DNA of 56,108 nucleotides from Bacteriovoracaceae bacterium (GTDB lineage: Bacteria; Bdellovibrionota; Bacteriovoracia; Bacteriovoracales; Bacteriovoracaceae). Where the stretch lies: the NCBI GenBank assembly GCA_023954635.1, contig JAGSHI010000006.1:1-56108 (forward strand), written 5' to 3'. The translations under genes and the position numbers were made by a program. Below, piece by piece: positions 1-56,108 of this stretch. The stretch's first letter is position 1. Each line of letters begins with the position of its first letter. A model generated the notes under the pieces. The model saw nothing but the letters and a program-made list of their open reading frames with translations, was not told the DNA's origin and ran no database searches.

Positions 1-80
1 CATCCCGAACTCGGCAGTTAAGCTCTTCATCGGCGAAAGTAGTGCTCGGGGGACTGAGTGTGAGGATAGCACGGCGCGCC
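1..80 (+). rRNA. rrf: 5S ribosomal RNA, 3' part (5' end outside the window)
   Basis: The first bases hold the strongly conserved 5S core (CCGAACTCGGCAGTTAAGC, positions 5-23), followed by the usual loop-E/helix-IV region and a GC-rich 3' end near position 80. The 5' half, which would pair with the 3' end, lies outside the window, so the exact end is an estimate. A Rho-independent terminator follows within 12 bases, so this is the distal end of an rRNA operon reading into the window. Confidence 0.92.
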
Positions 81-91
81 TTCTTTTATAT

Positions 92-123
92 AAAAACCAC
101 CTCTTTTGAGGTGGTTTTTTTTT
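92..123 (+). terminator. Rho-independent terminator of the rRNA operon
   Basis: A perfect hairpin with arms AAAAACCACCTC and GAGGTGGTTTTT closes on a TTTT loop (104-107) and runs into a T tract to position 123. It sits 12 bases after the 5S 3' end and points away from it. Confidence 0.92.
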
Positions 124-132
124 GCTTAAAAA

Positions 133-179
133 GTACGTAATACTTTTTTGGGCACTGTACCTAAAAAAGTATCACGTAC
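133..179. repeat. 20-bp imperfect inverted repeat between the rRNA terminator and ftsK
   Basis: Bases 133-152 are the reverse complement of 160-179 except for one A/C mismatch (139/173) and one G/T pair (150/162); the spacer is 7 bases. The only promoter-like pair near ftsK lies inside it: TTGGGC at 148-153 and TATCAC at 170-175, 16 apart. It could be an operator over the ftsK promoter, a second terminator/insulator after the rRNA operon, or a REP-like element. I saw no second copy in the window. Confidence 0.75.
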
Positions 180-205
180 CACCATTTTTCCGTTATCATT
201 AAACT

Positions 206-2539
206 ATGAAATTTCTACACTCTAAAATTCTTAAAACCGAACTTTTTACTCTTTTTTGCCTGACTCTTTTGAGTTTCGTGGCCTATTACTATCAAGAAAC
301 CCTTCCTGATAATGCTTACTCAATCACCTCATCCTCGGAAACAGTGAGTTTTCTCTCTTATTATTTAATGAGTGTTGTGGCCTGGGTTGGTTACTACACA
401 GGCGTTTGGGTCTTTGTCCCTTTTATTATTTTTACGCTGTTTTATGCTTTTATGTTTTCTAAAAGAGATTTCAAAGTAGATACTTTAAATTTTCTAAGTC
501 TTACTCTGGCCAGTCTATTTCTTTTAGTTGCGGCCGCTCCTGAAATGGTCGGGAAAGGTGCTTTATTTCTTATTACTCAAAATTTTGGAACGGCCTTAAT
601 AATCAGTCTCTCCATTGCTTTTTGGTTTTTATTTCTAGCCGGATGTTTTAGGAGTTCATTTAAAGAAGGTCTCGTTGATATTGGAAATGTCATTTTAAAA
701 ATTCCAGAGAAAACAAAAGGTATGTCTTCAAAGGTTCAACCTAAACTCTTGGTTGATAAAGTTCAAAAAACTGGTGAAAAATTCAAATCAAATATGGAGA
801 CAAGAGTTCCTAGTCTTTTGAAAAGAGATAAGTCTCAAAATATTGAAAATCCATTTGAAAGAGCAGAGCAAATGGCCAAAAGAGAAAGGCCTGCAGAAAC
901 ACCTCTTAGAGAAGAGATTCCTCAAGCTCAAGAGGAAGTTCATGTTGGTGAGCAAACTGAAAATGTTTCAAAAGAGGCGAAAAAAGTAAGACGAATTCCA
1001 ACCAATATTAAGCCAGCGACTGGAATTGAGGACGAGAAAAAATATTATGAATTAGTAACCCAAATGGCCAAAACAAAGAGAACGGGAACTTCGACTGGAG
1101 GACCTGACGATCGATACTTTGAAGATATTATTTCTAGAATTGAAGATAAATTACAAGAGTTTCGAATTGAAGGGCAGATAATTGATGTCTTAAAAGGACC
1201 TGTGGTTGATACTTTTGAATTAGACCTAGGCCAGGGTGTAAAAATATCTAAAGTTAAACAAATCGAAGAAGACCTAAGTATGGCCCTTTATGGAGCGCCT
1301 ATTCGAATTGTTTATCCATTAATTGGTCGAACAACAATGGGAATAGAAGTTCCAAGAAGCCCTAGGGAAGTGATCTTTCTAGATGAAGTTTTAAGTAGCT
1401 CAGAATATAAATCATCAGAAAAAGTTCTTCCAATTGCCATGGGGAAAGATGCTTTTGGTGATACGTTTGTGACAGACCTTGTAGGTATGCCTCATATGTT
1501 GATAGCCGGAGCAACTGGTGCTGGTAAATCAGTTTTTATTAACACTCTTCTGGTATCTCTTTTGGTGAAAAAATCACCAAGGCAAATGAAACTCATCCTG
1601 ATAGATCCAAAAGAAGTTGAGCTTCTCCCTTATTCAAAACTGCCTCATCTTATTATGCCAGTTGTGACTGACCCGAAAACTGCAGCGATTTCCTTAATGT
1701 GGACAGCTCAGGAAATGGATAAGAGATATTCTATTTTACGAGAGTCAGGAGTCAGAAACTTAGAAGAGTTTAATGAAAAAATTCAAACAGCTTCACCAGA
1801 TCTTCTGGGAAGAATTCATCAATATTATGATAATCCAGATGAAGATGGTTATGAACTCCCTTACATTGTTGTGATTGTTGATGAGTTTGCAGACCTTATT
1901 CTTACAAAAGCTGGAAAAGAAATTGAAAATAATATTTGTCGGTTAGCCGCAAAAGCAAGGGCCGCTGGAATTCATCTTATACTTGCAACCCAAAGGCCTT
2001 CGGTAGATGTGATCACAGGCCTTATCAAATCAAACTTTCCAACAAGAATTTCATTCAGAGTTACTAGTCAGCAAGACTCACGAACGATTTTAGGAACCAT
2101 GGGTGCCGAAAAACTTTTAGGGAAAGGGGACATGTTATATAAACATGGAACAAAATCTATGAGACTTCATTCATCCTATGTTGATATCAATGAAGTAAAT
2201 GCTCTTACCGAAAATCTTTCTAATATGCCTTCAAAGTTTAATGAATTCGCCATGGAATTTATTGAAAATGGTGGTGAAGCAATTGATGATCCTTATGCAT
2301 TTGGTTCACATATTCCATCTGTTGCCGGGGCCGGTCAGAAAAAAGATGAAAAATATGATGAGGCCATGAAAGTTGTTGTGGAACATGGCAGTGCAAGTGC
2401 TTCAATGTTGCAGCGCCGCTTAAATGTGGGTTACAACAGAGCGTCAAATCTTATCGATGAACTGGAAGCTAATGGAATTGTTGGGCCTGCGCAAGGCTCC
2501 AAACCAAGAAAAGTTCTGGCCTCCTCAATGGACCTTTAA
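206..2539 (+). CDS. ftsK: DNA translocase FtsK/SpoIIIE family
   Basis: A membrane-anchored hexameric ATPase that pumps chromosomal DNA through the division septum and helps resolve chromosome dimers. About four hydrophobic segments fill residues 10-150. A charged linker follows (about 155-280), then the motor with Walker A GATGAGKS (about 435-442) and Walker B IVVIVDEFADL near 556. A C-terminal winged-helix gamma domain (about 705-770) would read the KOPS-type polarity sequences. At 777 residues it is in the size range of the Bacillus SpoIIIE type, with a short linker compared with E. coli FtsK. The ATG at 206 has no visible Shine-Dalgarno sequence. It is the first gene after the rRNA operon and seems to be transcribed alone, ending at a long hairpin. 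Confidence 0.96.
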   Translation: MKFLHSKILKTELFTLFCLTLLSFVAYYYQETLPDNAYSITSSSETVSFLSYYLMSVVAWVGYYTGVWVFVPFIIFTLFYAFMFSKRDFKVDTLNFLSLTLASLFLLVAAAPEMVGKGALFLITQNFGTALIISLSIAFWFLFLAGCFRSSFKEGLVDIGNVILKIPEKTKGMSSKVQPKLLVDKVQKTGEKFKSNMETRVPSLLKRDKSQNIENPFERAEQMAKRERPAETPLREEIPQAQEEVHVGEQTENVSKEAKKVRRIPTNIKPATGIEDEKKYYELVTQMAKTKRTGTSTGGPDDRYFEDIISRIEDKLQEFRIEGQIIDVLKGPVVDTFELDLGQGVKISKVKQIEEDLSMALYGAPIRIVYPLIGRTTMGIEVPRSPREVIFLDEVLSSSEYKSSEKVLPIAMGKDAFGDTFVTDLVGMPHMLIAGATGAGKSVFINTLLVSLLVKKSPRQMKLILIDPKEVELLPYSKLPHLIMPVVTDPKTAAISLMWTAQEMDKRYSILRESGVRNLEEFNEKIQTASPDLLGRIHQYYDNPDEDGYELPYIVVIVDEFADLILTKAGKEIENNICRLAAKARAAGIHLILATQRPSVDVITGLIKSNFPTRISFRVTSQQDSRTILGTMGAEKLLGKGDMLYKHGTKSMRLHSSYVDINEVNALTENLSNMPSKFNEFAMEFIENGGEAIDDPYAFGSHIPSVAGAGQKKDEKYDEAMKVVVEHGSASASMLQRRLNVGYNRASNLIDELEANGIVGPAQGSKPRKVLASSMDL

Positions 2540-2561
2540 TATCTCAAAATAGACCTTGAAT

Positions 2562-2605
2562 CCCATAGGTAATTAGTCTCAAATAGACGAATTAATATGG
2601 GTTTT
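2562..2605 (+). terminator. Possible terminator hairpin after ftsK
   Basis: A long interrupted hairpin: CCCATA (2562-2567) pairs with TATGGG (2596-2601), TAATT (2570-2574) with AATTA (2590-2594), and GTCT (2576-2579) with AGAC (2585-2588), around a 5-base loop. Only four T residues follow, so termination may be partial. It lies 22 bases after the ftsK stop and just before the rpsB promoter. Confidence 0.45.
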
Positions 2606-2620
2606 GGGGCATTTTGTGTC

Positions 2621-2650
2621 TTGCCCGTTTTGCGTCATTATGCTATTTAT
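2621..2650 (+). promoter_or_regulatory. Candidate sigma-70 promoter of the rpsB-tsf operon
   Basis: TTGCCC (2621-2626) and TATTTA (2644-2649) are 17 bases apart, with an extended -10 TG at 2641-2642. Transcription would start near 2656, giving a leader of about 110 bases before rpsB. Confidence 0.45.
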
Positions 2651-2688
2651 TCACAAACTAAAAAATGCCAATTTCGGCAAAATAACAG

Positions 2689-2735
2689 TCACTTATGATG
2701 GTGGTCCGTTAATTATTTTTGACGGCTTTAAGTGA
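2689..2735 (+). promoter_or_regulatory. Structured mRNA leader upstream of rpsB (possible S2 autoregulatory element)
   Basis: TCACTTA (2689-2695) pairs perfectly with TAAGTGA (2729-2735) and encloses a second helix, CCGT (2706-2709) with ACGG (2722-2725). A small hairpin TGCC/GGCA (about 2666-2679) precedes it. Known S2 leaders in other phyla also sit directly before rpsB and repress translation when S2 is in excess. That this one does so is inference from position only. Confidence 0.4.
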
Positions 2736-2765
2736 TGCAATTAACCAACCGTATGGAGAAAAGTT

Positions 2766-3578
2766 ATGGCTACGAATGAATTGAATTTAAAAGATCTACT
2801 TGCAGCAGGTGCTCACTTTGGACATCAAACTCATAAGTGGAACCCAAAAATGAAAAAGTATGTTTATGGGGAAAGAAATGGAATTTACATTGTTGATTTA
2901 ACAAAAACTATTCCACTTGCAAAAAAGGCCTATGACTTTTTGAAAAAAACTACAAGTGAAGGAAAGCCAGTTCTTTTTGTTGGAACAAAAAGACAAGCTT
3001 CTGAAACTGTTAGAAATGCAGCCGAAGGTTGTGGAGCTTTTCACGTAACTCACAGATGGCTAGGTGGAATGCTTACTAACTATAAAACAATTAATCTTTC
3101 AGTTGATAAACTTAGAAAAGTTGAAAAGATGAAAGAAACAGGTGACTTCAACCTACTTACAAAAAAAGAAAGATCTAAAATTGAAAAAGATGTCATCAAG
3201 CTAGAAAGAAACCTTGGTGGAATCAAAGACATGAGAAAACTTCCAGGAGCTCTTTTCATCGTTGATCCTAACAATGAAAGAATTGCAATTCTTGAAGCAA
3301 ACAAATTAGGGATTCCTGTTGTTGCTATTACTGATACTAACTGTGACCCAGATGGTGTTGATTATGTTGTTCCAGGTAATGACGATGCTATCAAGTCTGT
3401 TGGCGTATTCAGTGAATATTTTGCAAATGCAGTAGCTGAAGGTGGAAAAGGTAAAAAATCTTCTCCAAAAGCTAAAAATGCACCAGTAAGAGACGCTGCC
3501 CTTGAGAAAGAAATCATTTCAAAATTTGATAATGATATCGATCTTCAAGGTGAAGAAGAAACTGAAACTGAAAGTTAA
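2766..3578 (+). CDS. rpsB: 30S ribosomal protein S2
   Basis: Structural protein of the small subunit, bound between head and body. The N-terminus has the family pattern LLAAGAHFGHQTHKWNPKM and the middle has GTKRQA, HRWLGGMLTNYKTI and PNNERIAILEANKLGIPVVAITDTNCDPDGVDYVVPGNDDAIKS. The 270 residues include a charged C-terminal tail rich in Lys and Glu, typical of variable S2 ends. SD GGAG (2755-2758) supports the ATG at 2766. tsf follows after 33 bases, the near-universal rpsB-tsf pair. Confidence 0.98.
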   Translation: MATNELNLKDLLAAGAHFGHQTHKWNPKMKKYVYGERNGIYIVDLTKTIPLAKKAYDFLKKTTSEGKPVLFVGTKRQASETVRNAAEGCGAFHVTHRWLGGMLTNYKTINLSVDKLRKVEKMKETGDFNLLTKKERSKIEKDVIKLERNLGGIKDMRKLPGALFIVDPNNERIAILEANKLGIPVVAITDTNCDPDGVDYVVPGNDDAIKSVGVFSEYFANAVAEGGKGKKSSPKAKNAPVRDAALEKEIISKFDNDIDLQGEEETETES

Positions 3579-3611
3579 GATTTTAAATTTTTGAAAGAAA
3601 GGATAGATAAA

Positions 3612-4523
3612 ATGGCTATTACAGCAAGTGATGTAAAACAATTAAGAGAAATGACAGGAGCCGGAATGATGGCCTGTAAAAATGCTCTTAAAGAAACAGA
3701 TGGAAATATTGATGAAGCAGTTGAGTACCTAAGAAAAAAAGGTCTTGCTGCTGCAGAGAAAAAAGCTAGTCGTGTTGCTGCTGAAGGTACGATTGCAACA
3801 GCTGTTGAAGGTTCAACTGCTGTCATTCTTGAAATTAACTGTGAAACAGACTTTGTTTCTAAAGGTGATGACTTTCAAAACTTCGCAAATACAATTGCTG
3901 CACATATTGTAAAAAATAAGCCAGCTGATGTGGCATCTCTTCTTGAGCAACCATTAGATGGAACTTCTGACAATGTTAAAGCTGCAACGACAGCCCTAAC
4001 TGCAAAGTGTGGAGAGAAAGTCGACATTAGAAGATTTAATCTTGTTGAACTTGCAAGCGAAGGTGTTTTTGGTTGTTATAATCACGGTGGTAAAATCGGC
4101 GTTCTCGTTGAACTTGCAACAGGTCTTGCTGGTAAAGCTGACGAGTTAGCAAAAGATCTTTCTATGCATGTAGCTGCTGCAGCTCCTAAATTTCTTGATG
4201 CCAGTGGTATTGATGAAGAATACAAAAACAAAGAAGCTGAAATTTATAAAGCTCAATTAAGAGATCAGGGTAAACCTGAAAATATGCTTGATAAAATTGT
4301 AATGGGTAAACTTAATAAGCTTGCATCTGAAGTTTGTTTACTTGAGCAAAAATTTGTTAAGGATCCTGACCTTACAGTAAAAAAGCTTGTTGAAAATACG
4401 GCAAAAGATCTTGGTGGTGAAATCACTGTTAAAGGTTTTTACAAGATCAACCTTGGAGAGGGAATCGAAAAGAAAGAAGATAACCTCGCTGAAGAGGTTG
4501 CTAAAATGACAGGCAAACAATAA
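3612..4523 (+). CDS. tsf: Translation elongation factor Ts
   Basis: Nucleotide exchange factor that regenerates EF-Tu-GTP. The UBA-like N-terminal domain (VKQLREMTGAGMMACKNALKETDGNIDEAVEYLRKKG) and the core motif NCETDFVSKGDDF are clear; length is 303 residues. I start at ATG 3612 because SD AAAGGA (3598-3603) is 8 bases upstream and the protein then begins MAITASDVKQLREMTG, as the family does. A TTG 21 bases upstream is in frame but lies within the SD region. A strong terminator follows, so pyrH expression depends on readthrough. Confidence 0.97.
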   Translation: MAITASDVKQLREMTGAGMMACKNALKETDGNIDEAVEYLRKKGLAAAEKKASRVAAEGTIATAVEGSTAVILEINCETDFVSKGDDFQNFANTIAAHIVKNKPADVASLLEQPLDGTSDNVKAATTALTAKCGEKVDIRRFNLVELASEGVFGCYNHGGKIGVLVELATGLAGKADELAKDLSMHVAAAAPKFLDASGIDEEYKNKEAEIYKAQLRDQGKPENMLDKIVMGKLNKLASEVCLLEQKFVKDPDLTVKKLVENTAKDLGGEITVKGFYKINLGEGIEKKEDNLAEEVAKMTGKQ

Positions 4524-5309
<786 letters not shown>

Positions 5310-5324
5310 AAGGGAGTTTGAAAA

Positions 5325-5882
5325 ATGATGGATCAAATCAAGCCAGAACTTGAATCTTCAATGAATAAGGCTTTAGAAAATTTGAAATATCAAATGACAA
5401 AAGTAAGAACTGGACGTGCCTCAGCTTCTGTTTTAGATGGAGTTAGTGTTGATTATTACGGAACAGCGACTCCGGTTAATCAAGTTGGCCAGGTAAGTAC
5501 TCCTGAAGCAAGACTTTTACAAATCCAGCCATTTGATAAAAACATGATTGCCGATATTGAGAAGGCCATTATGGGAGCCAACCTTGGGTTAACTCCTTCC
5601 AATGATGGAAACCTTATAAGAATACCTTTCCCAGCTCTTACTGAAGACAGAAGAAAGGAACAAGTTCGAGAAATTAAGAAATATGCTGAAGAAGCAAGGA
5701 TCGCGATCAGAAATTCAAGACGTGATCAAAATGAAGTCGTGAAAAAGTCTGAAAAAGATAAAGAAATTTCTGAAGATGACTCAAAGAAATTTCAAAGTGA
5801 AGTTCAAACGATTACAGATAAGTATATTAAGCAAGTTGATGAAGTTATGTCAGCGAAAGAAAATGAGTTAATGGCGGTTTGA
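5325..5882 (+). CDS. frr: Ribosome recycling factor
   Basis: Splits post-termination ribosomes together with EF-G. The 185-residue protein shows the family's helical bundle and signatures: LENLKYQMTKVRTGRASASVLDGVSVDYYG, then PFDKNMIADIEKAI and IPFPALTEDRRKEQVREIKKYAEEARIAIRNSRRD. SD GGGAG lies at 5312-5316; ATG 5325 or the adjacent ATG 5328 may be used. Its TGA overlaps the next start. The dxr gene that often follows frr in proteobacteria is absent here. Confidence 0.98.
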   Translation: MMDQIKPELESSMNKALENLKYQMTKVRTGRASASVLDGVSVDYYGTATPVNQVGQVSTPEARLLQIQPFDKNMIADIEKAIMGANLGLTPSNDGNLIRIPFPALTEDRRKEQVREIKKYAEEARIAIRNSRRDQNEVVKKSEKDKEISEDDSKKFQSEVQTITDKYIKQVDEVMSAKENELMAV

Positions 5883-6664
5883 TGAGTCTAGAGAAAAACT
5901 CTACATTAAATCATGTCTCCATCATTATGGATGGAAATGGTCGATGGGCCAATGAAAGAGCACATCAAAGAGTATGGGGCCATATTCGAGGCTCTAGTGT
6001 TGTTTCAGATATTGTAGAGGAAGCTGACGACTTAGGTATTGGCGCTTTAACTCTATATGCTTTTTCAACTGAAAATTGGTCGAGACCTTTAACTGAAGTA
6101 AAAACTCTCTTTTCTCTCTTAAAGAAGTTTCTTAAAAAAGAAAAAAAGAGAATCATCAAAAATCAAATTAGATTTAAAGTCATAGGTGATATCACAGGAC
6201 TTCCTGAAGAGACGAAGAAGCTTGTCTCTTCTTTAGAAGAAGAAACCAGAACTTTTCAAGGTTTGAAGTTAACATTTGCCTTCGGTTACGGCGGAAGAGA
6301 TGAAATTGTTCAAGCAGTGAATAGGTTTATCAAAGAAAATCCAGGTAAAGAACTTGATATGAATACTCTTGATGAATGTCTAATGGCTCCAGAACTTGGT
6401 GATGTCGATTTACTTATCAGAACTGGTGGAGATCAAAGGATCTCAAACTTTCTATTATGGCAGATTGCATATGCTGAATTATATTTCACACAAACGAAAT
6501 GGCCTGACTTTAAGCGGTCTGAATTTAGAAATATAATTAATGAAGTCACTCAAAGAGAGAGGCGTTTCGGATCTGTTGTTGAGACGAATAGCCTAGATAG
6601 TTCTCTAACTCTTGCTGAAAAAAATAAGCAGGAGTTAAAGGAAATGCAAATAGGGACTCCATAA
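5882..6664 (+). CDS. uppS: Undecaprenyl diphosphate synthase (cis-prenyltransferase)
   Basis: Condenses isopentenyl diphosphate units onto farnesyl diphosphate to make the C55 lipid carrier for peptidoglycan and LPS. The pyrophosphate-binding motif IIMDGNGRWA is at the N-terminus, followed by HxxGS-like GHIRGSS, TLYAFSTENWSRP, FAFGYGGRDEIVQA and the C-terminal DLLIRTGGDQRISNFLLWQIAYAELYF. Length 260 is normal. The ATG at 5882 overlaps the frr stop as TGATG; a TTG one codon earlier is less likely. Confidence 0.97.
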   Translation: MSLEKNSTLNHVSIIMDGNGRWANERAHQRVWGHIRGSSVVSDIVEEADDLGIGALTLYAFSTENWSRPLTEVKTLFSLLKKFLKKEKKRIIKNQIRFKVIGDITGLPEETKKLVSSLEEETRTFQGLKLTFAFGYGGRDEIVQAVNRFIKENPGKELDMNTLDECLMAPELGDVDLLIRTGGDQRISNFLLWQIAYAELYFTQTKWPDFKRSEFRNIINEVTQRERRFGSVVETNSLDSSLTLAEKNKQELKEMQIGTP

Positions 6665-7494
6665 TGTCTAATACGCAAAAAAGAATAGCATCAGCATTGG
6701 TGCTTGGATTAGCTGTCGCTGCATGTGTTTATTTTGGAGTGAAGTCTACTTTATTTTTCATCCTTTTATTTTGCTTACTTGCTGTTGATGAAATCTTTTG
6801 TAATCTCTTTAAAAAGAAGAGATTTTCTCTAAATTATTTTATTTCTGAAACCATAATAATTGTTCCTTTTATTTATTTCTTTTTTGTAGATGTTTCTCCC
6901 GACCTCGTAGGAGTTTTTACAAATGCAGCCTTACTTTTAAATGTTCTGCTGATCGTTTATTTATTTTATATAAATATGGAATCGAAATTCTTAGTAAAGT
7001 TAGCTGACAAGTTTCCATTCCTTGCGGGAATACTCATTCTTTTACCTATGATGTCTCTCGGTTCAATGACTTATTTTTCAAAGTGGAGGGCCCTTTTGGC
7101 CGTTCTTTTGATAGTAAACTTCGGAATGGACACTGGAGCATGGTTTTTTGGGAAAAACTTTGGGAAGCATAAATTATGGCCCAGTGTTTCCCCAAATAAG
7201 ACGATAGAAGGCTTAATTGGTGGAATTTTAACAAGTGGCATTGTGGGGGGGATCTTTTGGCAGATCTTCTTTGACACAATGGGAGTACAACATTTTCTAT
7301 TTTTTGCCTTTTTGGGGCTAATGTCTCAGGTTGGAGACCTCGTTCAATCAAAAATTAAGCGTCAAGTGGGCATCAAGGATTCTTCTACTTTGATTCCTGG
7401 TCATGGTGGAGTGTATGATAGGATAGATAGTCTCATCTTTTTAGCTCCGTTTTTTGTAACAGCTTTAAAGTATTTTTATATAGTCAAAAGTTGA
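6664..7494 (+). CDS. cdsA: Phosphatidate cytidylyltransferase (CDP-diglyceride synthase)
   Basis: Integral inner-membrane enzyme forming CDP-diacylglycerol from phosphatidic acid and CTP, the branch point for phospholipids. The C-terminal family signature is complete: [26 protein letters not shown], preceded by the polar [34 protein letters not shown]-type loop. About seven hydrophobic segments cover the 276 residues. The ATG overlaps the uppS stop (TAATG), so translation is probably coupled. Its product is the substrate of PssA, encoded further down the same block. Confidence 0.96.
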   Translation: [276 protein letters not shown]

Positions 7495-7498
7495 TAAT

Positions 7499-9067
7499 AT
7501 GATTGAAAAAGTCTTAATTTTTATTCTCTTCCTAGGGCCTCTTGTCTTTTTTCATGAGCTCGGTCATTACTTGTTCGCTCGATTATTCGGCGTAAGAGTA
7601 GAAGTTTTTTCTCTGGGATTTGGTCCAAAGCTATTTAAATTTGTAAAAGGTCCAACTGAGTATGCTATTTCAGCAATCCCTCTTGGTGGATACGTAAAAA
7701 TGTTTGGTGATGATCCTCTTTCAAAAGATGATATCCCGGAAGAACAAAGAAAGTTTAGTTTTACCCATAAGGGAAAATGGGCACGGTTTTGGATTGTAAT
7801 GGGGGGACCTCTTGCAAACTTTATTATGGCCTGGGTTATATTCTTTTCACTTTTTATGTCAGGAGAACGACTTCCTGAAATAAAAATGGGTGTAGTTCCT
7901 CCAGCAAGTCCTTTGCATGAAATGGGATTTATGTCTGGAGATATTGTTAAAAAAGTAAATGGTAAATATATTTACAACCCTTCTGATATTCCAATGGAAG
8001 GGCAGGGTGTAATAAAAACTATTACGGTTCAAAGACAAAACTCTCTTGTTCAAAATACATTGAATATTTCTGGAGGAAAGTTTTTTGATATGCTCATGAA
8101 CCATCCTCCTCTTCTAAGAAAACCAGTTGTTGTTAATAAGAATGGCGAGCTTCTTGGGATTTCATTTGACCCCAAAGGTGTTGATTGGAAATACTCTCTT
8201 GATTTGATGGCCACTTTTCAAAAGTCCAGTGAGTTATACCTTTTCCCTCTCAAGGGCGACTTTGGTAAAGATAAAAATCCAACCCCACTTATTGAAAAAG
8301 CTCAAAAGATTGAAGTTCAATTTAACTCTAGAGAAGAGTTTATTAATCAATTGGCAATTAAGGGTTATCGAACTCTAGACCTTAGAGTTAAAGATGTTAA
8401 CGCGAAATCTCCTGCATTTTTTGCTGGCATTAAAAAGAATGACGTCATTCTTTCTCTCGATGGTAAAGAAGTTTACTCATTTGAAGAATTGAGACGAACC
8501 CTTCAAGCAATCCCTAAACCAGAAATTGAAGTTGGGGTTTGGAGTGAAGGTGTTATTAAAAATGTAAAACTTGTCCCTGAAATTAGAGAACAAGACGACA
8601 AGCAAGTAAAGTTGATTGGGGTTTATAGTTCAGGTCAATTCATTGGTCTTAATTTTGTAAATACAGCTTCAAAAGGATTTTTTAAATCATTTACAGCTTC
8701 ATTCGTCAGAACCTGGGACACAATGGTTAAGACTGTTGATGGTTTCTTTAAACTAATCACAGCTAAAGTTTCTTTCAAGTCTATTGGGGGACCACTCGCA
8801 ATTGGTAAAGTTGCTTCAGACTCATTTAATACAAGTATTAGTTACTTCTTTCAATTGATGGCACTTATCTCTGTCAACCTTGGAGTAATTAACCTCTTTC
8901 CAATTCCTGTTCTCGATGGCGGACACATAATGTTCATCTTCCTTGAGATTATAAATAGAGGTCCGGTTAGTCGGAGAAAGATGGAAATTGCTCAGCAAGT
9001 AGGACTTTCAATTTTATTGATGCTTATGGTGGGCGCTATCTTTAATGACTTTAGTAGATTTTTCTGA
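7499..9067 (+). CDS. rseP: Site-2 zinc metalloprotease RseP/RasP family
   Basis: Intramembrane protease that cleaves anti-sigma factors or signal-peptide remnants in the inner membrane. HELGH (residues 19-23) in the first membrane segment provides the zinc ligands and catalytic Glu; PVLDGGH (about 470-475) gives the third ligand Asp. Two PDZ-like regions lie between (about 125-210 and 300-355). At 522 residues it is longer than E. coli RseP (450), mainly through an extended periplasmic region around residues 190-290. The ATG is 4 bases after cdsA and the TGA overlaps the next ATG (TGATG). No bamA follows, unlike the E. coli order. Confidence 0.95.
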   Translation: MIEKVLIFILFLGPLVFFHELGHYLFARLFGVRVEVFSLGFGPKLFKFVKGPTEYAISAIPLGGYVKMFGDDPLSKDDIPEEQRKFSFTHKGKWARFWIVMGGPLANFIMAWVIFFSLFMSGERLPEIKMGVVPPASPLHEMGFMSGDIVKKVNGKYIYNPSDIPMEGQGVIKTITVQRQNSLVQNTLNISGGKFFDMLMNHPPLLRKPVVVNKNGELLGISFDPKGVDWKYSLDLMATFQKSSELYLFPLKGDFGKDKNPTPLIEKAQKIEVQFNSREEFINQLAIKGYRTLDLRVKDVNAKSPAFFAGIKKNDVILSLDGKEVYSFEELRRTLQAIPKPEIEVGVWSEGVIKNVKLVPEIREQDDKQVKLIGVYSSGQFIGLNFVNTASKGFFKSFTASFVRTWDTMVKTVDGFFKLITAKVSFKSIGGPLAIGKVASDSFNTSISYFFQLMALISVNLGVINLFPIPVLDGGHIMFIFLEIINRGPVSRRKMEIAQQVGLSILLMLMVGAIFNDFSRFF

Positions 9068-9690
9068 TGAGTGCTTCACTTTATATTGATACATCTGAGC
9101 ATCTTGTTCTCGGTCTTTTGGATAAAGATTATTCTTGGATTGATTATTTAGATACTAAAGAAAAGAAAGGTTCAGGGATTCTTCATGGGCTTTTATTTGA
9201 GTTAATGAATTCTCATTCAATGAACTTTAAGGATCTCGATAGAGTATTTTTTACTGCAGGACCAGGCTCTTACACTGGGATGAGACTTGGTGAAGGCTTA
9301 TGCCAAGTTCTTGAAATGGAGAACTTAGAGGTTAACTCTTTTTATCATTTTGAAGTCCCTAAGTTATTAGCGCACGATAAAGGTGTTTGGATCTCAAAAG
9401 CATTTAAAAGAGAAATCTTTGTCCATCAATGGGACGGAGAAAAGATTAATGATGGACTTATCGAGGAAAAGAATCTTGAGGAAGAGATAAAGAAGTGGAA
9501 AGCTGATGGAATATCTCAGTTTTCTCATTTTGGTGAAATGATTGACCAAAAATTAACTCTCACCTCAGATATGATTCATAAACAATCTGGTATGATATTT
9601 AAAAGAGTCAAAGAACTCTCAGATAGAAAGGCACCTTTCTACTATAGGACAGATGAAAAAGAGTTTAAGGTAAGTATGCCTTCTCGATGA
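9067..9690 (+). CDS. tsaB: tRNA threonylcarbamoyladenosine biosynthesis protein TsaB-like
   Basis: TsaB is a partner of TsaD in t6A37 tRNA modification. The key stretch VFFTAGPGSYTGMRLGEGLCQ (about residues 60-80) is the diagnostic GPGSxTGxR motif of the family, and the N-terminal LYIDTSEHLVLGLLD is its ASKHA-fold start. At 207 residues it is slightly short and the C-terminal half is divergent, as is common for TsaB. It is coupled to rseP by a TGATG overlap. Confidence 0.88.
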   Translation: MSASLYIDTSEHLVLGLLDKDYSWIDYLDTKEKKGSGILHGLLFELMNSHSMNFKDLDRVFFTAGPGSYTGMRLGEGLCQVLEMENLEVNSFYHFEVPKLLAHDKGVWISKAFKREIFVHQWDGEKINDGLIEEKNLEEEIKKWKADGISQFSHFGEMIDQKLTLTSDMIHKQSGMIFKRVKELSDRKAPFYYRTDEKEFKVSMPSR

Positions 9691-9720
9691 CAAGAAATAC
9701 TACTGAGGTTGAATTTTTTT

Positions 9721-10389
9721 ATGCCTAAATCGTTTCTCTCTAAATTTGTTAATATCGTCTTTTCTATGATCATCTTCCTTCTCTGGGTGATGGATAGCAT
9801 TCTCGGTATTTTTGGTGGCCTTCTCGTTTGGACAGGTCTCTATTTCCTCTTTAGAAAGAAAAAAAAGCAAGACTATAAAAGTGAAAGTGCCTTTAAGAGA
9901 GATGTCGTTTTCTCACCTGTTCAGGGAAAAGTTGAATCTGTAAGTCACAACATCAGTCACTGCTACTTTGGAAAAAACCTAACTGAAGTTAGGATTACAA
10001 TGAATCCCTGGGATGAAATGGGAATTCACATGCCCATGACAAGTGAAGTTCAGGATTTTAACTTCAAGGATGGGAACTCATTTTTTAGATATAAGAGTGG
10101 ACCTAGGCAAGAGCAGAATAAAGAAATGTTAGACAGTATTGCTCTGACTTTGCGCGATGTCCAAGGCCGTAATGTAGGATTACAATTTTTGAAATGTTAT
10201 GTAGGCTCATGGCCAGAAATTTCACTTATGCCTGGTGATAGGGGCAAGCAACAAGCAAATTTTGGATATTTCCCGTTTGGTGGGACAGTCCTGTTATATA
10301 TGCCAAAGAAATATGAGATACTTATAGCTGAAAAAGACAAAGTGATAGCAGGTGAGACCTTGATAGCAGGGTCTTCCGTTCAGGAATAA
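9721..10389 (+). CDS. Phosphatidylserine decarboxylase homologue, probably catalytically inactive
   Basis: The fold of short (type II/archaeal-like) phosphatidylserine decarboxylases is recognisable: a membrane segment pair (about 12-44), the SPxxG start of the barrel (65-69), the MNPWD region (94-98) and the FGGTVLLYMP...VIAGETLIA tail (186-216). The residues that define activity are changed. SPADG reads SPVQG (Asp to Gln68), the His of the DxH region is Met100, and the G-S cleavage site that yields the pyruvoyl group is Gly187-Gly188. The family's self-cleavage therefore looks impossible. I start at ATG 9721; TTG 9709 directly abuts the GAGG SD. It sits just before pssA, as true psd genes do. 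A remote GSS at 217-219 does not align with the cleavage site. Confidence 0.8.
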   Translation: MPKSFLSKFVNIVFSMIIFLLWVMDSILGIFGGLLVWTGLYFLFRKKKKQDYKSESAFKRDVVFSPVQGKVESVSHNISHCYFGKNLTEVRITMNPWDEMGIHMPMTSEVQDFNFKDGNSFFRYKSGPRQEQNKEMLDSIALTLRDVQGRNVGLQFLKCYVGSWPEISLMPGDRGKQQANFGYFPFGGTVLLYMPKKYEILIAEKDKVIAGETLIAGSSVQE

Positions 10390-10392
10390 TTG

Positions 10393-11154
10393 ATGAGTGG
10401 ACCAAAAAAATTAGCCTTTTTTTTACCGAATAGTTTTACTGCATTAAATATGGGGTGTGGATTTGTCAGCATCCTTCTGTCTTACCAAGGCAAATTTTAT
10501 TATGGATGTATGATTCTTTTATTAGGTGCAATCTTTGATAGCGTTGATGGAAGAGTCGCAAGAATGACTGGAACTCAATCTCAATTTGGTGAACAGTTTG
10601 ATTCTTTAAGTGATCTCATTTCATTCGGTATGGCGCCGGCCTTTCTTCTTTATAATCGTTTTCTTATTGATTACGGAAGAATCGGAATTATAATTGCTTT
10701 CATTTATTTACTTTGTGGCGCCTTAAGGCTCGCAAGATTTAACGCTAATATTTCAAAAGTATCGGCTAGTTTCTTTCAAGGTTTACCAATACCATCTGGG
10801 GCCATTTGTACTGTTGGTTTGGTACTCCTTTCAACTGAATTTGAATCAATAATAAACTATGCACCATTTTTGATGGTTTATATTGTAATGATTGCTGTCC
10901 TTATGATCTCAAATGTCCCATTTAATTCATTTAAGGACTCTGACACGATAAGAAAGCATAAAAAAGCAGTATTGTTTTTTATGTTTCTAGTAGGTGCATC
11001 AGTTCTTGTTTATGAACAAATTATGATTTTTACTTTGATGAACTTATATGTCGTTATCTCACTTGTTTACTATCTAACTCATAGAAAAACTATGGGCGAT
11101 ATTTTTCAATGGAATGAATCTGATGTCGAAGATGAAGAAGCACCTTCTATTTAG
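10393..11154 (+). CDS. pssA: CDP-diacylglycerol-serine O-phosphatidyltransferase
   Basis: Membrane enzyme that makes phosphatidylserine from CDP-diacylglycerol and serine. The CDP-alcohol phosphotransferase motif DGxxARxxxxxxxxGxxxDxxxD is intact (DGRVARMTGTQSQFGEQFDSLSD, starting near residue 52), placing it in the integral-membrane PssA type found in Bacillus and delta-type bacteria. Around seven membrane segments fill 253 residues. I use ATG 10393, 7 bases after SD AGGA (10382-10385), rather than TTG 10390. Its product would be the substrate of a decarboxylase, yet the adjacent decarboxylase homologue looks inactive. Confidence 0.95.
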   Translation: MSGPKKLAFFLPNSFTALNMGCGFVSILLSYQGKFYYGCMILLLGAIFDSVDGRVARMTGTQSQFGEQFDSLSDLISFGMAPAFLLYNRFLIDYGRIGIIIAFIYLLCGALRLARFNANISKVSASFFQGLPIPSGAICTVGLVLLSTEFESIINYAPFLMVYIVMIAVLMISNVPFNSFKDSDTIRKHKKAVLFFMFLVGASVLVYEQIMIFTLMNLYVVISLVYYLTHRKTMGDIFQWNESDVEDEEAPSI

Positions 11155-12085
11155 TCTAATTTTTCTAGGGTCTTTTGCATTGAGTGCACAAGATCATGGT
11201 CAAACAATGCCAGAGCAAGACTCTGAGTATCGTGCGATTCAGGAAGAATTAAAAGATGTTGAGGCCAATGATATGTACCTCATGGGAGATCGCTCTTCCA
11301 GTGAGGGGATAGGACATGGCGACGGTTCTTCTTTTGCCATTCAAGGTGGAGTTAAGAAAAATGCGGGACTAAAGTCTTCTGGGAAATTTAATGTAACAGC
11401 ACCTGGAACTTTTGATAATTCAACTGAATACCTTGAAATAAATCGAGTTGAGCAAATTCGTAATTTTAAAACTAAGGGTAAGTGGTCATTTGGTTTTTCT
11501 TTTATAAAAGATGATTTTGACTATCGAGATCCTGGTAATGTTTTCAATAAAACTTATGAAGAGTCTACTGGGTCAGTTAAAGGTGGAGTACTTCAAGTTT
11601 CCATGAATAAATATTTTACCAAGAGATACCTATTGATGAGTATCGGTATGAATGCTGGTGTTGGATATAATTCTGGTAAGGGTATCTTTATCGATAATAC
11701 ACAAAGTAGTGCCAATTTTATTCTCTGGACACTTCCTCTAGATTTAAGTTTGTCTGTTGATCTTCCTTTGACATCTTACTTTCAAATTTCAGGAACTGGT
11801 GGTCCTTCCTTTATGGGTCTAATTCAAAATAGGTCTGATAGAGATACTGGTGATAAATATAAGCAAAGAAGGCAAGTGAGTTATGGATACTTTTATGGAG
11901 CGAAACTTAAGATGTCTCTTTCAAGTATGTTCAAAGAATCAGCTATAAAGATGTACTCTAATTACGATATTACAAATTATTATTTTACTCTCGAATCGAG
12001 ATTTCAAAATTACGAAAACTTCCAAGATGAACTCTCAATTTCTGGAGCATCTTTTGGAATTGGTTTCACCTTTGAATACCTATAA
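11123..12085 (+). CDS. Exported outer-membrane beta-barrel-like protein
   Basis: No family is recognised with certainty. A signal peptide is clear (MKKHLLFSLIFLGSFALSA, cleavage before QDHGQ). After an acidic stretch of about 90 residues, the rest has alternating hydrophobic strands (FNVTAPGTF, GKWSFGFSFIKD, YLLMSIGMNAGVGYNS, SYGYFYGAKLKMSLSS) and ends in GIGFTFEYL, an aromatic-rich end typical of BAM substrates. The start is uncertain: ATG 11114, 11123 or 11132 all lie inside the 3' end of pssA; I chose 11123, which has GGA 9 bases upstream. Translation is probably coupled to pssA. It may be a porin-like or assembly protein. Confidence 0.75.
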   Translation: MSKMKKHLLFSLIFLGSFALSAQDHGQTMPEQDSEYRAIQEELKDVEANDMYLMGDRSSSEGIGHGDGSSFAIQGGVKKNAGLKSSGKFNVTAPGTFDNSTEYLEINRVEQIRNFKTKGKWSFGFSFIKDDFDYRDPGNVFNKTYEESTGSVKGGVLQVSMNKYFTKRYLLMSIGMNAGVGYNSGKGIFIDNTQSSANFILWTLPLDLSLSVDLPLTSYFQISGTGGPSFMGLIQNRSDRDTGDKYKQRRQVSYGYFYGAKLKMSLSSMFKESAIKMYSNYDITNYYFTLESRFQNYENFQDELSISGASFGIGFTFEYL

Positions 12086-12845
12086 ACTAACTGTTAGCTA
12101 TAATGGGACAGGGTTCCTTGGCTGGCAAACTCAAGTAGACGAGAAAAATACAATTCAGGGGCAGATCAATATTGCCCTAAGAGAAATCTCAAAATCAGAT
12201 AAAGTTAAAAGTCTTGGTTCTGGCCGAACTGATGCTGGCGTTCATGCACTTGCTCAGATTGTAAAAGTAGAAATACCTTTAGATATCGATCCTGAAGGTC
12301 TCAAGAAAGGACTTAACTCCAAAATAGATTCAAAGATAAAAATTTTGGGTGTCGAAAAAGTTGATGAAAAATTCAATCCCGTTAGAGATGCTCTTTGGAA
12401 AGAGTATTGTTATTTGTTCACTTACGGCGATGATTTTGGACTCCCTCATTTTAATGATCTAAAAAGTCACTTCAGGGGAGATTTAGATATTGATCTTATG
12501 AGAATGGCCTGCAAGAAATTCGTAGGAGAGCATGATTTTCAAAATTATTTCTGCGTCGGAACAGATGTTCAATCTACAGTGAGAAGAATTCTTCACTGTG
12601 ACATCGAAAGAGTGGAACACTTCCCCTTTTCTCTCGATCATGAAAAATTCTATATGCTAAAAATTAAAGGATCTGGCTTCTTAAAGCAGATGGTTCGTTT
12701 AATTATGGGTGCCTTGGTAAATGTGGGGAAAGGAAAATCTAGCCCTGCGTCAATAGAAGATTCTCTTCAAACGAAGCTTAGTGATAAGTTAGGTCCGGTC
12801 GCACCTCCAGAGGGGTTGTACTTAAATAGAGTTCATTACCCCTAA
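12072..12845 (+). CDS. truA: tRNA pseudouridine(38-40) synthase
   Basis: Isomerises uridines 38-40 in the anticodon arm of tRNAs. The protein starts with YKLTVSYNGTGFLGWQ and has the catalytic GSGRTDAGVHALAQ motif with nucleophile Asp54; further conserved parts are WKEYCYLF, GEHDFQNYFCVG and GSGFLKQMVRLIMGALVNVGKG. Length 257 fits. I start at TTG 12072, inside the last 14 bases of the preceding gene, because TruA proteins begin close to this point. An ATG at 12027 in the same frame would add 15 residues that overlap the barrel gene and look foreign to TruA. Confidence 0.93.
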   Translation: MNTYKLTVSYNGTGFLGWQTQVDEKNTIQGQINIALREISKSDKVKSLGSGRTDAGVHALAQIVKVEIPLDIDPEGLKKGLNSKIDSKIKILGVEKVDEKFNPVRDALWKEYCYLFTYGDDFGLPHFNDLKSHFRGDLDIDLMRMACKKFVGEHDFQNYFCVGTDVQSTVRRILHCDIERVEHFPFSLDHEKFYMLKIKGSGFLKQMVRLIMGALVNVGKGKSSPASIEDSLQTKLSDKLGPVAPPEGLYLNRVHYP

Positions 12846-12867
12846 AGAGGCTATAGACCTTGTTTCA

Positions 12868-12896
12868 TTGACATTTAACGTCGAAATAGCTATTTT
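12868..12896 (+). promoter_or_regulatory. Sigma-70 promoter of tig
   Basis: A consensus -35 TTGACA (12868-12873) and -10 TATTTT (12891-12896) are separated by exactly 17 bases. Transcription would start near 12903 and give a leader of about 55 bases before tig. This is the best-looking promoter in the window. Confidence 0.8.
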
Positions 12897-12957
12897 CCAG
12901 CAACAATTATTCATAAAATTGCGCAATGCGCAGTCGGTCTTAATATAGAGGTGCTTA

Positions 12958-14241
12958 ATGTCGTATTCAGTTGAACAAATTAATGGTTGTACAAAAAAGA
13001 TTATTTTTAACTTTGAAACTTTAGATCTTACTACAGAGATTAAAAACTCTGTTCTTGAAAAGCAAAAGTCAGTAAGTCTTAAAGGTTTTAGAAAAGGTAA
13101 AGCGCCATTAGACATGGTAAAGCAAATGTACGGACCACAAATTGAGCACGATGCCCTTAATAAATTCATCAACAATCAATTTATTGAAGCAATTGAAAAA
13201 GAAGAGATTAAAGTTGTTGGTTACCCAACATTTGAAAATATGAACTATGAGTCTGGAAAATCAGTAAGCTTTGATGCTCTAGTTGAAATTTTCCCTACAG
13301 TCGATGTTAAAGAGATGACTGGACTTAGCTTCACTCGTGATAAAGTTGAAGTGACTGAAGATGACATTGAAGGGATTAGAAAAAATTATCTTAATTCTAA
13401 GGCCGAGTTAAAAGAAATCACTGATGAATCAGTGACTCTTGATACTGGAATGTCTGCTGTTATGAATTTTCAAGGTGAAAAAGAAGACGGAGAGAGACCT
13501 GAAAATATGAAAGGAGAAGATTTCGTTTTAGAGATTGGATCTGGACAATTTATTCCTGGTTTTGAAGAGCAAATGGTTGGAATGAAAAAAGGTGAGAAGA
13601 AAGATATTAGCTTAACTTTCCCTGCTGATTACCATGCTGAAGACCTTAAGGACGCTAAGGTAAAGTTTGAAGTTGAACTTCTTGAAATTAAGCATAAAGA
13701 ATTCCCTGAATTTACTGATGAGTTAGCAAAAGAATTTGGTTTCGAATCTGTAAGTGACTTTGAAGAAAAAAATAAGAAGAGCATTGAAACTCAAAAAAAC
13801 AGAAGTGCTGACGAGAAACTTCACCAAGAGATCCTAGAGAAACTTGTAGAAGAAAATACTTTTGAAGTTCCAAAGGCAATGATTCAACAACAAGAAAACT
13901 ATCTTAAAGATGACCTTACGAAAAACTTAAAGCAACAAGGTTTTACTGATGAGATGGCCGAAGAATATTTTACTAAATGGCATGATGATCTTCATACAAA
14001 AGCTGAGTTTCAAGTTAAGAGTGGTCTTATCTTAGATACATTGGCTAAGAAGTATAATGTTGAAGCTGATGATGCTGACCTTGATAAGAAAATTGCTGAA
14101 ACAGCAGAGGGTACTGGAGCTGATATAGAGCAAATTAAAAAGTACTACACTGGTGATGAGCAAATCAAAAAGAATATGATGTATGCGATTAGAGAAGAAA
14201 AAACATTCGCTAAGATCAAAGAAGAAGTTAAACTAGCTTAA
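12958..14241 (+). CDS. tig: Trigger factor, ribosome-associated chaperone and peptidyl-prolyl isomerase
   Basis: Binds the ribosome exit tunnel and shelters nascent chains. The N-terminal ribosome-binding domain contains LKGFRKGKAPLDMVKQMYG (the GFRxGKxP signature loop, about residues 40-60). The FKBP-type domain spans about 155-240 (VLEIGSGQFIPGFEEQMVGMKKGEKKDISLTFPADYH), and a helical C-terminal arm domain follows. Length 427 is typical. SD GAGGTG (about 12948-12953) precedes the ATG. It is a single transcription unit with its own promoter and terminator; the clpPX genes that often follow tig are not here. Confidence 0.97.
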   Translation: MSYSVEQINGCTKKIIFNFETLDLTTEIKNSVLEKQKSVSLKGFRKGKAPLDMVKQMYGPQIEHDALNKFINNQFIEAIEKEEIKVVGYPTFENMNYESGKSVSFDALVEIFPTVDVKEMTGLSFTRDKVEVTEDDIEGIRKNYLNSKAELKEITDESVTLDTGMSAVMNFQGEKEDGERPENMKGEDFVLEIGSGQFIPGFEEQMVGMKKGEKKDISLTFPADYHAEDLKDAKVKFEVELLEIKHKEFPEFTDELAKEFGFESVSDFEEKNKKSIETQKNRSADEKLHQEILEKLVEENTFEVPKAMIQQQENYLKDDLTKNLKQQGFTDEMAEEYFTKWHDDLHTKAEFQVKSGLILDTLAKKYNVEADDADLDKKIAETAEGTGADIEQIKKYYTGDEQIKKNMMYAIREEKTFAKIKEEVKLA

Positions 14242-14267
14242 TTTAATTTTAAATTTATATAGTTATG

Positions 14268-14293
14268 GAGCCGCTCTTATGAGCGGCTTTTTT
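14268..14293 (+). terminator. Rho-independent terminator of tig
   Basis: GCCGCTC (14270-14276) pairs with GAGCGGC (14281-14287) over a TTAT loop and is followed by six T residues. The T run overlaps the stop of the convergent gene on the minus strand; there is no T tract for the minus direction. Confidence 0.93.
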
Positions 14294-14924
14294 ATTTTTG
14301 GATCTGGGCCTTCATTTTACGTTCAAGTTGAATGAGGTCTGTACATTTAATCCAGTCATTACCGGCCCCACGGCCAATAGGATTAAACTTCTCTGTATTG
14401 ATTCGACCACTCTCGTAGAGTTCTTCGGCAACATGGATTTTAACGACTTCTCCGGTGATGATCTGCCCAGCACCAGGTCCGTCTCCATATGAGAGAAAGT
14501 CTCGAAATTTACATTCAAATTGAATTTTACTCTCTGCAACTCTTTTTGGTTTAACAATGTCTGAATCTAGAGGAGTGAGACCCGAATGAGTAAACTCATC
14601 TTCCCCGTATGGAAGCTCTGTTGAACAGTCATTAACCTTATCAACAATCTCTTCGCTGACAAAACTGACAACAAACTCACCCTGCTCTTTTATATTTAGC
14701 GGAGTATCTTTTTCTTTACCTGTGCTTGATCTGATAAGTGGACAGAAAGCAACAATCATTGGAGATGCACTAATTCCTGTGAAAAAACTAAAGGGAGCAA
14801 CATTGTTCGTTCCATCCTTATTAACAGTTGAAACAACTGCAATCGGACGCGGAAGAATACTTCCAATGAGAAATTTATAATTGTCCTGAAAAGGACCATT
14901 TGTATCAAAAGACAACATTTTCAT
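14292..14924 (-). CDS. Flavin reductase-like (FMN-binding split-barrel) protein
   Basis: Resembles the DIM6/NTAB flavin reductase family that binds FMN in a split barrel. The N-terminal half carries the family pattern GSILPRPIAVVSTVNKDGTNNVAPFSFFTGISASPMIVAFCP, then SSTGKEKDTPLNIKEQGEFVVSFVS. Length 210 is normal. It is the last gene of the tyrosine-catabolism operon, starting 1 base after the homogentisate dioxygenase stop. Genes of this family are seen next to homogentisate dioxygenase in some other bacteria (from memory). Its substrate here cannot be told from sequence; it may supply reduced flavin or act on a quinone-like by-product. Confidence 0.85.
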   Translation of the reverse strand: MKMLSFDTNGPFQDNYKFLIGSILPRPIAVVSTVNKDGTNNVAPFSFFTGISASPMIVAFCPLIRSSTGKEKDTPLNIKEQGEFVVSFVSEEIVDKVNDCSTELPYGEDEFTHSGLTPLDSDIVKPKRVAESKIQFECKFRDFLSYGDGPGAGQIITGEVVKIHVAEELYESGRINTEKFNPIGRGAGNDWIKCTDLIQLERKMKAQIQK

Positions 14925-14925
14925 A

Positions 14926-16014
14926 TTACATCCAGCTCTTCCAATAATCTTTTAACTCAACTTCACTGAACCACTTTGTAGGATTCAGAGGGAACTTAGT
15001 ATCAATCATAACAGCATACTCATCAGTGTATTCTTTTTCATCGGCCTTTTTGAAAGCATTAGGATGTGGTCCATGATGAATCCCTTGAGGGTGAAAAGTT
15101 ACTGCTCCAGCTTCAATATTATCACGGCTAAAAAAGTTTCCTTGATGGTAAAAAAGGACTTCATCAAAATCGATATTTGAATGATAAAATGGAACTTTTA
15201 AAACACCTTCTTTACTGTCTTCAAGAGGTCTTTCTACGAAAGAACAAACAATAAAGTTTCCGGCCACAAAAGTTGTGTGTCCAGATGGAGGGATATGATA
15301 TTTATGACTCATGATAGGGCAGTAGTCATAGATAGAAATCTTCCAAGGGTATAAAGATCCTTTCCAGCCTTTTGCTGAAAGGGGATTAAAAGGATAGGTC
15401 ACAGCAGAGATTCTGCCCTGTCGTTTGATTTCTACAACGTACTGATCCTTATCTTGTTCAGAACCTATGGCAGCTTCTGGAGTAACCTTAGCGGTTTGGT
15501 CATAAAGAGCATTGGGCCCTAAGATTCCTCTCGTCGGCTCTTCGAATTCAGCAGCAGACTCTACTCTTAAAAACTTCGTAGGCGAGTTAATGAAAAACTT
15601 ATAAGTAGTTCCTCTAGGCATAACAATATAATCGCCTCTTTTGTATTCTAGGTGCCCATATGATGTTTCAACTTTCCCATCTCCATCGTGAATAAAGAAT
15701 AGTTCATCGAAATCGGCATTTCTAAAGAAACATTTGTATGAGTCAGTGAAGTTTCCAACAGAAATGATGCAATCGTTATTTTCTAGGATTGGCATAAAGT
15801 TATTTTTCTTTAGCTGATCACCGTAGACTGGAGGAAGACAACGAGGCTTTAGGTCACCTTCAATATTTGTCCAACTAACTGGTGGCTGTTCATGATAAAG
15901 CTGACTGACACGTCCAAAGAATCCTTTTCTGGCATGTTCTTCTTCGTACATCCCCTCAGGGATTTTTACATGGGCCTGTTTTGTCACAATTCCACTTTCT
16001 TTAAATGATTCCAT
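14926..16014 (-). CDS. hmgA: Homogentisate 1,2-dioxygenase
   Basis: Cupin-fold, Fe(II)-dependent ring-opening enzyme turning homogentisate into maleylacetoacetate. Recognisable parts are PPVSWTNIEGDLKPRCLPPVYGD, FFRNADFDELFFIHDGDGKVETSYGHLEYKRGDYIVMPRGTTYKF, and the metal site: YHSNIDFDE (His278, Glu285) with HPQGIHHGPHP (308-318). At 362 residues it belongs to the shorter bacterial form rather than the roughly 430-residue human/Pseudomonas form. It lies 1 base after the fumarylacetoacetase stop, in pathway order with its neighbours. Confidence 0.92.
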   Translation of the reverse strand: MESFKESGIVTKQAHVKIPEGMYEEEHARKGFFGRVSQLYHEQPPVSWTNIEGDLKPRCLPPVYGDQLKKNNFMPILENNDCIISVGNFTDSYKCFFRNADFDELFFIHDGDGKVETSYGHLEYKRGDYIVMPRGTTYKFFINSPTKFLRVESAAEFEEPTRGILGPNALYDQTAKVTPEAAIGSEQDKDQYVVEIKRQGRISAVTYPFNPLSAKGWKGSLYPWKISIYDYCPIMSHKYHIPPSGHTTFVAGNFIVCSFVERPLEDSKEGVLKVPFYHSNIDFDEVLFYHQGNFFSRDNIEAGAVTFHPQGIHHGPHPNAFKKADEKEYTDEYAVMIDTKFPLNPTKWFSEVELKDYWKSWM

Positions 16015-16015
16015 A

Positions 16016-17017
16016 TTATTTCCTCTTTATTCCGATCGTATTCTTAAGAGTTCCGATTGATTCTACTGTGAGTTCAATCTTATCGCCTTCTTTAATCCAC
16101 TTATCTATTTCTAGTCCACAGCCAGTACCAACTGTCCCTGACCCAAAGAGATCTCCAGGGATTACCCATTCGTCTTTTGAAACATGTTCAATCATTTGAG
16201 AAAAAGAAAAATGAGAGTCTCCGGAATGTCCTCGGCTCCATTCTTCGCCATTGATAGTGGCAGTCATGAGAAGGTTAGGTTCTTTTCCTTTAAACTCATC
16301 TGAGGTGGTGATAACAGGTCCAATCACGGAGCAGAAATCTTTTCCCTTCGCAGGGCCAAGACGAATCGCCATTTCTTTTTTCTGGATATCACGAGCAGAT
16401 ATATCATTTAGAATGGTGTAACCGAAAATATGATCGATTGATTTATCAGAAGAGATATTTTTCCCTTCTTTCCCAATGACAACCGCTAATTCGAGTTCGT
16501 AATCTAATATATCTGTATATGAAGGCCAAAGAACTTCCTCTTCAGGTCCAATAAATCCTTCTGTGGCCCCTTTGTAATAAGCAGGTATTTCATACCAGGC
16601 TTCAGGGATTGGTTCTTTTCTTTTTTCAAAACCTTTTGCGACATGTTTTTCATGGGCATAGAAATCTCTATAGGTACTAATTTTATCTAATGGTTTTGTC
16701 ATTCTTACTGACTCATTTAAGTCTATGACGATTGGAGATCCATCTTGAAGAGTCAGGTCACCTTTTTTTTCTAATTTCTTAAATGACTCCATCACTTCTA
16801 GTAAATCTTCGAGAGGGGAATCTGACACTTGTAGGTGGCGATGTAAACTGGGTGAGAGTTTATGATTTGCTCTTTCAAAGGAGTTATATCTGCCTTCTTT
16901 TTGATAGTGAAGAGCTAGACATAGGTTTGGGTCTAAGATCTTAGTGTCACTAAGCATAATTCCCATTCTTGGATTTGATGAGTATGCAGGTCGTTGCTTA
17001 TAACCACAAATTTTCAT
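16016..17017 (-). CDS. fahA: Fumarylacetoacetate hydrolase family protein (fumarylacetoacetase)
   Basis: Hydrolyses fumarylacetoacetate to fumarate and acetoacetate, the last step of tyrosine breakdown. The metal ligands of the FAH fold are all present: Asp118 in YRDFYAHEKHV, Glu174 and Glu176 in DYELELAVVIG, and Asp205 in ILNDISARDIQ; GPAKGKDFCSVIGPVI and GDLFGSGTVGTGCG follow. Length 333 is between the short FAH-like hydrolases and the long eukaryotic enzyme. Its ATG overlaps the stop of the aminotransferase gene. Linkage to hmgA supports the specific function over a generic FAH-fold hydrolase. Confidence 0.88.
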   Translation of the reverse strand: MKICGYKQRPAYSSNPRMGIMLSDTKILDPNLCLALHYQKEGRYNSFERANHKLSPSLHRHLQVSDSPLEDLLEVMESFKKLEKKGDLTLQDGSPIVIDLNESVRMTKPLDKISTYRDFYAHEKHVAKGFEKRKEPIPEAWYEIPAYYKGATEGFIGPEEEVLWPSYTDILDYELELAVVIGKEGKNISSDKSIDHIFGYTILNDISARDIQKKEMAIRLGPAKGKDFCSVIGPVITTSDEFKGKEPNLLMTATINGEEWSRGHSGDSHFSFSQMIEHVSKDEWVIPGDLFGSGTVGTGCGLEIDKWIKEGDKIELTVESIGTLKNTIGIKRK

Positions 17018-18168
17018 TATTCTGCCCTTCCGTGTTTTTTGTCATACTCTGGAATAACTTTTTCCATTGCTTCAAAGAAATGATCCATTTCTTCTTTTGT
17101 TCCAATTGAAATCCTCACGAAGTCAGGCATCTCATTTGCTTTTAGCTGTCGAATAATGACACCTTCGTCTAACAGTAACCTGAACATTTCATTACTTGCT
17201 TCTTCAGAACCTGTTTTGAGTGTAATAAAGTTTGTAATTGAAGGAATTGGCTTAAAGTTTTTAGACTCTAAATATTTAAAAGTTTTTTCGTAAAGCTCTT
17301 GATTGTTTTTTAGAGTTCTCTCAAGGTGAGGAGTATCGTGAAGAGCTCCACAGGCCCCAAGCTGTGCAATAAGATTTGGTTCAAAAGGAAGTTTTACCTT
17401 AGTTAAATTGGAGATAAGATGTTCATTCCCGAAACCATATCCTACTCTAATTCCAGATAATCCATAGGCCTTAGAAAAAGTCCTTAATGTTAAAACATTA
17501 TCGTATCTATAATCCATTGAGTCTGGATAATCAGAGCAATGGTTTGCAAATTCAAAATAGGCTTCATCAAGAACAACGAGCACATGTTTTGGAACATGGG
17601 CCATCAAAGAATCAAACTCGTCTTTTGTAATATATGTTCCTGTTGGATTATTAGGGTTTGCGATATAGATGACTTTCGTTTTTTCAGAGATATTTTCTGC
17701 AAGTGCTTTAACATCAAATCTATAATCTTTTGTGAGAGGAACTGTTTTGAGTTTCGCTCCAACACTTCTTGAAAGAATATAAAACCCAATGAAAGTATTT
17801 TCACTTGTAAGAACCTCATCTCCTGGACTAATGAAAGCTCTAGAAATGTAGGCCATAATTCCTTCAGAACCATTACCTAAAATAATGTTTTCTTTTTTCA
17901 AATTATAAAGTTTTGAAAGCGATGTTTTTAACTTGTAGGCGTGCATATCAGGATAGCGGTGTAACTCCCAAAGTCCTCCTGTCATTTCTTTAATAGCAAA
18001 AGGAGATGGGCCAAGTGGGTTTTCGTTACTCGCAAGCTTTGAAATTCGAGTTAAACCCTTTTCTCTTGCAAGCTCATCGATTGGTTTTCCAGCTTGGTAG
18101 ACTTGAAGCTCTCTGATGTATTCAGGAACTAAGCTTTTCGCAATGTGTTTAGACTGACTGTCAGACAT
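17017..18168 (-). CDS. PLP-dependent aminotransferase, HisC-like; probably aromatic aminotransferase
   Basis: Fold-type I aminotransferase very similar in pattern to histidinol-phosphate aminotransferase: LVPEYIRELQVYQAGKPIDELAREKGL at the start, SNENPLGPS, NPNNPTG (171-177), Asp201 in VLDEAYFEF, the PLP lysine Lys233 in TLRTFSKAYGLSGIRVGYG, and Arg241. HisC-type enzymes often also accept tyrosine and phenylalanine. As first gene of an operon with fumarylacetoacetase and homogentisate dioxygenase, it most likely deaminates tyrosine to 4-hydroxyphenylpyruvate. A role in histidine synthesis cannot be excluded from sequence. No other his gene is nearby. Confidence 0.85.
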   Translation of the reverse strand: MSDSQSKHIAKSLVPEYIRELQVYQAGKPIDELAREKGLTRISKLASNENPLGPSPFAIKEMTGGLWELHRYPDMHAYKLKTSLSKLYNLKKENIILGNGSEGIMAYISRAFISPGDEVLTSENTFIGFYILSRSVGAKLKTVPLTKDYRFDVKALAENISEKTKVIYIANPNNPTGTYITKDEFDSLMAHVPKHVLVVLDEAYFEFANHCSDYPDSMDYRYDNVLTLRTFSKAYGLSGIRVGYGFGNEHLISNLTKVKLPFEPNLIAQLGACGALHDTPHLERTLKNNQELYEKTFKYLESKNFKPIPSITNFITLKTGSEEASNEMFRLLLDEGVIIRQLKANEMPDFVRISIGTKEEMDHFFEAMEKVIPEYDKKHGRAE

Positions 18169-18324
18169 AAAATACCTCTATTCTGAGAAATTTTTAGCAC
18201 AAAGAGTACCCTTAATTAAATGATATAGGTCGTATTTATGCGTCAAGCAAATGATCAAAGTGAATCAAATGTTATACTTCTTTTAGCCTAGATAGGTGTT
18301 ATTAAAAATGAGGAGTGATTCGCA
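18169..18324. promoter_or_regulatory. Divergent promoter region between the tyrosine operon and the DUF309 operon
   Basis: On the minus strand TTGACG (18241-18246) and TATCAT (18220-18225) are 15 apart, a plausible but short-spaced promoter for the aminotransferase operon. On the plus strand TATACT (18273-18278) is a good -10 for the DUF309 gene but has no clear -35. SD AGGAG (18311-18315) serves the GTG at 18325. Confidence 0.35.
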
Positions 18325-18747
18325 GTGTCAAACGAGAATTTTGGGTTTAGCCATGAAAACCTTAAAAAAGTTAAAAAAGGGGTAGAGCTCTTTAATACTG
18401 GCCATTTTTGGGACTGTCATGAGGAGCTCGAACATTGGTGGCTAGAGGATAGGGGAGACAATGCGAGGCTTGTGTATTGGGCGATTATTCAAGTAGCAGC
18501 ATGCCTTTATCATCTCGAAAAAGAAAATCTTGCGGGATGCCAAGGTATGATTAAAAAAACATGGGATAAATTAGAACGAACTGAAAAAGCTTTTGTTGAG
18601 AATGAGATAACTGAGAAGTTTCTGAATTGGTCAACTTTCAAATCTTTGTGTAGAAGTATCCCTGAAAATTCAACTTTAGATAGTTTTAAAGAACTATATA
18701 AGTACAAGTTTCCTGACCCTGAATCGTGGGAGTTTCCAAATGAATAA
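18325..18747 (+). CDS. DUF309 domain protein
   Basis: Small helical protein of the DUF309 family, whose molecular role is unknown. The diagnostic motif GVELFNTGHFWDCHEELEHWWLE (about residues 20-42) carries the conserved His and Glu residues, and AIIQVAACLYHLEKENLAGC forms the second conserved helix. Length 140 is typical. GTG start with SD AGGAG nine bases upstream. Its last 8 bases overlap the next gene, so the pair is co-translated. Confidence 0.82.
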   Translation: MSNENFGFSHENLKKVKKGVELFNTGHFWDCHEELEHWWLEDRGDNARLVYWAIIQVAACLYHLEKENLAGCQGMIKKTWDKLERTEKAFVENEITEKFLNWSTFKSLCRSIPENSTLDSFKELYKYKFPDPESWEFPNE

Positions 18748-19462
18748 TATGATGAAAAGTTTTGGTGATTCATTAAGAATTTATAAATCTGATAAGTGGA
18801 TTATTCTCTTTAGTTTTTTCCCCGTGTTGATTGGTATTATTCTTTATTATTTTTTTGGACAATGGCTCTATGGGGATGTGTATGAGTGGGGAAAGCAGTT
18901 AATATCTTCTAAGGTGGAGTCTGGCTGGTTAAGCTTTCTTTCAGGTCTCTTTGTCGCAATTCTTACAATTATCTTTTATTTTATCATTAATTGGACATTT
19001 GTTATTATCGTAAGTCTATTGGCCTCTCCATTTAATGACCTAATCAGCTCAAGAACCGAAAAAATTGCGAATGGTCAAAGGCCTCCAAATATTTCTGACT
19101 CATTTTCAAGAATGATGAAAAGGTTTTTGCACACATTATTTAATGAGATAAAAAAAGTAGCCTTTATATTACTGATGACTTTAATCGGCTTTGCGCTCAG
19201 CTTTTTCCTACCACCTTTGAGTTTAGTCATATCTGCTCTCCTTTTATCAATTTCTTTTGTCGACTATTCATGGAGTAGACATAACTTAACGTTTAGAAAA
19301 TGTATGTCTGACGTAAAATCTGGCTTTGTTCCCTATTGTGCCTCTGGTGGAGTATTTTTAATATTGGTGGGCATACCGATAGTGAATCTTTTTGCCCTTC
19401 CCTATTCCGTGATCTATTACACGGTATTATTTTCTAAGAATCAGAAAGTTTTGGAGAATTGA
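18740..19462 (+). CDS. EI24/CysZ-like integral membrane protein
   Basis: A 240-residue protein with about six membrane segments. The N-terminal SFGDSLRIYKSDKWIILFSFFPVLIGIILYYFFG and the central LLASPFNDLISSRTEKIANGQ match the EI24 (CysZ/etoposide-induced 2.4) family pattern, in which the xSPFxD motif before a polar loop is conserved. CysZ members are linked to sulfate uptake, but no sulfur genes are near, so the substrate is open. It overlaps the DUF309 gene by 8 bases and abuts the next gene. Confidence 0.75.
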   Translation: MNNMMKSFGDSLRIYKSDKWIILFSFFPVLIGIILYYFFGQWLYGDVYEWGKQLISSKVESGWLSFLSGLFVAILTIIFYFIINWTFVIIVSLLASPFNDLISSRTEKIANGQRPPNISDSFSRMMKRFLHTLFNEIKKVAFILLMTLIGFALSFFLPPLSLVISALLLSISFVDYSWSRHNLTFRKCMSDVKSGFVPYCASGGVFLILVGIPIVNLFALPYSVIYYTVLFSKNQKVLEN

Positions 19463-20431
19463 TTGAGAGATATTGTCGTCCTTTTACCTAAGAAACTGAG
19501 CGCTGTTGTTGAGACAATACCGTTCTTGCATCAAATTGGTAAAAAGTACAAAGAACATAATATACATATAATTTCTCATAAAGAATCAGACTTTATTGTT
19601 GATGTATTAAACCAGAAATTCTTTGTACACTTATTACCTGAAGAAAAATATAATATGGCCGGTATTCACCATTTTGCTGTGAATACCAATATGGTATCAG
19701 ATGTAGAAATATTTTTTGATTTTGAAGGAAGTGTTAAAAGTGGAGTCTTGGCCTTAAGTTATTCTGCTGAGAAAAAAGTAGGATATGCATCTGGCTTAAA
19801 CAAAGTCTTTTACACCTTTGCCTTGGAGGTTGATGAGGGCAAGAGAAATGCTGAATCAAACCTTAAGCTTTTGGAAGGATACCTTGAAGAAGAAGTACCT
19901 CGAGTAAAAGTTTTATTTGATAAACCAGAAGATGCTGTGACTACAGAAGAAGAAATCTTTAAAACAGTTGAGGCAAAGCCGTTTATATTTTGTAATTTTT
20001 CAAGTCAAATCTCAGAGTACCCTGATCAATCGTACGACCTTCTTGACCGATTTGATGAGCAGTTATTTGTTCACTGGTTACCAGAAGAAAATTACTTAAA
20101 AGATATGTTTAAAGATTTTTCCCCATGTAATAGACATATTCTTCATGGTGACAGTAGCCCTGAAAAGATTAGAAAATTGATTTATTTGAGTATCGGTGTG
20201 ATTACAAGTAATCCTGTCTTAGCGTTACTAGGATGTGCACTTGGCAAAAAAGTATTTCTTTTGAATAAGAAAGCAAATAAGCTTAACTTTAGTCTCTTTC
20301 AGTATCAGCCCACCCAGATTGGACTTAATGAAACAGGCTTTACAAATATGCATCCTCCTGAAGAGCCTTCTTCAATGGTAGACTCAGTAAATCAAATAGT
20401 AGACGAAATTCATACGGGATTTGAACTCTAG
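19463..20431 (+). CDS. Glycosyltransferase family 9 (heptosyltransferase)-like protein
   Basis: Resembles ADP-heptose:LPS heptosyltransferases in overall layout. The N-terminal half starts DIVVLLPKKLSAVVETIPFLHQIGKKYKEHNIHIISHKES and has YSAEKKVGYA. The C-terminal half has FIFCNFSSQISEYPDQSYD and IGVITSNPVLALLGCALGKKVFLLNK, corresponding to the donor-site region TxDTGxxHLAAALGxP. The usual acidic and His residues of that site read TSNPVLALLG, so activity is uncertain. TTG start at 19463 with SD GGAG (19453-19456), directly after the preceding stop. 322 residues, about normal length. Confidence 0.6.
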   Translation: MRDIVVLLPKKLSAVVETIPFLHQIGKKYKEHNIHIISHKESDFIVDVLNQKFFVHLLPEEKYNMAGIHHFAVNTNMVSDVEIFFDFEGSVKSGVLALSYSAEKKVGYASGLNKVFYTFALEVDEGKRNAESNLKLLEGYLEEEVPRVKVLFDKPEDAVTTEEEIFKTVEAKPFIFCNFSSQISEYPDQSYDLLDRFDEQLFVHWLPEENYLKDMFKDFSPCNRHILHGDSSPEKIRKLIYLSIGVITSNPVLALLGCALGKKVFLLNKKANKLNFSLFQYQPTQIGLNETGFTNMHPPEEPSSMVDSVNQIVDEIHTGFEL

Positions 20432-20447
20432 CAATTACAAATACTTC

Positions 20448-20492
20448 CTCCTTTCTTAATTCAATTAATTTGATAAAATATATTTAAAGGAG
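20448..20492 (+). promoter_or_regulatory. Pyrimidine stretch complementary to the HD-GYP ribosome binding site
   Basis: CTCCTTT (20448-20454) is perfectly complementary to AAAGGAG (20486-20492), the strong SD of the TTG-started HD-GYP gene. If both are on one transcript the SD could be masked by a 7-bp helix with a 31-base loop. Such matches also arise by chance upstream of strong SD sequences. Confidence 0.25.
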
Positions 20493-20498
20493 AAAGTA

Positions 20499-21500
20499 TT
20501 GTCTGATAAGTTCAATGAAGAGCTATACGAAGCCGTACCTTTAAAGAAGTTCGATCCAGAAAAGGCGCTTTGTTCTGATCTTTATCTAAAAATTAATAAT
20601 AAATATTTGAAATATCGATTTAATGGCGATGCTATTACTTCAGAGAAGTATGATCTCTTCCTTTCTAAAAATGTTGCTGAAGTTTTTGTCTTGAAAGAAG
20701 AACTAGAAACTGTACTCAGTTGGTTAGATGCTGCCAAGCAAGAGACCATTGAAGAAATGGTTGAAGAAGTTGGAGAGGAAAATCGAGAACTTGTAGAACA
20801 AAGAGAAGAAATAAAAGAAATACTATATGAGACATTTGCTGATGAAGAATTAAATTCAAGATCAGTCGAAGTTTTACAGCACCAATCGAAAGAATTTGTA
20901 GCTCTTGCTTCAGAAGATAAAATAAATAAGGCCATTATAGCAAAATTAACAAAGTTTAACTCATCTGTTGCTGATCACTCTGTGAATACAGCGAACATTT
21001 CTGTTTACTTAGCAATGTGTTGTGGTTTTGGTGCTCAATATGATTTAGAGAATATTTATATGGGAGCTCTTCTTCATGACTACGGGAAAGCAAAGATTCC
21101 TGCAAATATTTTAGAAAATAAAACAAACGTAAGATACTCTCAGGCCATTCAAGATCATCCTAATAAGGGTGTGGGAATGATTAAGAAAATGAAAAATATT
21201 CCAGAAGAAGTTCAAATGATTGTTGTTCAACATCATGAGCAGTGGAATGGAAATGGCTTTCCCAAAGGTTTAAAAGAAGAGGGGATCTATAAGTTTGCGA
21301 TGATCGTTTCGATGGCCAATATCTTTAATAATATTGTTGAAGATGAAATGCAAAAAAAAGCAATGAAAGAGCCAAATGTTGAAGTTTATCGTAAGGCCAT
21401 TAAGGTTATTGAATACGATAAGGGTAAACAGTTCAACCCTGAATATATTGAGCGGGCCTGCGATGGGCTTAAATTGTCATTTGGAAATTATCAAAAATAA
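20499..21500 (+). CDS. HD-GYP domain protein (c-di-GMP phosphodiesterase-like)
   Basis: The C-terminal half is an HD-GYP domain: VADHSVNTANISVYLAM, then ALLHDYGKAKIP with the HD pair near residues 192-193, QDHPNKGVGMIKK, and VVQHHEQWNGNGFPKGL (about 244-260). The canonical HHExxDGxGYP is changed to HHEQWNGNGFP (Asp to Asn, Tyr to Phe), so metal binding is likely but c-di-GMP hydrolysis is uncertain. The N-terminal 130 residues hold a small alpha/beta region and a Glu-rich helix. TTG start with SD AAAGGAGA. The stop abuts the convergent stop at 21501 with no terminator between. Confidence 0.88.
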   Translation: MSDKFNEELYEAVPLKKFDPEKALCSDLYLKINNKYLKYRFNGDAITSEKYDLFLSKNVAEVFVLKEELETVLSWLDAAKQETIEEMVEEVGEENRELVEQREEIKEILYETFADEELNSRSVEVLQHQSKEFVALASEDKINKAIIAKLTKFNSSVADHSVNTANISVYLAMCCGFGAQYDLENIYMGALLHDYGKAKIPANILENKTNVRYSQAIQDHPNKGVGMIKKMKNIPEEVQMIVVQHHEQWNGNGFPKGLKEEGIYKFAMIVSMANIFNNIVEDEMQKKAMKEPNVEVYRKAIKVIEYDKGKQFNPEYIERACDGLKLSFGNYQK

Positions 21501-22421
21501 TTATAGTTCATTGAACCAGTCATCAACTGGTTTTGGTAAGTTATCTGGAACTTTGTAGTTAGGATCAGGCGTAGGGTAAGCTCTTGCAGTTTCAGGTGTG
21601 GATCCATCTTCTCTTGGAAGCCAATCATTTACAGGTGTAGGTAAAGCAGGAGGAGTATTGTCTTTAAGGACAGAATCAACAACTTTTTCTAGGGTAACAC
21701 TAATAACTTCTGATTTTGTATCTAGGTCAAATTCTTTTTCTTCAAAATAAGTAAACTTTGGCCTTATCGGTGACAGGTCCATGGCCTGGGTACTTGAATA
21801 CTTTACGAGTTGAAAAAAATAAAGATTTATCCTTTCTAGAAGATTCATCATGACAGGCTTTAAGTTCTCATCAAACTCTCTTGCCTCTGTTGAACTAATA
21901 TATTCATACCAGGGAACAAGTAACTCTAATTTTTTCTCGAGACGAAGTAATTTTCGATCAAGATTATTCTTATATTTCTTTCTAATTTTCCAAGTTGCAA
22001 ATAAGGGTGATTCAAATATTTCTTCAAGATCGGACTTAATTGAATACAGAACCCATTTTGAAAAAGGGGAGAGCTTACTCTTTTTTATGTAAGGGTCAAA
22101 CTTGTCAAGAATGTCTTTATTGTAACTATTACGATTAATAAGAATGTCAGGCTTGTTTTTAAGAATGACTTTATATGCTTCAGTCTTAATTACAAAAAAT
22201 ATTTCTTCTTTACTTAATTTTTCCATCAACTGATCGAGTTTGATGATAGTTTGATCAATTCGTCTTTTCTCAATTGGAGATAGTTTGCCCATCTGAATTG
22301 ATTGAATAAGAAAATTAATTTCTACAGGAAGATTACTCTTTGGAACAAGAATTTTCTTCTTATTAACTGCATAAGAGTTCAAAGAGAAAAGGAGAATAAG
22401 ATAGAATGATAGCTTTTTTAT
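21501..22421 (-). CDS. Exported protein of unknown function, apparent AUA start, Pro-rich repeat tail
   Basis: No family recognised. The first standard start is TTG 22382, but that would cut off an in-frame hydrophobic stretch, KKLSFYLILLFSLNSYA, which is a good signal peptide with an SYA cleavage site. The frame upstream offers only ATA at 22421-22419, overlapping the previous stop as ATAA. An SD AGGAG (22434-22430) is 8 bases before it. I therefore propose an AUA start (306 residues). The mature part is helical and Lys-rich (about 20-190). It ends in a Pro-rich tail with a repeated LPxPVxDW motif (LPTPVNDWL and LPKPVDDWF). It is the last gene of the minus-strand operon. Confidence 0.7.
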   Translation of the reverse strand: MKKLSFYLILLFSLNSYAVNKKKILVPKSNLPVEINFLIQSIQMGKLSPIEKRRIDQTIIKLDQLMEKLSKEEIFFVIKTEAYKVILKNKPDILINRNSYNKDILDKFDPYIKKSKLSPFSKWVLYSIKSDLEEIFESPLFATWKIRKKYKNNLDRKLLRLEKKLELLVPWYEYISSTEAREFDENLKPVMMNLLERINLYFFQLVKYSSTQAMDLSPIRPKFTYFEEKEFDLDTKSEVISVTLEKVVDSVLKDNTPPALPTPVNDWLPREDGSTPETARAYPTPDPNYKVPDNLPKPVDDWFNEL

Positions 22422-23554
22422 TTCTTCTTCTCCTTTTTTTCATTTTTAGGTTTGTCTACAGGAGCTCCGTCGGGAGTTTGTTCTGGGATAGGTGTATTAT
22501 CAACATTTTTTTTAAGTAGGCCTACAGTTGTTAAATCAGTATCTCCTTCTAGTACATAAAAAACTCCTCTAAAAGGAACAAGGAGCCTTCCATCCATGGC
22601 AAGAAGCTGTGACACATATTTTAGGTCACTAATGATGCGAGATGATTTTTTTACATGATTAAATGCATTTACCTCAGATTCAACACGACCGCCTATTTTA
22701 CTTATATTTTTTATAAAATAGAGATGATCTTTTTTGAAACTACATTTAATATTTCCAAAATCATTCATTCTTGATTGATAAACAATATCAGCTTTATCAA
22801 TATTAAACTTCTTAAGGTTTACTTTCGCTATGATGCTCCCCCTTGGGGAATTGTTAAAGCCAAACTCACCAACAAATAAACTCTTATCGTTTTTACAAAG
22901 TTCGATTCTCTGTGAGCTAGATGCACTTTTAAAAATTGCTTTTACCCTTTTAAGTTTTCTCGAATACTGAAGGATCGCTGGAATACCCTTGTTGTTTATA
23001 TCTGTATATAAAACTTCTTTTTCATTTAACATGACAACATCAGGTCTAAAGTAAGCATTGAGGGTGTTTTTAATTTTTACTTTAAAGTTCAGTGTAGGGC
23101 TCTTTATATTAATGAAACTGACATTTCTGGTATAAGGATTAAACCAACTCATCCAAGTATCATTTAAATGTAGCTTAGGGCTATGTCCCTTTCCTATTTC
23201 GCGAACTTCTTCAGATCCGATATCGTTAACGTAAATACGTTTAAGATGTCTAAGGCCTAAGTAAGTATGAAATGTATCGTCGACAGTAATAATTATTTTT
23301 TTATTTGAGGAACTTGAATGAATAGTAAATTGACTTCCTACTTCAGCCTTTAGGATCTCTTTTACTTTGTAATTTGTTGAAAGTAGAAGAGTTCCTGATC
23401 GCCGTTGGTAATAAGTGAACTTTCCATCTTTTGTAATGTATCGAATATCCTTTATGTCGGATTTAGTTTTCAAAATAGGGAGAGTGCTATTTCTTGCTGA
23501 AACATTAAATGACAGTATGAATATGAATAAGGCCAGACTAATTTCTGATCGCAT
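22418..23554 (-). CDS. Exported protein, possibly beta-propeller-like, unknown function
   Basis: MRSEISLALFIFILSFNVSA is a clear signal peptide. The mature part is rich in short beta strands repeating about every 40-50 residues (IRYITKDGKFTYYQRR, KKIIITVDDTFHTY, SPKLHLNDTWMSWFNP, NEKEVLYTDINNKGIP, FGNIKCSFKKDHLYFIKNI). This hints at a TolB/WD40-like propeller, by look only. The C-terminus is Pro- and Lys-rich and ends KNEKKEKKK. Its start overlaps the end of the preceding gene by 17 bases and its stop overlaps the next start, so the three secreted proteins are translationally coupled. Confidence 0.75.
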   Translation of the reverse strand: MRSEISLALFIFILSFNVSARNSTLPILKTKSDIKDIRYITKDGKFTYYQRRSGTLLLSTNYKVKEILKAEVGSQFTIHSSSSNKKIIITVDDTFHTYLGLRHLKRIYVNDIGSEEVREIGKGHSPKLHLNDTWMSWFNPYTRNVSFINIKSPTLNFKVKIKNTLNAYFRPDVVMLNEKEVLYTDINNKGIPAILQYSRKLKRVKAIFKSASSSQRIELCKNDKSLFVGEFGFNNSPRGSIIAKVNLKKFNIDKADIVYQSRMNDFGNIKCSFKKDHLYFIKNISKIGGRVESEVNAFNHVKKSSRIISDLKYVSQLLAMDGRLLVPFRGVFYVLEGDTDLTTVGLLKKNVDNTPIPEQTPDGAPVDKPKNEKKEKKK

Positions 23555-25469
23555 ACAATGTCCAAAGTTTTAATGGATGTAACTCTCTATACCCAGCAAC
23601 AGAATTAAAAAGGTAATTCCAAACAAGAGGTCTTGGAGAGTGAATATCATCTATAGCAGTTCTAAGAGTTAAAAAAGTATTTCCATAAGCTTTTCTATAG
23701 CCATCAATAATAAAGGGTAAGGGGGAACATTCGTTAAATGCATTTTTATGGAATCGAGCAGGATATAGATCTTCTACACATCCAATTCCATGAATTATTC
23801 CATTCTTATTATTGTCGAAGAAGTATTTCAGCTCTGTTAGATTTCTAACTTTTTTGGGCTCAATTTTATATGTCTCATTAATGATATTCATGAGAGAAAA
23901 CTTTTCGTTTGAAAATGAATTGGCAAAGTATTCGAATACTGGCTTTCCAACAAACTTGAGATCAGTAATTTGTTTTTGGTCGACAAATATTCTTTTAGGG
24001 CAATGAAGAGTCGTACAGATATCATCATCATAAACAATCCAACATCCAACTTTATGCTCCAAGAGATTTGGATTATAGTTTTGCTTCTTAACACTTTTAC
24101 ACTTCATGTTAGATTGAGTTCCTTTAATACGATAAAGGATTTTTGAAATAACATTACCTTCGCTTAACTTTGAAGTGGGGTTGTAACCAGGGATATAGCG
24201 CTCACATACTTCTTTGTCTTGTATCCTGTCTTTAAAACATATCTTAAGAGGCCACGCATCCGCATTCTTGTAATCTATGTTTAGTTTCGCAAATGAGAAG
24301 TTCGTTTCATTTGCACAAGATGAGGAAGTTGATAGAACTTCTCTTGGTTTTAAGTGGTTTAAGATTCTGTGTATATTTACAATACCTTCATTGTCGACCT
24401 CAGCGGGGCAATCTTGATAATTCGTTTTGAGATTACTTACTGCAAGAGCTTCAGATATGGCATCACATTTATTACGTGGAAATATAGAAGGAAACTTCTT
24501 TGACCCCAGATTGATGCAAGCATCTGGGGTTTTGTTGAATACAGCGGCACATCTTCTGAGTTGAGTTAGACTGAGTGGCATCTGTTTCTTTAGATAGATA
24601 CTACATTTGTATTCCATCTTGTGCCTTGGCTCTTCTCCATTTGTTATCTTATTCCAAACATCTGAGGCCAAGTAAGTTGAGCAAAATGTCCCTTGGTCTG
24701 CTATCGATTGACATAAATTCTCAAGATACGAGCGCTCAAAGAAGCCAACCTTTCCTGAAATAACTTCAGCTAATGAAATCTTCTGTCTGTAATATCGCCT
24801 TTTTAAAACTTCATTTGCTGGAATTGAATTAAGTCTTAAACGTGACTTCTTCGCTTCATTCATGATCTCAGGTATTCGACAAAGATAAGGAGTATAAGAG
24901 TTATCTTGCCATTCTTTTAAAATACCAACACATTGATTTTTATTTTTTGGTGTTTGAAACTTTAAGGCCTTTATTGTTCGAGATAAATTCTCTAACTTGA
25001 AAAGAGTCGAGATTTCACCATTTTGAAAACATTTTTTCTTATAAACATATTTAAGAAAATCTTTCTTCATTACGAGAGCTGTTTCTCTCTTATTCTCTTT
25101 ATTGTTGAAGGTTATAATAATGTTATCGATATTTCCGGTAGTCGTTTTTACAAGATCATTTTCTATCAGAGCATAAAATGTACATTCATTTCCCTCTGCC
25201 AAATCGAGATATCTAAATTCAGAATGAAATAAGATAGACCTCATAAAATACTTATTAAGTTTAACGTCTGAAATATTCCCAAGCTGACTCATAAGCTTTG
25301 GGTTCTTCCCTACTTTTTCAAGTAAACTCTCATATTGATTTCGATGAATGTTAATAATTTCTTCAAGTGAGCTGGCCACTCCGGGGAACTGGACTGGTGT
25401 ACTATCCTGGGCCAAAGCTGATGTCGTTATTGATAACAACATCAGCAGATAAAGGGCAGGTTTATTCAA
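23538..25469 (-). CDS. Large cysteine-rich exported protein of unknown function
   Basis: No family recognised. I start at TTG 25469, which overlaps the previous gene by 8 bases and gives MNKPALYLLMLLSITTSALA-Q, a good signal peptide; a longer frame open to 25526 would bury it. The mature protein has 20 cysteines, an even number, spread along its length (for example CIRCGI-free pairs such as LCQSIADQGTFC and CWIVYDDDICTTLHC), which suggests several disulfides in the periplasm or outside. No membrane segment follows the signal. 643 residues. The gene lies between an Fe-S oxidoreductase and two further exported proteins on one strand. Confidence 0.75.
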   Translation of the reverse strand: MNKPALYLLMLLSITTSALAQDSTPVQFPGVASSLEEIINIHRNQYESLLEKVGKNPKLMSQLGNISDVKLNKYFMRSILFHSEFRYLDLAEGNECTFYALIENDLVKTTTGNIDNIIITFNNKENKRETALVMKKDFLKYVYKKKCFQNGEISTLFKLENLSRTIKALKFQTPKNKNQCVGILKEWQDNSYTPYLCRIPEIMNEAKKSRLRLNSIPANEVLKRRYYRQKISLAEVISGKVGFFERSYLENLCQSIADQGTFCSTYLASDVWNKITNGEEPRHKMEYKCSIYLKKQMPLSLTQLRRCAAVFNKTPDACINLGSKKFPSIFPRNKCDAISEALAVSNLKTNYQDCPAEVDNEGIVNIHRILNHLKPREVLSTSSSCANETNFSFAKLNIDYKNADAWPLKICFKDRIQDKEVCERYIPGYNPTSKLSEGNVISKILYRIKGTQSNMKCKSVKKQNYNPNLLEHKVGCWIVYDDDICTTLHCPKRIFVDQKQITDLKFVGKPVFEYFANSFSNEKFSLMNIINETYKIEPKKVRNLTELKYFFDNNKNGIIHGIGCVEDLYPARFHKNAFNECSPLPFIIDGYRKAYGNTFLTLRTAIDDIHSPRPLVWNYLFNSVAGYRELHPLKLWTLYAIRN

Positions 25470-27501
25470 TTGATTTTGCAAGAATTGAAGCAACGTCTTC
25501 AATTTCAAGATTTTCTGTTGAATCAATACTAGACCTTGATGAATTAAAATTAATCATACAGTAGGAGCAGGCAGTTGCTAATTTTGCTGCTTTTGTCTCA
25601 CCAACTTCTTCTAGGCGGTTAAGTGCAGGATGCTTCCCTTCTGGGAGCTCGTACCACATATTACCTCCACCCATTCCACAGCAGAGCGCTTCATCTTTAT
25701 TGTTTTCCATTTCTGTTACGGTGACACCTGGAATAGAATCTAAGATTGTTCTAGGAGCATTATACTCACCATGATGTCGACCCAAATAACAAGGGTCATG
25801 AAATGTTAAGTTTTCATCAACAGTCTTAGTTGGGGTGATCTTTCCAGTTTTAACTAAGTCTGCAAGAAGTTCAGTGTGGTGAATCGTTTCAAACTTACCA
25901 TCTTCGAATTTTGCATACTCTTTTCCGATTGTGTGTAAGCAATGAGGACAATGAGTAACTACTTTTCCAAAATCGTATTGATTCATTGTCGTGATATTTT
26001 CAATTGCAATTTCAGTAAAAGAATATTCATCACCAAAACGTCTAATCGGATCACCGTTACACTTTTCAGTTTTTCCTAGAACAGCAAAATCAACGCCAGC
26101 TTTTCTAAGTAATGTGACAGTATCTTTAACAACCTGTTGATTAGCTGAATCGTAAGATCCTGCACATCCAACATAATAGAGGTAATCAACTTTTTTACCT
26201 TGTTCGATAACAGGGACATCCATACCGTCGGCCCACTTAAACCTGTCATCTTGTGTGATTCCCCATGGGTTTCCATTAACTTGGATTTTTTGAACTGCAG
26301 TTGCAGCATCAGTCGGTAGATCACCAAGCGTCAGCGCCTTATATCTTTTAGCTTCCATGATGAGATTGACGTGTTCGATATTAGCAGGACACTCTTCCAT
26401 ACAAGCACCACAAGTTGTACATGAATCGAGTTCATTGCTTGAAAAGAGAGGATTTTCTCCCCATATATCTGCATCAGCTCCATTACTTGAGTAAGCTAAA
26501 TCTCTTGTCTTTGTAATAATAGTTTTTGGATTAAGTGGCTTACCTGCAAGATTGGCGGGGCATACTTGGGTACATCGACCACATTCAACACAAGAAACAA
26601 GGTCGAGTCTGTTTTTCATTGTAAGACCAGAAAGGTTAGACAAACCAAAAGACATATCTTCCTCGGCCGCATCTTCGGCCATGGCTGATTCAAAATCCAT
26701 TGGGTCTAAGACTCCGCCTCTTCTTTTGGGAGTTACTAGTGCCGCAAATGGAAGAATCGCAATATGGAAAAATTTAGAATGGCCAATAGAGGCAACAAAA
26801 ACCATGGTATTTACCATGTGGTACATCCACATCCCTCTATAGATAGAAGACCAAGTTTGCTCCCCAAGGCCAAAGGTTTTAAAGAGAAGAGCAAGTGCGT
26901 ATCCTACGGGTGCCCATTGACTTTCACCTTCCGGCATACCTGTACCAAGTATACGAACACCTTCAATTAAATATCCAATGACAACTAAGCTAATTAACAT
27001 TCCATACATGAAAAGTTCTTGCTTAGGTTTTGTAGAGCTTAAGTATTCTGGCTTTTGAATGTATCTTCTAAAAAAAGCAAGACCAATTCCAATTAATAAT
27101 GCGACCCCTGCGATATCAGCTAGAAAAGAGATGACAATATAAGTTGTTCCCTTGAAAACTTTAAATGGAGTATCGTAGTGAATGGCAACAAGGTCAGTTG
27201 CAATCCATAGAATCATAAAGCCCCAAAAAATAAGGCCATGAAAAATAGCTACATTTTTAAAGCGAGGAACTTTTCCTGTTAAAAGTGCAGTATGAAAAAA
27301 ACGACTCCAGTTTAACTTCTCGGGTAAAAGTTTTTTTAGCCCGGCCATACCTTGACCATTTGTGACAAATTGAAACTTTTTATAAAAGCCATAAAGACAG
27401 ATGATTGAACTAATAACGAGTAGAACATACATCGTAACTTTGAAGGAAGAAGGGATGTTCCACATGATTTCTCTGGTGGCGAGGTGCAGTGAATCTGTCA
27501 T
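25462..27501 (-). CDS. Membrane Fe-S oxidoreductase, likely ETF:menaquinone oxidoreductase type
   Basis: Three parts are visible. Residues about 20-270 hold five or six membrane segments resembling the cytochrome-b-like NarI family, with spaced His residues for heme. Two 4Fe-4S motifs follow: CVECGRCTQVCP and CTTCGACMEECP. The C-terminal half has two CCG (heterodisulfide-reductase-like) domains, with CPHCLHTIG, HDPCYLGRHHGEYNAPR, ALCCGMGGG and ACSYC. This architecture matches membrane proteins that pass electrons from electron-transfer flavoprotein or acyl-CoA oxidation to quinone (EMO/YwjF type); etfAB are not in the window. ATG start with SD AAGGAG. It heads an operon with three exported proteins. 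Confidence 0.85.
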   Translation of the reverse strand: MTDSLHLATREIMWNIPSSFKVTMYVLLVISSIICLYGFYKKFQFVTNGQGMAGLKKLLPEKLNWSRFFHTALLTGKVPRFKNVAIFHGLIFWGFMILWIATDLVAIHYDTPFKVFKGTTYIVISFLADIAGVALLIGIGLAFFRRYIQKPEYLSSTKPKQELFMYGMLISLVVIGYLIEGVRILGTGMPEGESQWAPVGYALALLFKTFGLGEQTWSSIYRGMWMYHMVNTMVFVASIGHSKFFHIAILPFAALVTPKRRGGVLDPMDFESAMAEDAAEEDMSFGLSNLSGLTMKNRLDLVSCVECGRCTQVCPANLAGKPLNPKTIITKTRDLAYSSNGADADIWGENPLFSSNELDSCTTCGACMEECPANIEHVNLIMEAKRYKALTLGDLPTDAATAVQKIQVNGNPWGITQDDRFKWADGMDVPVIEQGKKVDYLYYVGCAGSYDSANQQVVKDTVTLLRKAGVDFAVLGKTEKCNGDPIRRFGDEYSFTEIAIENITTMNQYDFGKVVTHCPHCLHTIGKEYAKFEDGKFETIHHTELLADLVKTGKITPTKTVDENLTFHDPCYLGRHHGEYNAPRTILDSIPGVTVTEMENNKDEALCCGMGGGNMWYELPEGKHPALNRLEEVGETKAAKLATACSYCMINFNSSRSSIDSTENLEIEDVASILAKSIE

Positions 27502-27589
27502 TGACGTAAACTCCTTGAAGGAACTAACAAATTGTTGAAATAATTAAGGATAGGATAAATTATTTAGGTTAAACTTTGAATGAAAAACT
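27502..27589. promoter_or_regulatory. Divergent intergenic region
   Basis: Holds the SD of the minus-strand oxidoreductase gene and, on the plus strand, TTGAAA (27535-27540) followed by an AT-rich stretch (27555-27567) that may hold a -10. No confident promoter can be called in either direction. Confidence 0.25.
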
Positions 27590-28174
27590 ATGAAATTCCT
27601 AAGACTTTTTCCATCTGCACCATACCTCTCAGCTTCCGCTATATGCGGGATCTTGCTCATAATCTATCTATTGATTTCTAATAAAGAGAAAAGAGTTAGT
27701 GATTTACATGGCTGGTTTGCCTTATTGGCCACTAGTGTCTTAGTTATTCTCTATCAATATTCACTTTTACCTCTAGGTAAGCAGATAAATTTCTCCGTAC
27801 CTGCGATAATGAGCCTTATTTGGACAACGCGCATAGTTGATCTTGATGGAAATAGTCATGAAAGGGTGCAGCTAAATATATTAAGGAAGCTCCCATTTTT
27901 TATTTCTTTGATAATCATGACGATCACAAATCATATAGGCGATATCTATGGACTAGTCGCAATGAATATTATTGTCCTGCTCATTTTGTTTTTTAGATTT
28001 AAAAATAAAATGAATCAGAAATTACTATTTCTTAGAGATTTCGCTCTCATAATAGCGGTTAATTTGAGTTATACTTTTAAGGAAGCTTGGATTTTGTTTT
28101 TCGTAATAATGATTTTGTATCAAGCAGCTTATTTCATAGAAATAAAAAGAAAATGGACCCAAATTGAAAATTAA
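27590..28174 (+). CDS. Integral membrane protein of unknown function
   Basis: No family recognised. The 194 residues hold about six hydrophobic segments (SASAICGILLIIYLLIS, GWFALLATSVLVILYQY, FSVPAIMSLIWTTRIV, LPFFISLIIMTITNHIG, GLVAMNIIVLLILFF, AWILFFVIMILYQAAYF). A polar loop DLDGNSHERVQLNILRK sits in the middle. ATG start. The last 11 bases overlap the following lipoprotein gene, so the two are probably co-translated and may act together at the envelope. Confidence 0.7.
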   Translation: MKFLRLFPSAPYLSASAICGILLIIYLLISNKEKRVSDLHGWFALLATSVLVILYQYSLLPLGKQINFSVPAIMSLIWTTRIVDLDGNSHERVQLNILRKLPFFISLIIMTITNHIGDIYGLVAMNIIVLLILFFRFKNKMNQKLLFLRDFALIIAVNLSYTFKEAWILFFVIMILYQAAYFIEIKRKWTQIEN

Positions 28175-29174
28175 TTACTTAATTATATTTCTCCTGTTGA
28201 TGTCTTGTTCGAGAATTCAAACGATTAATTTAAAAGAACATTCATTTGGTAGGACCCCCGATACAATAATTTGGTTGCAAATTGCAGGCCTGCAAGAAGA
28301 GCACTTCGCACTATTGAGATTTAATCTTCAGGCAAGTAACAAAATGACTTCATTTGAAAAATCAACCTGTCTTGGAAAGGCCTGGGCATTTAACCTCTAC
28401 GATCTAAGACCAAAAGTTAAAAGCAGCTTTGTTTCTCAAATGGTCGGAAGTAATAATATTAAATCAACATGCCAAGATTATAAGCAAGATCCTTTTTGGA
28501 AAATAGATAAAGATGAGGCTTATTCGGTTGGGATTTTTGAAATGGGTGTTGATAAACGAAACTCAGTCCTTGAATCTCAGCAATGCCCAGAAAGAAGTTC
28601 TTCTTGGAATGACCCTGTTTATTGGGTGATGCGACCACCAGGTGTAAATAAGAAGACTTTCCATTATCAAGAAAAAATACAACTAGATAAGGGTGGTGTT
28701 TATTTTGATAAATCTTGTAAGGCCAACATTTGTTTTGCCTCTCCATTTGTTAACGTAAAAAAAATCTGGAATAAATTCTCATCTAATAGTGGAAAAAAAG
28801 TATTTATATTAAGAGATGAGACATATCTAAAAGCACTTATGAAAAAAGATATTTCTTCTGCTAGAGAGATGCTAGGTGAGCTGGAGAAAATTCATAGCTG
28901 GTTTAATCAAAAGCTAGGTAACAAAAGTAATACATTGATACTTGTTACATCTGCAAAAGTAAGAGATTTTGAATTTCCTAGAAATGGAAAAGAGTGGGCA
29001 GAATTTGAAAAATCTGGGAAACATGTAATCTATAGAAACTCTAGTTTACTCTCTCCTGTCTTTGCTTCAGGCGCATCATCTGAAAATTTCTGTGGTATAT
29101 TTAATGAAAATGAAATTGGAAAAAGATTTTTCTGGGTACCTAAAAGAAAACGTTTTGATCTATTTAACTTTTAA
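28164..29174 (+). CDS. Lipoprotein of unknown function, possibly alkaline-phosphatase-fold remnant
   Basis: A lipoprotein signal peptide with lipobox LLMSC (Cys15) is clear; the start is TTG 28164, overlapping the previous gene. The mature part begins with TPDTIIWLQIAGLQEEHFALLRFN and later has KVFILRDETYLKALMKK and SNTLILVTSAKVRDFEFPRNGKEW. These resemble, in position and strand pattern, the metal-site strands of sulfatase/alkaline-phosphatase folds (vvlIqiDGl, tlivvTADHG). The metal ligands are not there, so this is a weak structural guess. The 3' end overlaps convergent hslO by 15 bases. Confidence 0.65.
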   Translation: MKINYLIIFLLLMSCSRIQTINLKEHSFGRTPDTIIWLQIAGLQEEHFALLRFNLQASNKMTSFEKSTCLGKAWAFNLYDLRPKVKSSFVSQMVGSNNIKSTCQDYKQDPFWKIDKDEAYSVGIFEMGVDKRNSVLESQQCPERSSSWNDPVYWVMRPPGVNKKTFHYQEKIQLDKGGVYFDKSCKANICFASPFVNVKKIWNKFSSNSGKKVFILRDETYLKALMKKDISSAREMLGELEKIHSWFNQKLGNKSNTLILVTSAKVRDFEFPRNGKEWAEFEKSGKHVIYRNSSLLSPVFASGASSENFCGIFNENEIGKRFFWVPKRKRFDLFNF

Positions 29175-30002
29175 TTCTTTTAAAATCTCTTTCTTTTCAA
29201 TGATGTAATAAGTTTTACAGTAATCACAACGAGTTTCAATCTCATTTTTTTCTTCGAATATCTCATCTACAGTATGATTATGAACTAATGAAGTGATTCC
29301 AAGAAGCATTTGTTCTCGACTACAGGGACATTTGAACTCAACTGTTTTGTCATGAAGAAATGTAAACCCAAGATCGCTCATTTTATTCTTAATTCTAGTA
29401 GAATCAATTAAACCCTCATCAAGTATATTAACAATCTCATCTCCATGCTCATTCCAGAATTCATCTAGACTTAAATCTTCAATTTGCTTATTAATATTTT
29501 TACGGGGAAGTTTTGTTAGGTAAAAAGATTGGTCACTTTTATCGGACAAAACAATTTTTCCTTGGACTTGGTAACTTTCCTTTAATATTTGGTTGGCAAT
29601 GTCTTTGGCCCTTTCATTCTTGAGTTCAATAATAGAAGTATAAGGTTTTGGGTTATTTTTTGAGATCTTTGACAATCTGACGACTCCATTAATGCCTTCA
29701 GGAAAGCGGCAGAAATCCTCAGGGAAAAGTAGAGTTCTCATCGTGCCGTGCTCATTGGCCTCTAGTTTGAATCGAAAGTAGGGATCTTCAGAATCGATGA
29801 AAAGACCGAAACCTTCACCCATTTTGAGGTAGCTGATGAGATGTAGACCTGAAAGTACTAACTCTCTAAAAAAACTAAAACCCTCTTTTTTAACATCGTG
29901 AATTATAGCTAAGTCGTGGATAAGCTTCTGTCCCTCAAGGAATCTTAAGGAAAATCCGTACTTTTCATCTAAAAAACTTAAAACTTTTGATTCGGGTAGC
30001 AT
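29160..30002 (-). CDS. hslO: Hsp33 redox-regulated chaperone
   Basis: Cytosolic holdase switched on by oxidation. The C-terminal zinc-cysteine switch is present: CPCSREQM (Cys225, Cys227) and CDYC (Cys259, Cys262), the CxC-Xn-CxxC arrangement typical of Hsp33. The N-terminal domain is more divergent, but YLKMGEGFGLFIDSEDPYFRFKLEANEHGTMRTLLFPEDF fits the family's substrate-binding region. 280 residues, slightly under the E. coli length. It is a single minus-strand gene divergent from addB. Confidence 0.85.
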   Translation of the reverse strand: MLPESKVLSFLDEKYGFSLRFLEGQKLIHDLAIIHDVKKEGFSFFRELVLSGLHLISYLKMGEGFGLFIDSEDPYFRFKLEANEHGTMRTLLFPEDFCRFPEGINGVVRLSKISKNNPKPYTSIIELKNERAKDIANQILKESYQVQGKIVLSDKSDQSFYLTKLPRKNINKQIEDLSLDEFWNEHGDEIVNILDEGLIDSTRIKNKMSDLGFTFLHDKTVEFKCPCSREQMLLGITSLVHNHTVDEIFEEKNEIETRCDYCKTYYIIEKKEILKELKVK

Positions 30003-30085
30003 GGTTCGAACATCTCTTTTTTAGTAAAATTCCATGACTTTTATAAATACTTCCCAGTAAGGGACTTGTAAATACGGTGGCATGA
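30003..30085. promoter_or_regulatory. Divergent intergenic region hslO/addB
   Basis: Contains TATAAA at 30042-30047 (plus) without a good -35, and a perfect 8-base palindrome GTTCGAAC (30004-30011) right next to the hslO start codon. Promoters are not assignable with confidence. Confidence 0.25.
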
Positions 30086-32497
30086 ATGCTTAGCATTATA
30101 ACATATGAATCGACTAGAAACCTCCACTCATTAGATTTTTTAAAGGACTCTAAGGAGTTGGAAACCTGTATTGTTTGCCCAAATCCAACAATTGCAGATG
30201 CTTTTAGGGATAAACTTGAGCTGTCTAATGATGATCAAGACAGAACAGCTGTCTTTACGATTGCGAAATATGTATCCGATCTTGTTAAAAATTTTTCGAA
30301 TGAAATGAAGACTACAAGAAAATCTGAGTTGATGGTTATACTTGCTGGAGTATGGAAGTCAAAGTTTCAAGAGCTTCCACCTGAATTATTTCATCAATCT
30401 TTTAATATATTTACAGATCTTCGATCATTTACTTTAGATTTTAACTTAATGGAAGAAGTCTTAAGTAAACTAGACCCTGAAATATCTAAAGTCGTTGAAC
30501 TTTTTTGGCATATTGTTGAGAGTCCTGTTCTTGAACTCTTAGATGAACATGGCTCTTACCATCTGTTAGCAGAAAAAATTAAAGAGTCAGGAGCAGAAGA
30601 GTCTTCTAAAAACTTAATCTTTTATGGCTTTTCACATCTCTCTGGTAGCCAGGTTGATCTACTGAAGGCCCTCTCGGTAAATAATGATGTCTTTATTCCT
30701 ATTAATGGAAAAGCTTTAGAGCATGCCATAGATTTTGATTGGCCGAAATGGTTAGATAACGATTTTAAAATTGAACAAAGAGAAGAAGAAGAGATTGTAG
30801 AAAAAAAATATAGTTCTTTTTTAAAAAACAGACTTGGGGAATCAATCTTATCCTGGGAGAAGCTACAAGATCCTGAGTTAGATATTTTTATAGCCGAGAA
30901 AACTCCATCATTTAATCAAATTGTTGAAATACCTGTTGATGGATTGTTTTTTAAAACATCAACAAACTTTCTAAGACCCATTATTAAAGAAATATTCATT
31001 GATTTGAAGAAAAGTGTCGACTCTGAGATTCCAACGGAACAACTTCAAGAAAAACTCCAAAAGTTATTTGAGAATGAATTAAAAAAGGATGATAAAGAGA
31101 AAGACTTTCGAAAATTAAAAGTTATTAGGTTACTGTCTCTTGAAATTGCGAAGATGTTAGAATTAACAGATTCATTTAGCTCATTTGGACTCTTTGAACT
31201 TTCCATTTTAGAGGAAGTGGTTACTCTTAATGCCCCAAGAGTTTCATCTATACCCTTGTTCAAAGAACAGAAAAGAGGTGAAGTAAAAGGTCTTGCTGCT
31301 CTAGAAACCTTTAACAATAAAGTTGAAAATGCTTTAGTTATCTCTGGATCTTATTCTCCATTAAAAGGTAAAGAAGACTTTTACTCTGAAGAAATAATGG
31401 AAATTCTTTCAAGCATTGGTCCTGTCAAAAGACCTGAATTTGAATTTCAGTTAACTAAAGCTGCATTATGTGAAGTTATCCAATCGGAGAAAACACATCT
31501 TTTTATAGAAAAAGGGCTGTTAGAGCATGACTTAAATTGGGCAACAGTATTGAGCCAATTCAAATTAAGTGAGAAAAAGGGGAAAGAACTTTCCACTGAG
31601 AATAAAGTAATTGATGTACCGGCAAAACTGATTGGTGAGCATCCTTTTGATGTTGGAAAGATGTCTGCCTCTAGAGTTCAAACATATTTGGATTGTCCTA
31701 GGAAGTTTTACTTTAGTTATCTCGATAAGCTTGACCACAGGATCGTTTCAAATGAAATTATTCTACCTATGGACCTTGGAAGTCTTCAACATAAAGTCAT
31801 TGAAGACTATATGAACAACAACACTGGCTGGGATTACGAAATCCATGTCAAGGAAGTTTGGAATGTCTTAAATGAGTTTGTTGAAAAGAATAAACTTAAT
31901 ATTACCGAGCTTGATTTAGAATCTTATTTTGTAGAGATTAAAAACAATTCAGGGAATGGTATTAAGGTTCTATTGGAATTTAAAGAAGTTGATCCTACAT
32001 GTCGTTTTATTTTTGAGCAAAAGTTAGAAGATGAAAATGTCTCCGGTTCAATTGACTGTATTGTTGAGAGCAAGTTTGGCAAGATGATTTTAGATTTTAA
32101 AAGATCTTCTGGAAGTATTCCTTCTGCAAAAATGATTGTCGACTTTAAGAAAATACAACTATGGTTTTATTCTCGTTATTGTAACCTGCCCGTTGAGGAG
32201 ATTGCGATGATTGGATATATTAACTTATCTAATATCTCTACTTCGATGTTTATGATTTTTCACGCTGAGTTAAGCCCTATTATTTCAGGCATGAATCATT
32301 TTAAAAAACTAAAACCAAAACCTAACGTTCCCAAATTCGGATTAAGTGAGAAGCTTGATGAATTTGAAAAATTTCACTTGGATAAATGGGAAGAAGTGAA
32401 AAATGATAAAACCTTTCAAATTAAACCTTCATCTTCTAATGTTTGTGGATTTTGCCCAGTTAAAACTATATGTCCACGAGTTGAGGTACAGTCATGA
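30086..32497 (+). CDS. addB: AddB-like helicase/nuclease subunit with Fe-S PD-(D/E)XK nuclease domain
   Basis: Partner of the next gene in double-strand break end processing (RecBCD/AddAB analogue). The N-terminal two thirds are a diverged helicase-like region with no visible Walker A. The C-terminal nuclease is clear: MSASRVQTYLDCPRKFYFSYLDKL (Cys537), DLGSLQHKVIEDYM, SGSIDCIVESKFGKMILDFKRSSGS (Asp670, Lys672), QLWFYSRY, and CGFCPVKTIC (Cys787, 790, 796). The four cysteines in C...CX2CX5C form the Fe-S staple known from AddB. At 803 residues it is much shorter than B. subtilis AddB. Its stop overlaps the addA start (ATGA). Confidence 0.82.
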   Translation: MLSIITYESTRNLHSLDFLKDSKELETCIVCPNPTIADAFRDKLELSNDDQDRTAVFTIAKYVSDLVKNFSNEMKTTRKSELMVILAGVWKSKFQELPPELFHQSFNIFTDLRSFTLDFNLMEEVLSKLDPEISKVVELFWHIVESPVLELLDEHGSYHLLAEKIKESGAEESSKNLIFYGFSHLSGSQVDLLKALSVNNDVFIPINGKALEHAIDFDWPKWLDNDFKIEQREEEEIVEKKYSSFLKNRLGESILSWEKLQDPELDIFIAEKTPSFNQIVEIPVDGLFFKTSTNFLRPIIKEIFIDLKKSVDSEIPTEQLQEKLQKLFENELKKDDKEKDFRKLKVIRLLSLEIAKMLELTDSFSSFGLFELSILEEVVTLNAPRVSSIPLFKEQKRGEVKGLAALETFNNKVENALVISGSYSPLKGKEDFYSEEIMEILSSIGPVKRPEFEFQLTKAALCEVIQSEKTHLFIEKGLLEHDLNWATVLSQFKLSEKKGKELSTENKVIDVPAKLIGEHPFDVGKMSASRVQTYLDCPRKFYFSYLDKLDHRIVSNEIILPMDLGSLQHKVIEDYMNNNTGWDYEIHVKEVWNVLNEFVEKNKLNITELDLESYFVEIKNNSGNGIKVLLEFKEVDPTCRFIFEQKLEDENVSGSIDCIVESKFGKMILDFKRSSGSIPSAKMIVDFKKIQLWFYSRYCNLPVEEIAMIGYINLSNISTSMFMIFHAELSPIISGMNHFKKLKPKPNVPKFGLSEKLDEFEKFHLDKWEEVKNDKTFQIKPSSSNVCGFCPVKTICPRVEVQS

Positions 32498-35400
32498 GTA
32501 TCAGAGAACCAAATAGTGAACAAAAAGAAGCCATTGAGCACGAAGGAGGGGTTCTTCTTAGTGCTGGGGCCGGATCAGGAAAAACATTTGTCCTAGTCGA
32601 ACATATCGTCTACCTCGTTAAAGCATTTAATGAGAAAAACCCTAACCTTGAAGAGAACGAATATCTATCTGACTTAAGAAAATATCTTTCAAGTATCGTT
32701 ATGATGACATTCACCAATAAAGCAGCAGGTGAGCTAGGTTTAAGGCTTAAGAAGCGATTTGAATTAGAAACAATAAATACTGAAGACAAAGAGAAGTGGG
32801 GACTCGCAACTAAAGCTCTGGAATACATGTCAGTTAGCACGATTCATGGATTTTGCTTTAAATTGTTAAGACAAGGCTTCTTTCCTGAAATGAGTGGAGA
32901 GATTGAAATAATCTCAGATGCTGAAAGTACACAGAGAATTATAGAAATTTATAACTTGTGGTTTGAAAAAAATGAAAAGAAGCTTAGAGCAGATAAACCT
33001 ATCCTTTTTGATATACTGATTTCTCACCAGTCAGAAATAATTCAATCTTTAAAAGGTGTTTTTAATAGTCCTGATTTGAGGATCTTGTGGAACTCTAAAA
33101 ATGAAGATCATTCTTTAAAAATGAGTTTGGATGAACACTTTAAAGAATTGATGAAGTTGATGGAGTTAGATTCTATCTTTTCACATATGATAGATTTAAA
33201 TTCTTATAATGGTCAAAGTGAATCCGACTGGTACCTGTATCTAAAAAAGTGGAAGAGTGTTGTAAATAATAATAAGGAAGTAACTGGAGAGTATTTAGAA
33301 AGTCTAGAGTCCTTTTTTAATGATAATAAAGGGATTAAGTCTCCAAATGAAGATGAGTTTCCTGATGTAAAAGAATATATGGCAAAAATGATTGAGCTGA
33401 GGGGCTTCTTGACCTCACATGCAGAAGGTTTGGCCGAATATGAAACATGCAGATTGACTCATTTAAAAGATTATCAAGAAACAGTTCTCGATGCCTTTTT
33501 ATATATAGAAGAAAATTATAAGTTAATTCAAGGACTCACTTTTAGTGATCTCGAATATTATGTTTTAAAGGGCCTCAATAATGAATCAGTCTGTCAAAGA
33601 ATTCGAGAGACTTATAATTATTTTATCATTGACGAATTTCAAGACACATCAGAAGTTCAATACGAAATCGTAGAGCGTATCTTATCAGGAGATATTTCAA
33701 AACTATTTTGTGTCGGTGATATGAAGCAGGCTATATATGGATTTAGAGGCGGAGAACTAGGGGTTTTTAAAACGTGTATGGATAATATTCCAAGTACGAA
33801 GACTATGAAAAATAACTATAGAAGTTACTCGAGTGTTATTGATTTTAATAATCGCTTGTTTGACGATATCTTTAAAAAGGGATTTTCTTATAAGGGAGTC
33901 GATGAAAAAGCGGTTCATGTTGATTTCCAAAACTTTCCAGAAGGTACAGAGAACGGGGAAGGGGCCCTTTATAAGATATCTTCAGAAGTAACTGAGGGAC
34001 AATCTAAGATGAAGGGGGGAAATACCACTCATTTAGATTATGCTGAAAGTTTCGAAATTCTAGATCAAATAGAAAAGATCTCTAGAGAAAATAATGAAGA
34101 CCATATCTGTATTCTGTATCGTAACCTCAAGCCTTCAACCTTTTTAATTGGTCATATGATTGAAAAAGGGATTGGTTTTACTGCTCAAGTTAAAATACCT
34201 GGGGGAGAAGACCCTCTCCTTGGAATGTTTAACTTATTATTGATTTCATCTAAGTCAATCGAGAATGACTCTAGTACGAATGCAATACTGAAAATACTCA
34301 ATTCTTACCTCCAGCACTTAAAAATAACTCATATCAATATTGATATGAGCTTCCTTGTTCAATTTTCTAATGACGTTAAAACACTTGGCCTACTTACATC
34401 TTTTGAGAAGTTTGTTTTTAATTGTGGGTTCAGTAATTCAAACCATGAAAATAATATGAAATTTGTTGGAGTAATCTCTAGTTTAGCTGCAGATAATATT
34501 GATACCGCCTTGGCCCTCCTCGAAGATTATTTGGATGACAAGTATTCTCTAGATTTCTGTTATGGAGTTGATAGCGAAAAAATAATTATTATGACTGTCC
34601 ACGCTTCTAAAGGTTTAGAGTTTGATCATGTCATATTGGGTGGAATTCATTCTAACGGACGTTATCGCGCCATGGACGAGTATTTTGGGAAAATACCAGG
34701 AAGTTTTAAATGGAAAAAAGAAAGTAATCAAAAGGCTCCCTATGTAACACCAACATATATAAAAGAGAGTTTATTAGAGAAAAAGAAAAATTTCTCCGAG
34801 TCCAAAAGACTTTTTTATGTGGCCGGAACTCGAGCAGTAAAAAGTATTTCTTGGGTAGACCTAAAAGGAATGACAGGGACTGGAAAAAAGAAGGCTGTAG
34901 GACCAATTAGTTACGGTGGTAACGGCTGGGTCGATGGCATCAGGAGTTTTGAAAACTCAATCGACTCAGGGAAAATAGATATCTTAAATAAAATTAAAGA
35001 TAAAATGATTGAAAGAGAACAGTGTTGGGATGTCTCAGAGGATCGTCTTGCATCTATCTCTAACATACCTCCACTCTTTCAAAGAGACAGCGTTGGGTTA
35101 TATCCAAGAAACAAAATTGTTGAAACTGAGTCTCTCCTTGGAAATGTTTCAGAACTTTCAGTTACAAGGCTTGCTTCCCTCTCTCAATGCCCAAGGAAGT
35201 TTTACCTTGGAAATATTTTAAAGTTTGTCCCTGATGAAATTGACGAATGGTTTGAAGAGATAAACATGAAAAAAGATGAAGAATTTCAAATCTCCGAGTC
35301 TGAAAGTGTTGAATCAAGTTTTACTAGTTCAATGGCAAGTTCAGCAGAAAGAGGAACTAGAATTCATGAACTAATGGCACATTTGGTTGAGCACAACTTG

Positions 35401-35874
35401 GTCATTCCAAGAGTTTTAGAAGATGAGATGGACAAAAAATGCCTAGAGTATGGAATAAAACTTTTAGAAAAATGTAGTGATTCTGAGTTCTGGGCAGAGC
35501 GTCTTATTAAATTTCCAATGTTTAACTTTACCATTTCTGGGACGCCTGACTTGATGATTTTGAAATCAGATGAAGTGCTTGAAATTTGGGATTACAAAAC
35601 TGGCCGACGAAAAAAAGAAACAGAAAAATCTTATTGGTTTCAACTTAAGGCCTATGCGAATGCCTGTTATCAACTGGGTTTCACATCTCCAACTGAAAAG
35701 ATCAAATTATCTTTGATCTATCTTGATGGAGAAGAAAGAGTAGATGAAACTGTTGACAAAAATACTTTGGAAGATTGGTTATTCGAATATTGGCGAAAAC
35801 TTTCAAACTTAAATTCAAAAGTTGAGGAGCATTGTCAGTCTTGTTCTTTTGGAAAATTGTGCCTTTCTTTATAG
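32494..35874 (+). CDS. addA: AddA-like UvrD-family helicase/nuclease
   Basis: SF1A helicase-nuclease that, with AddB, resects DNA ends for RecA loading. Helicase motifs are complete: Walker A AGAGSGKT (24-31), MMTFTNKAAGELGLRL (Ia), FIIDEFQDTSEVQYEI (II), CVGDMKQAIYGFRGGELG (III/IV), MTVHASKGLEFDHVILGG (V) and RLFYVAGTRA (VI). The C-terminal PD-(D/E)XK domain has RGTRIHELMAHL and EVLEIWDYKTGRRKKE (Asp1033, Lys1035). It also carries QCPRKFYLGN (Cys899) and HCQSCSFGKLC (Cys1114, 1117, 1123), the same four-Cys pattern as in AddB. Length 1126. GTG-free ATG start coupled to addB. Confidence 0.92.
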   Translation: MSIREPNSEQKEAIEHEGGVLLSAGAGSGKTFVLVEHIVYLVKAFNEKNPNLEENEYLSDLRKYLSSIVMMTFTNKAAGELGLRLKKRFELETINTEDKEKWGLATKALEYMSVSTIHGFCFKLLRQGFFPEMSGEIEIISDAESTQRIIEIYNLWFEKNEKKLRADKPILFDILISHQSEIIQSLKGVFNSPDLRILWNSKNEDHSLKMSLDEHFKELMKLMELDSIFSHMIDLNSYNGQSESDWYLYLKKWKSVVNNNKEVTGEYLESLESFFNDNKGIKSPNEDEFPDVKEYMAKMIELRGFLTSHAEGLAEYETCRLTHLKDYQETVLDAFLYIEENYKLIQGLTFSDLEYYVLKGLNNESVCQRIRETYNYFIIDEFQDTSEVQYEIVERILSGDISKLFCVGDMKQAIYGFRGGELGVFKTCMDNIPSTKTMKNNYRSYSSVIDFNNRLFDDIFKKGFSYKGVDEKAVHVDFQNFPEGTENGEGALYKISSEVTEGQSKMKGGNTTHLDYAESFEILDQIEKISRENNEDHICILYRNLKPSTFLIGHMIEKGIGFTAQVKIPGGEDPLLGMFNLLLISSKSIENDSSTNAILKILNSYLQHLKITHINIDMSFLVQFSNDVKTLGLLTSFEKFVFNCGFSNSNHENNMKFVGVISSLAADNIDTALALLEDYLDDKYSLDFCYGVDSEKIIIMTVHASKGLEFDHVILGGIHSNGRYRAMDEYFGKIPGSFKWKKESNQKAPYVTPTYIKESLLEKKKNFSESKRLFYVAGTRAVKSISWVDLKGMTGTGKKKAVGPISYGGNGWVDGIRSFENSIDSGKIDILNKIKDKMIEREQCWDVSEDRLASISNIPPLFQRDSVGLYPRNKIVETESLLGNVSELSVTRLASLSQCPRKFYLGNILKFVPDEIDEWFEEINMKKDEEFQISESESVESSFTSSMASSAERGTRIHELMAHLVEHNLVIPRVLEDEMDKKCLEYGIKLLEKCSDSEFWAERLIKFPMFNFTISGTPDLMILKSDEVLEIWDYKTGRRKKETEKSYWFQLKAYANACYQLGFTSPTEKIKLSLIYLDGEERVDETVDKNTLEDWLFEYWRKLSNLNSKVEEHCQSCSFGKLCLSL

Positions 35875-35876
35875 AG

Positions 35877-35909
35877 TTGGGTTGCGAGTCACACCCGCTA
35901 TGATAAAAT
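35877..35909 (+). promoter_or_regulatory. Candidate promoter of the Glt-like operon
   Basis: Immediately after the addA stop, TTGGGT (35877-35882) and TATGAT (35899-35904) are 16 apart. TTGCGA (35882-35887) with TAAAAT (35904-35909), also 16 apart, is an overlapping alternative. Either would give a leader of about 80 bases containing the stem-loop at 35929-35956. Confidence 0.4.
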
Positions 35910-35928
35910 AAGTATATGAATATTAAGG

Positions 35929-35956
35929 GAGTTTGAACAAAAATTGTTTCAAACTC
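35929..35956 (+). promoter_or_regulatory. Stem-loop in the leader of the Glt-like operon
   Basis: GAGTTTGAACAA (35929-35940) pairs with TTG-T-TTCAAACTC (35944-35956) around an AAA loop, a 12-bp stem with one bulged T (35947). It ends 38 bases before the first ATG. The following sequence has only scattered T runs (TTTT at 35963, TTTTT at 35972), so it could be a weak terminator of addA readthrough or a regulatory/stabilising leader hairpin. Confidence 0.6.
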
Positions 35957-35994
35957 TAACTCTTTTGGGTGATTTTTCCAAGCAGGACGCGAAT

Positions 35995-36705
35995 ATGAAA
36001 AAAATCCTTTTTCAAGTACTTGTACTATCTTTTCTCTTTCCATTGGCGAGCGTAAACGCTGCGGAGTCTGATACTTATGACTTTGCTTGGCTCGATCCCG
36101 ATAAAGAAGTTTATGTCCTTCAGAATCGTAAGTATCGAAAAGCTGGTAGGTTACACGCTTATCTCGGAGGAGGGAAAACTTTATCTGGAGCATTTGTTGA
36201 CGCAACTACTATTCAAGGAAGAGTCGGTTATTTCCTCAAGGAAGATTGGGGCTTTGAGGGAGTCTATGCCAGAAATAGTGGGAAAGAAAATGTAACTGCG
36301 AAGTCAGTACGTGATAATGGTGCGGGAATTGGCTCTAGGCCTTTTCGAAGAATTGTTGATGCTTATATGGGAGGAATGGTTCTATGGTCACCCTTCTATA
36401 GCAAGATTAATACATTTAACACAATCATTTACTATGACTGGATCTTTGGTGTTGGATACGGACAACTTCAAGAAACAAATAACTTAAATGAATTTCAACA
36501 AGTTGGTTTTGACGGAAGTGAAACCCTTACACATAACGGGTATATGTGGAATGTTGGCTTGTTGATTTATATAAATCAAAACTTTAGTTTGAGAACAGAT
36601 ATTCAAGCCTTTCATTATAAGGCAATGTCTCCATCTACAAATAACTCTGCAGAAGTTTGGAATGATAATTTTGACTTAAGTTTTTCTTTTGGGTTTAACT
36701 TCTAG
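35995..36705 (+). CDS. Outer-membrane beta-barrel protein of the Glt-like cluster
   Basis: A signal peptide (MKKILFQVLVLSFLFPLASVNA, cleavage before AESD) precedes a compact barrel. Its strands include RLHAYLGGGKTLSGAF, IQGRVGYFLKEDWGFEGVYARNS, VDAYMGGMVLWSPFYSKINTFNTIIYYDWIFGVGYGQLQE, YMWNVGLLIYINQNFSLRTDIQAF and the terminal FDLSFSFGFNF with a C-terminal Phe. This is the pattern of the outer-membrane beta-barrel family found beside gliding genes in myxobacteria (GltA/GltB type). ATG 35995 has SD AGGA (35984-35987); an in-frame ATT/TTG region upstream lies in the leader hairpin. 236 residues. First gene of a six-gene plus-strand run. Confidence 0.8.
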   Translation: MKKILFQVLVLSFLFPLASVNAAESDTYDFAWLDPDKEVYVLQNRKYRKAGRLHAYLGGGKTLSGAFVDATTIQGRVGYFLKEDWGFEGVYARNSGKENVTAKSVRDNGAGIGSRPFRRIVDAYMGGMVLWSPFYSKINTFNTIIYYDWIFGVGYGQLQETNNLNEFQQVGFDGSETLTHNGYMWNVGLLIYINQNFSLRTDIQAFHYKAMSPSTNNSAEVWNDNFDLSFSFGFNF

Positions 36706-36713
36706 GGATACTC

Positions 36714-38129
36714 ATGAAAATTAAAACAGTGACATTGATCTTAGTGCTATTGTTTTCTCTCCAGAGTAAGGCCGGAGTTGATAGCGCATGGAAAAGTTTA
36801 ATCAATTCTAAGGGCTCTGTTGATTCATACCCTTCTATTGTTGAGAACCTTTTAAAAGAGGGACTCTATTTTACATCTCTTCCTTATATCAAAGAATACT
36901 TAACGGTTCATAAGGGAAAATATAATAAGAAGATGGATTACTTAATTGATGAAGTTGCAACTTATGTTGGTGTTAAACAGTTTGAAGTGTTACCTTCTCG
37001 GTTTTTAGAAAAATCTAGATCTCCAATGATTAAATATATCTTAGCGAAAAAACTGTTTAGAGTTGGAAAGTATAATAAAGTTTTGAATATGCTTAATGCT
37101 TCAATACCTGCAAATCATCCAGCTAAGCCATACGCTCTTCTATTGGAAGGATCTTCTTTTTCAATCCAAAAGAAATATAAATCAGCTATTTCATCATTTA
37201 AAGAATGTATTAAACAGTCTGAAGCAGGAATAAATAAACACAATGATAAGAATAGAAAAAGACAACTATCAATCAATAGAGACTATTGCGTTGTCGGAAT
37301 TTCAAGAACTCAGTTTGCAGATGGTAAATATGAAGAGGCAAACCTTAGTTATCTAGATCTTAAAAAGGGAAGCCATATTTGGCCTGAAATCTTGTTTGAA
37401 GAAGCCTGGAATGGTTTTTACTTAAGAGATTACAATAGAACGCTCGGAAAGCTAGTTACCTATAAAGCTCCAGTATTAAATTATGTTTTTAACCCTGAAG
37501 TTGAAATTCTACGAGCATTAACCTTCATGGAGCTGTGCCTTTGGGAAGATACTAAAAAAGTTGTTGATGTCTTTTATAAAAAATACCAAAAAAATCATCG
37601 ACAAGTAGTTAAGTTTTTAAAGAAACATAGAAAGGATTATAAATATTTCTATCTTATGGCCAAGTCATATAAAAATGGAAAAAAACCAGGAAACAATCTC
37701 CTTAAGAATATGGTTGATTTTGCAACTAAAGACCCTGCCTTTTTAGAGCTATATGACAATTTTCACAATGGTAGAAAAGAATTAGAATTTGTTCGAAAAA
37801 TGAAGAATAAATCCTTTGCCAGAATCTTGAATATCAATCTAAAAGAATCTCTTTTATTACATAGAAATCTTATCGGTGCTTATGTGAGAAAAAGTCTTCA
37901 TATGATGGCACGAATGGTTAATAAAACGATGCAAGACATGAGTTATATAAAACTAGAAGTTATTAGATATAAGAAAAGACAACTTTATCAACTGGCCAAT
38001 AATAGGTCCAGAGGTGATATTCGAAATCTACAACGGACTGATAAGCAGTACTTCTGGGACTTTAATGGAGAGTTCTGGGCAGATGAGTTGGGGGATTATG
38101 TATTTTCCCTAAAGTCGGAGTGTAAATAA
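36714..38129 (+). CDS. Exported TPR-like protein of the Glt-like cluster
   Basis: A signal peptide MKIKTVTLILVLLFSLQSKA leads a 471-residue helical protein. Repeats of TPR character are seen in the first half (MIKYILAKKLFRVGKYNKVLNMLNASIP, AKPYALLLEGSSFSIQKKYKSAISSFKECI, DYCVVGISRTQFADGKYEEANLSYLDL, EILFEEAWNGFYLRDYNRTLGKLVTY). The second half is a basic helical region that ends with QYFWDFNGEFWADELGDYVFSLKSEC. Position and layout suggest a periplasmic component similar to GltC. The identity with any one Myxococcus protein is not certain. Confidence 0.7.
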   Translation: MKIKTVTLILVLLFSLQSKAGVDSAWKSLINSKGSVDSYPSIVENLLKEGLYFTSLPYIKEYLTVHKGKYNKKMDYLIDEVATYVGVKQFEVLPSRFLEKSRSPMIKYILAKKLFRVGKYNKVLNMLNASIPANHPAKPYALLLEGSSFSIQKKYKSAISSFKECIKQSEAGINKHNDKNRKRQLSINRDYCVVGISRTQFADGKYEEANLSYLDLKKGSHIWPEILFEEAWNGFYLRDYNRTLGKLVTYKAPVLNYVFNPEVEILRALTFMELCLWEDTKKVVDVFYKKYQKNHRQVVKFLKKHRKDYKYFYLMAKSYKNGKKPGNNLLKNMVDFATKDPAFLELYDNFHNGRKELEFVRKMKNKSFARILNINLKESLLLHRNLIGAYVRKSLHMMARMVNKTMQDMSYIKLEVIRYKKRQLYQLANNRSRGDIRNLQRTDKQYFWDFNGEFWADELGDYVFSLKSECK

Positions 38130-38131
38130 CC

Positions 38132-41014
38132 ATGAGTGGCAAAAAGATTTTTATATTAGCATTTTTGTTTTTTTCTTTTGCTTCAATAGCAACTGCCAAT
38201 GTGTCTCAAAGACGATCTGCTCTTATTGCAGTTATTAATGAAGAGTTAAAAGAAATTACAAGATTAAATAAGCAAACTCGAAGTGGTAATCCTCGATTAT
38301 TGTTGAGAATGGCAGAACTTTTACTCGAAAAAGCAAGACATATAAAAGAGCAAGAGAATGAAAAATATTTAAGTTTATCCTCTAAGAAGAGAAGAAGAGT
38401 TTCAAAAGCTCGTTACTTTAAAAACTCTAATAAATTCTTTTCACAGGCCCAGAAAACTTGCCTTTTCATTTTAAAGAGACACAAAAGGTTCAAAGATAAG
38501 GGTCATGTCTATTATATTTTGGCGTACAACGCAAAAGAATTTCAACAACATAAAAAATCGAAGAGATATTTTAAGTATGCTATCAAGAACTCCAGACGTG
38601 GCGGTGAAGTAAACTCAAAGTCAAAGCTTGCGTTAGCAGAAATTTATTATAATGAGCAAAGATATTCAAAAGCGATTCCTCTCTATCTACAATCCCTTAA
38701 GAAGATTGATGATAAGTGGTATACAAAGGACACATTTAATCTCGCTTGGTGTTACTTTCGAGTCAAAAAAATTAAAACAGCAATTTCATTAATGAAAAAG
38801 GTTTACGCTAAAAGTAAAAATTCAAAATATGTAGATATGAGTCAGCAAGTTGAACGTGATATTGCATACTTTTATACAGAGGATGGAAACACTAAGCAGG
38901 CCATCGCATTTTATAAGAAACGTGGTGGAGATATTTCTAAAAACCTTCTTAAGGTTTCTGCTTATTTAATTAATCAAGGGAAATTTGCAGCTGCAGAGAA
39001 AACATTAACAGAGACGTTAAAATTTAAAAATTCAGAGGTTTTATTAGTCAAGATCCATTATCAATTGATGAACTTATATGATCGCTTTGGAAAGTATGGA
39101 AAACATTTAAAATCATCTAAACTTCTATTTTCATATCATCAAAAGGGAATGTTGGATAAAAACCAAGTTGAATCTTTAAAGTATAATGTTCAAAAGATGG
39201 CCGCTCTTTTACAAAAACAAGCCGCTGCAAAAAGATATGAAACTCAGCCTGCCATAAGAAAAAGAAAAGCAAAACAAGCAGAATCTTATTTTGGAATTCT
39301 TGCAAACCTTAATCCTTCGAGAGGTTTCTTGGCTAACTTTCATGCAGCAGAAACAAACTTTGCAGCAAAAAACTTTAACAGAGCTGCTCAACTTTATGCT
39401 CAGTCATATAATGAAGCAGGCGTAGCAGGTAGCAAAAGAATAGTAAAATTGTCCCTTAATGGTTTAATGGCCAGTTTGGGTTCCAAAGGTGTTTCTAAGG
39501 CAACAAAGGAGAGGTATCTTGAGTCAGCCTATTTGGCGACAATTAAAGAAGAACCATCCTCTAAGAAAGCATATAAGATTTATCAACGGCTCTTTACTTC
39601 ATATATGGATAAAAAAGATGTTCCAAATGCTGAAAAAACCCTATTGAAATTTAAGAAAAATTTTCCAAAGGATTACAAAACTCAAGAAGCGATGCTTGCA
39701 AGAATTATGGAGCATTATAAAAAAGATAATGATGAAGGCATGATTAAGCATTATGTCCAAAGAATTAATCGTGGTGAGTTTAAAGTCTCTAAAAAATATG
39801 CCAAGAAACTGAAGATGCTACTTTTAACAATGCAGTTTGATGATGTAGAGAAGTTAAATAGTACAGGTGATAAAAAACAAGCGCTCATTGGCTATGTTGA
39901 AATCTACAAAGCTTCAGAGTCATCAAAAGATGCTAGAAAGAATGCCGCTTATAATATTGCAACTCTCTTTTATCAACTTGGTGATGCTGAGAGAACATAT
40001 AAGTGGGCTAAGGAATCGTTAAATCTTATGAAGTCTAGAGACGTCAGTCGATTTGAGTCATCGTTTCTTGCCATGGCAACAGATATATTTGGAAAAAGAA
40101 GATATAAAGAAGCAGGGAGCTTGAATTCCATTCTTCTCAATAAGGTCTGTAGACGGAGATCTCGTAATAAAAAAAGTTTCTTCAAAAACGCCCATGTGAT
40201 TTTCTTGGCAGACGGAAACTTGGCGGCAGCTAAAAACATAGTCGCAAAAGGGAAGAGATGTAAAATTCCGGCACGGACTATTAGGGAAGGAAATATCGAT
40301 CTTATTAAATACATGACCACAAAGAAAAAATGGGGTCAATTAAAAGACTTAATTGAAAAAGTTAAAAAGGATAGTCGAATTCAGGTTCATCTCATTCATC
40401 CAATGGCTGAATTGAGTGATGCTTTAAAGCAAACAGGTAGAATGGATGATGCTAAAAAAGTTGAAGTTGATTTACTTAGTTACTATCGGAAAAACAAGTC
40501 TAGAAAGAATGACATACCTCTAGAAGGATTAGATGCTGTAGCTGATATCAAAATGAAAAGCTTAAGAATCGAGGCTACAAACCTGAGTAGCATTAAATTA
40601 AGATTTCCCGAAAAACTCTATAATCAGTCCCTAAAAGCAAAATTTTCACAGCTAGATAAAGTTACTTCAAAAGCGTTGGGAATCTTAAGTATTGGTTCTG
40701 GGAGAGGGATTGTTTCGGCTTATAAGCACTTAGTGGAGTCTTATGATGGACTTGGAGCAGAAATAAGAGGATTTACCCCAGAAGGGAAGTCCGCAAGTTA
40801 TATAAAATCATTTAAGAAAAGTATGGTCGATTTGACTAGGCCAATTCTATTAAAGGCCCAAGAATTTCGAAAAGAGGCAAGAAGCCAAATACTTGGAAGT
40901 AAGATTTTGAGCTTAAATAATAATTTCTTTTTACAAGAGAAACCATTACCGATTCCTGTGATGCACTTTTATTCAAGGGGCGCAGTTCTTATGGATAGAG
41001 GAGGTAAGAGATGA
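38132..41014 (+). CDS. Large exported TPR-repeat protein of the Glt-like cluster
   Basis: A signal peptide (MSGKKIFILAFLFFSFASIATA) precedes 930 residues of helical repeats. TPR-like units are visible as KSKLALAEIYYNEQRYSKAIPLYLQSLKKI, DTFNLAWCYFRVKKIKTAISLMKKVYAKS, ERDIAYFYTEDGNTKQAIAFYKKRG, LLKVSAYLINQGKFAAAEKTLTETL and RKNAAYNIATLFYQLGDAERTYKWAKESL. The protein is Lys/Arg-rich. Large TPR periplasmic proteins of this kind (AgmK/GltI-like) belong to the gliding complex in Myxococcus. It starts 3 bases after the previous stop and overlaps the next start (ATGA). Confidence 0.75.
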   Translation: MSGKKIFILAFLFFSFASIATANVSQRRSALIAVINEELKEITRLNKQTRSGNPRLLLRMAELLLEKARHIKEQENEKYLSLSSKKRRRVSKARYFKNSNKFFSQAQKTCLFILKRHKRFKDKGHVYYILAYNAKEFQQHKKSKRYFKYAIKNSRRGGEVNSKSKLALAEIYYNEQRYSKAIPLYLQSLKKIDDKWYTKDTFNLAWCYFRVKKIKTAISLMKKVYAKSKNSKYVDMSQQVERDIAYFYTEDGNTKQAIAFYKKRGGDISKNLLKVSAYLINQGKFAAAEKTLTETLKFKNSEVLLVKIHYQLMNLYDRFGKYGKHLKSSKLLFSYHQKGMLDKNQVESLKYNVQKMAALLQKQAAAKRYETQPAIRKRKAKQAESYFGILANLNPSRGFLANFHAAETNFAAKNFNRAAQLYAQSYNEAGVAGSKRIVKLSLNGLMASLGSKGVSKATKERYLESAYLATIKEEPSSKKAYKIYQRLFTSYMDKKDVPNAEKTLLKFKKNFPKDYKTQEAMLARIMEHYKKDNDEGMIKHYVQRINRGEFKVSKKYAKKLKMLLLTMQFDDVEKLNSTGDKKQALIGYVEIYKASESSKDARKNAAYNIATLFYQLGDAERTYKWAKESLNLMKSRDVSRFESSFLAMATDIFGKRRYKEAGSLNSILLNKVCRRRSRNKKSFFKNAHVIFLADGNLAAAKNIVAKGKRCKIPARTIREGNIDLIKYMTTKKKWGQLKDLIEKVKKDSRIQVHLIHPMAELSDALKQTGRMDDAKKVEVDLLSYYRKNKSRKNDIPLEGLDAVADIKMKSLRIEATNLSSIKLRFPEKLYNQSLKAKFSQLDKVTSKALGILSIGSGRGIVSAYKHLVESYDGLGAEIRGFTPEGKSASYIKSFKKSMVDLTRPILLKAQEFRKEARSQILGSKILSLNNNFFLQEKPLPIPVMHFYSRGAVLMDRGGKR

Positions 41015-41919
41015 AGAGACTCTTTCCTATAATCACAATATTACTTCTTTTAACTTCATGTGGTTCAACTGATAAGAAAGAAAGTAACTCAGGTCAAAAC
41101 CAGGAATTTTCTTGGATTGAAAATAATGATTTTCAAACAGAGAAAGCTATCAAATATGAAGAAGAGTCGGATTTATTTTTTGGTGGGGATAGCGATTATG
41201 ACAGTCTCTCTACTGAATCAATCGCAAGAATGCCTGACTTTAAACTAGAAGCAGTTGCAACAAGTACAGATAGTATTGGGAAAATCGCAGGACTTTGTTA
41301 TCAAAGAAAGTTTAGTGAAGCATCTCAAGTGATGGACGCTCTTTTTAAGAAGTATAAAAAACATCCAGGCTATTGGAATCAAGTAGGGACCTGCTTTTTC
41401 CTTCAAGGAAATATGAGGGGCGCACTTCTTTATTATAATAAATCATTAGGGTTCAATAAAAACTACGCTCCACCAATTAACAACTTAGGGGTTATATATC
41501 AAAGAGAGGGTCGTGAACAAAAGGCTTTACTTGCTTTTAAAAGAGCGAGTGAACTCAATTCGTTTTCTTTGACGCCTATTTTTAATTTGAGTCAAATGTA
41601 TTTGAAATATGGATTTACCCAAAAAGCGAGAGCACTTTTGAGTGCACTTTTAAAGAAAAACTCAAAAGATGTGGATGTTATTAACTCCTTGGCTGTTAGT
41701 TACTTAATGGAAAGTGATGCTAATAAAGCTTTACCGTACTATGAAAAATTATCAAGAGATAAGCTCAGTCGATACGATATTGGAATTAATTACGCATATA
41801 CATTAAAACTCGCTGGAAAAGCAAGTGATGCAAAGTCTGTATTTAACAGAATAAATACGGCAAAACTTGGTGACTCCTCAGACTATTACCAAAAAGTTAA
41901 GAAGTACTTGGAGAAATAA
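41011..41919 (+). CDS. TPR lipoprotein of the Glt-like cluster (AglT/GltE-like)
   Basis: Lipobox LLTSC (Cys17) with following GSTDKK marks a lipoprotein; Gly at +2 fits outer-membrane sorting. TPR units follow at about 90-280: YWNQVGTCFFLQGNMRGALLYYNKSLGFN, APPINNLGVIYQREGREQKALLAFKRASELN, LTPIFNLSQMYLKYGFTQKARALLSALLKKN, VDVINSLAVSYLMESDANKALPYYEKL. AglT/GltE of Myxococcus is likewise a TPR protein in the same gene neighbourhood. 302 residues, coupled to the preceding gene by ATGA and abutting the next. Confidence 0.75.
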   Translation: MKRLFPIITILLLLTSCGSTDKKESNSGQNQEFSWIENNDFQTEKAIKYEEESDLFFGGDSDYDSLSTESIARMPDFKLEAVATSTDSIGKIAGLCYQRKFSEASQVMDALFKKYKKHPGYWNQVGTCFFLQGNMRGALLYYNKSLGFNKNYAPPINNLGVIYQREGREQKALLAFKRASELNSFSLTPIFNLSQMYLKYGFTQKARALLSALLKKNSKDVDVINSLAVSYLMESDANKALPYYEKLSRDKLSRYDIGINYAYTLKLAGKASDAKSVFNRINTAKLGDSSDYYQKVKKYLEK

Positions 41920-42198
41920 ATGAAGTTTTTAATTTTAGTCTTATTGATGATTAGCTTTAGTGTGCTTGCCGCCTCGGGTAAAAGGTCCGGAGTTATAATC
42001 GATGAGAAAAATAGAATTAAATATAAATATAAAAAATATCAAAAGTTTGATTTCGAAGACATGGTTATTGAGGGGGAAACAGGAAGTCCTGGAGACCTTT
42101 CTATTGTACCGAGATATCAAACAAGATTTAAAAATAGATTACCATATAGAAAAAACTTTAATGCCGAAATCAGAAAGGGTGTCGAAAGAATTCGGTAA
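41920..42198 (+). CDS. Small exported protein of the Glt-like cluster
   Basis: A 92-residue protein with signal peptide MKFLILVLLMISFSVLA. The mature part is very basic at first (KNRIKYKYKKYQKFD), then has an acidic-hydrophobic stretch DFEDMVIEGETGSPGDLSIVPRYQTRFKN and a basic end. Short proteins with an xFEDxxIEGE-like core occur next to AglT-type genes in Bdellovibrio and myxobacteria (from memory, not searched). It may be a periplasmic adaptor. ATG directly after the preceding stop; the next gene starts 11 bases later. Confidence 0.7.
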   Translation: MKFLILVLLMISFSVLAASGKRSGVIIDEKNRIKYKYKKYQKFDFEDMVIEGETGSPGDLSIVPRYQTRFKNRLPYRKNFNAEIRKGVERIR

Positions 42199-42209
42199 AA
42201 GAGGAAGAC

Positions 42210-44198
42210 GTGGAAAAGTCAGTAGGCAGGGAAGCCTCACTTTTTGAATTAATGCCAAGGACGGTTGAAGGTAAAGGAATAGTACTTTACAAAAAACGAG
42301 TAATGGTCGGAAGCTCTGATGCTTGCGATGTCGTCATAAATCAACCTGATGTGAGTGCAATTCATGCAGTTGTAGAGCTTACCCCAAATGGATTCAAATT
42401 ATTCGATATGAATAGTGAGTTAGGCTCATTTGTTAATGGAAAGAAGCTAGTTGCCTCATCGTTTGTTGTCGGAGATGTCTTAACATTTGGTCGACAAGAA
42501 TTTGAGTTTCGAAAATATAATCCGGTAGACTTTCCTCCGGTTTTAGACATGCTAGACCCTGCGCTACCACCTAAAGTTGCCAAAGGTCCAAAAAAAATAC
42601 CAACGTTACCATCTCAATCTCCAAGCGTTGATACTGGAATGGAAGAAGAGCTTCCAAGAGTAGAGTACCCACTAGCACAAGACCCCAAAGCAGAATTTAG
42701 TGAATACATTTTTGAAGATGTAGAAACTCTTTATCCTATTTTTAACTATGAAGTTGATTCAGGCTCAGTTGAAGTTATTATTTTATTTAAGTCTAGAGTT
42801 TACTCTGTGGATTACCTTCCAGGACAAAAAGGAATATATAAATTAGTAGGAAGTACTCCGAAAGAAAGAGATATTGAATACGCCTATCTTGGAAAAGATG
42901 AAAAAGTTGACTTCATTAAAGTCGAAAATAATGAAGTATATGTACAGCCATTATTTGGCTATGAAATGCTTTCCCTAACAGATGAGAGAACAACACCTAC
43001 ATCGACAGAACAAGTTGTTCTTGGTGTCGATGATATATTACGTTTTGATAAAGGTGATATTCAGATATTCGTAAGACAAACGGCATCTCCTCCAAAAGTT
43101 GCTCCAGCTCCCATCTTCAGAAGAGATAAGGAATTTCGAAAGTATTTACTTTTGATGTTTATGCTTGTTTTTGCTTTCTTGGGCTCGATGAGTTTTCTGG
43201 AAGTTGATGAAGAATTAGAAAAAGAAAAAGTTCCTGAAAGAATTGCTACGATTCTTTATCAAAAGAAATTAACAGTTAATAAAAAGGTGATTGTTGATAA
43301 AACAAAAACGAAGCCAAAACCAAAAATAAAAAAGACCCCTAAGAAAAAAGTTTCGAAAACTCCTCCAAAGGATAAAACGAAAAAAATAACGAAAGCAACC
43401 AAGGTCGCTCAATCAGGCAAGAAGGGAAGCAAAACGGCTAAAAAGGTTGGTAAAGTTAAAAAAGCAAGTCCAAACAAAGGGCCGAAAAATACTAAAACTA
43501 CTCGTGTAAGGCCAACGACAAAATCTAATAAAAAGGGTGGAAAGCGTTCCAAATCGATTGGTAAACGGGCGTCATCTCGAATCTCAAAAAGTAAAGGTCG
43601 CGTGGATACTTACAAGTCTTTCGATTTTAAATCTACCGTTAGTTCTTTATTAACTAAGGGTGGAAGTACAAAAAGTGCTAGGGCCGCAGACTCTGGATCT
43701 CGTGCAAACTTATCTGATTCAGGATCGACCATGGGCGAATCAGCAACAGTACGAATGGCCAAAAATACAAAAAATGTTGGTGACCTAACAGGAGATACAA
43801 AAGGTGTTCTTGATTCCTCTAAAGGAGTTGAGGGTCTAGTGAAGAAAAACAAAATGTTTTTTGCAGGACTTCCGTATAAAACTGTTCACCTCGGTGGGAT
43901 GGACCCAGATATTATTAGAAGAATTCTTTTAGAACACCTTCCTCAATTTAGATATTGCTATCAAAAAGAACTTGATAGATCTTCGGCCGCATTTAATGGT
44001 GTTGTGAAGTTAGACTTCATTATTGGAGCTAGCGGGCATGTAACAAAGGCCGGTGTCGAGACAGTTTCTAGTCGACTACCTGGAAAAGTAAAAGGTTGTG
44101 TTGTTAATGTTCTCAAAGGGATAAAGTTCCCAGAACCTCTTGGCGGAGGAGTAGTGGAAGTCTCTCAACCAATGAATTTTTACCCTAGAAAAGGGTAA
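42210..44198 (+). CDS. FHA domain / single TM / TonB-like C-terminal protein (GltG-like)
   Basis: Modular transmembrane protein. Residues about 25-105 are an FHA domain with MVGSSDACDVVINQPDVSAIHAVVEL and GSFVNGKKL, expected to bind phosphothreonine in the cytosol. A single membrane segment, KYLLLMFMLVFAFLGSMSFL, lies near 312-330. A long Lys/Pro/Thr linker (KPKPKIKKTPKKK and on to about 460), TonB-like, can span the periplasm. The C-terminal 95 residues (IRRILLEHLPQFRYCYQKELD...NGVVKLDFIIGASGHVTKAGV...KGCVVNVLKGIKFPEPLGGGVVEVSQPMNF) match the AgmX/PglI C-terminal, TonB-like domain. GTG start with SD GAGGAAG. GltG and GltJ of Myxococcus have this plan. Confidence 0.85.
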   Translation: MEKSVGREASLFELMPRTVEGKGIVLYKKRVMVGSSDACDVVINQPDVSAIHAVVELTPNGFKLFDMNSELGSFVNGKKLVASSFVVGDVLTFGRQEFEFRKYNPVDFPPVLDMLDPALPPKVAKGPKKIPTLPSQSPSVDTGMEEELPRVEYPLAQDPKAEFSEYIFEDVETLYPIFNYEVDSGSVEVIILFKSRVYSVDYLPGQKGIYKLVGSTPKERDIEYAYLGKDEKVDFIKVENNEVYVQPLFGYEMLSLTDERTTPTSTEQVVLGVDDILRFDKGDIQIFVRQTASPPKVAPAPIFRRDKEFRKYLLLMFMLVFAFLGSMSFLEVDEELEKEKVPERIATILYQKKLTVNKKVIVDKTKTKPKPKIKKTPKKKVSKTPPKDKTKKITKATKVAQSGKKGSKTAKKVGKVKKASPNKGPKNTKTTRVRPTTKSNKKGGKRSKSIGKRASSRISKSKGRVDTYKSFDFKSTVSSLLTKGGSTKSARAADSGSRANLSDSGSTMGESATVRMAKNTKNVGDLTGDTKGVLDSSKGVEGLVKKNKMFFAGLPYKTVHLGGMDPDIIRRILLEHLPQFRYCYQKELDRSSAAFNGVVKLDFIIGASGHVTKAGVETVSSRLPGKVKGCVVNVLKGIKFPEPLGGGVVEVSQPMNFYPRKG

Positions 44199-44246
44199 AT
44201 AGTAAATATTTATAAAATCTGCCAACCAATTGTGCATTTCATCCCT

Positions 44247-44272
44247 AAGGCCTTGCTATTTTGTAGGGCCTT
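44247..44272 (+). terminator. Weak terminator-like hairpin after the Glt-like operon
   Basis: AAGGCC (44247-44252) pairs with GGCCTT (44267-44272) over a 14-base loop; an alternative CCCTA/TAGGG helix (44243-44247 with 44264-44268) overlaps it. Only a TTTAT run follows. It lies between the FHA gene and the promoter of the next gene. Confidence 0.3.
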
Positions 44273-44314
44273 TATCTACCTAAGTATCTGATTTTTCAAC
44301 TATATGAATTTCTT

Positions 44315-44343
44315 TTTAGTCCTATTTTGATTTGGCCTTATAA
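44315..44343 (+). promoter_or_regulatory. Promoter of the 44364 membrane-protein gene
   Basis: A perfect -10 TATAAT at 44338-44343 has only a poor -35 (TTAGTC, 44315-44320) 17 bases before it. The start would fall near 44350, leaving a very short leader with SD AAGGAG (44351-44356) before ATG 44364. Confidence 0.5.
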
Positions 44344-44363
44344 TATTTAACAAGGAGCAACAA

Positions 44364-44909
44364 ATGAGACTTTTGATCAATTCTGGGATCAGTCCATTAA
44401 AATTAATACTCGTAATCCTCTTTTTCATTCTGGGATTAGGTGAGTTCTATGATGGTGTCTACGACGTTGGAGACTACGCCGTTCCGTTGCTACTTTGTTT
44501 AATGCTCAATGATGTTTACATGAATATAAAACGTCTAAAGGAAAATCCAGGATTAGTACCAAAACAAAAACCAGAAGTCGTAAAAAAGCCCAAATTTGAG
44601 AGACTAAAATTAATGTTCAAGGATGTTTGGTACTCAGGTTCGTCTAAAGATATGAAAACCAATGAAAAGGCCTTGAAGATTATTATGAACAATATCTTCT
44701 TTATCCTTTTTCTAAGTCCCATCTTCATGGAATTTTTTGGAATTGAGTATGTCATTAAAACAGATGTATTTAAGATAGGGGTTATTGTCTGGTCTGGTGC
44801 ATTTATGGGTGTCAGTATTGTGGACTTTAGGAAATCTCTAAAAATAACAAAGTTAATCTACTGTAATCTCGCTTTCTTTATTCTTGTAGGAAGTCTTTTA
44901 ATTCTCTAG
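44364..44909 (+). CDS. Integral membrane protein of unknown function
   Basis: No family recognised. The 181 residues hold about five membrane segments (LKLILVILFFILGLGEF, YAVPLLLCLMLNDVYM, IIMNNIFFILFLSPIFMEFFG, FKIGVIVWSGAFMGVSIV, LIYCNLAFFILVGSLLIL). A basic cytosolic loop (about residues 58-100, KQKPEVVKKPKFERLKLMFKD) lies between the second and third. It has its own promoter and strong SD (AAGGAG) and sits between the two halves of the Glt/Agl cluster, ending 10 bases from the convergent aglS-like stop. A role in the machine is possible but only by location. Confidence 0.65.
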   Translation: MRLLINSGISPLKLILVILFFILGLGEFYDGVYDVGDYAVPLLLCLMLNDVYMNIKRLKENPGLVPKQKPEVVKKPKFERLKLMFKDVWYSGSSKDMKTNEKALKIIMNNIFFILFLSPIFMEFFGIEYVIKTDVFKIGVIVWSGAFMGVSIVDFRKSLKITKLIYCNLAFFILVGSLLIL

Positions 44910-44919
44910 ACAGTACTTC

Positions 44920-45441
44920 CTACTCTTCTCCCAAAACCACAAATTTATACTTTTTGAAACCTGCCTCTGCACAGGTGAACATCACTTTTTTGATAAAGCT
45001 ATACTTCATAGATTTATCAATAATAAGATTTACCATTCCAGAGAACTTTTGTGCGCCTTTAGCAGACTTTTGGATTCTTTCAATCGTATTCTTTTTAGTT
45101 ACGAGTTCATTGTATAGTGGAATAATTCTTCTTCTTCCTCTGTCTAATATTCGACGAGGGTATTTATTCATTTCATCAACAGTTAATATTTTTCTATCGT
45201 CTACCCATACAGTATCAGGGGAGATCTGAATGTTAACACCGGTTGAGTTGATCTCAACAGATTGAGAAACAGGTAATAACACGCCCTTTGGGACGTTTAA
45301 AACGATCCCACTAGAATTGTAACTCTTCAATAAGAAAACGAGCATAATAACAAGGATGTCTAATAAACTTGTGATATCAAGATCTATTGGATCCTTCTTC
45401 CTTCGCTTTCCTCTGTGTCGTATTGATCTTTGTGTTCTCAT
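44920..45441 (-). CDS. TolR/ExbD-like motor subunit (AglS-like)
   Basis: One of two TolR-type proteins of a proton-driven motor. A basic N-terminus (MRTQRSIRHRGKRRKKD) precedes the single membrane helix LDITSLLDILVIMLVFLLKSY, whose Asp28 corresponds to the proton-carrying Asp of ExbD/TolR. A periplasmic domain follows, ending in MVNLIIDKSMKYSFIKKVMFTCAEAGFKKYKFVVLGEE, the usual ExbD C-terminal strand-helix-strand. I start at ATG 45441, 7 bases after the previous stop; an open frame further upstream would overlap it. 173 residues. Third gene of the minus-strand motor operon. Confidence 0.85.
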   Translation of the reverse strand: MRTQRSIRHRGKRRKKDPIDLDITSLLDILVIMLVFLLKSYNSSGIVLNVPKGVLLPVSQSVEINSTGVNIQISPDTVWVDDRKILTVDEMNKYPRRILDRGRRRIIPLYNELVTKKNTIERIQKSAKGAQKFSGMVNLIIDKSMKYSFIKKVMFTCAEAGFKKYKFVVLGEE

Positions 45442-45448
45442 ATATTTC

Positions 45449-45982
45449 TCAGCTTTGGATATTACCAAAAACAATATTACTAAAAAGTTGTCTGACTTTA
45501 GTATCCACACCGTCTTTCTTATCTTTTATGAAAAGAGCTTCATCAGTTTTTCTAAACATTCGAACCGCATCCATTACTTGAATTAGTTTTTCATAGTTAA
45601 CATCAATTCTTGGTTCAAAAATAATTGTTCTTTCTGAAAGAAATGATTTCTTTATTCTAATGAGTCTCGTCCGTAAGGATAGAAGGTCATAGTCACCATT
45701 TTGATCTTTTCCGAATGTTCCGATTGTTTTTGCAGGAACTCCTCTTTTAAGAATCAACCCGTCTTTTTCAAATATAAGAGTAAGAGCAAGGGGTTTCTTA
45801 TTAGAAGTTGGTGGACTTGATTCTGAAACGATCGGCACATCACTAGGAATTTCATATATCTTTATGAAACTAGCAGACATTAAAAGAAAAAAGATAAAGA
45901 TAAAAACAGCATCAAGAATAGGGATTAAATTTGGTCCCTTTGCTTGCGTTCTATGTTTTCTTCTACTTGGTACTCGATACAC
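45449..45982 (-). CDS. TolR/ExbD-like motor subunit (AglQ-like)
   Basis: Second TolR-type protein. The single membrane helix PNLIPILDAVFIFIFFLLMSASF carries Asp24, the expected proton-binding residue. The periplasmic region includes LALTLIFEKDGLILKRGVPAK and RTIIFEPRIDVNYEKLIQVMDAVRMFRKTDEALF. I choose GTG 45982 because SD TGGGGTG lies 6-7 bases upstream and the protein then starts with a short basic tail; a TTG at 46024 would overlap the previous gene by 29 bases. 177 residues. Two different TolR partners beside one TolQ is the arrangement of Myxococcus aglRQS. Confidence 0.85.
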   Translation of the reverse strand: MYRVPSRRKHRTQAKGPNLIPILDAVFIFIFFLLMSASFIKIYEIPSDVPIVSESSPPTSNKKPLALTLIFEKDGLILKRGVPAKTIGTFGKDQNGDYDLLSLRTRLIRIKKSFLSERTIIFEPRIDVNYEKLIQVMDAVRMFRKTDEALFIKDKKDGVDTKVRQLFSNIVFGNIQS

Positions 45983-45995
45983 TATTACACCCCAA

Positions 45996-46655
45996 TCAAT
46001 CGTTGGAAGTTGATTTTGTTCCAAGAAGATCCATAAGTTTTACAGAAAACTCATCTATCTCATTAATAATTTTCTCAGACTTAGCAGCTAAAAAAGTATG
46101 TAACATCATAATTGAAATAGCGGCGAGTAATCCAAGAAAGGTTGTATTCATGGCCTTTGAAATACCTGTTGCAAGTAGTTCTGCCTTTTGAGCAGGATCT
46201 GCAGCAGCAACAGCAGAAAAAGATTGAATCAGACCTTGGATCGTTCCAAGTAGTCCAAAGAGAGTTGAGATGTTTGCAATAAGTTGAAGATAATTCAATC
46301 TAAGTTCTACCTTAGGTATAACCTCCAATGCCGTAGCATCAATTGCATTTTGAATTTGTTGTTGTTTTTGTCCATTCCTTTTAAGTCCAGACTTTAAAAC
46401 TTTTGGAAGAGCAGCAATACTTCCTGAGCAAACTCTAATTGCTCCTTGAATATCATTGCTTAAAATATACCTTTGAAGTTCGTTCATAAAACTAGCTCCA
46501 TCGACGTCCATTTTAAATGAAAGTTTCATAAATCTTTCAAGACTTATGGCTATCCCTATGGCCCAGATAATGAGTATGACCCACATGAATACTCCGCCGC
46601 TTTGGATAAATCCTGCGACACTATTAATTGATGTTGTAACGGTAGTCCCTTCCAT
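45996..46655 (-). CDS. TolQ/ExbB/MotA-type proton channel subunit (AglR-like)
   Basis: Inner-membrane proton channel that forms the stator with the two TolR-like proteins. A first membrane segment is near residues 18-40 (GGVFMWVILIIWAIGIAISLERFMKL). After a cytosolic domain come the two family segments, NISTLFGLLGTIQGLIQSFSAVAAADP and LLATGISKAMNTTFLGLLAAISIMMLHTFLA, with the conserved Gly and Thr residues of TolQ/ExbB. 219 residues is normal. SD AAGGAGA precedes ATG 46655. The 137-base region upstream has no clear promoter to my eye. The gene order R-Q-S equals the Myxococcus gliding motor. Confidence 0.92.
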   Translation of the reverse strand: MEGTTVTTSINSVAGFIQSGGVFMWVILIIWAIGIAISLERFMKLSFKMDVDGASFMNELQRYILSNDIQGAIRVCSGSIAALPKVLKSGLKRNGQKQQQIQNAIDATALEVIPKVELRLNYLQLIANISTLFGLLGTIQGLIQSFSAVAAADPAQKAELLATGISKAMNTTFLGLLAAISIMMLHTFLAAKSEKIINEIDEFSVKLMDLLGTKSTSND

Positions 46656-46792
46656 GGAAGCAATCTCCTTGTTCTAAAACGAAGTGGCTTTTTAAGTACT
46701 TAACTCTATTTTAAATGATTTTGGTGAGATAACACCTGAATTTTACTTCGAGGAACAAATTTCCTGTTTTTGACTGAGCAAATGAATCAGGA

Positions 46793-47374
46793 TTAATAAT
46801 TTTCTGGATAAATTTTTCTTTCGATACCTTCAATAAAAGTATGAATTATTTTTATGTGAACTTCTTGCACCCTGTCTGAGACGTTCGATTGAACTATGAG
46901 TGGAATATCAACCATGTCTTTTAGCTGACCACCACTCTTACCTAAAAGACCAACTGTTTTGATCCCTTGTGATTTTGCGAATTCAACGGCCCTGATAATA
47001 TTTTTAGAATTTCCACTGGTTGAAATTGCAAGTAAGCAATCTCCAGATTTGGCCCAACCTTCTAAGTATCTTGAAAAAACAAACTCATAACCATAGTCAT
47101 TTGCAACACAAGAAAGATGAGAAGGGTCTGAAATCGCAACAGCAGGAATAGCTTTTCTATCTTTTCGAAAACGCCCAGTAAGTTCTTCAGCAAAGTGCAT
47201 GGAGTCGCACATGCTTCCACCATTTCCACAGCTAAAGATTCTTCCGTCTTCACTTAAACTTCTTACAAATAATTCAATAGCATTATCCATCTTAGAAATA
47301 TTTTCTTTATCTTCAATGAATGATTGAATTGTTGAGAGTGCTTCTGTGAGAGAGTCTTGAATGAACTGGGACAT
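46793..47374 (-). CDS. gmhA: Phosphoheptose isomerase (sedoheptulose 7-phosphate isomerase)
   Basis: SIS-domain enzyme of the first step of ADP-heptose synthesis for the LPS inner core. Diagnostic parts are FSCGNGGSMCDSMHFAEELTGRFRKDRKAIPAVAISDPSHLSCVANDYGYE, then LLAISTSGNSKNIIRAVEFAKSQGIKTVGLLGKSGG and the C-terminal metal-site region VQEVHIKIIHTFIEGIE. 193 residues is normal. It lies between trxA and the motor operon on the minus strand. A heptosyltransferase-like gene occurs at 19463 in the same window. Confidence 0.94.
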   Translation of the reverse strand: MSQFIQDSLTEALSTIQSFIEDKENISKMDNAIELFVRSLSEDGRIFSCGNGGSMCDSMHFAEELTGRFRKDRKAIPAVAISDPSHLSCVANDYGYEFVFSRYLEGWAKSGDCLLAISTSGNSKNIIRAVEFAKSQGIKTVGLLGKSGGQLKDMVDIPLIVQSNVSDRVQEVHIKIIHTFIEGIERKIYPENY

Positions 47375-47424
47375 AAGAAAACTATTCCTTAAGAATATAG
47401 GGGAGGAGAACTCCCCTGTTACAA

Positions 47425-47748
47425 TTAAGCCAACTCTTCTAAAGACTTTTTGATTTCATCTTTTGATTGAAGACCAACAAGAGTTTTTGCAGCTTCACCA
47501 TCTTTAAAAAAGATCATCGTAGGAATTCCACGAATTCCATATTTCTGCGCGAGCTCGCTGTTCTCGTCGACATTAACTTTTACTACCGCAGCTTTTTCTC
47601 CAAGCTCTGTAGCTACTTCATCTAGAACTGGTCCAAGTTGACGACAAGGTCCACACCACTCGGCCCAAAAATCAACAAGTACAGGTCTATTAGAATTTAA
47701 AACTTCATTTTCAAAATTATTTTGATCAACTTTTCCAACTTGACTCAT
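47425..47748 (-). CDS. trxA: Thioredoxin
   Basis: Cytosolic disulfide reductase. The active site FWAEWCGPCRQLGPVLDEVA is canonical (Cys32, Cys35), followed by KVNVDENSELAQKYGIRGIPTMIFFKDGE with the cis-Pro of the fold and LVGLQSKDEIKKSLEEL. Length 107 is exact for TrxA. SD GGAGG with an 8-base spacing precedes ATG 47748. A hairpin followed by T residues stands directly before the SD. gmhA follows 50 bases downstream and may be co-transcribed. Confidence 0.97.
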   Translation of the reverse strand: MSQVGKVDQNNFENEVLNSNRPVLVDFWAEWCGPCRQLGPVLDEVATELGEKAAVVKVNVDENSELAQKYGIRGIPTMIFFKDGEAAKTLVGLQSKDEIKKSLEELA

Positions 47749-47764
47749 GAGTCCTCCAAAACAA

Positions 47765-47781
47765 AACCGGCCCTACCGGTT
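47765..47781 (-). promoter_or_regulatory. Attenuator-like hairpin in the trxA leader
   Basis: On the minus strand AACCGG and CCGGTT (47781-47776 and 47770-47765) form a 6-bp GC-rich stem over a 5-base loop, directly followed by TTGTTTT and then the trxA SD GGAGG. The hairpin plus T-rich run resembles a small terminator placed in the leader. Confidence 0.45.
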
Positions 47782-47796
47782 AGTACTATTAGCCTG

Positions 47797-47814
47797 AATA
47801 TTATCTATAATATT
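47797..47814. repeat. 8+8 palindrome in the trxA/RDD intergenic region
   Basis: AATATTAT and ATAATATT are perfect inverted repeats with a 2-base spacer. The site overlaps possible -10 sequences for both directions (TATAAT on plus at 47806-47811). It could be an operator for the divergent pair. In AT-rich DNA such palindromes also arise by chance. Confidence 0.35.
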
Positions 47815-47921
47815 AAGGACTTGATGTACAGCCTGATCAATTCATAAACAAAGTGGCCAAAAGGTTAAAAAGAAATATATGCCTATTATTCATAGTAAAT
47901 CCAGTAGGATAGAATAAGAGT

Positions 47922-48422
47922 ATGGACAGAAAATACCTTTTAAAAAGTTCGATCAAAGTAGCACGAGTTTCTAGGCTAGTTGCCAAGGCAATTGACCTCT
48001 TTATTGTGCTTATTTTATCGATATTTATTTATCCTCTTGGAATCATATTGTCTGTGGCCTATATCGCCATTTCTGACTCTCTGCAAAACGGGCAAAGTGT
48101 TGGAAAGAAGTTTATGGGGTTTGCCGTGATTAGCCTGGAGGATGGAAAACCCTGTTCAGTTAAGCAATCCGCAATCAGAAACCTTCCCATTATCATTCCA
48201 CTTGGAATTGCAATTGTACCTATTTGGGGGTGGATCTTTGCCTTTCTTTTAGGAGTTCCCCTTATACTTTTAGAAGTTTATCTTCTTTATAAGTTGGACT
48301 CAGGGCATCGTTTAGGTGATGTAATGGCAGATACATCTGTTATGGCCAACGACGGAAGCCAAGTTCAAATAAAAAAGCGAAAAGACTCTTGGTTTGAAGA
48401 GAGTCAACCAACAATTCAATAG
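47922..48422 (+). CDS. RDD family membrane protein
   Basis: RDD proteins are small membrane proteins, some linked to ion exchange; the function here is unknown. The Arg-Asp-Asp-type start is seen as SRLVAKAIDLFIVLILSIFIYPLG, followed by the conserved GQSVGKKFMGFAVISLEDGKPCSVKQSAIRNLP and a pair of membrane segments (IPLGIAIVPIWGWIFAFLLGVPLILLEVYLL), then SGHRLGDVMADTSV. 166 residues. polA begins 68 bases downstream behind an SD-masking hairpin. Confidence 0.85.
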   Translation: MDRKYLLKSSIKVARVSRLVAKAIDLFIVLILSIFIYPLGIILSVAYIAISDSLQNGQSVGKKFMGFAVISLEDGKPCSVKQSAIRNLPIIIPLGIAIVPIWGWIFAFLLGVPLILLEVYLLYKLDSGHRLGDVMADTSVMANDGSQVQIKKRKDSWFEESQPTIQ

Positions 48423-48465
48423 TTCGCAATTCGTCTTTCTAGCATGCTCTGCAAATGGTAAAACA

Positions 48466-48484
48466 CCTCTGAACTAATCAGAGG
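48466..48484 (+). promoter_or_regulatory. Hairpin enclosing the polA ribosome binding site
   Basis: CCTCTGA (48466-48472) pairs perfectly with TCAGAGG (48478-48484) over a 5-base loop. The polA SD AGAGGA (48480-48485) lies in the 3' arm, so the folded RNA would block initiation at ATG 48491. TTTTC follows, too short for a good terminator. Confidence 0.6.
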
Positions 48485-48490
48485 ATTTTC

Positions 48491-51208
48491 ATGCATAAAC
48501 GTCTCATTATCATTGATGTAAGTAATTTTATTTTCCGTGCCTTTTTTGCCATTCGGCCACTGACTGCTCCAGATGGAACACCAGTCAATGCAGTCCATGG
48601 CGTCCTCTCCATGCTACTTAAAATTTTTAGCGTGTATCGACCGACTCATGTTTTTGTTGCAAAAGATACTGCTGGTGGGTCGTTTCGAAATGAACTCTAT
48701 GATGAATACAAGGCCAATAGATCTGAGCCACCTGAAGACCTCGTTCCACAGTTTGCTTTAATAAGAGAACTTTTAGAGAAAATGAATTTGCCTTCCTTTG
48801 AACATAATGACTATGAGGCAGACGATATTATTGGATCGGCTTGTGTCCAATGGAAAAATGATTTTGATGAAATTCTCATAGCCTCTGGTGATAAAGATCT
48901 TATGCAGTTTGTAGATGGTCCAATCAAAATGCTGGATACGATGAAAGAAAAAATCTATGACAAAGACGGTGTTTTTGAAAAAATGGGAGTACGTCCAGAT
49001 CAAATCGTCGACTACTTATCAATCGTAGGAGACGCCTCTGATAATATTCCAGGTATGAGAGGAATTGGAGCTAAGGGTGCTGCTAAACTTCTAGAACAAT
49101 ACGATACATTGGAAAAATGTATTGAAAATAAAGATGAGATGAAAGGAAAAAGATTAACTAATGCTTTTGAAAATCACCTTGAGGATGCCCTTCTTTCGAA
49201 AAAGTTAGTCCAAATTGTAACTGATATGGAACTAGGTCATGGGCCAAATGATACAGAATACTCTTTTTATCCCAACGATGAACTTATGACGTTCATGAAA
49301 GACCTTAACTTTAAATCGTTTATCAAAAAGCTAGACGAAATGAAGTTACAGGAACACAGAGCTTCAACTAGCGATAGTGAGAGTGATGAAGAATCAAGCT
49401 TTGTTGATTTAGATTCTGAAAAAGAATCAATTAGTTTTAATCATACCTTAGTGTCTGAAGAGAATTTTGAGACACTTATGGAGAAAATTAAGTCTTGCTC
49501 TGCCTTAAGCATGCACACTGAATACACTTCTGAAGATATTTTTGAAAGAAGGGTGCTCGGTATCTCTGTGGCCATTGAGGAAACAGAAAGTTTTTATCTC
49601 CCTTTTAGACATGAAGGGGGAGGCAATTTAACAAATAAACACTTTTTTGAGCTTATTGAAAACACATGGTCAAATGAGAATATGGAAATCTGCTCTGAGC
49701 ACACAAAGAGGGACATGTCTCACGCTGTTCAGATAGAAAGAGATTTCGTTGCACAGAGGTTTGATATCACACAAGCTCACTATGTCGTCGACAGTAGTGG
49801 AAAGCATAGTATCGATGATCAAAGTATGTTCTTTTTCGATCATGAATTAAAAAAGCTTGATACTAAAAAAAGAATTCTGACGGAATTCTCCTCTGAAGAT
49901 CTTTTAAGTTTTGCAGGGGATAGAGCATGCATGACCTTAAAGCTAGCAACAAAACTTAAGCAAGAACTTGAAAGACTAGATTTAGAAAAAATCTATTATG
50001 AGTTAGACGATCTTCTCATTCCAATCCTCGCGAGAATGGAAAAAGAAGGTATTTATATCGATATAGATTTCTTTAAGAAGATGGAAATTGATCTGGCTTC
50101 TCAATTGGAGTCTATTCAAAACAAAGTAGATAAACACTCTGAAAGCAGTGTTAATTTGAATAGTCCAAAGCAGGTTGGAAATCTCCTTTTTGAAGAGCTT
50201 GCTCTCCCTGTTGTTAAGAAAACTAAAACGGGATTTTCTACTGACTCTGAAGTTCTTGAAGACCTTGACTCGCGTAATATGTCAGAAGTTCCAGGACTTA
50301 TTCTTCAGTACCGCGAATTAGGGAAACTACATTCTACCTATGTAAAAGCACTCCCAACTCTTGTTAATCCACACGATGGAAGACTACACACCAATTTTAA
50401 TCAGCATGTAGCAGCTACAGGAAGATTAAGTTCTGTGAATCCAAATCTTCAGAATATTCCAATGAGAACAGAGCTGGGGAGACAGATCAGAAAAGGTTTT
50501 CTTCCTAAGAAAGGTTATAAGTTACTTGGAGCAGATTACTCTCAAGTTGAACTTAGGATTCTGGCCCACTTTAGTGGTGATAAAACGATGATAAAAGCCT
50601 TTAGAGATAATATTGATATTCACTCCCAAACGGCCTCTGAAGTTTTAGGTGTTGATGTTGAAAATGTCTCTAAAGAAGATAGAAGTAAAGCGAAAGCTGT
50701 TAACTTTGGACTGATGTATGGTCAGTCTTCTTTTGGGCTAGCAAAGGCATTAAAGATTAGTCGAAAAGATGCAAAAGATTATATTACAAAATATTTCGAA
50801 AGGTTTTCAAAAGTAAAATCTTATCTAGATGAACTTAAAGAGTATGCTGAACAAAAAGGTTACTCTCAAACTCTATTTGGAAGAAAAAGGTTCTTACCTG
50901 ATATTCACTCTAAAAATCGAACTATTAAAGCTAACGCCGAAAGAATATCGGTAAATAGTCCAATTCAAGGGACAGCAGCTGATATCATTAAAATGGCCAT
51001 GATTAAGATTCAAGCGGACCTAGATGAGAACAAACTCAAAACTAAAATGATTCTTCAGGTACACGATGAATTGATTTTTGAGGTTCCGGATAATGAAATT
51101 GATCAAGTTTCGAAGATCGTAAGGGAAGGAATGGAAAATGTGGTAGAATTAAAAGTACCACTAGCAGTAGACATGGGAATTGGGAGTAATTGGTACGATT
51201 TAAAATGA
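48491..51208 (+). CDS. polA: DNA polymerase I
   Basis: Repair and Okazaki-fragment polymerase. The 5'-3' nuclease domain (1-290) is intact, with LIIIDVSNFIFRAFF, YEADDIIGSA, ASGDKDLMQFVD and GDASDNIPGMRGIGAKGAAKLL. The polymerase domain (about 500-905) has LGADYSQVELRILAHFSGD (Asp682), AKAVNFGLMYGQS and LQVHDELIFEV (Asp859). The central 3'-5' exonuclease-like domain is degenerate: the DTE motif reads HTE (342-344), Asp408 remains, and the YxxxD motif reads FAGDR (474-478). Proofreading is therefore probably lost, as in Bacillus and Thermus Pol I. 905 residues. The TGA overlaps the next ATG. Confidence 0.96.
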   Translation: MHKRLIIIDVSNFIFRAFFAIRPLTAPDGTPVNAVHGVLSMLLKIFSVYRPTHVFVAKDTAGGSFRNELYDEYKANRSEPPEDLVPQFALIRELLEKMNLPSFEHNDYEADDIIGSACVQWKNDFDEILIASGDKDLMQFVDGPIKMLDTMKEKIYDKDGVFEKMGVRPDQIVDYLSIVGDASDNIPGMRGIGAKGAAKLLEQYDTLEKCIENKDEMKGKRLTNAFENHLEDALLSKKLVQIVTDMELGHGPNDTEYSFYPNDELMTFMKDLNFKSFIKKLDEMKLQEHRASTSDSESDEESSFVDLDSEKESISFNHTLVSEENFETLMEKIKSCSALSMHTEYTSEDIFERRVLGISVAIEETESFYLPFRHEGGGNLTNKHFFELIENTWSNENMEICSEHTKRDMSHAVQIERDFVAQRFDITQAHYVVDSSGKHSIDDQSMFFFDHELKKLDTKKRILTEFSSEDLLSFAGDRACMTLKLATKLKQELERLDLEKIYYELDDLLIPILARMEKEGIYIDIDFFKKMEIDLASQLESIQNKVDKHSESSVNLNSPKQVGNLLFEELALPVVKKTKTGFSTDSEVLEDLDSRNMSEVPGLILQYRELGKLHSTYVKALPTLVNPHDGRLHTNFNQHVAATGRLSSVNPNLQNIPMRTELGRQIRKGFLPKKGYKLLGADYSQVELRILAHFSGDKTMIKAFRDNIDIHSQTASEVLGVDVENVSKEDRSKAKAVNFGLMYGQSSFGLAKALKISRKDAKDYITKYFERFSKVKSYLDELKEYAEQKGYSQTLFGRKRFLPDIHSKNRTIKANAERISVNSPIQGTAADIIKMAMIKIQADLDENKLKTKMILQVHDELIFEVPDNEIDQVSKIVREGMENVVELKVPLAVDMGIGSNWYDLK

Positions 51209-52095
51209 AATCATTGATAAAAAATGCCATTGTCATTGCCTCTATAACGTTAATTCTAACATTTTCAGGTTTCCTCTACTTTAAAGGGGGAGAGTTTGTT
51301 GCTTCTTTCCTTCTTCCTGTTTGGAGCCCTCCTGTTGTTGCCGTTTTTCCAACTGACATAAAAATTAAAAAAAATGATTGTAATATAACTATCCCTGTTG
51401 AAATCGAAGGAGCTAAATACAAGTTTCTTTTGGATACAAACAGACCATTCTCTATGGGCGTTTTGGATAAGCTAAAATTTAAAAAAACCAGAATTGAGTT
51501 AATACCAGGGGTTTTCGGATTTGGTCTGGTCGAAAATATAAAGATTGGAACGATGGGCTTTCGGCATGTCCGACTTCCGCTTCTTGGAAACAAAAAGATA
51601 AAAGGGTTTCGCTTAAATAATATCCCAGAAGGTTATGATGGCGTACTTGGGAATGATTTTATTTTTAATGTTAATCTCACTTTAGATTTAAAAAGAGGAA
51701 CCGCAAGACTGAATAAACCTCTCTCAAAACCTCTGGGCGAGAAGGTAATAGAAGTTAAAATGAAAACTGACCTTATTCCCCTCCTGCCTCTAGTGAGTGT
51801 GGATTACCTTGGTAAGGAAGTTAAGCTTCAGCTTAAAACTTCAGAACAAAAAACCTTCATAAGATTCAAAGAACATTTAGCTGAACAAGCGGTTGAAGAA
51901 TCTAAAGGAGATGAAGAGGCCGATCCGACGGCTGTAACGATTGGTAATGAAAGTATTTATAATTTCAAAAAAACTAAAAATAGCTTTACAGAAAAATATA
52001 TTGGGCCTGATGGAGTGCTGGGATGTGAAATGCTAAAATACTTCTCAAAGGTTGGTCTTGATTATAAGTCGGGAAGACTATTTGTTGTCTTGTAA
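51205..52095 (+). CDS. Membrane-anchored, duplicated retropepsin-like protein, possibly inactive
   Basis: An N-terminal membrane anchor (AIVIASITLILTFSGFLYF, about 8-26) leads two related aspartyl-protease-like lobes. Lobe 1: ITIPVEIEGAKYKFLLDTNRPFS with the catalytic triplet as DTN (77-79) and YDGVLGNDFIFNVNLTLDLKRGTARL (144-169). Lobe 2: LPLVSVDYLGKEVKLQLKTSEQKTF with KTS (211-213) in the same place and PDGVLGCEMLKYFSKVGLDYKSGRL (268-291). The retropepsin DTG is thus altered in lobe 1 and lost in lobe 2. ATG 51205 overlaps the polA stop (ATGA). The 3' end overlaps the convergent ClC gene by 18 bases. Confidence 0.65.
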   Translation: MKSLIKNAIVIASITLILTFSGFLYFKGGEFVASFLLPVWSPPVVAVFPTDIKIKKNDCNITIPVEIEGAKYKFLLDTNRPFSMGVLDKLKFKKTRIELIPGVFGFGLVENIKIGTMGFRHVRLPLLGNKKIKGFRLNNIPEGYDGVLGNDFIFNVNLTLDLKRGTARLNKPLSKPLGEKVIEVKMKTDLIPLLPLVSVDYLGKEVKLQLKTSEQKTFIRFKEHLAEQAVEESKGDEEADPTAVTIGNESIYNFKKTKNSFTEKYIGPDGVLGCEMLKYFSKVGLDYKSGRLFVVL

Positions 52096-53847
52096 CTTTT
52101 CTGTTAATTCTTCAATCTCATTTTCATCATCATCTTGAATATGATACCCAAACTGACTCACGATATTTTCAGCCGTAATAATTCCAATCAACCTTTTGTC
52201 ATTTAGACGACTCACTACAGGTAGTCTCGAGATCTGAAATTTCTTTAACTTATGAAATGCAACTAATAGAGATTGGTCTTGATAAATATGTACAATTCTT
52301 TTTGTACAAATCTCTTCAATTTTTATGTCTTTATTCTCTTTAGCAAAGTTTTGTCCGATCTCATTAATAGAAATCATTCCAATTAGATTTCCATTTTTTA
52401 GAACTGGATAACCTGAAAAGTGTTTTCCTTTAATCTTTTCGACAACAGCGGCAACAGTATCTTTGGCATCAAGAGTAAAAACTTGATCGATCATAGCATC
52501 TTCGACGAGAAGAGTTTCTAGTACTTCATTATCGTCTCGAGTGGGAAGATGAATTCCATCTTGCTCTGAAATCTTTTCGTAAATAGAACCTGATGTGAGT
52601 TTAGAGCTGATTGAATAACTAATGATATTAGCAATCATTAAGGGCAACATAATATTGTAATCTCTAGTAAGCTCAAAAACCATAATGATGGAAGTAAAGG
52701 GAGCTCTAATAACTGCCGCAAAATAAGCACCCATTCCAACTAAGGCATAAGCTCCTGCGTTTGAAGTAATATTAGGAAATAAGTCTTGAGCCATACTACC
52801 AATAAAACTTCCAACCATGGCCCCCATTAAAAGTGTCGGAAGAAAGAGGCCTCCACTAATGCCACTAGAATAGCAAAGGCTTGTAATGAGAAACTTCATT
52901 GCAAAAAGCCAAAGGATTGTTTTCCAATCTAAAATTAGCGAAAGTAAGGCTTCTTCGATCGTATGGTGACCAGAACCTAATGCTTCTGGTGCAATATAGG
53001 AAACTCCGGCGATTAAAAAAATGGTGATCATCATTATAGTAAGTTTATGACCTTTAAATAGTTTTAAACTCATGGCCCTCGTTTTTAGGACTGAACTCAT
53101 CCAAAGAGGACCGATGAAAGCGCATGCAATTCCTACCAATATGAAAAAAACAAGCTCTCTCGGGTCTTTTAAACTATAGGCAAGTTCACTGAACATGGGG
53201 TGATTACCCTGAAGTGCTGAAGCTGTAATTGATGCTGTTACTGAAGATATAATGATGGAGCCCAGAACTTTTGCATTGAGATCTCCCACAATTTCTTCGA
53301 GTGTAAAAACGACAGCCGCTATAGGTGTATTAAAGCCAGCGGCAATTCCACCGGCAGCTCCAACGGCAACGAGTGCTTTAACTCTCTTTTTGGACATTGA
53401 AAAAAAGTTTCCAAAAAACGAACCAATCCCCGCTGCAATGGTAACGGTTGGCCCTTCTCTTCCTAGTGAAACTCCTGTTGAAAGACTCAAAACAGTAGTT
53501 AATAGTTTTGCGATTGTTGAGCCGAGAGTAATATTTCCGTGATAGACAGCGAGAGCTACCCTAACTCCAGGGATTCCTGAACCTGAAGTTGATGGAAAAA
53601 TCCTCGTGGTAATAAATCCACTTATAAAGATAGCAGCTCCAGCATATAGAAATGCTTCAAAGGTGAAGGTTTTATTCGTCCCAAAAAAATCTGTCAGATA
53701 GTAGGTGGCCTTGTGTAGGAAAACAGCGACGATCGCAGCTGAAACTCCAGTCAGTAGGGTTAAGACAAAATAGGTCCTTTCTTCTGTGATTTCGTTTTGA
53801 ATCAGCTTCTTAAAGATAGGAAATTTCCACAATTGGGGGATTTTCAC
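52078..53847 (-). CDS. ClC-type chloride channel/antiporter with CBS domains
   Basis: Membrane chloride transporter. Selectivity-filter motifs are GSGIPGVR (89-96), GREGPTVTIAAG with the gating Glu131, and GGLFLPTLLMGAMVGSFIG. FTLEEIVGD carries acidic residues at the place of the internal proton-path Glu of ClC exchangers, so H+/Cl- exchange is possible. A C-terminal CBS pair (about 440-560) includes VEDAMIDQVFTLDAKDTVAAVVEKIK and KRLIGIITAENIVSQFG. I choose GTG 53847 with SD AAAGG; a GTG at 53877 has no SD. 589 residues. Single gene, divergent from groESL. Confidence 0.92.
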   Translation of the reverse strand: MKIPQLWKFPIFKKLIQNEITEERTYFVLTLLTGVSAAIVAVFLHKATYYLTDFFGTNKTFTFEAFLYAGAAIFISGFITTRIFPSTSGSGIPGVRVALAVYHGNITLGSTIAKLLTTVLSLSTGVSLGREGPTVTIAAGIGSFFGNFFSMSKKRVKALVAVGAAGGIAAGFNTPIAAVVFTLEEIVGDLNAKVLGSIIISSVTASITASALQGNHPMFSELAYSLKDPRELVFFILVGIACAFIGPLWMSSVLKTRAMSLKLFKGHKLTIMMITIFLIAGVSYIAPEALGSGHHTIEEALLSLILDWKTILWLFAMKFLITSLCYSSGISGGLFLPTLLMGAMVGSFIGSMAQDLFPNITSNAGAYALVGMGAYFAAVIRAPFTSIIMVFELTRDYNIMLPLMIANIISYSISSKLTSGSIYEKISEQDGIHLPTRDDNEVLETLLVEDAMIDQVFTLDAKDTVAAVVEKIKGKHFSGYPVLKNGNLIGMISINEIGQNFAKENKDIKIEEICTKRIVHIYQDQSLLVAFHKLKKFQISRLPVVSRLNDKRLIGIITAENIVSQFGYHIQDDDENEIEELTEKLQDNK

Positions 53848-53892
53848 TAAATGATGACCTTTTGTCGCGTCGCGCACTCTGGATTATTTAAC

Positions 53893-53918
53893 CTTGAAGT
53901 TCAAATTACACCCACTTA
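53893..53918 (+). promoter_or_regulatory. Heat-shock (sigma-32-like) promoter candidate upstream of groES
   Basis: CTTGAAG (53893-53899) and CCCACTTA (53911-53918) are 11 bases apart, close to the sigma-32 pattern CTTGAAA-N(11-16)-CCCCATnT. The resulting leader would be about 180 bases. Moderate match only. Confidence 0.3.
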
Positions 53919-53981
53919 GGACTCATGTGAAGAGAGAACAATTTGGTAAATATAAGTAATTATTAACACAGGCTAAGTTTT

Positions 53982-54009
53982 TATCAAATAACCCTATTTT
54001 CTTTTGATA
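53982..54009. repeat. Inverted repeat upstream of the groESL promoter
   Basis: TATCAAA (53982-53988) and TTTGATA (54003-54009) are perfect inverted repeats with 14 bases between, so their centres are two helical turns apart. They end 8 bases before the TTGACA at 54018. The CIRCE heat-shock operator is not present, so this may be the site of another regulator. Confidence 0.4.
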
Positions 54010-54017
54010 GAGGACCC

Positions 54018-54045
54018 TTGACACCTGTATGTTCGCTACTACTTT
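54018..54045 (+). promoter_or_regulatory. Sigma-70-type promoter candidate of groESL
   Basis: A consensus -35 TTGACA (54018-54023) is followed after 16 bases by a weak -10 TACTTT (54040-54045). Transcription would start near 54052. An imperfect AT-rich palindrome AGAATTATATATAGTTCT (54067-54084) lies in the leader just before SD AAGGAGGAG (54088-54096). Confidence 0.5.
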
Positions 54046-54101
54046 GTTCGGAGATTTTTTAATAACAGAATTATATATAGTTCTAATAAGGAGGAGTTCT
54101 T

Positions 54102-54389
54102 ATGCAAGTTAGACCACTTCAAGATAGAGTTCTTGTAGCAAGATTAGATGAAGAAACAAAAACAGCTGGTGGAATCATTATTCCAGACAACAACAAAGAA
54201 AAGCCAGCTCAAGGGAAAGTTGTAGCCGTTGGTTCTGGATACAGAAACAATGACGGAACTTCTAGCGCTCTAGAAGTTAAAGAAGGCGATACAATCATTT
54301 TCGGTAAATATACTGGAACTGAAGTTAAGGTAGAAGGAAACGACTACTTAGTTATGAAAGAGGAAGAAATCCTCGCAGTTTTACAATAA
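54102..54389 (+). CDS. groES: Co-chaperonin GroES (Hsp10)
   Basis: Heptameric lid of the GroEL chamber. The family pattern is complete: [44 protein letters not shown] (mobile loop around 17-35), then [36 protein letters not shown]. 95 residues is exact. A very strong SD, AAGGAGGAG, lies 5 bases before the ATG. groEL follows after 30 bases. Confidence 0.98.
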
Positions 54390-56069
<1,680 letters not shown>

Positions 56070-56108
56070 TTCCTAAACAAAAAATTTAAAGTAACTAAGG
56101 CCCCTTTC

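Follow-up and report, generated by a model that had tools for sequence, protein, structure and literature searches.

The window analysed here is a 56,108-nucleotide stretch of DNA from a bacterium of the family Bacteriovoracaceae. At positions 35995–46655 it contains a convergent gene cluster in which the genes for a small outer-membrane barrel (OMP), GltC, GltD, GltE, GltF, and GltG on the plus strand face the motor genes aglR-aglQ-aglS on the minus strand (Table 1). The reading frames of all nine genes are open, and the strands agree with a previous sequence-only reading, which had described six envelope genes facing three motor genes. That reading had overlooked an additional gene between gltG and aglS, which encodes a membrane protein of 181 amino acids. 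The protein has no family match in Pfam or NCBIfam, and its gene has a syntenic homologue in many relatives, even where the locus has lost gltG and the motor genes. Pfam recognises the barrel, the TPRs, the FHA domain, one MotA_ExbB and two ExbD domains, and, weakly, a lipoprotein site. Promoter and terminator scans of the locus gave results no better than those for shuffled sequences.

Table 1. Genes of the Agl-Glt cluster and its neighbour, in window coordinates.
Feature	Positions	Strand	Evidence
OMP, small outer-membrane beta-barrel, GltA/GltB type, exported, 236 aa	35995..36705	+	TIGR04565
gltC-like, exported TPR protein	36714..38129	+	NF033756
gltD-like (AgmU position), exported TPR protein, 960 aa	38132..41014	+	position, length, TPR
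gltE-like TPR lipoprotein, lipobox LTSC-G	41011..41919	+	TPR, position
gltF/cglF-like, small exported protein, 92 aa	41920..42198	+	NF033764
gltG-like: cytoplasmic FHA, one TM helix, Lys-rich stretch, AgmX/PglI-type (TonB-like) C-terminal domain	42210..44198	+	
Small polytopic membrane protein	44364..44909	+	syntenic homologue in many relatives
aglS, TolR/ExbD-type	44920..45441	-	PF02472 1.4e-11
aglQ, TolR/ExbD-type	45449..45979	-	PF02472 9.3e-11
aglR, TolQ/ExbB/MotA-type	45996..46655	-	PF01618 1.8e-25
gmhA-like sugar isomerase (SIS), directly upstream of aglR; neighbour, not claimed for the machine	46793..47374	-	

Profile searches were performed with Pfam and NCBIfam, and the NCBIfam profiles stood in for Myxococcus sequences. 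Genome G106, which has motor pairs at 0.397, 0.787, 1.402, and 2.281 Mb, is taken to be that of Bdellovibrio bacteriovorus HD100; its 0.787 Mb cluster presumably corresponds to Bd0828-0838, and the cluster at locus L162 to Bd1473-1483. The barrel of the window matches the profile TIGR04565 OMP_myx_plus with 87 bits (9.7e-25), exceeding the 60-bit cut-off. Its AlphaFold model (pLDDT 84) shows about eight long strands, and Foldseek matches it to eight-strand barrels of the OmpA/OmpW/OprF type. GltC matches NF033756 gliding_GltC (1.7e-34, under the equivalog cut-off). The match is specific to GltC; the adjoining GltD, likewise a TPR protein, is unmatched by the profile. The model of GltC is an all-helical TPR-like solenoid, and a fold search with it returned generic TPR proteins only. 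The C-terminal end of GltC carries the strongly conserved motif GEFWADELGDY and is predicted with low confidence. GltF matches NF033764 gliding_CglF over nearly its full length (2.6e-7), and GltG matches NF033760 (9.5e-29), both under the equivalog cut-offs. The GltC, CglF, and GltG counterparts in the HD100 0.787 Mb cluster likewise stay under these cut-offs. The tail of GltG matches the AgmX/PglI-type profile NF033768 with 63 bits (cut-off 40), and its FHA domain belongs to PF00498, with the usual phosphate-binding arginine replaced by serine.

GltD and GltE have the right position, an export signal or lipobox, and TPRs, and the curated profiles do not distinguish them from other TPR proteins. 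GltE matches the GltE profile NF033758 at 7.7e-6, which is weaker than its matches to generic TPR models, and its lipoprotein-attachment match is weak. Family profiles match the GltD- and GltE-position genes of the HD100 0.787 Mb cluster, and the profile of the GltD-like protein picks its HD100 counterpart at 6e-49. The assignments of GltD and GltE are made mainly by position. In one relative, GltC and GltD are fused in a single frame of 1443 amino acids, which hints at a contact between the two proteins. A sequence search of solved structures found no Glt relative; AglR returned only TolQ/ExbB, GltG only FHA domains, and GltC only weak TPR matches.

The motor consists of one TolQ-type and two TolR-type proteins, and Pfam matches and alignments confirm the earlier proposal that the membrane aspartates are intact. 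In AglQ, the aspartate (D38 of the listed frame) is kept in 39 of 40 aligned residues, with N in the remaining one; the aspartate of AglS (D51 of the listed frame) shows at least 95% conservation across 41 aligned sequences. AglQ probably starts at GTG 45979 rather than at the listed 46024, and ATG 45441 is a more likely start of AglS than the listed 45510. In Myxococcus, AglRQS is a proton-driven motor, and AglR binds GltG in two-hybrid assays (PMC3169522, PMC3858216). The substitution D28N in AglQ paralyses the Myxococcus machine (PMC3858216).

AglR also matches TolQ profiles (2e-17) and the tail of GltG is TonB-like, as would be expected of a Tol-Pal or Exb-Ton system with unusual partners. 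However, AglR reaches 64 bits against TolQ, for which the cut-off is 221, and in the AglR tree it is positioned among other Agl-type sequences, apart from the TolQ-type proteins of HD100. Two different ExbD-type genes and the matches of GltC, GltF, and GltG do not fit such a system either. Furthermore, contig C86 of the genome from which the window derives encodes a Tol set of its own, TolQ (211 bits)-TolR-TonB/TolA-like-TolB; the Tol-Pal or Exb-Ton identity, rejected on this ground, is highly improbable. The barrel, GltC, GltF, and GltG are matched by gliding profiles; neither of the two objections raised in the sequence-only reading, similarity restricted to generic TPR and ExbD folds or a better match to Tol-Pal or Exb-Ton, is borne out.

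The window cluster is a predatory-lineage version of the known proton-driven gliding machine of myxobacteria. It shares AglR, AglQ, AglS, GltC, GltF, GltG, a GltA/B-type barrel, and, judged mainly by position, GltD and GltE with the AglRQS-Glt machine of Myxococcus xanthus. The Myxococcus xanthus set is split over three loci (M1, G1, and G2), whereas that of the window forms one compact locus with one barrel. GltH, GltI, and GltK of Myxococcus xanthus were not seen in the window cluster; they and GltJ are reportedly absent from Bdellovibrio (PMC3169522). Full-length GltJ (AgmX, with zinc ribbon and GYF) was not found in the genome of the window, where no match exceeds the cut-off and the best of the partial matches has 31 bits vs 450, and likewise not in HD100.

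The earlier match to the parts list of the Myxococcus machine and its Bdellovibrio relatives is supported by the gliding profiles and by collinearity with the HD100 0.787 Mb cluster, but the description of the cluster as reduced is mostly wrong. AgmU, which had been listed as missing, is GltD (PMC3169522), and the 960-aa TPR protein occupies the GltD position. MglA does lie outside the window but is present in the genome, at positions 4901–5491 of contig C180; it has 196 amino acids and is 65% identical to MglA of HD100. The mglA gene sits behind recR and a gene in the place of MglB, which encodes 167 amino acids in which no Pfam domain was found. The same arrangement has been described for Bacteriovorax marinus (PMC3983030). 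What is truly fewer is the barrels, one in the window cluster vs two in the HD100 0.787 Mb cluster.

The cluster is real and conserved across Bacteriovoracaceae, and it represents a known system, not a new kind. A search of genome contigs with a GltC alignment identified 80 loci, mostly from Bacteriovoracaceae, Halobacteriovorax or Bacteriovorax. GltC of the window kind is present in 54 of the 59 genomes of the family, and the nearest of the 80 loci (81%) is in a Deltaproteobacteria MAG. The neighbourhood uvrD-OMP-C-D-E-F-G / S-Q-R-gmhA-trx-RDD-polA is largely kept in 20 relatives, and the gmhA-like gene is at the same spot in most relatives. The gene order is conserved far beyond chance, because 38 of the 80 named loci keep the full convergent order OMP-C-D-E-F-G // S-Q-R and 25 others are truncated where a contig or locus stops. 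Another seven of the named loci contain gltG with no motor within about 3.8 kb, and ten contain gltF and lack gltG. Where the motor is away from gltG, a close AglR (68–84% identical) is encoded elsewhere in five of the six genomes checked; in the sixth, G023, the search found only the sister-type AglR. The single barrel instead of two, the lack of an adhesin gene, and the replaced arginine of the FHA domain could be signs of a degenerate, non-functional remnant. However, all frames are open, the motor residues are conserved, and the locus has been retained over dozens of genera; this conservation contradicts decay, which is very improbable.

The genome of the window contains three TolQ-R-R sets: that of the window, a set on contig C154 with its gltG continued on contig C43, and a set on contig C34. 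It also contains three ordinary ExbD genes, one of which is within the Tol set with TolB. The C154 and C43 set has all nine components and forms the sister clade of the window set. It is encoded on a single strand in the order MIDAS adhesin-OMP-C-F-R-Q-S-D-E-G, in contrast to the convergent window set, and it opens with a vWA/MIDAS protein, whereas the window set has no adhesin gene. The AglR tree places the window and C154 types as sisters inside the family, next to sets from other families of the phylum, and two concatenated trees agree with it. The C34 set groups with the Bd0412/Bd2368 lineage.

HD100 has four published sets, Bd0412-0420, Bd0828-0838, Bd1473-1483, and Bd2368-2377 (PMC2797640). 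Bd0828-0838, with the order barrel-barrel-C-D-E-F-G-R-Q-S, resembles the window cluster in the C-D-E-F-G order behind the barrel or barrels and in the presence of R-Q-S, and all of its components were matched. Unlike in the window cluster, its motor and glt genes are on one strand, and it is distant in sequence: its AglR has 144 bits with the family profile, vs more than 260 within the window lineage. Bd1473-1483 has the top AglQ, AglS, and GltC scores among the four HD100 sets; its gene order differs from that of the window, no separate GltE or GltF was found in it, and its AglQ-position protein is without the membrane aspartate. It includes the MIDAS adhesin Bd1483 (PMC11003981). Gene order favours a tie of the window set to Bd0828-0838, and the AglQ, AglS, and GltC scores favour one to Bd1473-1483. 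The trees are compatible with either tie: the concatenated analysis joins the window and Bd1473 lineages as sisters with weak support (85/82), and a clade of window and Bd0828 sets is not rejected (AU p 0.206).

The genes of Bd1473-1483 have been linked to surface and biofilm (PMC9140294, PMC2277423), and insertions in Bd1481 and Bd1483 impair biofilm predation (PMC2277423). Because the HD100 sets are expressed at differing stages of predation, the stage served by the window set is not readable from its sequence.

The window cluster probably encodes a single, complete Agl-Glt machine of Bacteriovoracaceae that belongs to the "expanded core complex" type and is used for traction on surfaces or prey. 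AglR together with AglQ and AglS would form a proton-driven motor in the inner membrane. The membrane and cytoplasmic part of GltG would bind the motor, and its TonB-like tail would span the periplasm. GltC, GltD, the lipoprotein GltE, and the small GltF would together make up an adaptor in the periplasm and at the outer membrane, through which the small barrel is pulled. Outer-membrane complexes would thereby move directionally along the cell, which may provide traction on a surface or prey during attack. This chain from the motor through GltG and the TPR adaptors to the barrel is proposed by homology, because the aspartates, the domains of GltG, and the models of the barrel and GltC fit it. 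The order of contacts and the proton-powered movement are extrapolated from Myxococcus, and the putative role in attachment or gliding from mutants and expression in Bdellovibrio.

It is also possible, if unlikely, that the cluster encodes an Agl-Glt-type transporter with a use other than movement, such as the moving or anchoring of a surface polymer or envelope remodelling inside prey, comparable to Nfs. In Myxococcus, Agl-Nfs uses the same motor to move spore-coat polymer (PMC3858216), some bacteria without documented gliding have core complexes (PMC3169522), HD100 Bd0411-0421 and Bd2368-2377 reach their maximum within the prey or at exit (PMC12546842), and the window cluster lacks an adhesin gene. 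However, its glt order equals that of Bd0828-0838, in which an insertion in the aglS gene Bd0838 blocks attachment, killing, and rounding (PMC6561027), and its near-universal conservation is in a family that includes known predators. A traction machine remains the preferred reading. A 2026 review describes the motor, the adhesins, and the path of force in Bdellovibrio gliding as a major open challenge (PMC13104615). A compact, single-locus, family-wide machine with intact motor residues may suit genetics better than the four sets of HD100.

In a Bacteriovorax clade, the motor appears to have been exchanged. The clade sample comprises ten genomes: G014, G135 (the same genome as G156), and eight more that were reached via named loci. 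AglR of either close type was not found in any of the ten; the best matches have 96–106 bits (31–36% identity) in four genomes and at most 43.5 bits in six, compared with 255–385 bits for AglR in two control genomes. The window-type locus of G014 and G135 has kept OMP-C-D-E-F, and gltG and aglSQR are absent. Their sister cluster has the order adhesin-OMP-C-F-D-E-ExbB-ExbD-short GltG. The exchanged arrangement is observed in G014 and G135, where the sister cluster was read, and presumably extends to the remaining clade genomes.

Glt of Bacteriovoracaceae may accordingly be a force-transmission module with an exchangeable motor, in which the clade swapped AglR-Q-S and the FHA-containing GltG for a canonical ExbB/ExbD pair and a short, FHA-less GltG; we give this reading roughly an even chance. 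In this reading, the exchange took place inside the sister glt operon, with both Glt envelope sets persisting. If it is true, the Glt complex can do its work without the two-ExbD-type motor and without the FHA domain, and labour in predation is divided between the window-type sets and those that carry an adhesin. The available text of the sources in a limited literature search contained no description of an ExbB/ExbD exchange in Glt. Relatives with an apparently exchanged motor provide a natural experiment on the power source of such machines, and the clade without the close AglR types, together with the sister set with its own MIDAS adhesin, allows asking which part sets function. The ExbB and ExbD of the sister cluster in G014 and G135 match TolQ and TolR profiles well and resemble a pair on contig C174 of the genome of the window (44% and 51% identity), and the short, FHA-less GltG resembles the GltG on contig C43 (47%).

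The first gene of the sister glt operon (C154 type), the second such operon of the source genome, encodes a lipoprotein-like protein that combines a vWA/MIDAS domain with a linker of low complexity. The protein matches the NCBIfam models MIDASAdhsBdello and CglD, both below cut-off, and the source genome's own copy of the gene is incomplete, interrupted by a contig end. The Bd1473-1483 set of Bdellovibrio bacteriovorus HD100 contains a parallel gene, Bd1483, whereas the window set has no vWA/MIDAS gene. In that HD100 set, the AglQ-position protein lacks the membrane Asp, the segment reading LAPLLAVM, and AglS retains one membrane Asp.

The window-type locus of the Bacteriovorax-like clade is devoid of gltG and aglSQR, and a close AglR was not found in 10 genomes of this clade. 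The sister glt operon of the two genomes read (G014 and G135) instead encodes a GltG without an FHA domain, together with a canonical ExbB/ExbD pair.

Phosphothreonine binding by the FHA domain of GltG may vary within the family, because the phosphate-binding position in the sequence alignment is occupied by Arg in 40 of 57 sequences and by Ser in 14. The window GltG (FHA residues 30-80) has Ser at this position. One relative has a single 1443-residue open frame spanning gltC and gltD, which reflects either genuine gene fusion or an artefact of sequencing. Two exported proteins separate gltG from aglS in relatives L074 and L076; one of the L074 pair is a LolA-like outer-membrane lipoprotein-sorting protein, and the L076 pair looks similar. 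The position of the small membrane protein of the window is kept even at loci that lost gltG and the motor.

Coordinates of the features compared among glt loci
Feature	Locus	Position
GltG	window	42210-44198
Small membrane protein	window	44364-44909
gltC-gltD frame	L122 (G042:C91)	9995-14326
AglQ-position protein, HD100	L162	13844-14401
Proteins between gltG and aglS	L074	3406-5417
Proteins between gltG and aglS	L076	11206-13300
Proposed motor exchange, Bacteriovorax-like clade	L184	3589-6785
Proposed motor exchange, Bacteriovorax-like clade	L198	11940-15127
Bacteriovorax-like clade, further locus	L071/L199	
Bacteriovorax-like clade, named loci	L100, L101, L104, L105, L108, L109, L110, L113, L114	
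vWA/MIDAS protein, sister operon	L021	1-1014
vWA/MIDAS protein, sister operon	L183	12727-13989
vWA/MIDAS protein, sister operon	L184	12257-13600
vWA/MIDAS protein, sister operon	L185	1873-3153
vWA/MIDAS protein, sister operon	L186	12435-13853
vWA/MIDAS protein, sister operon	L198	5222-6508
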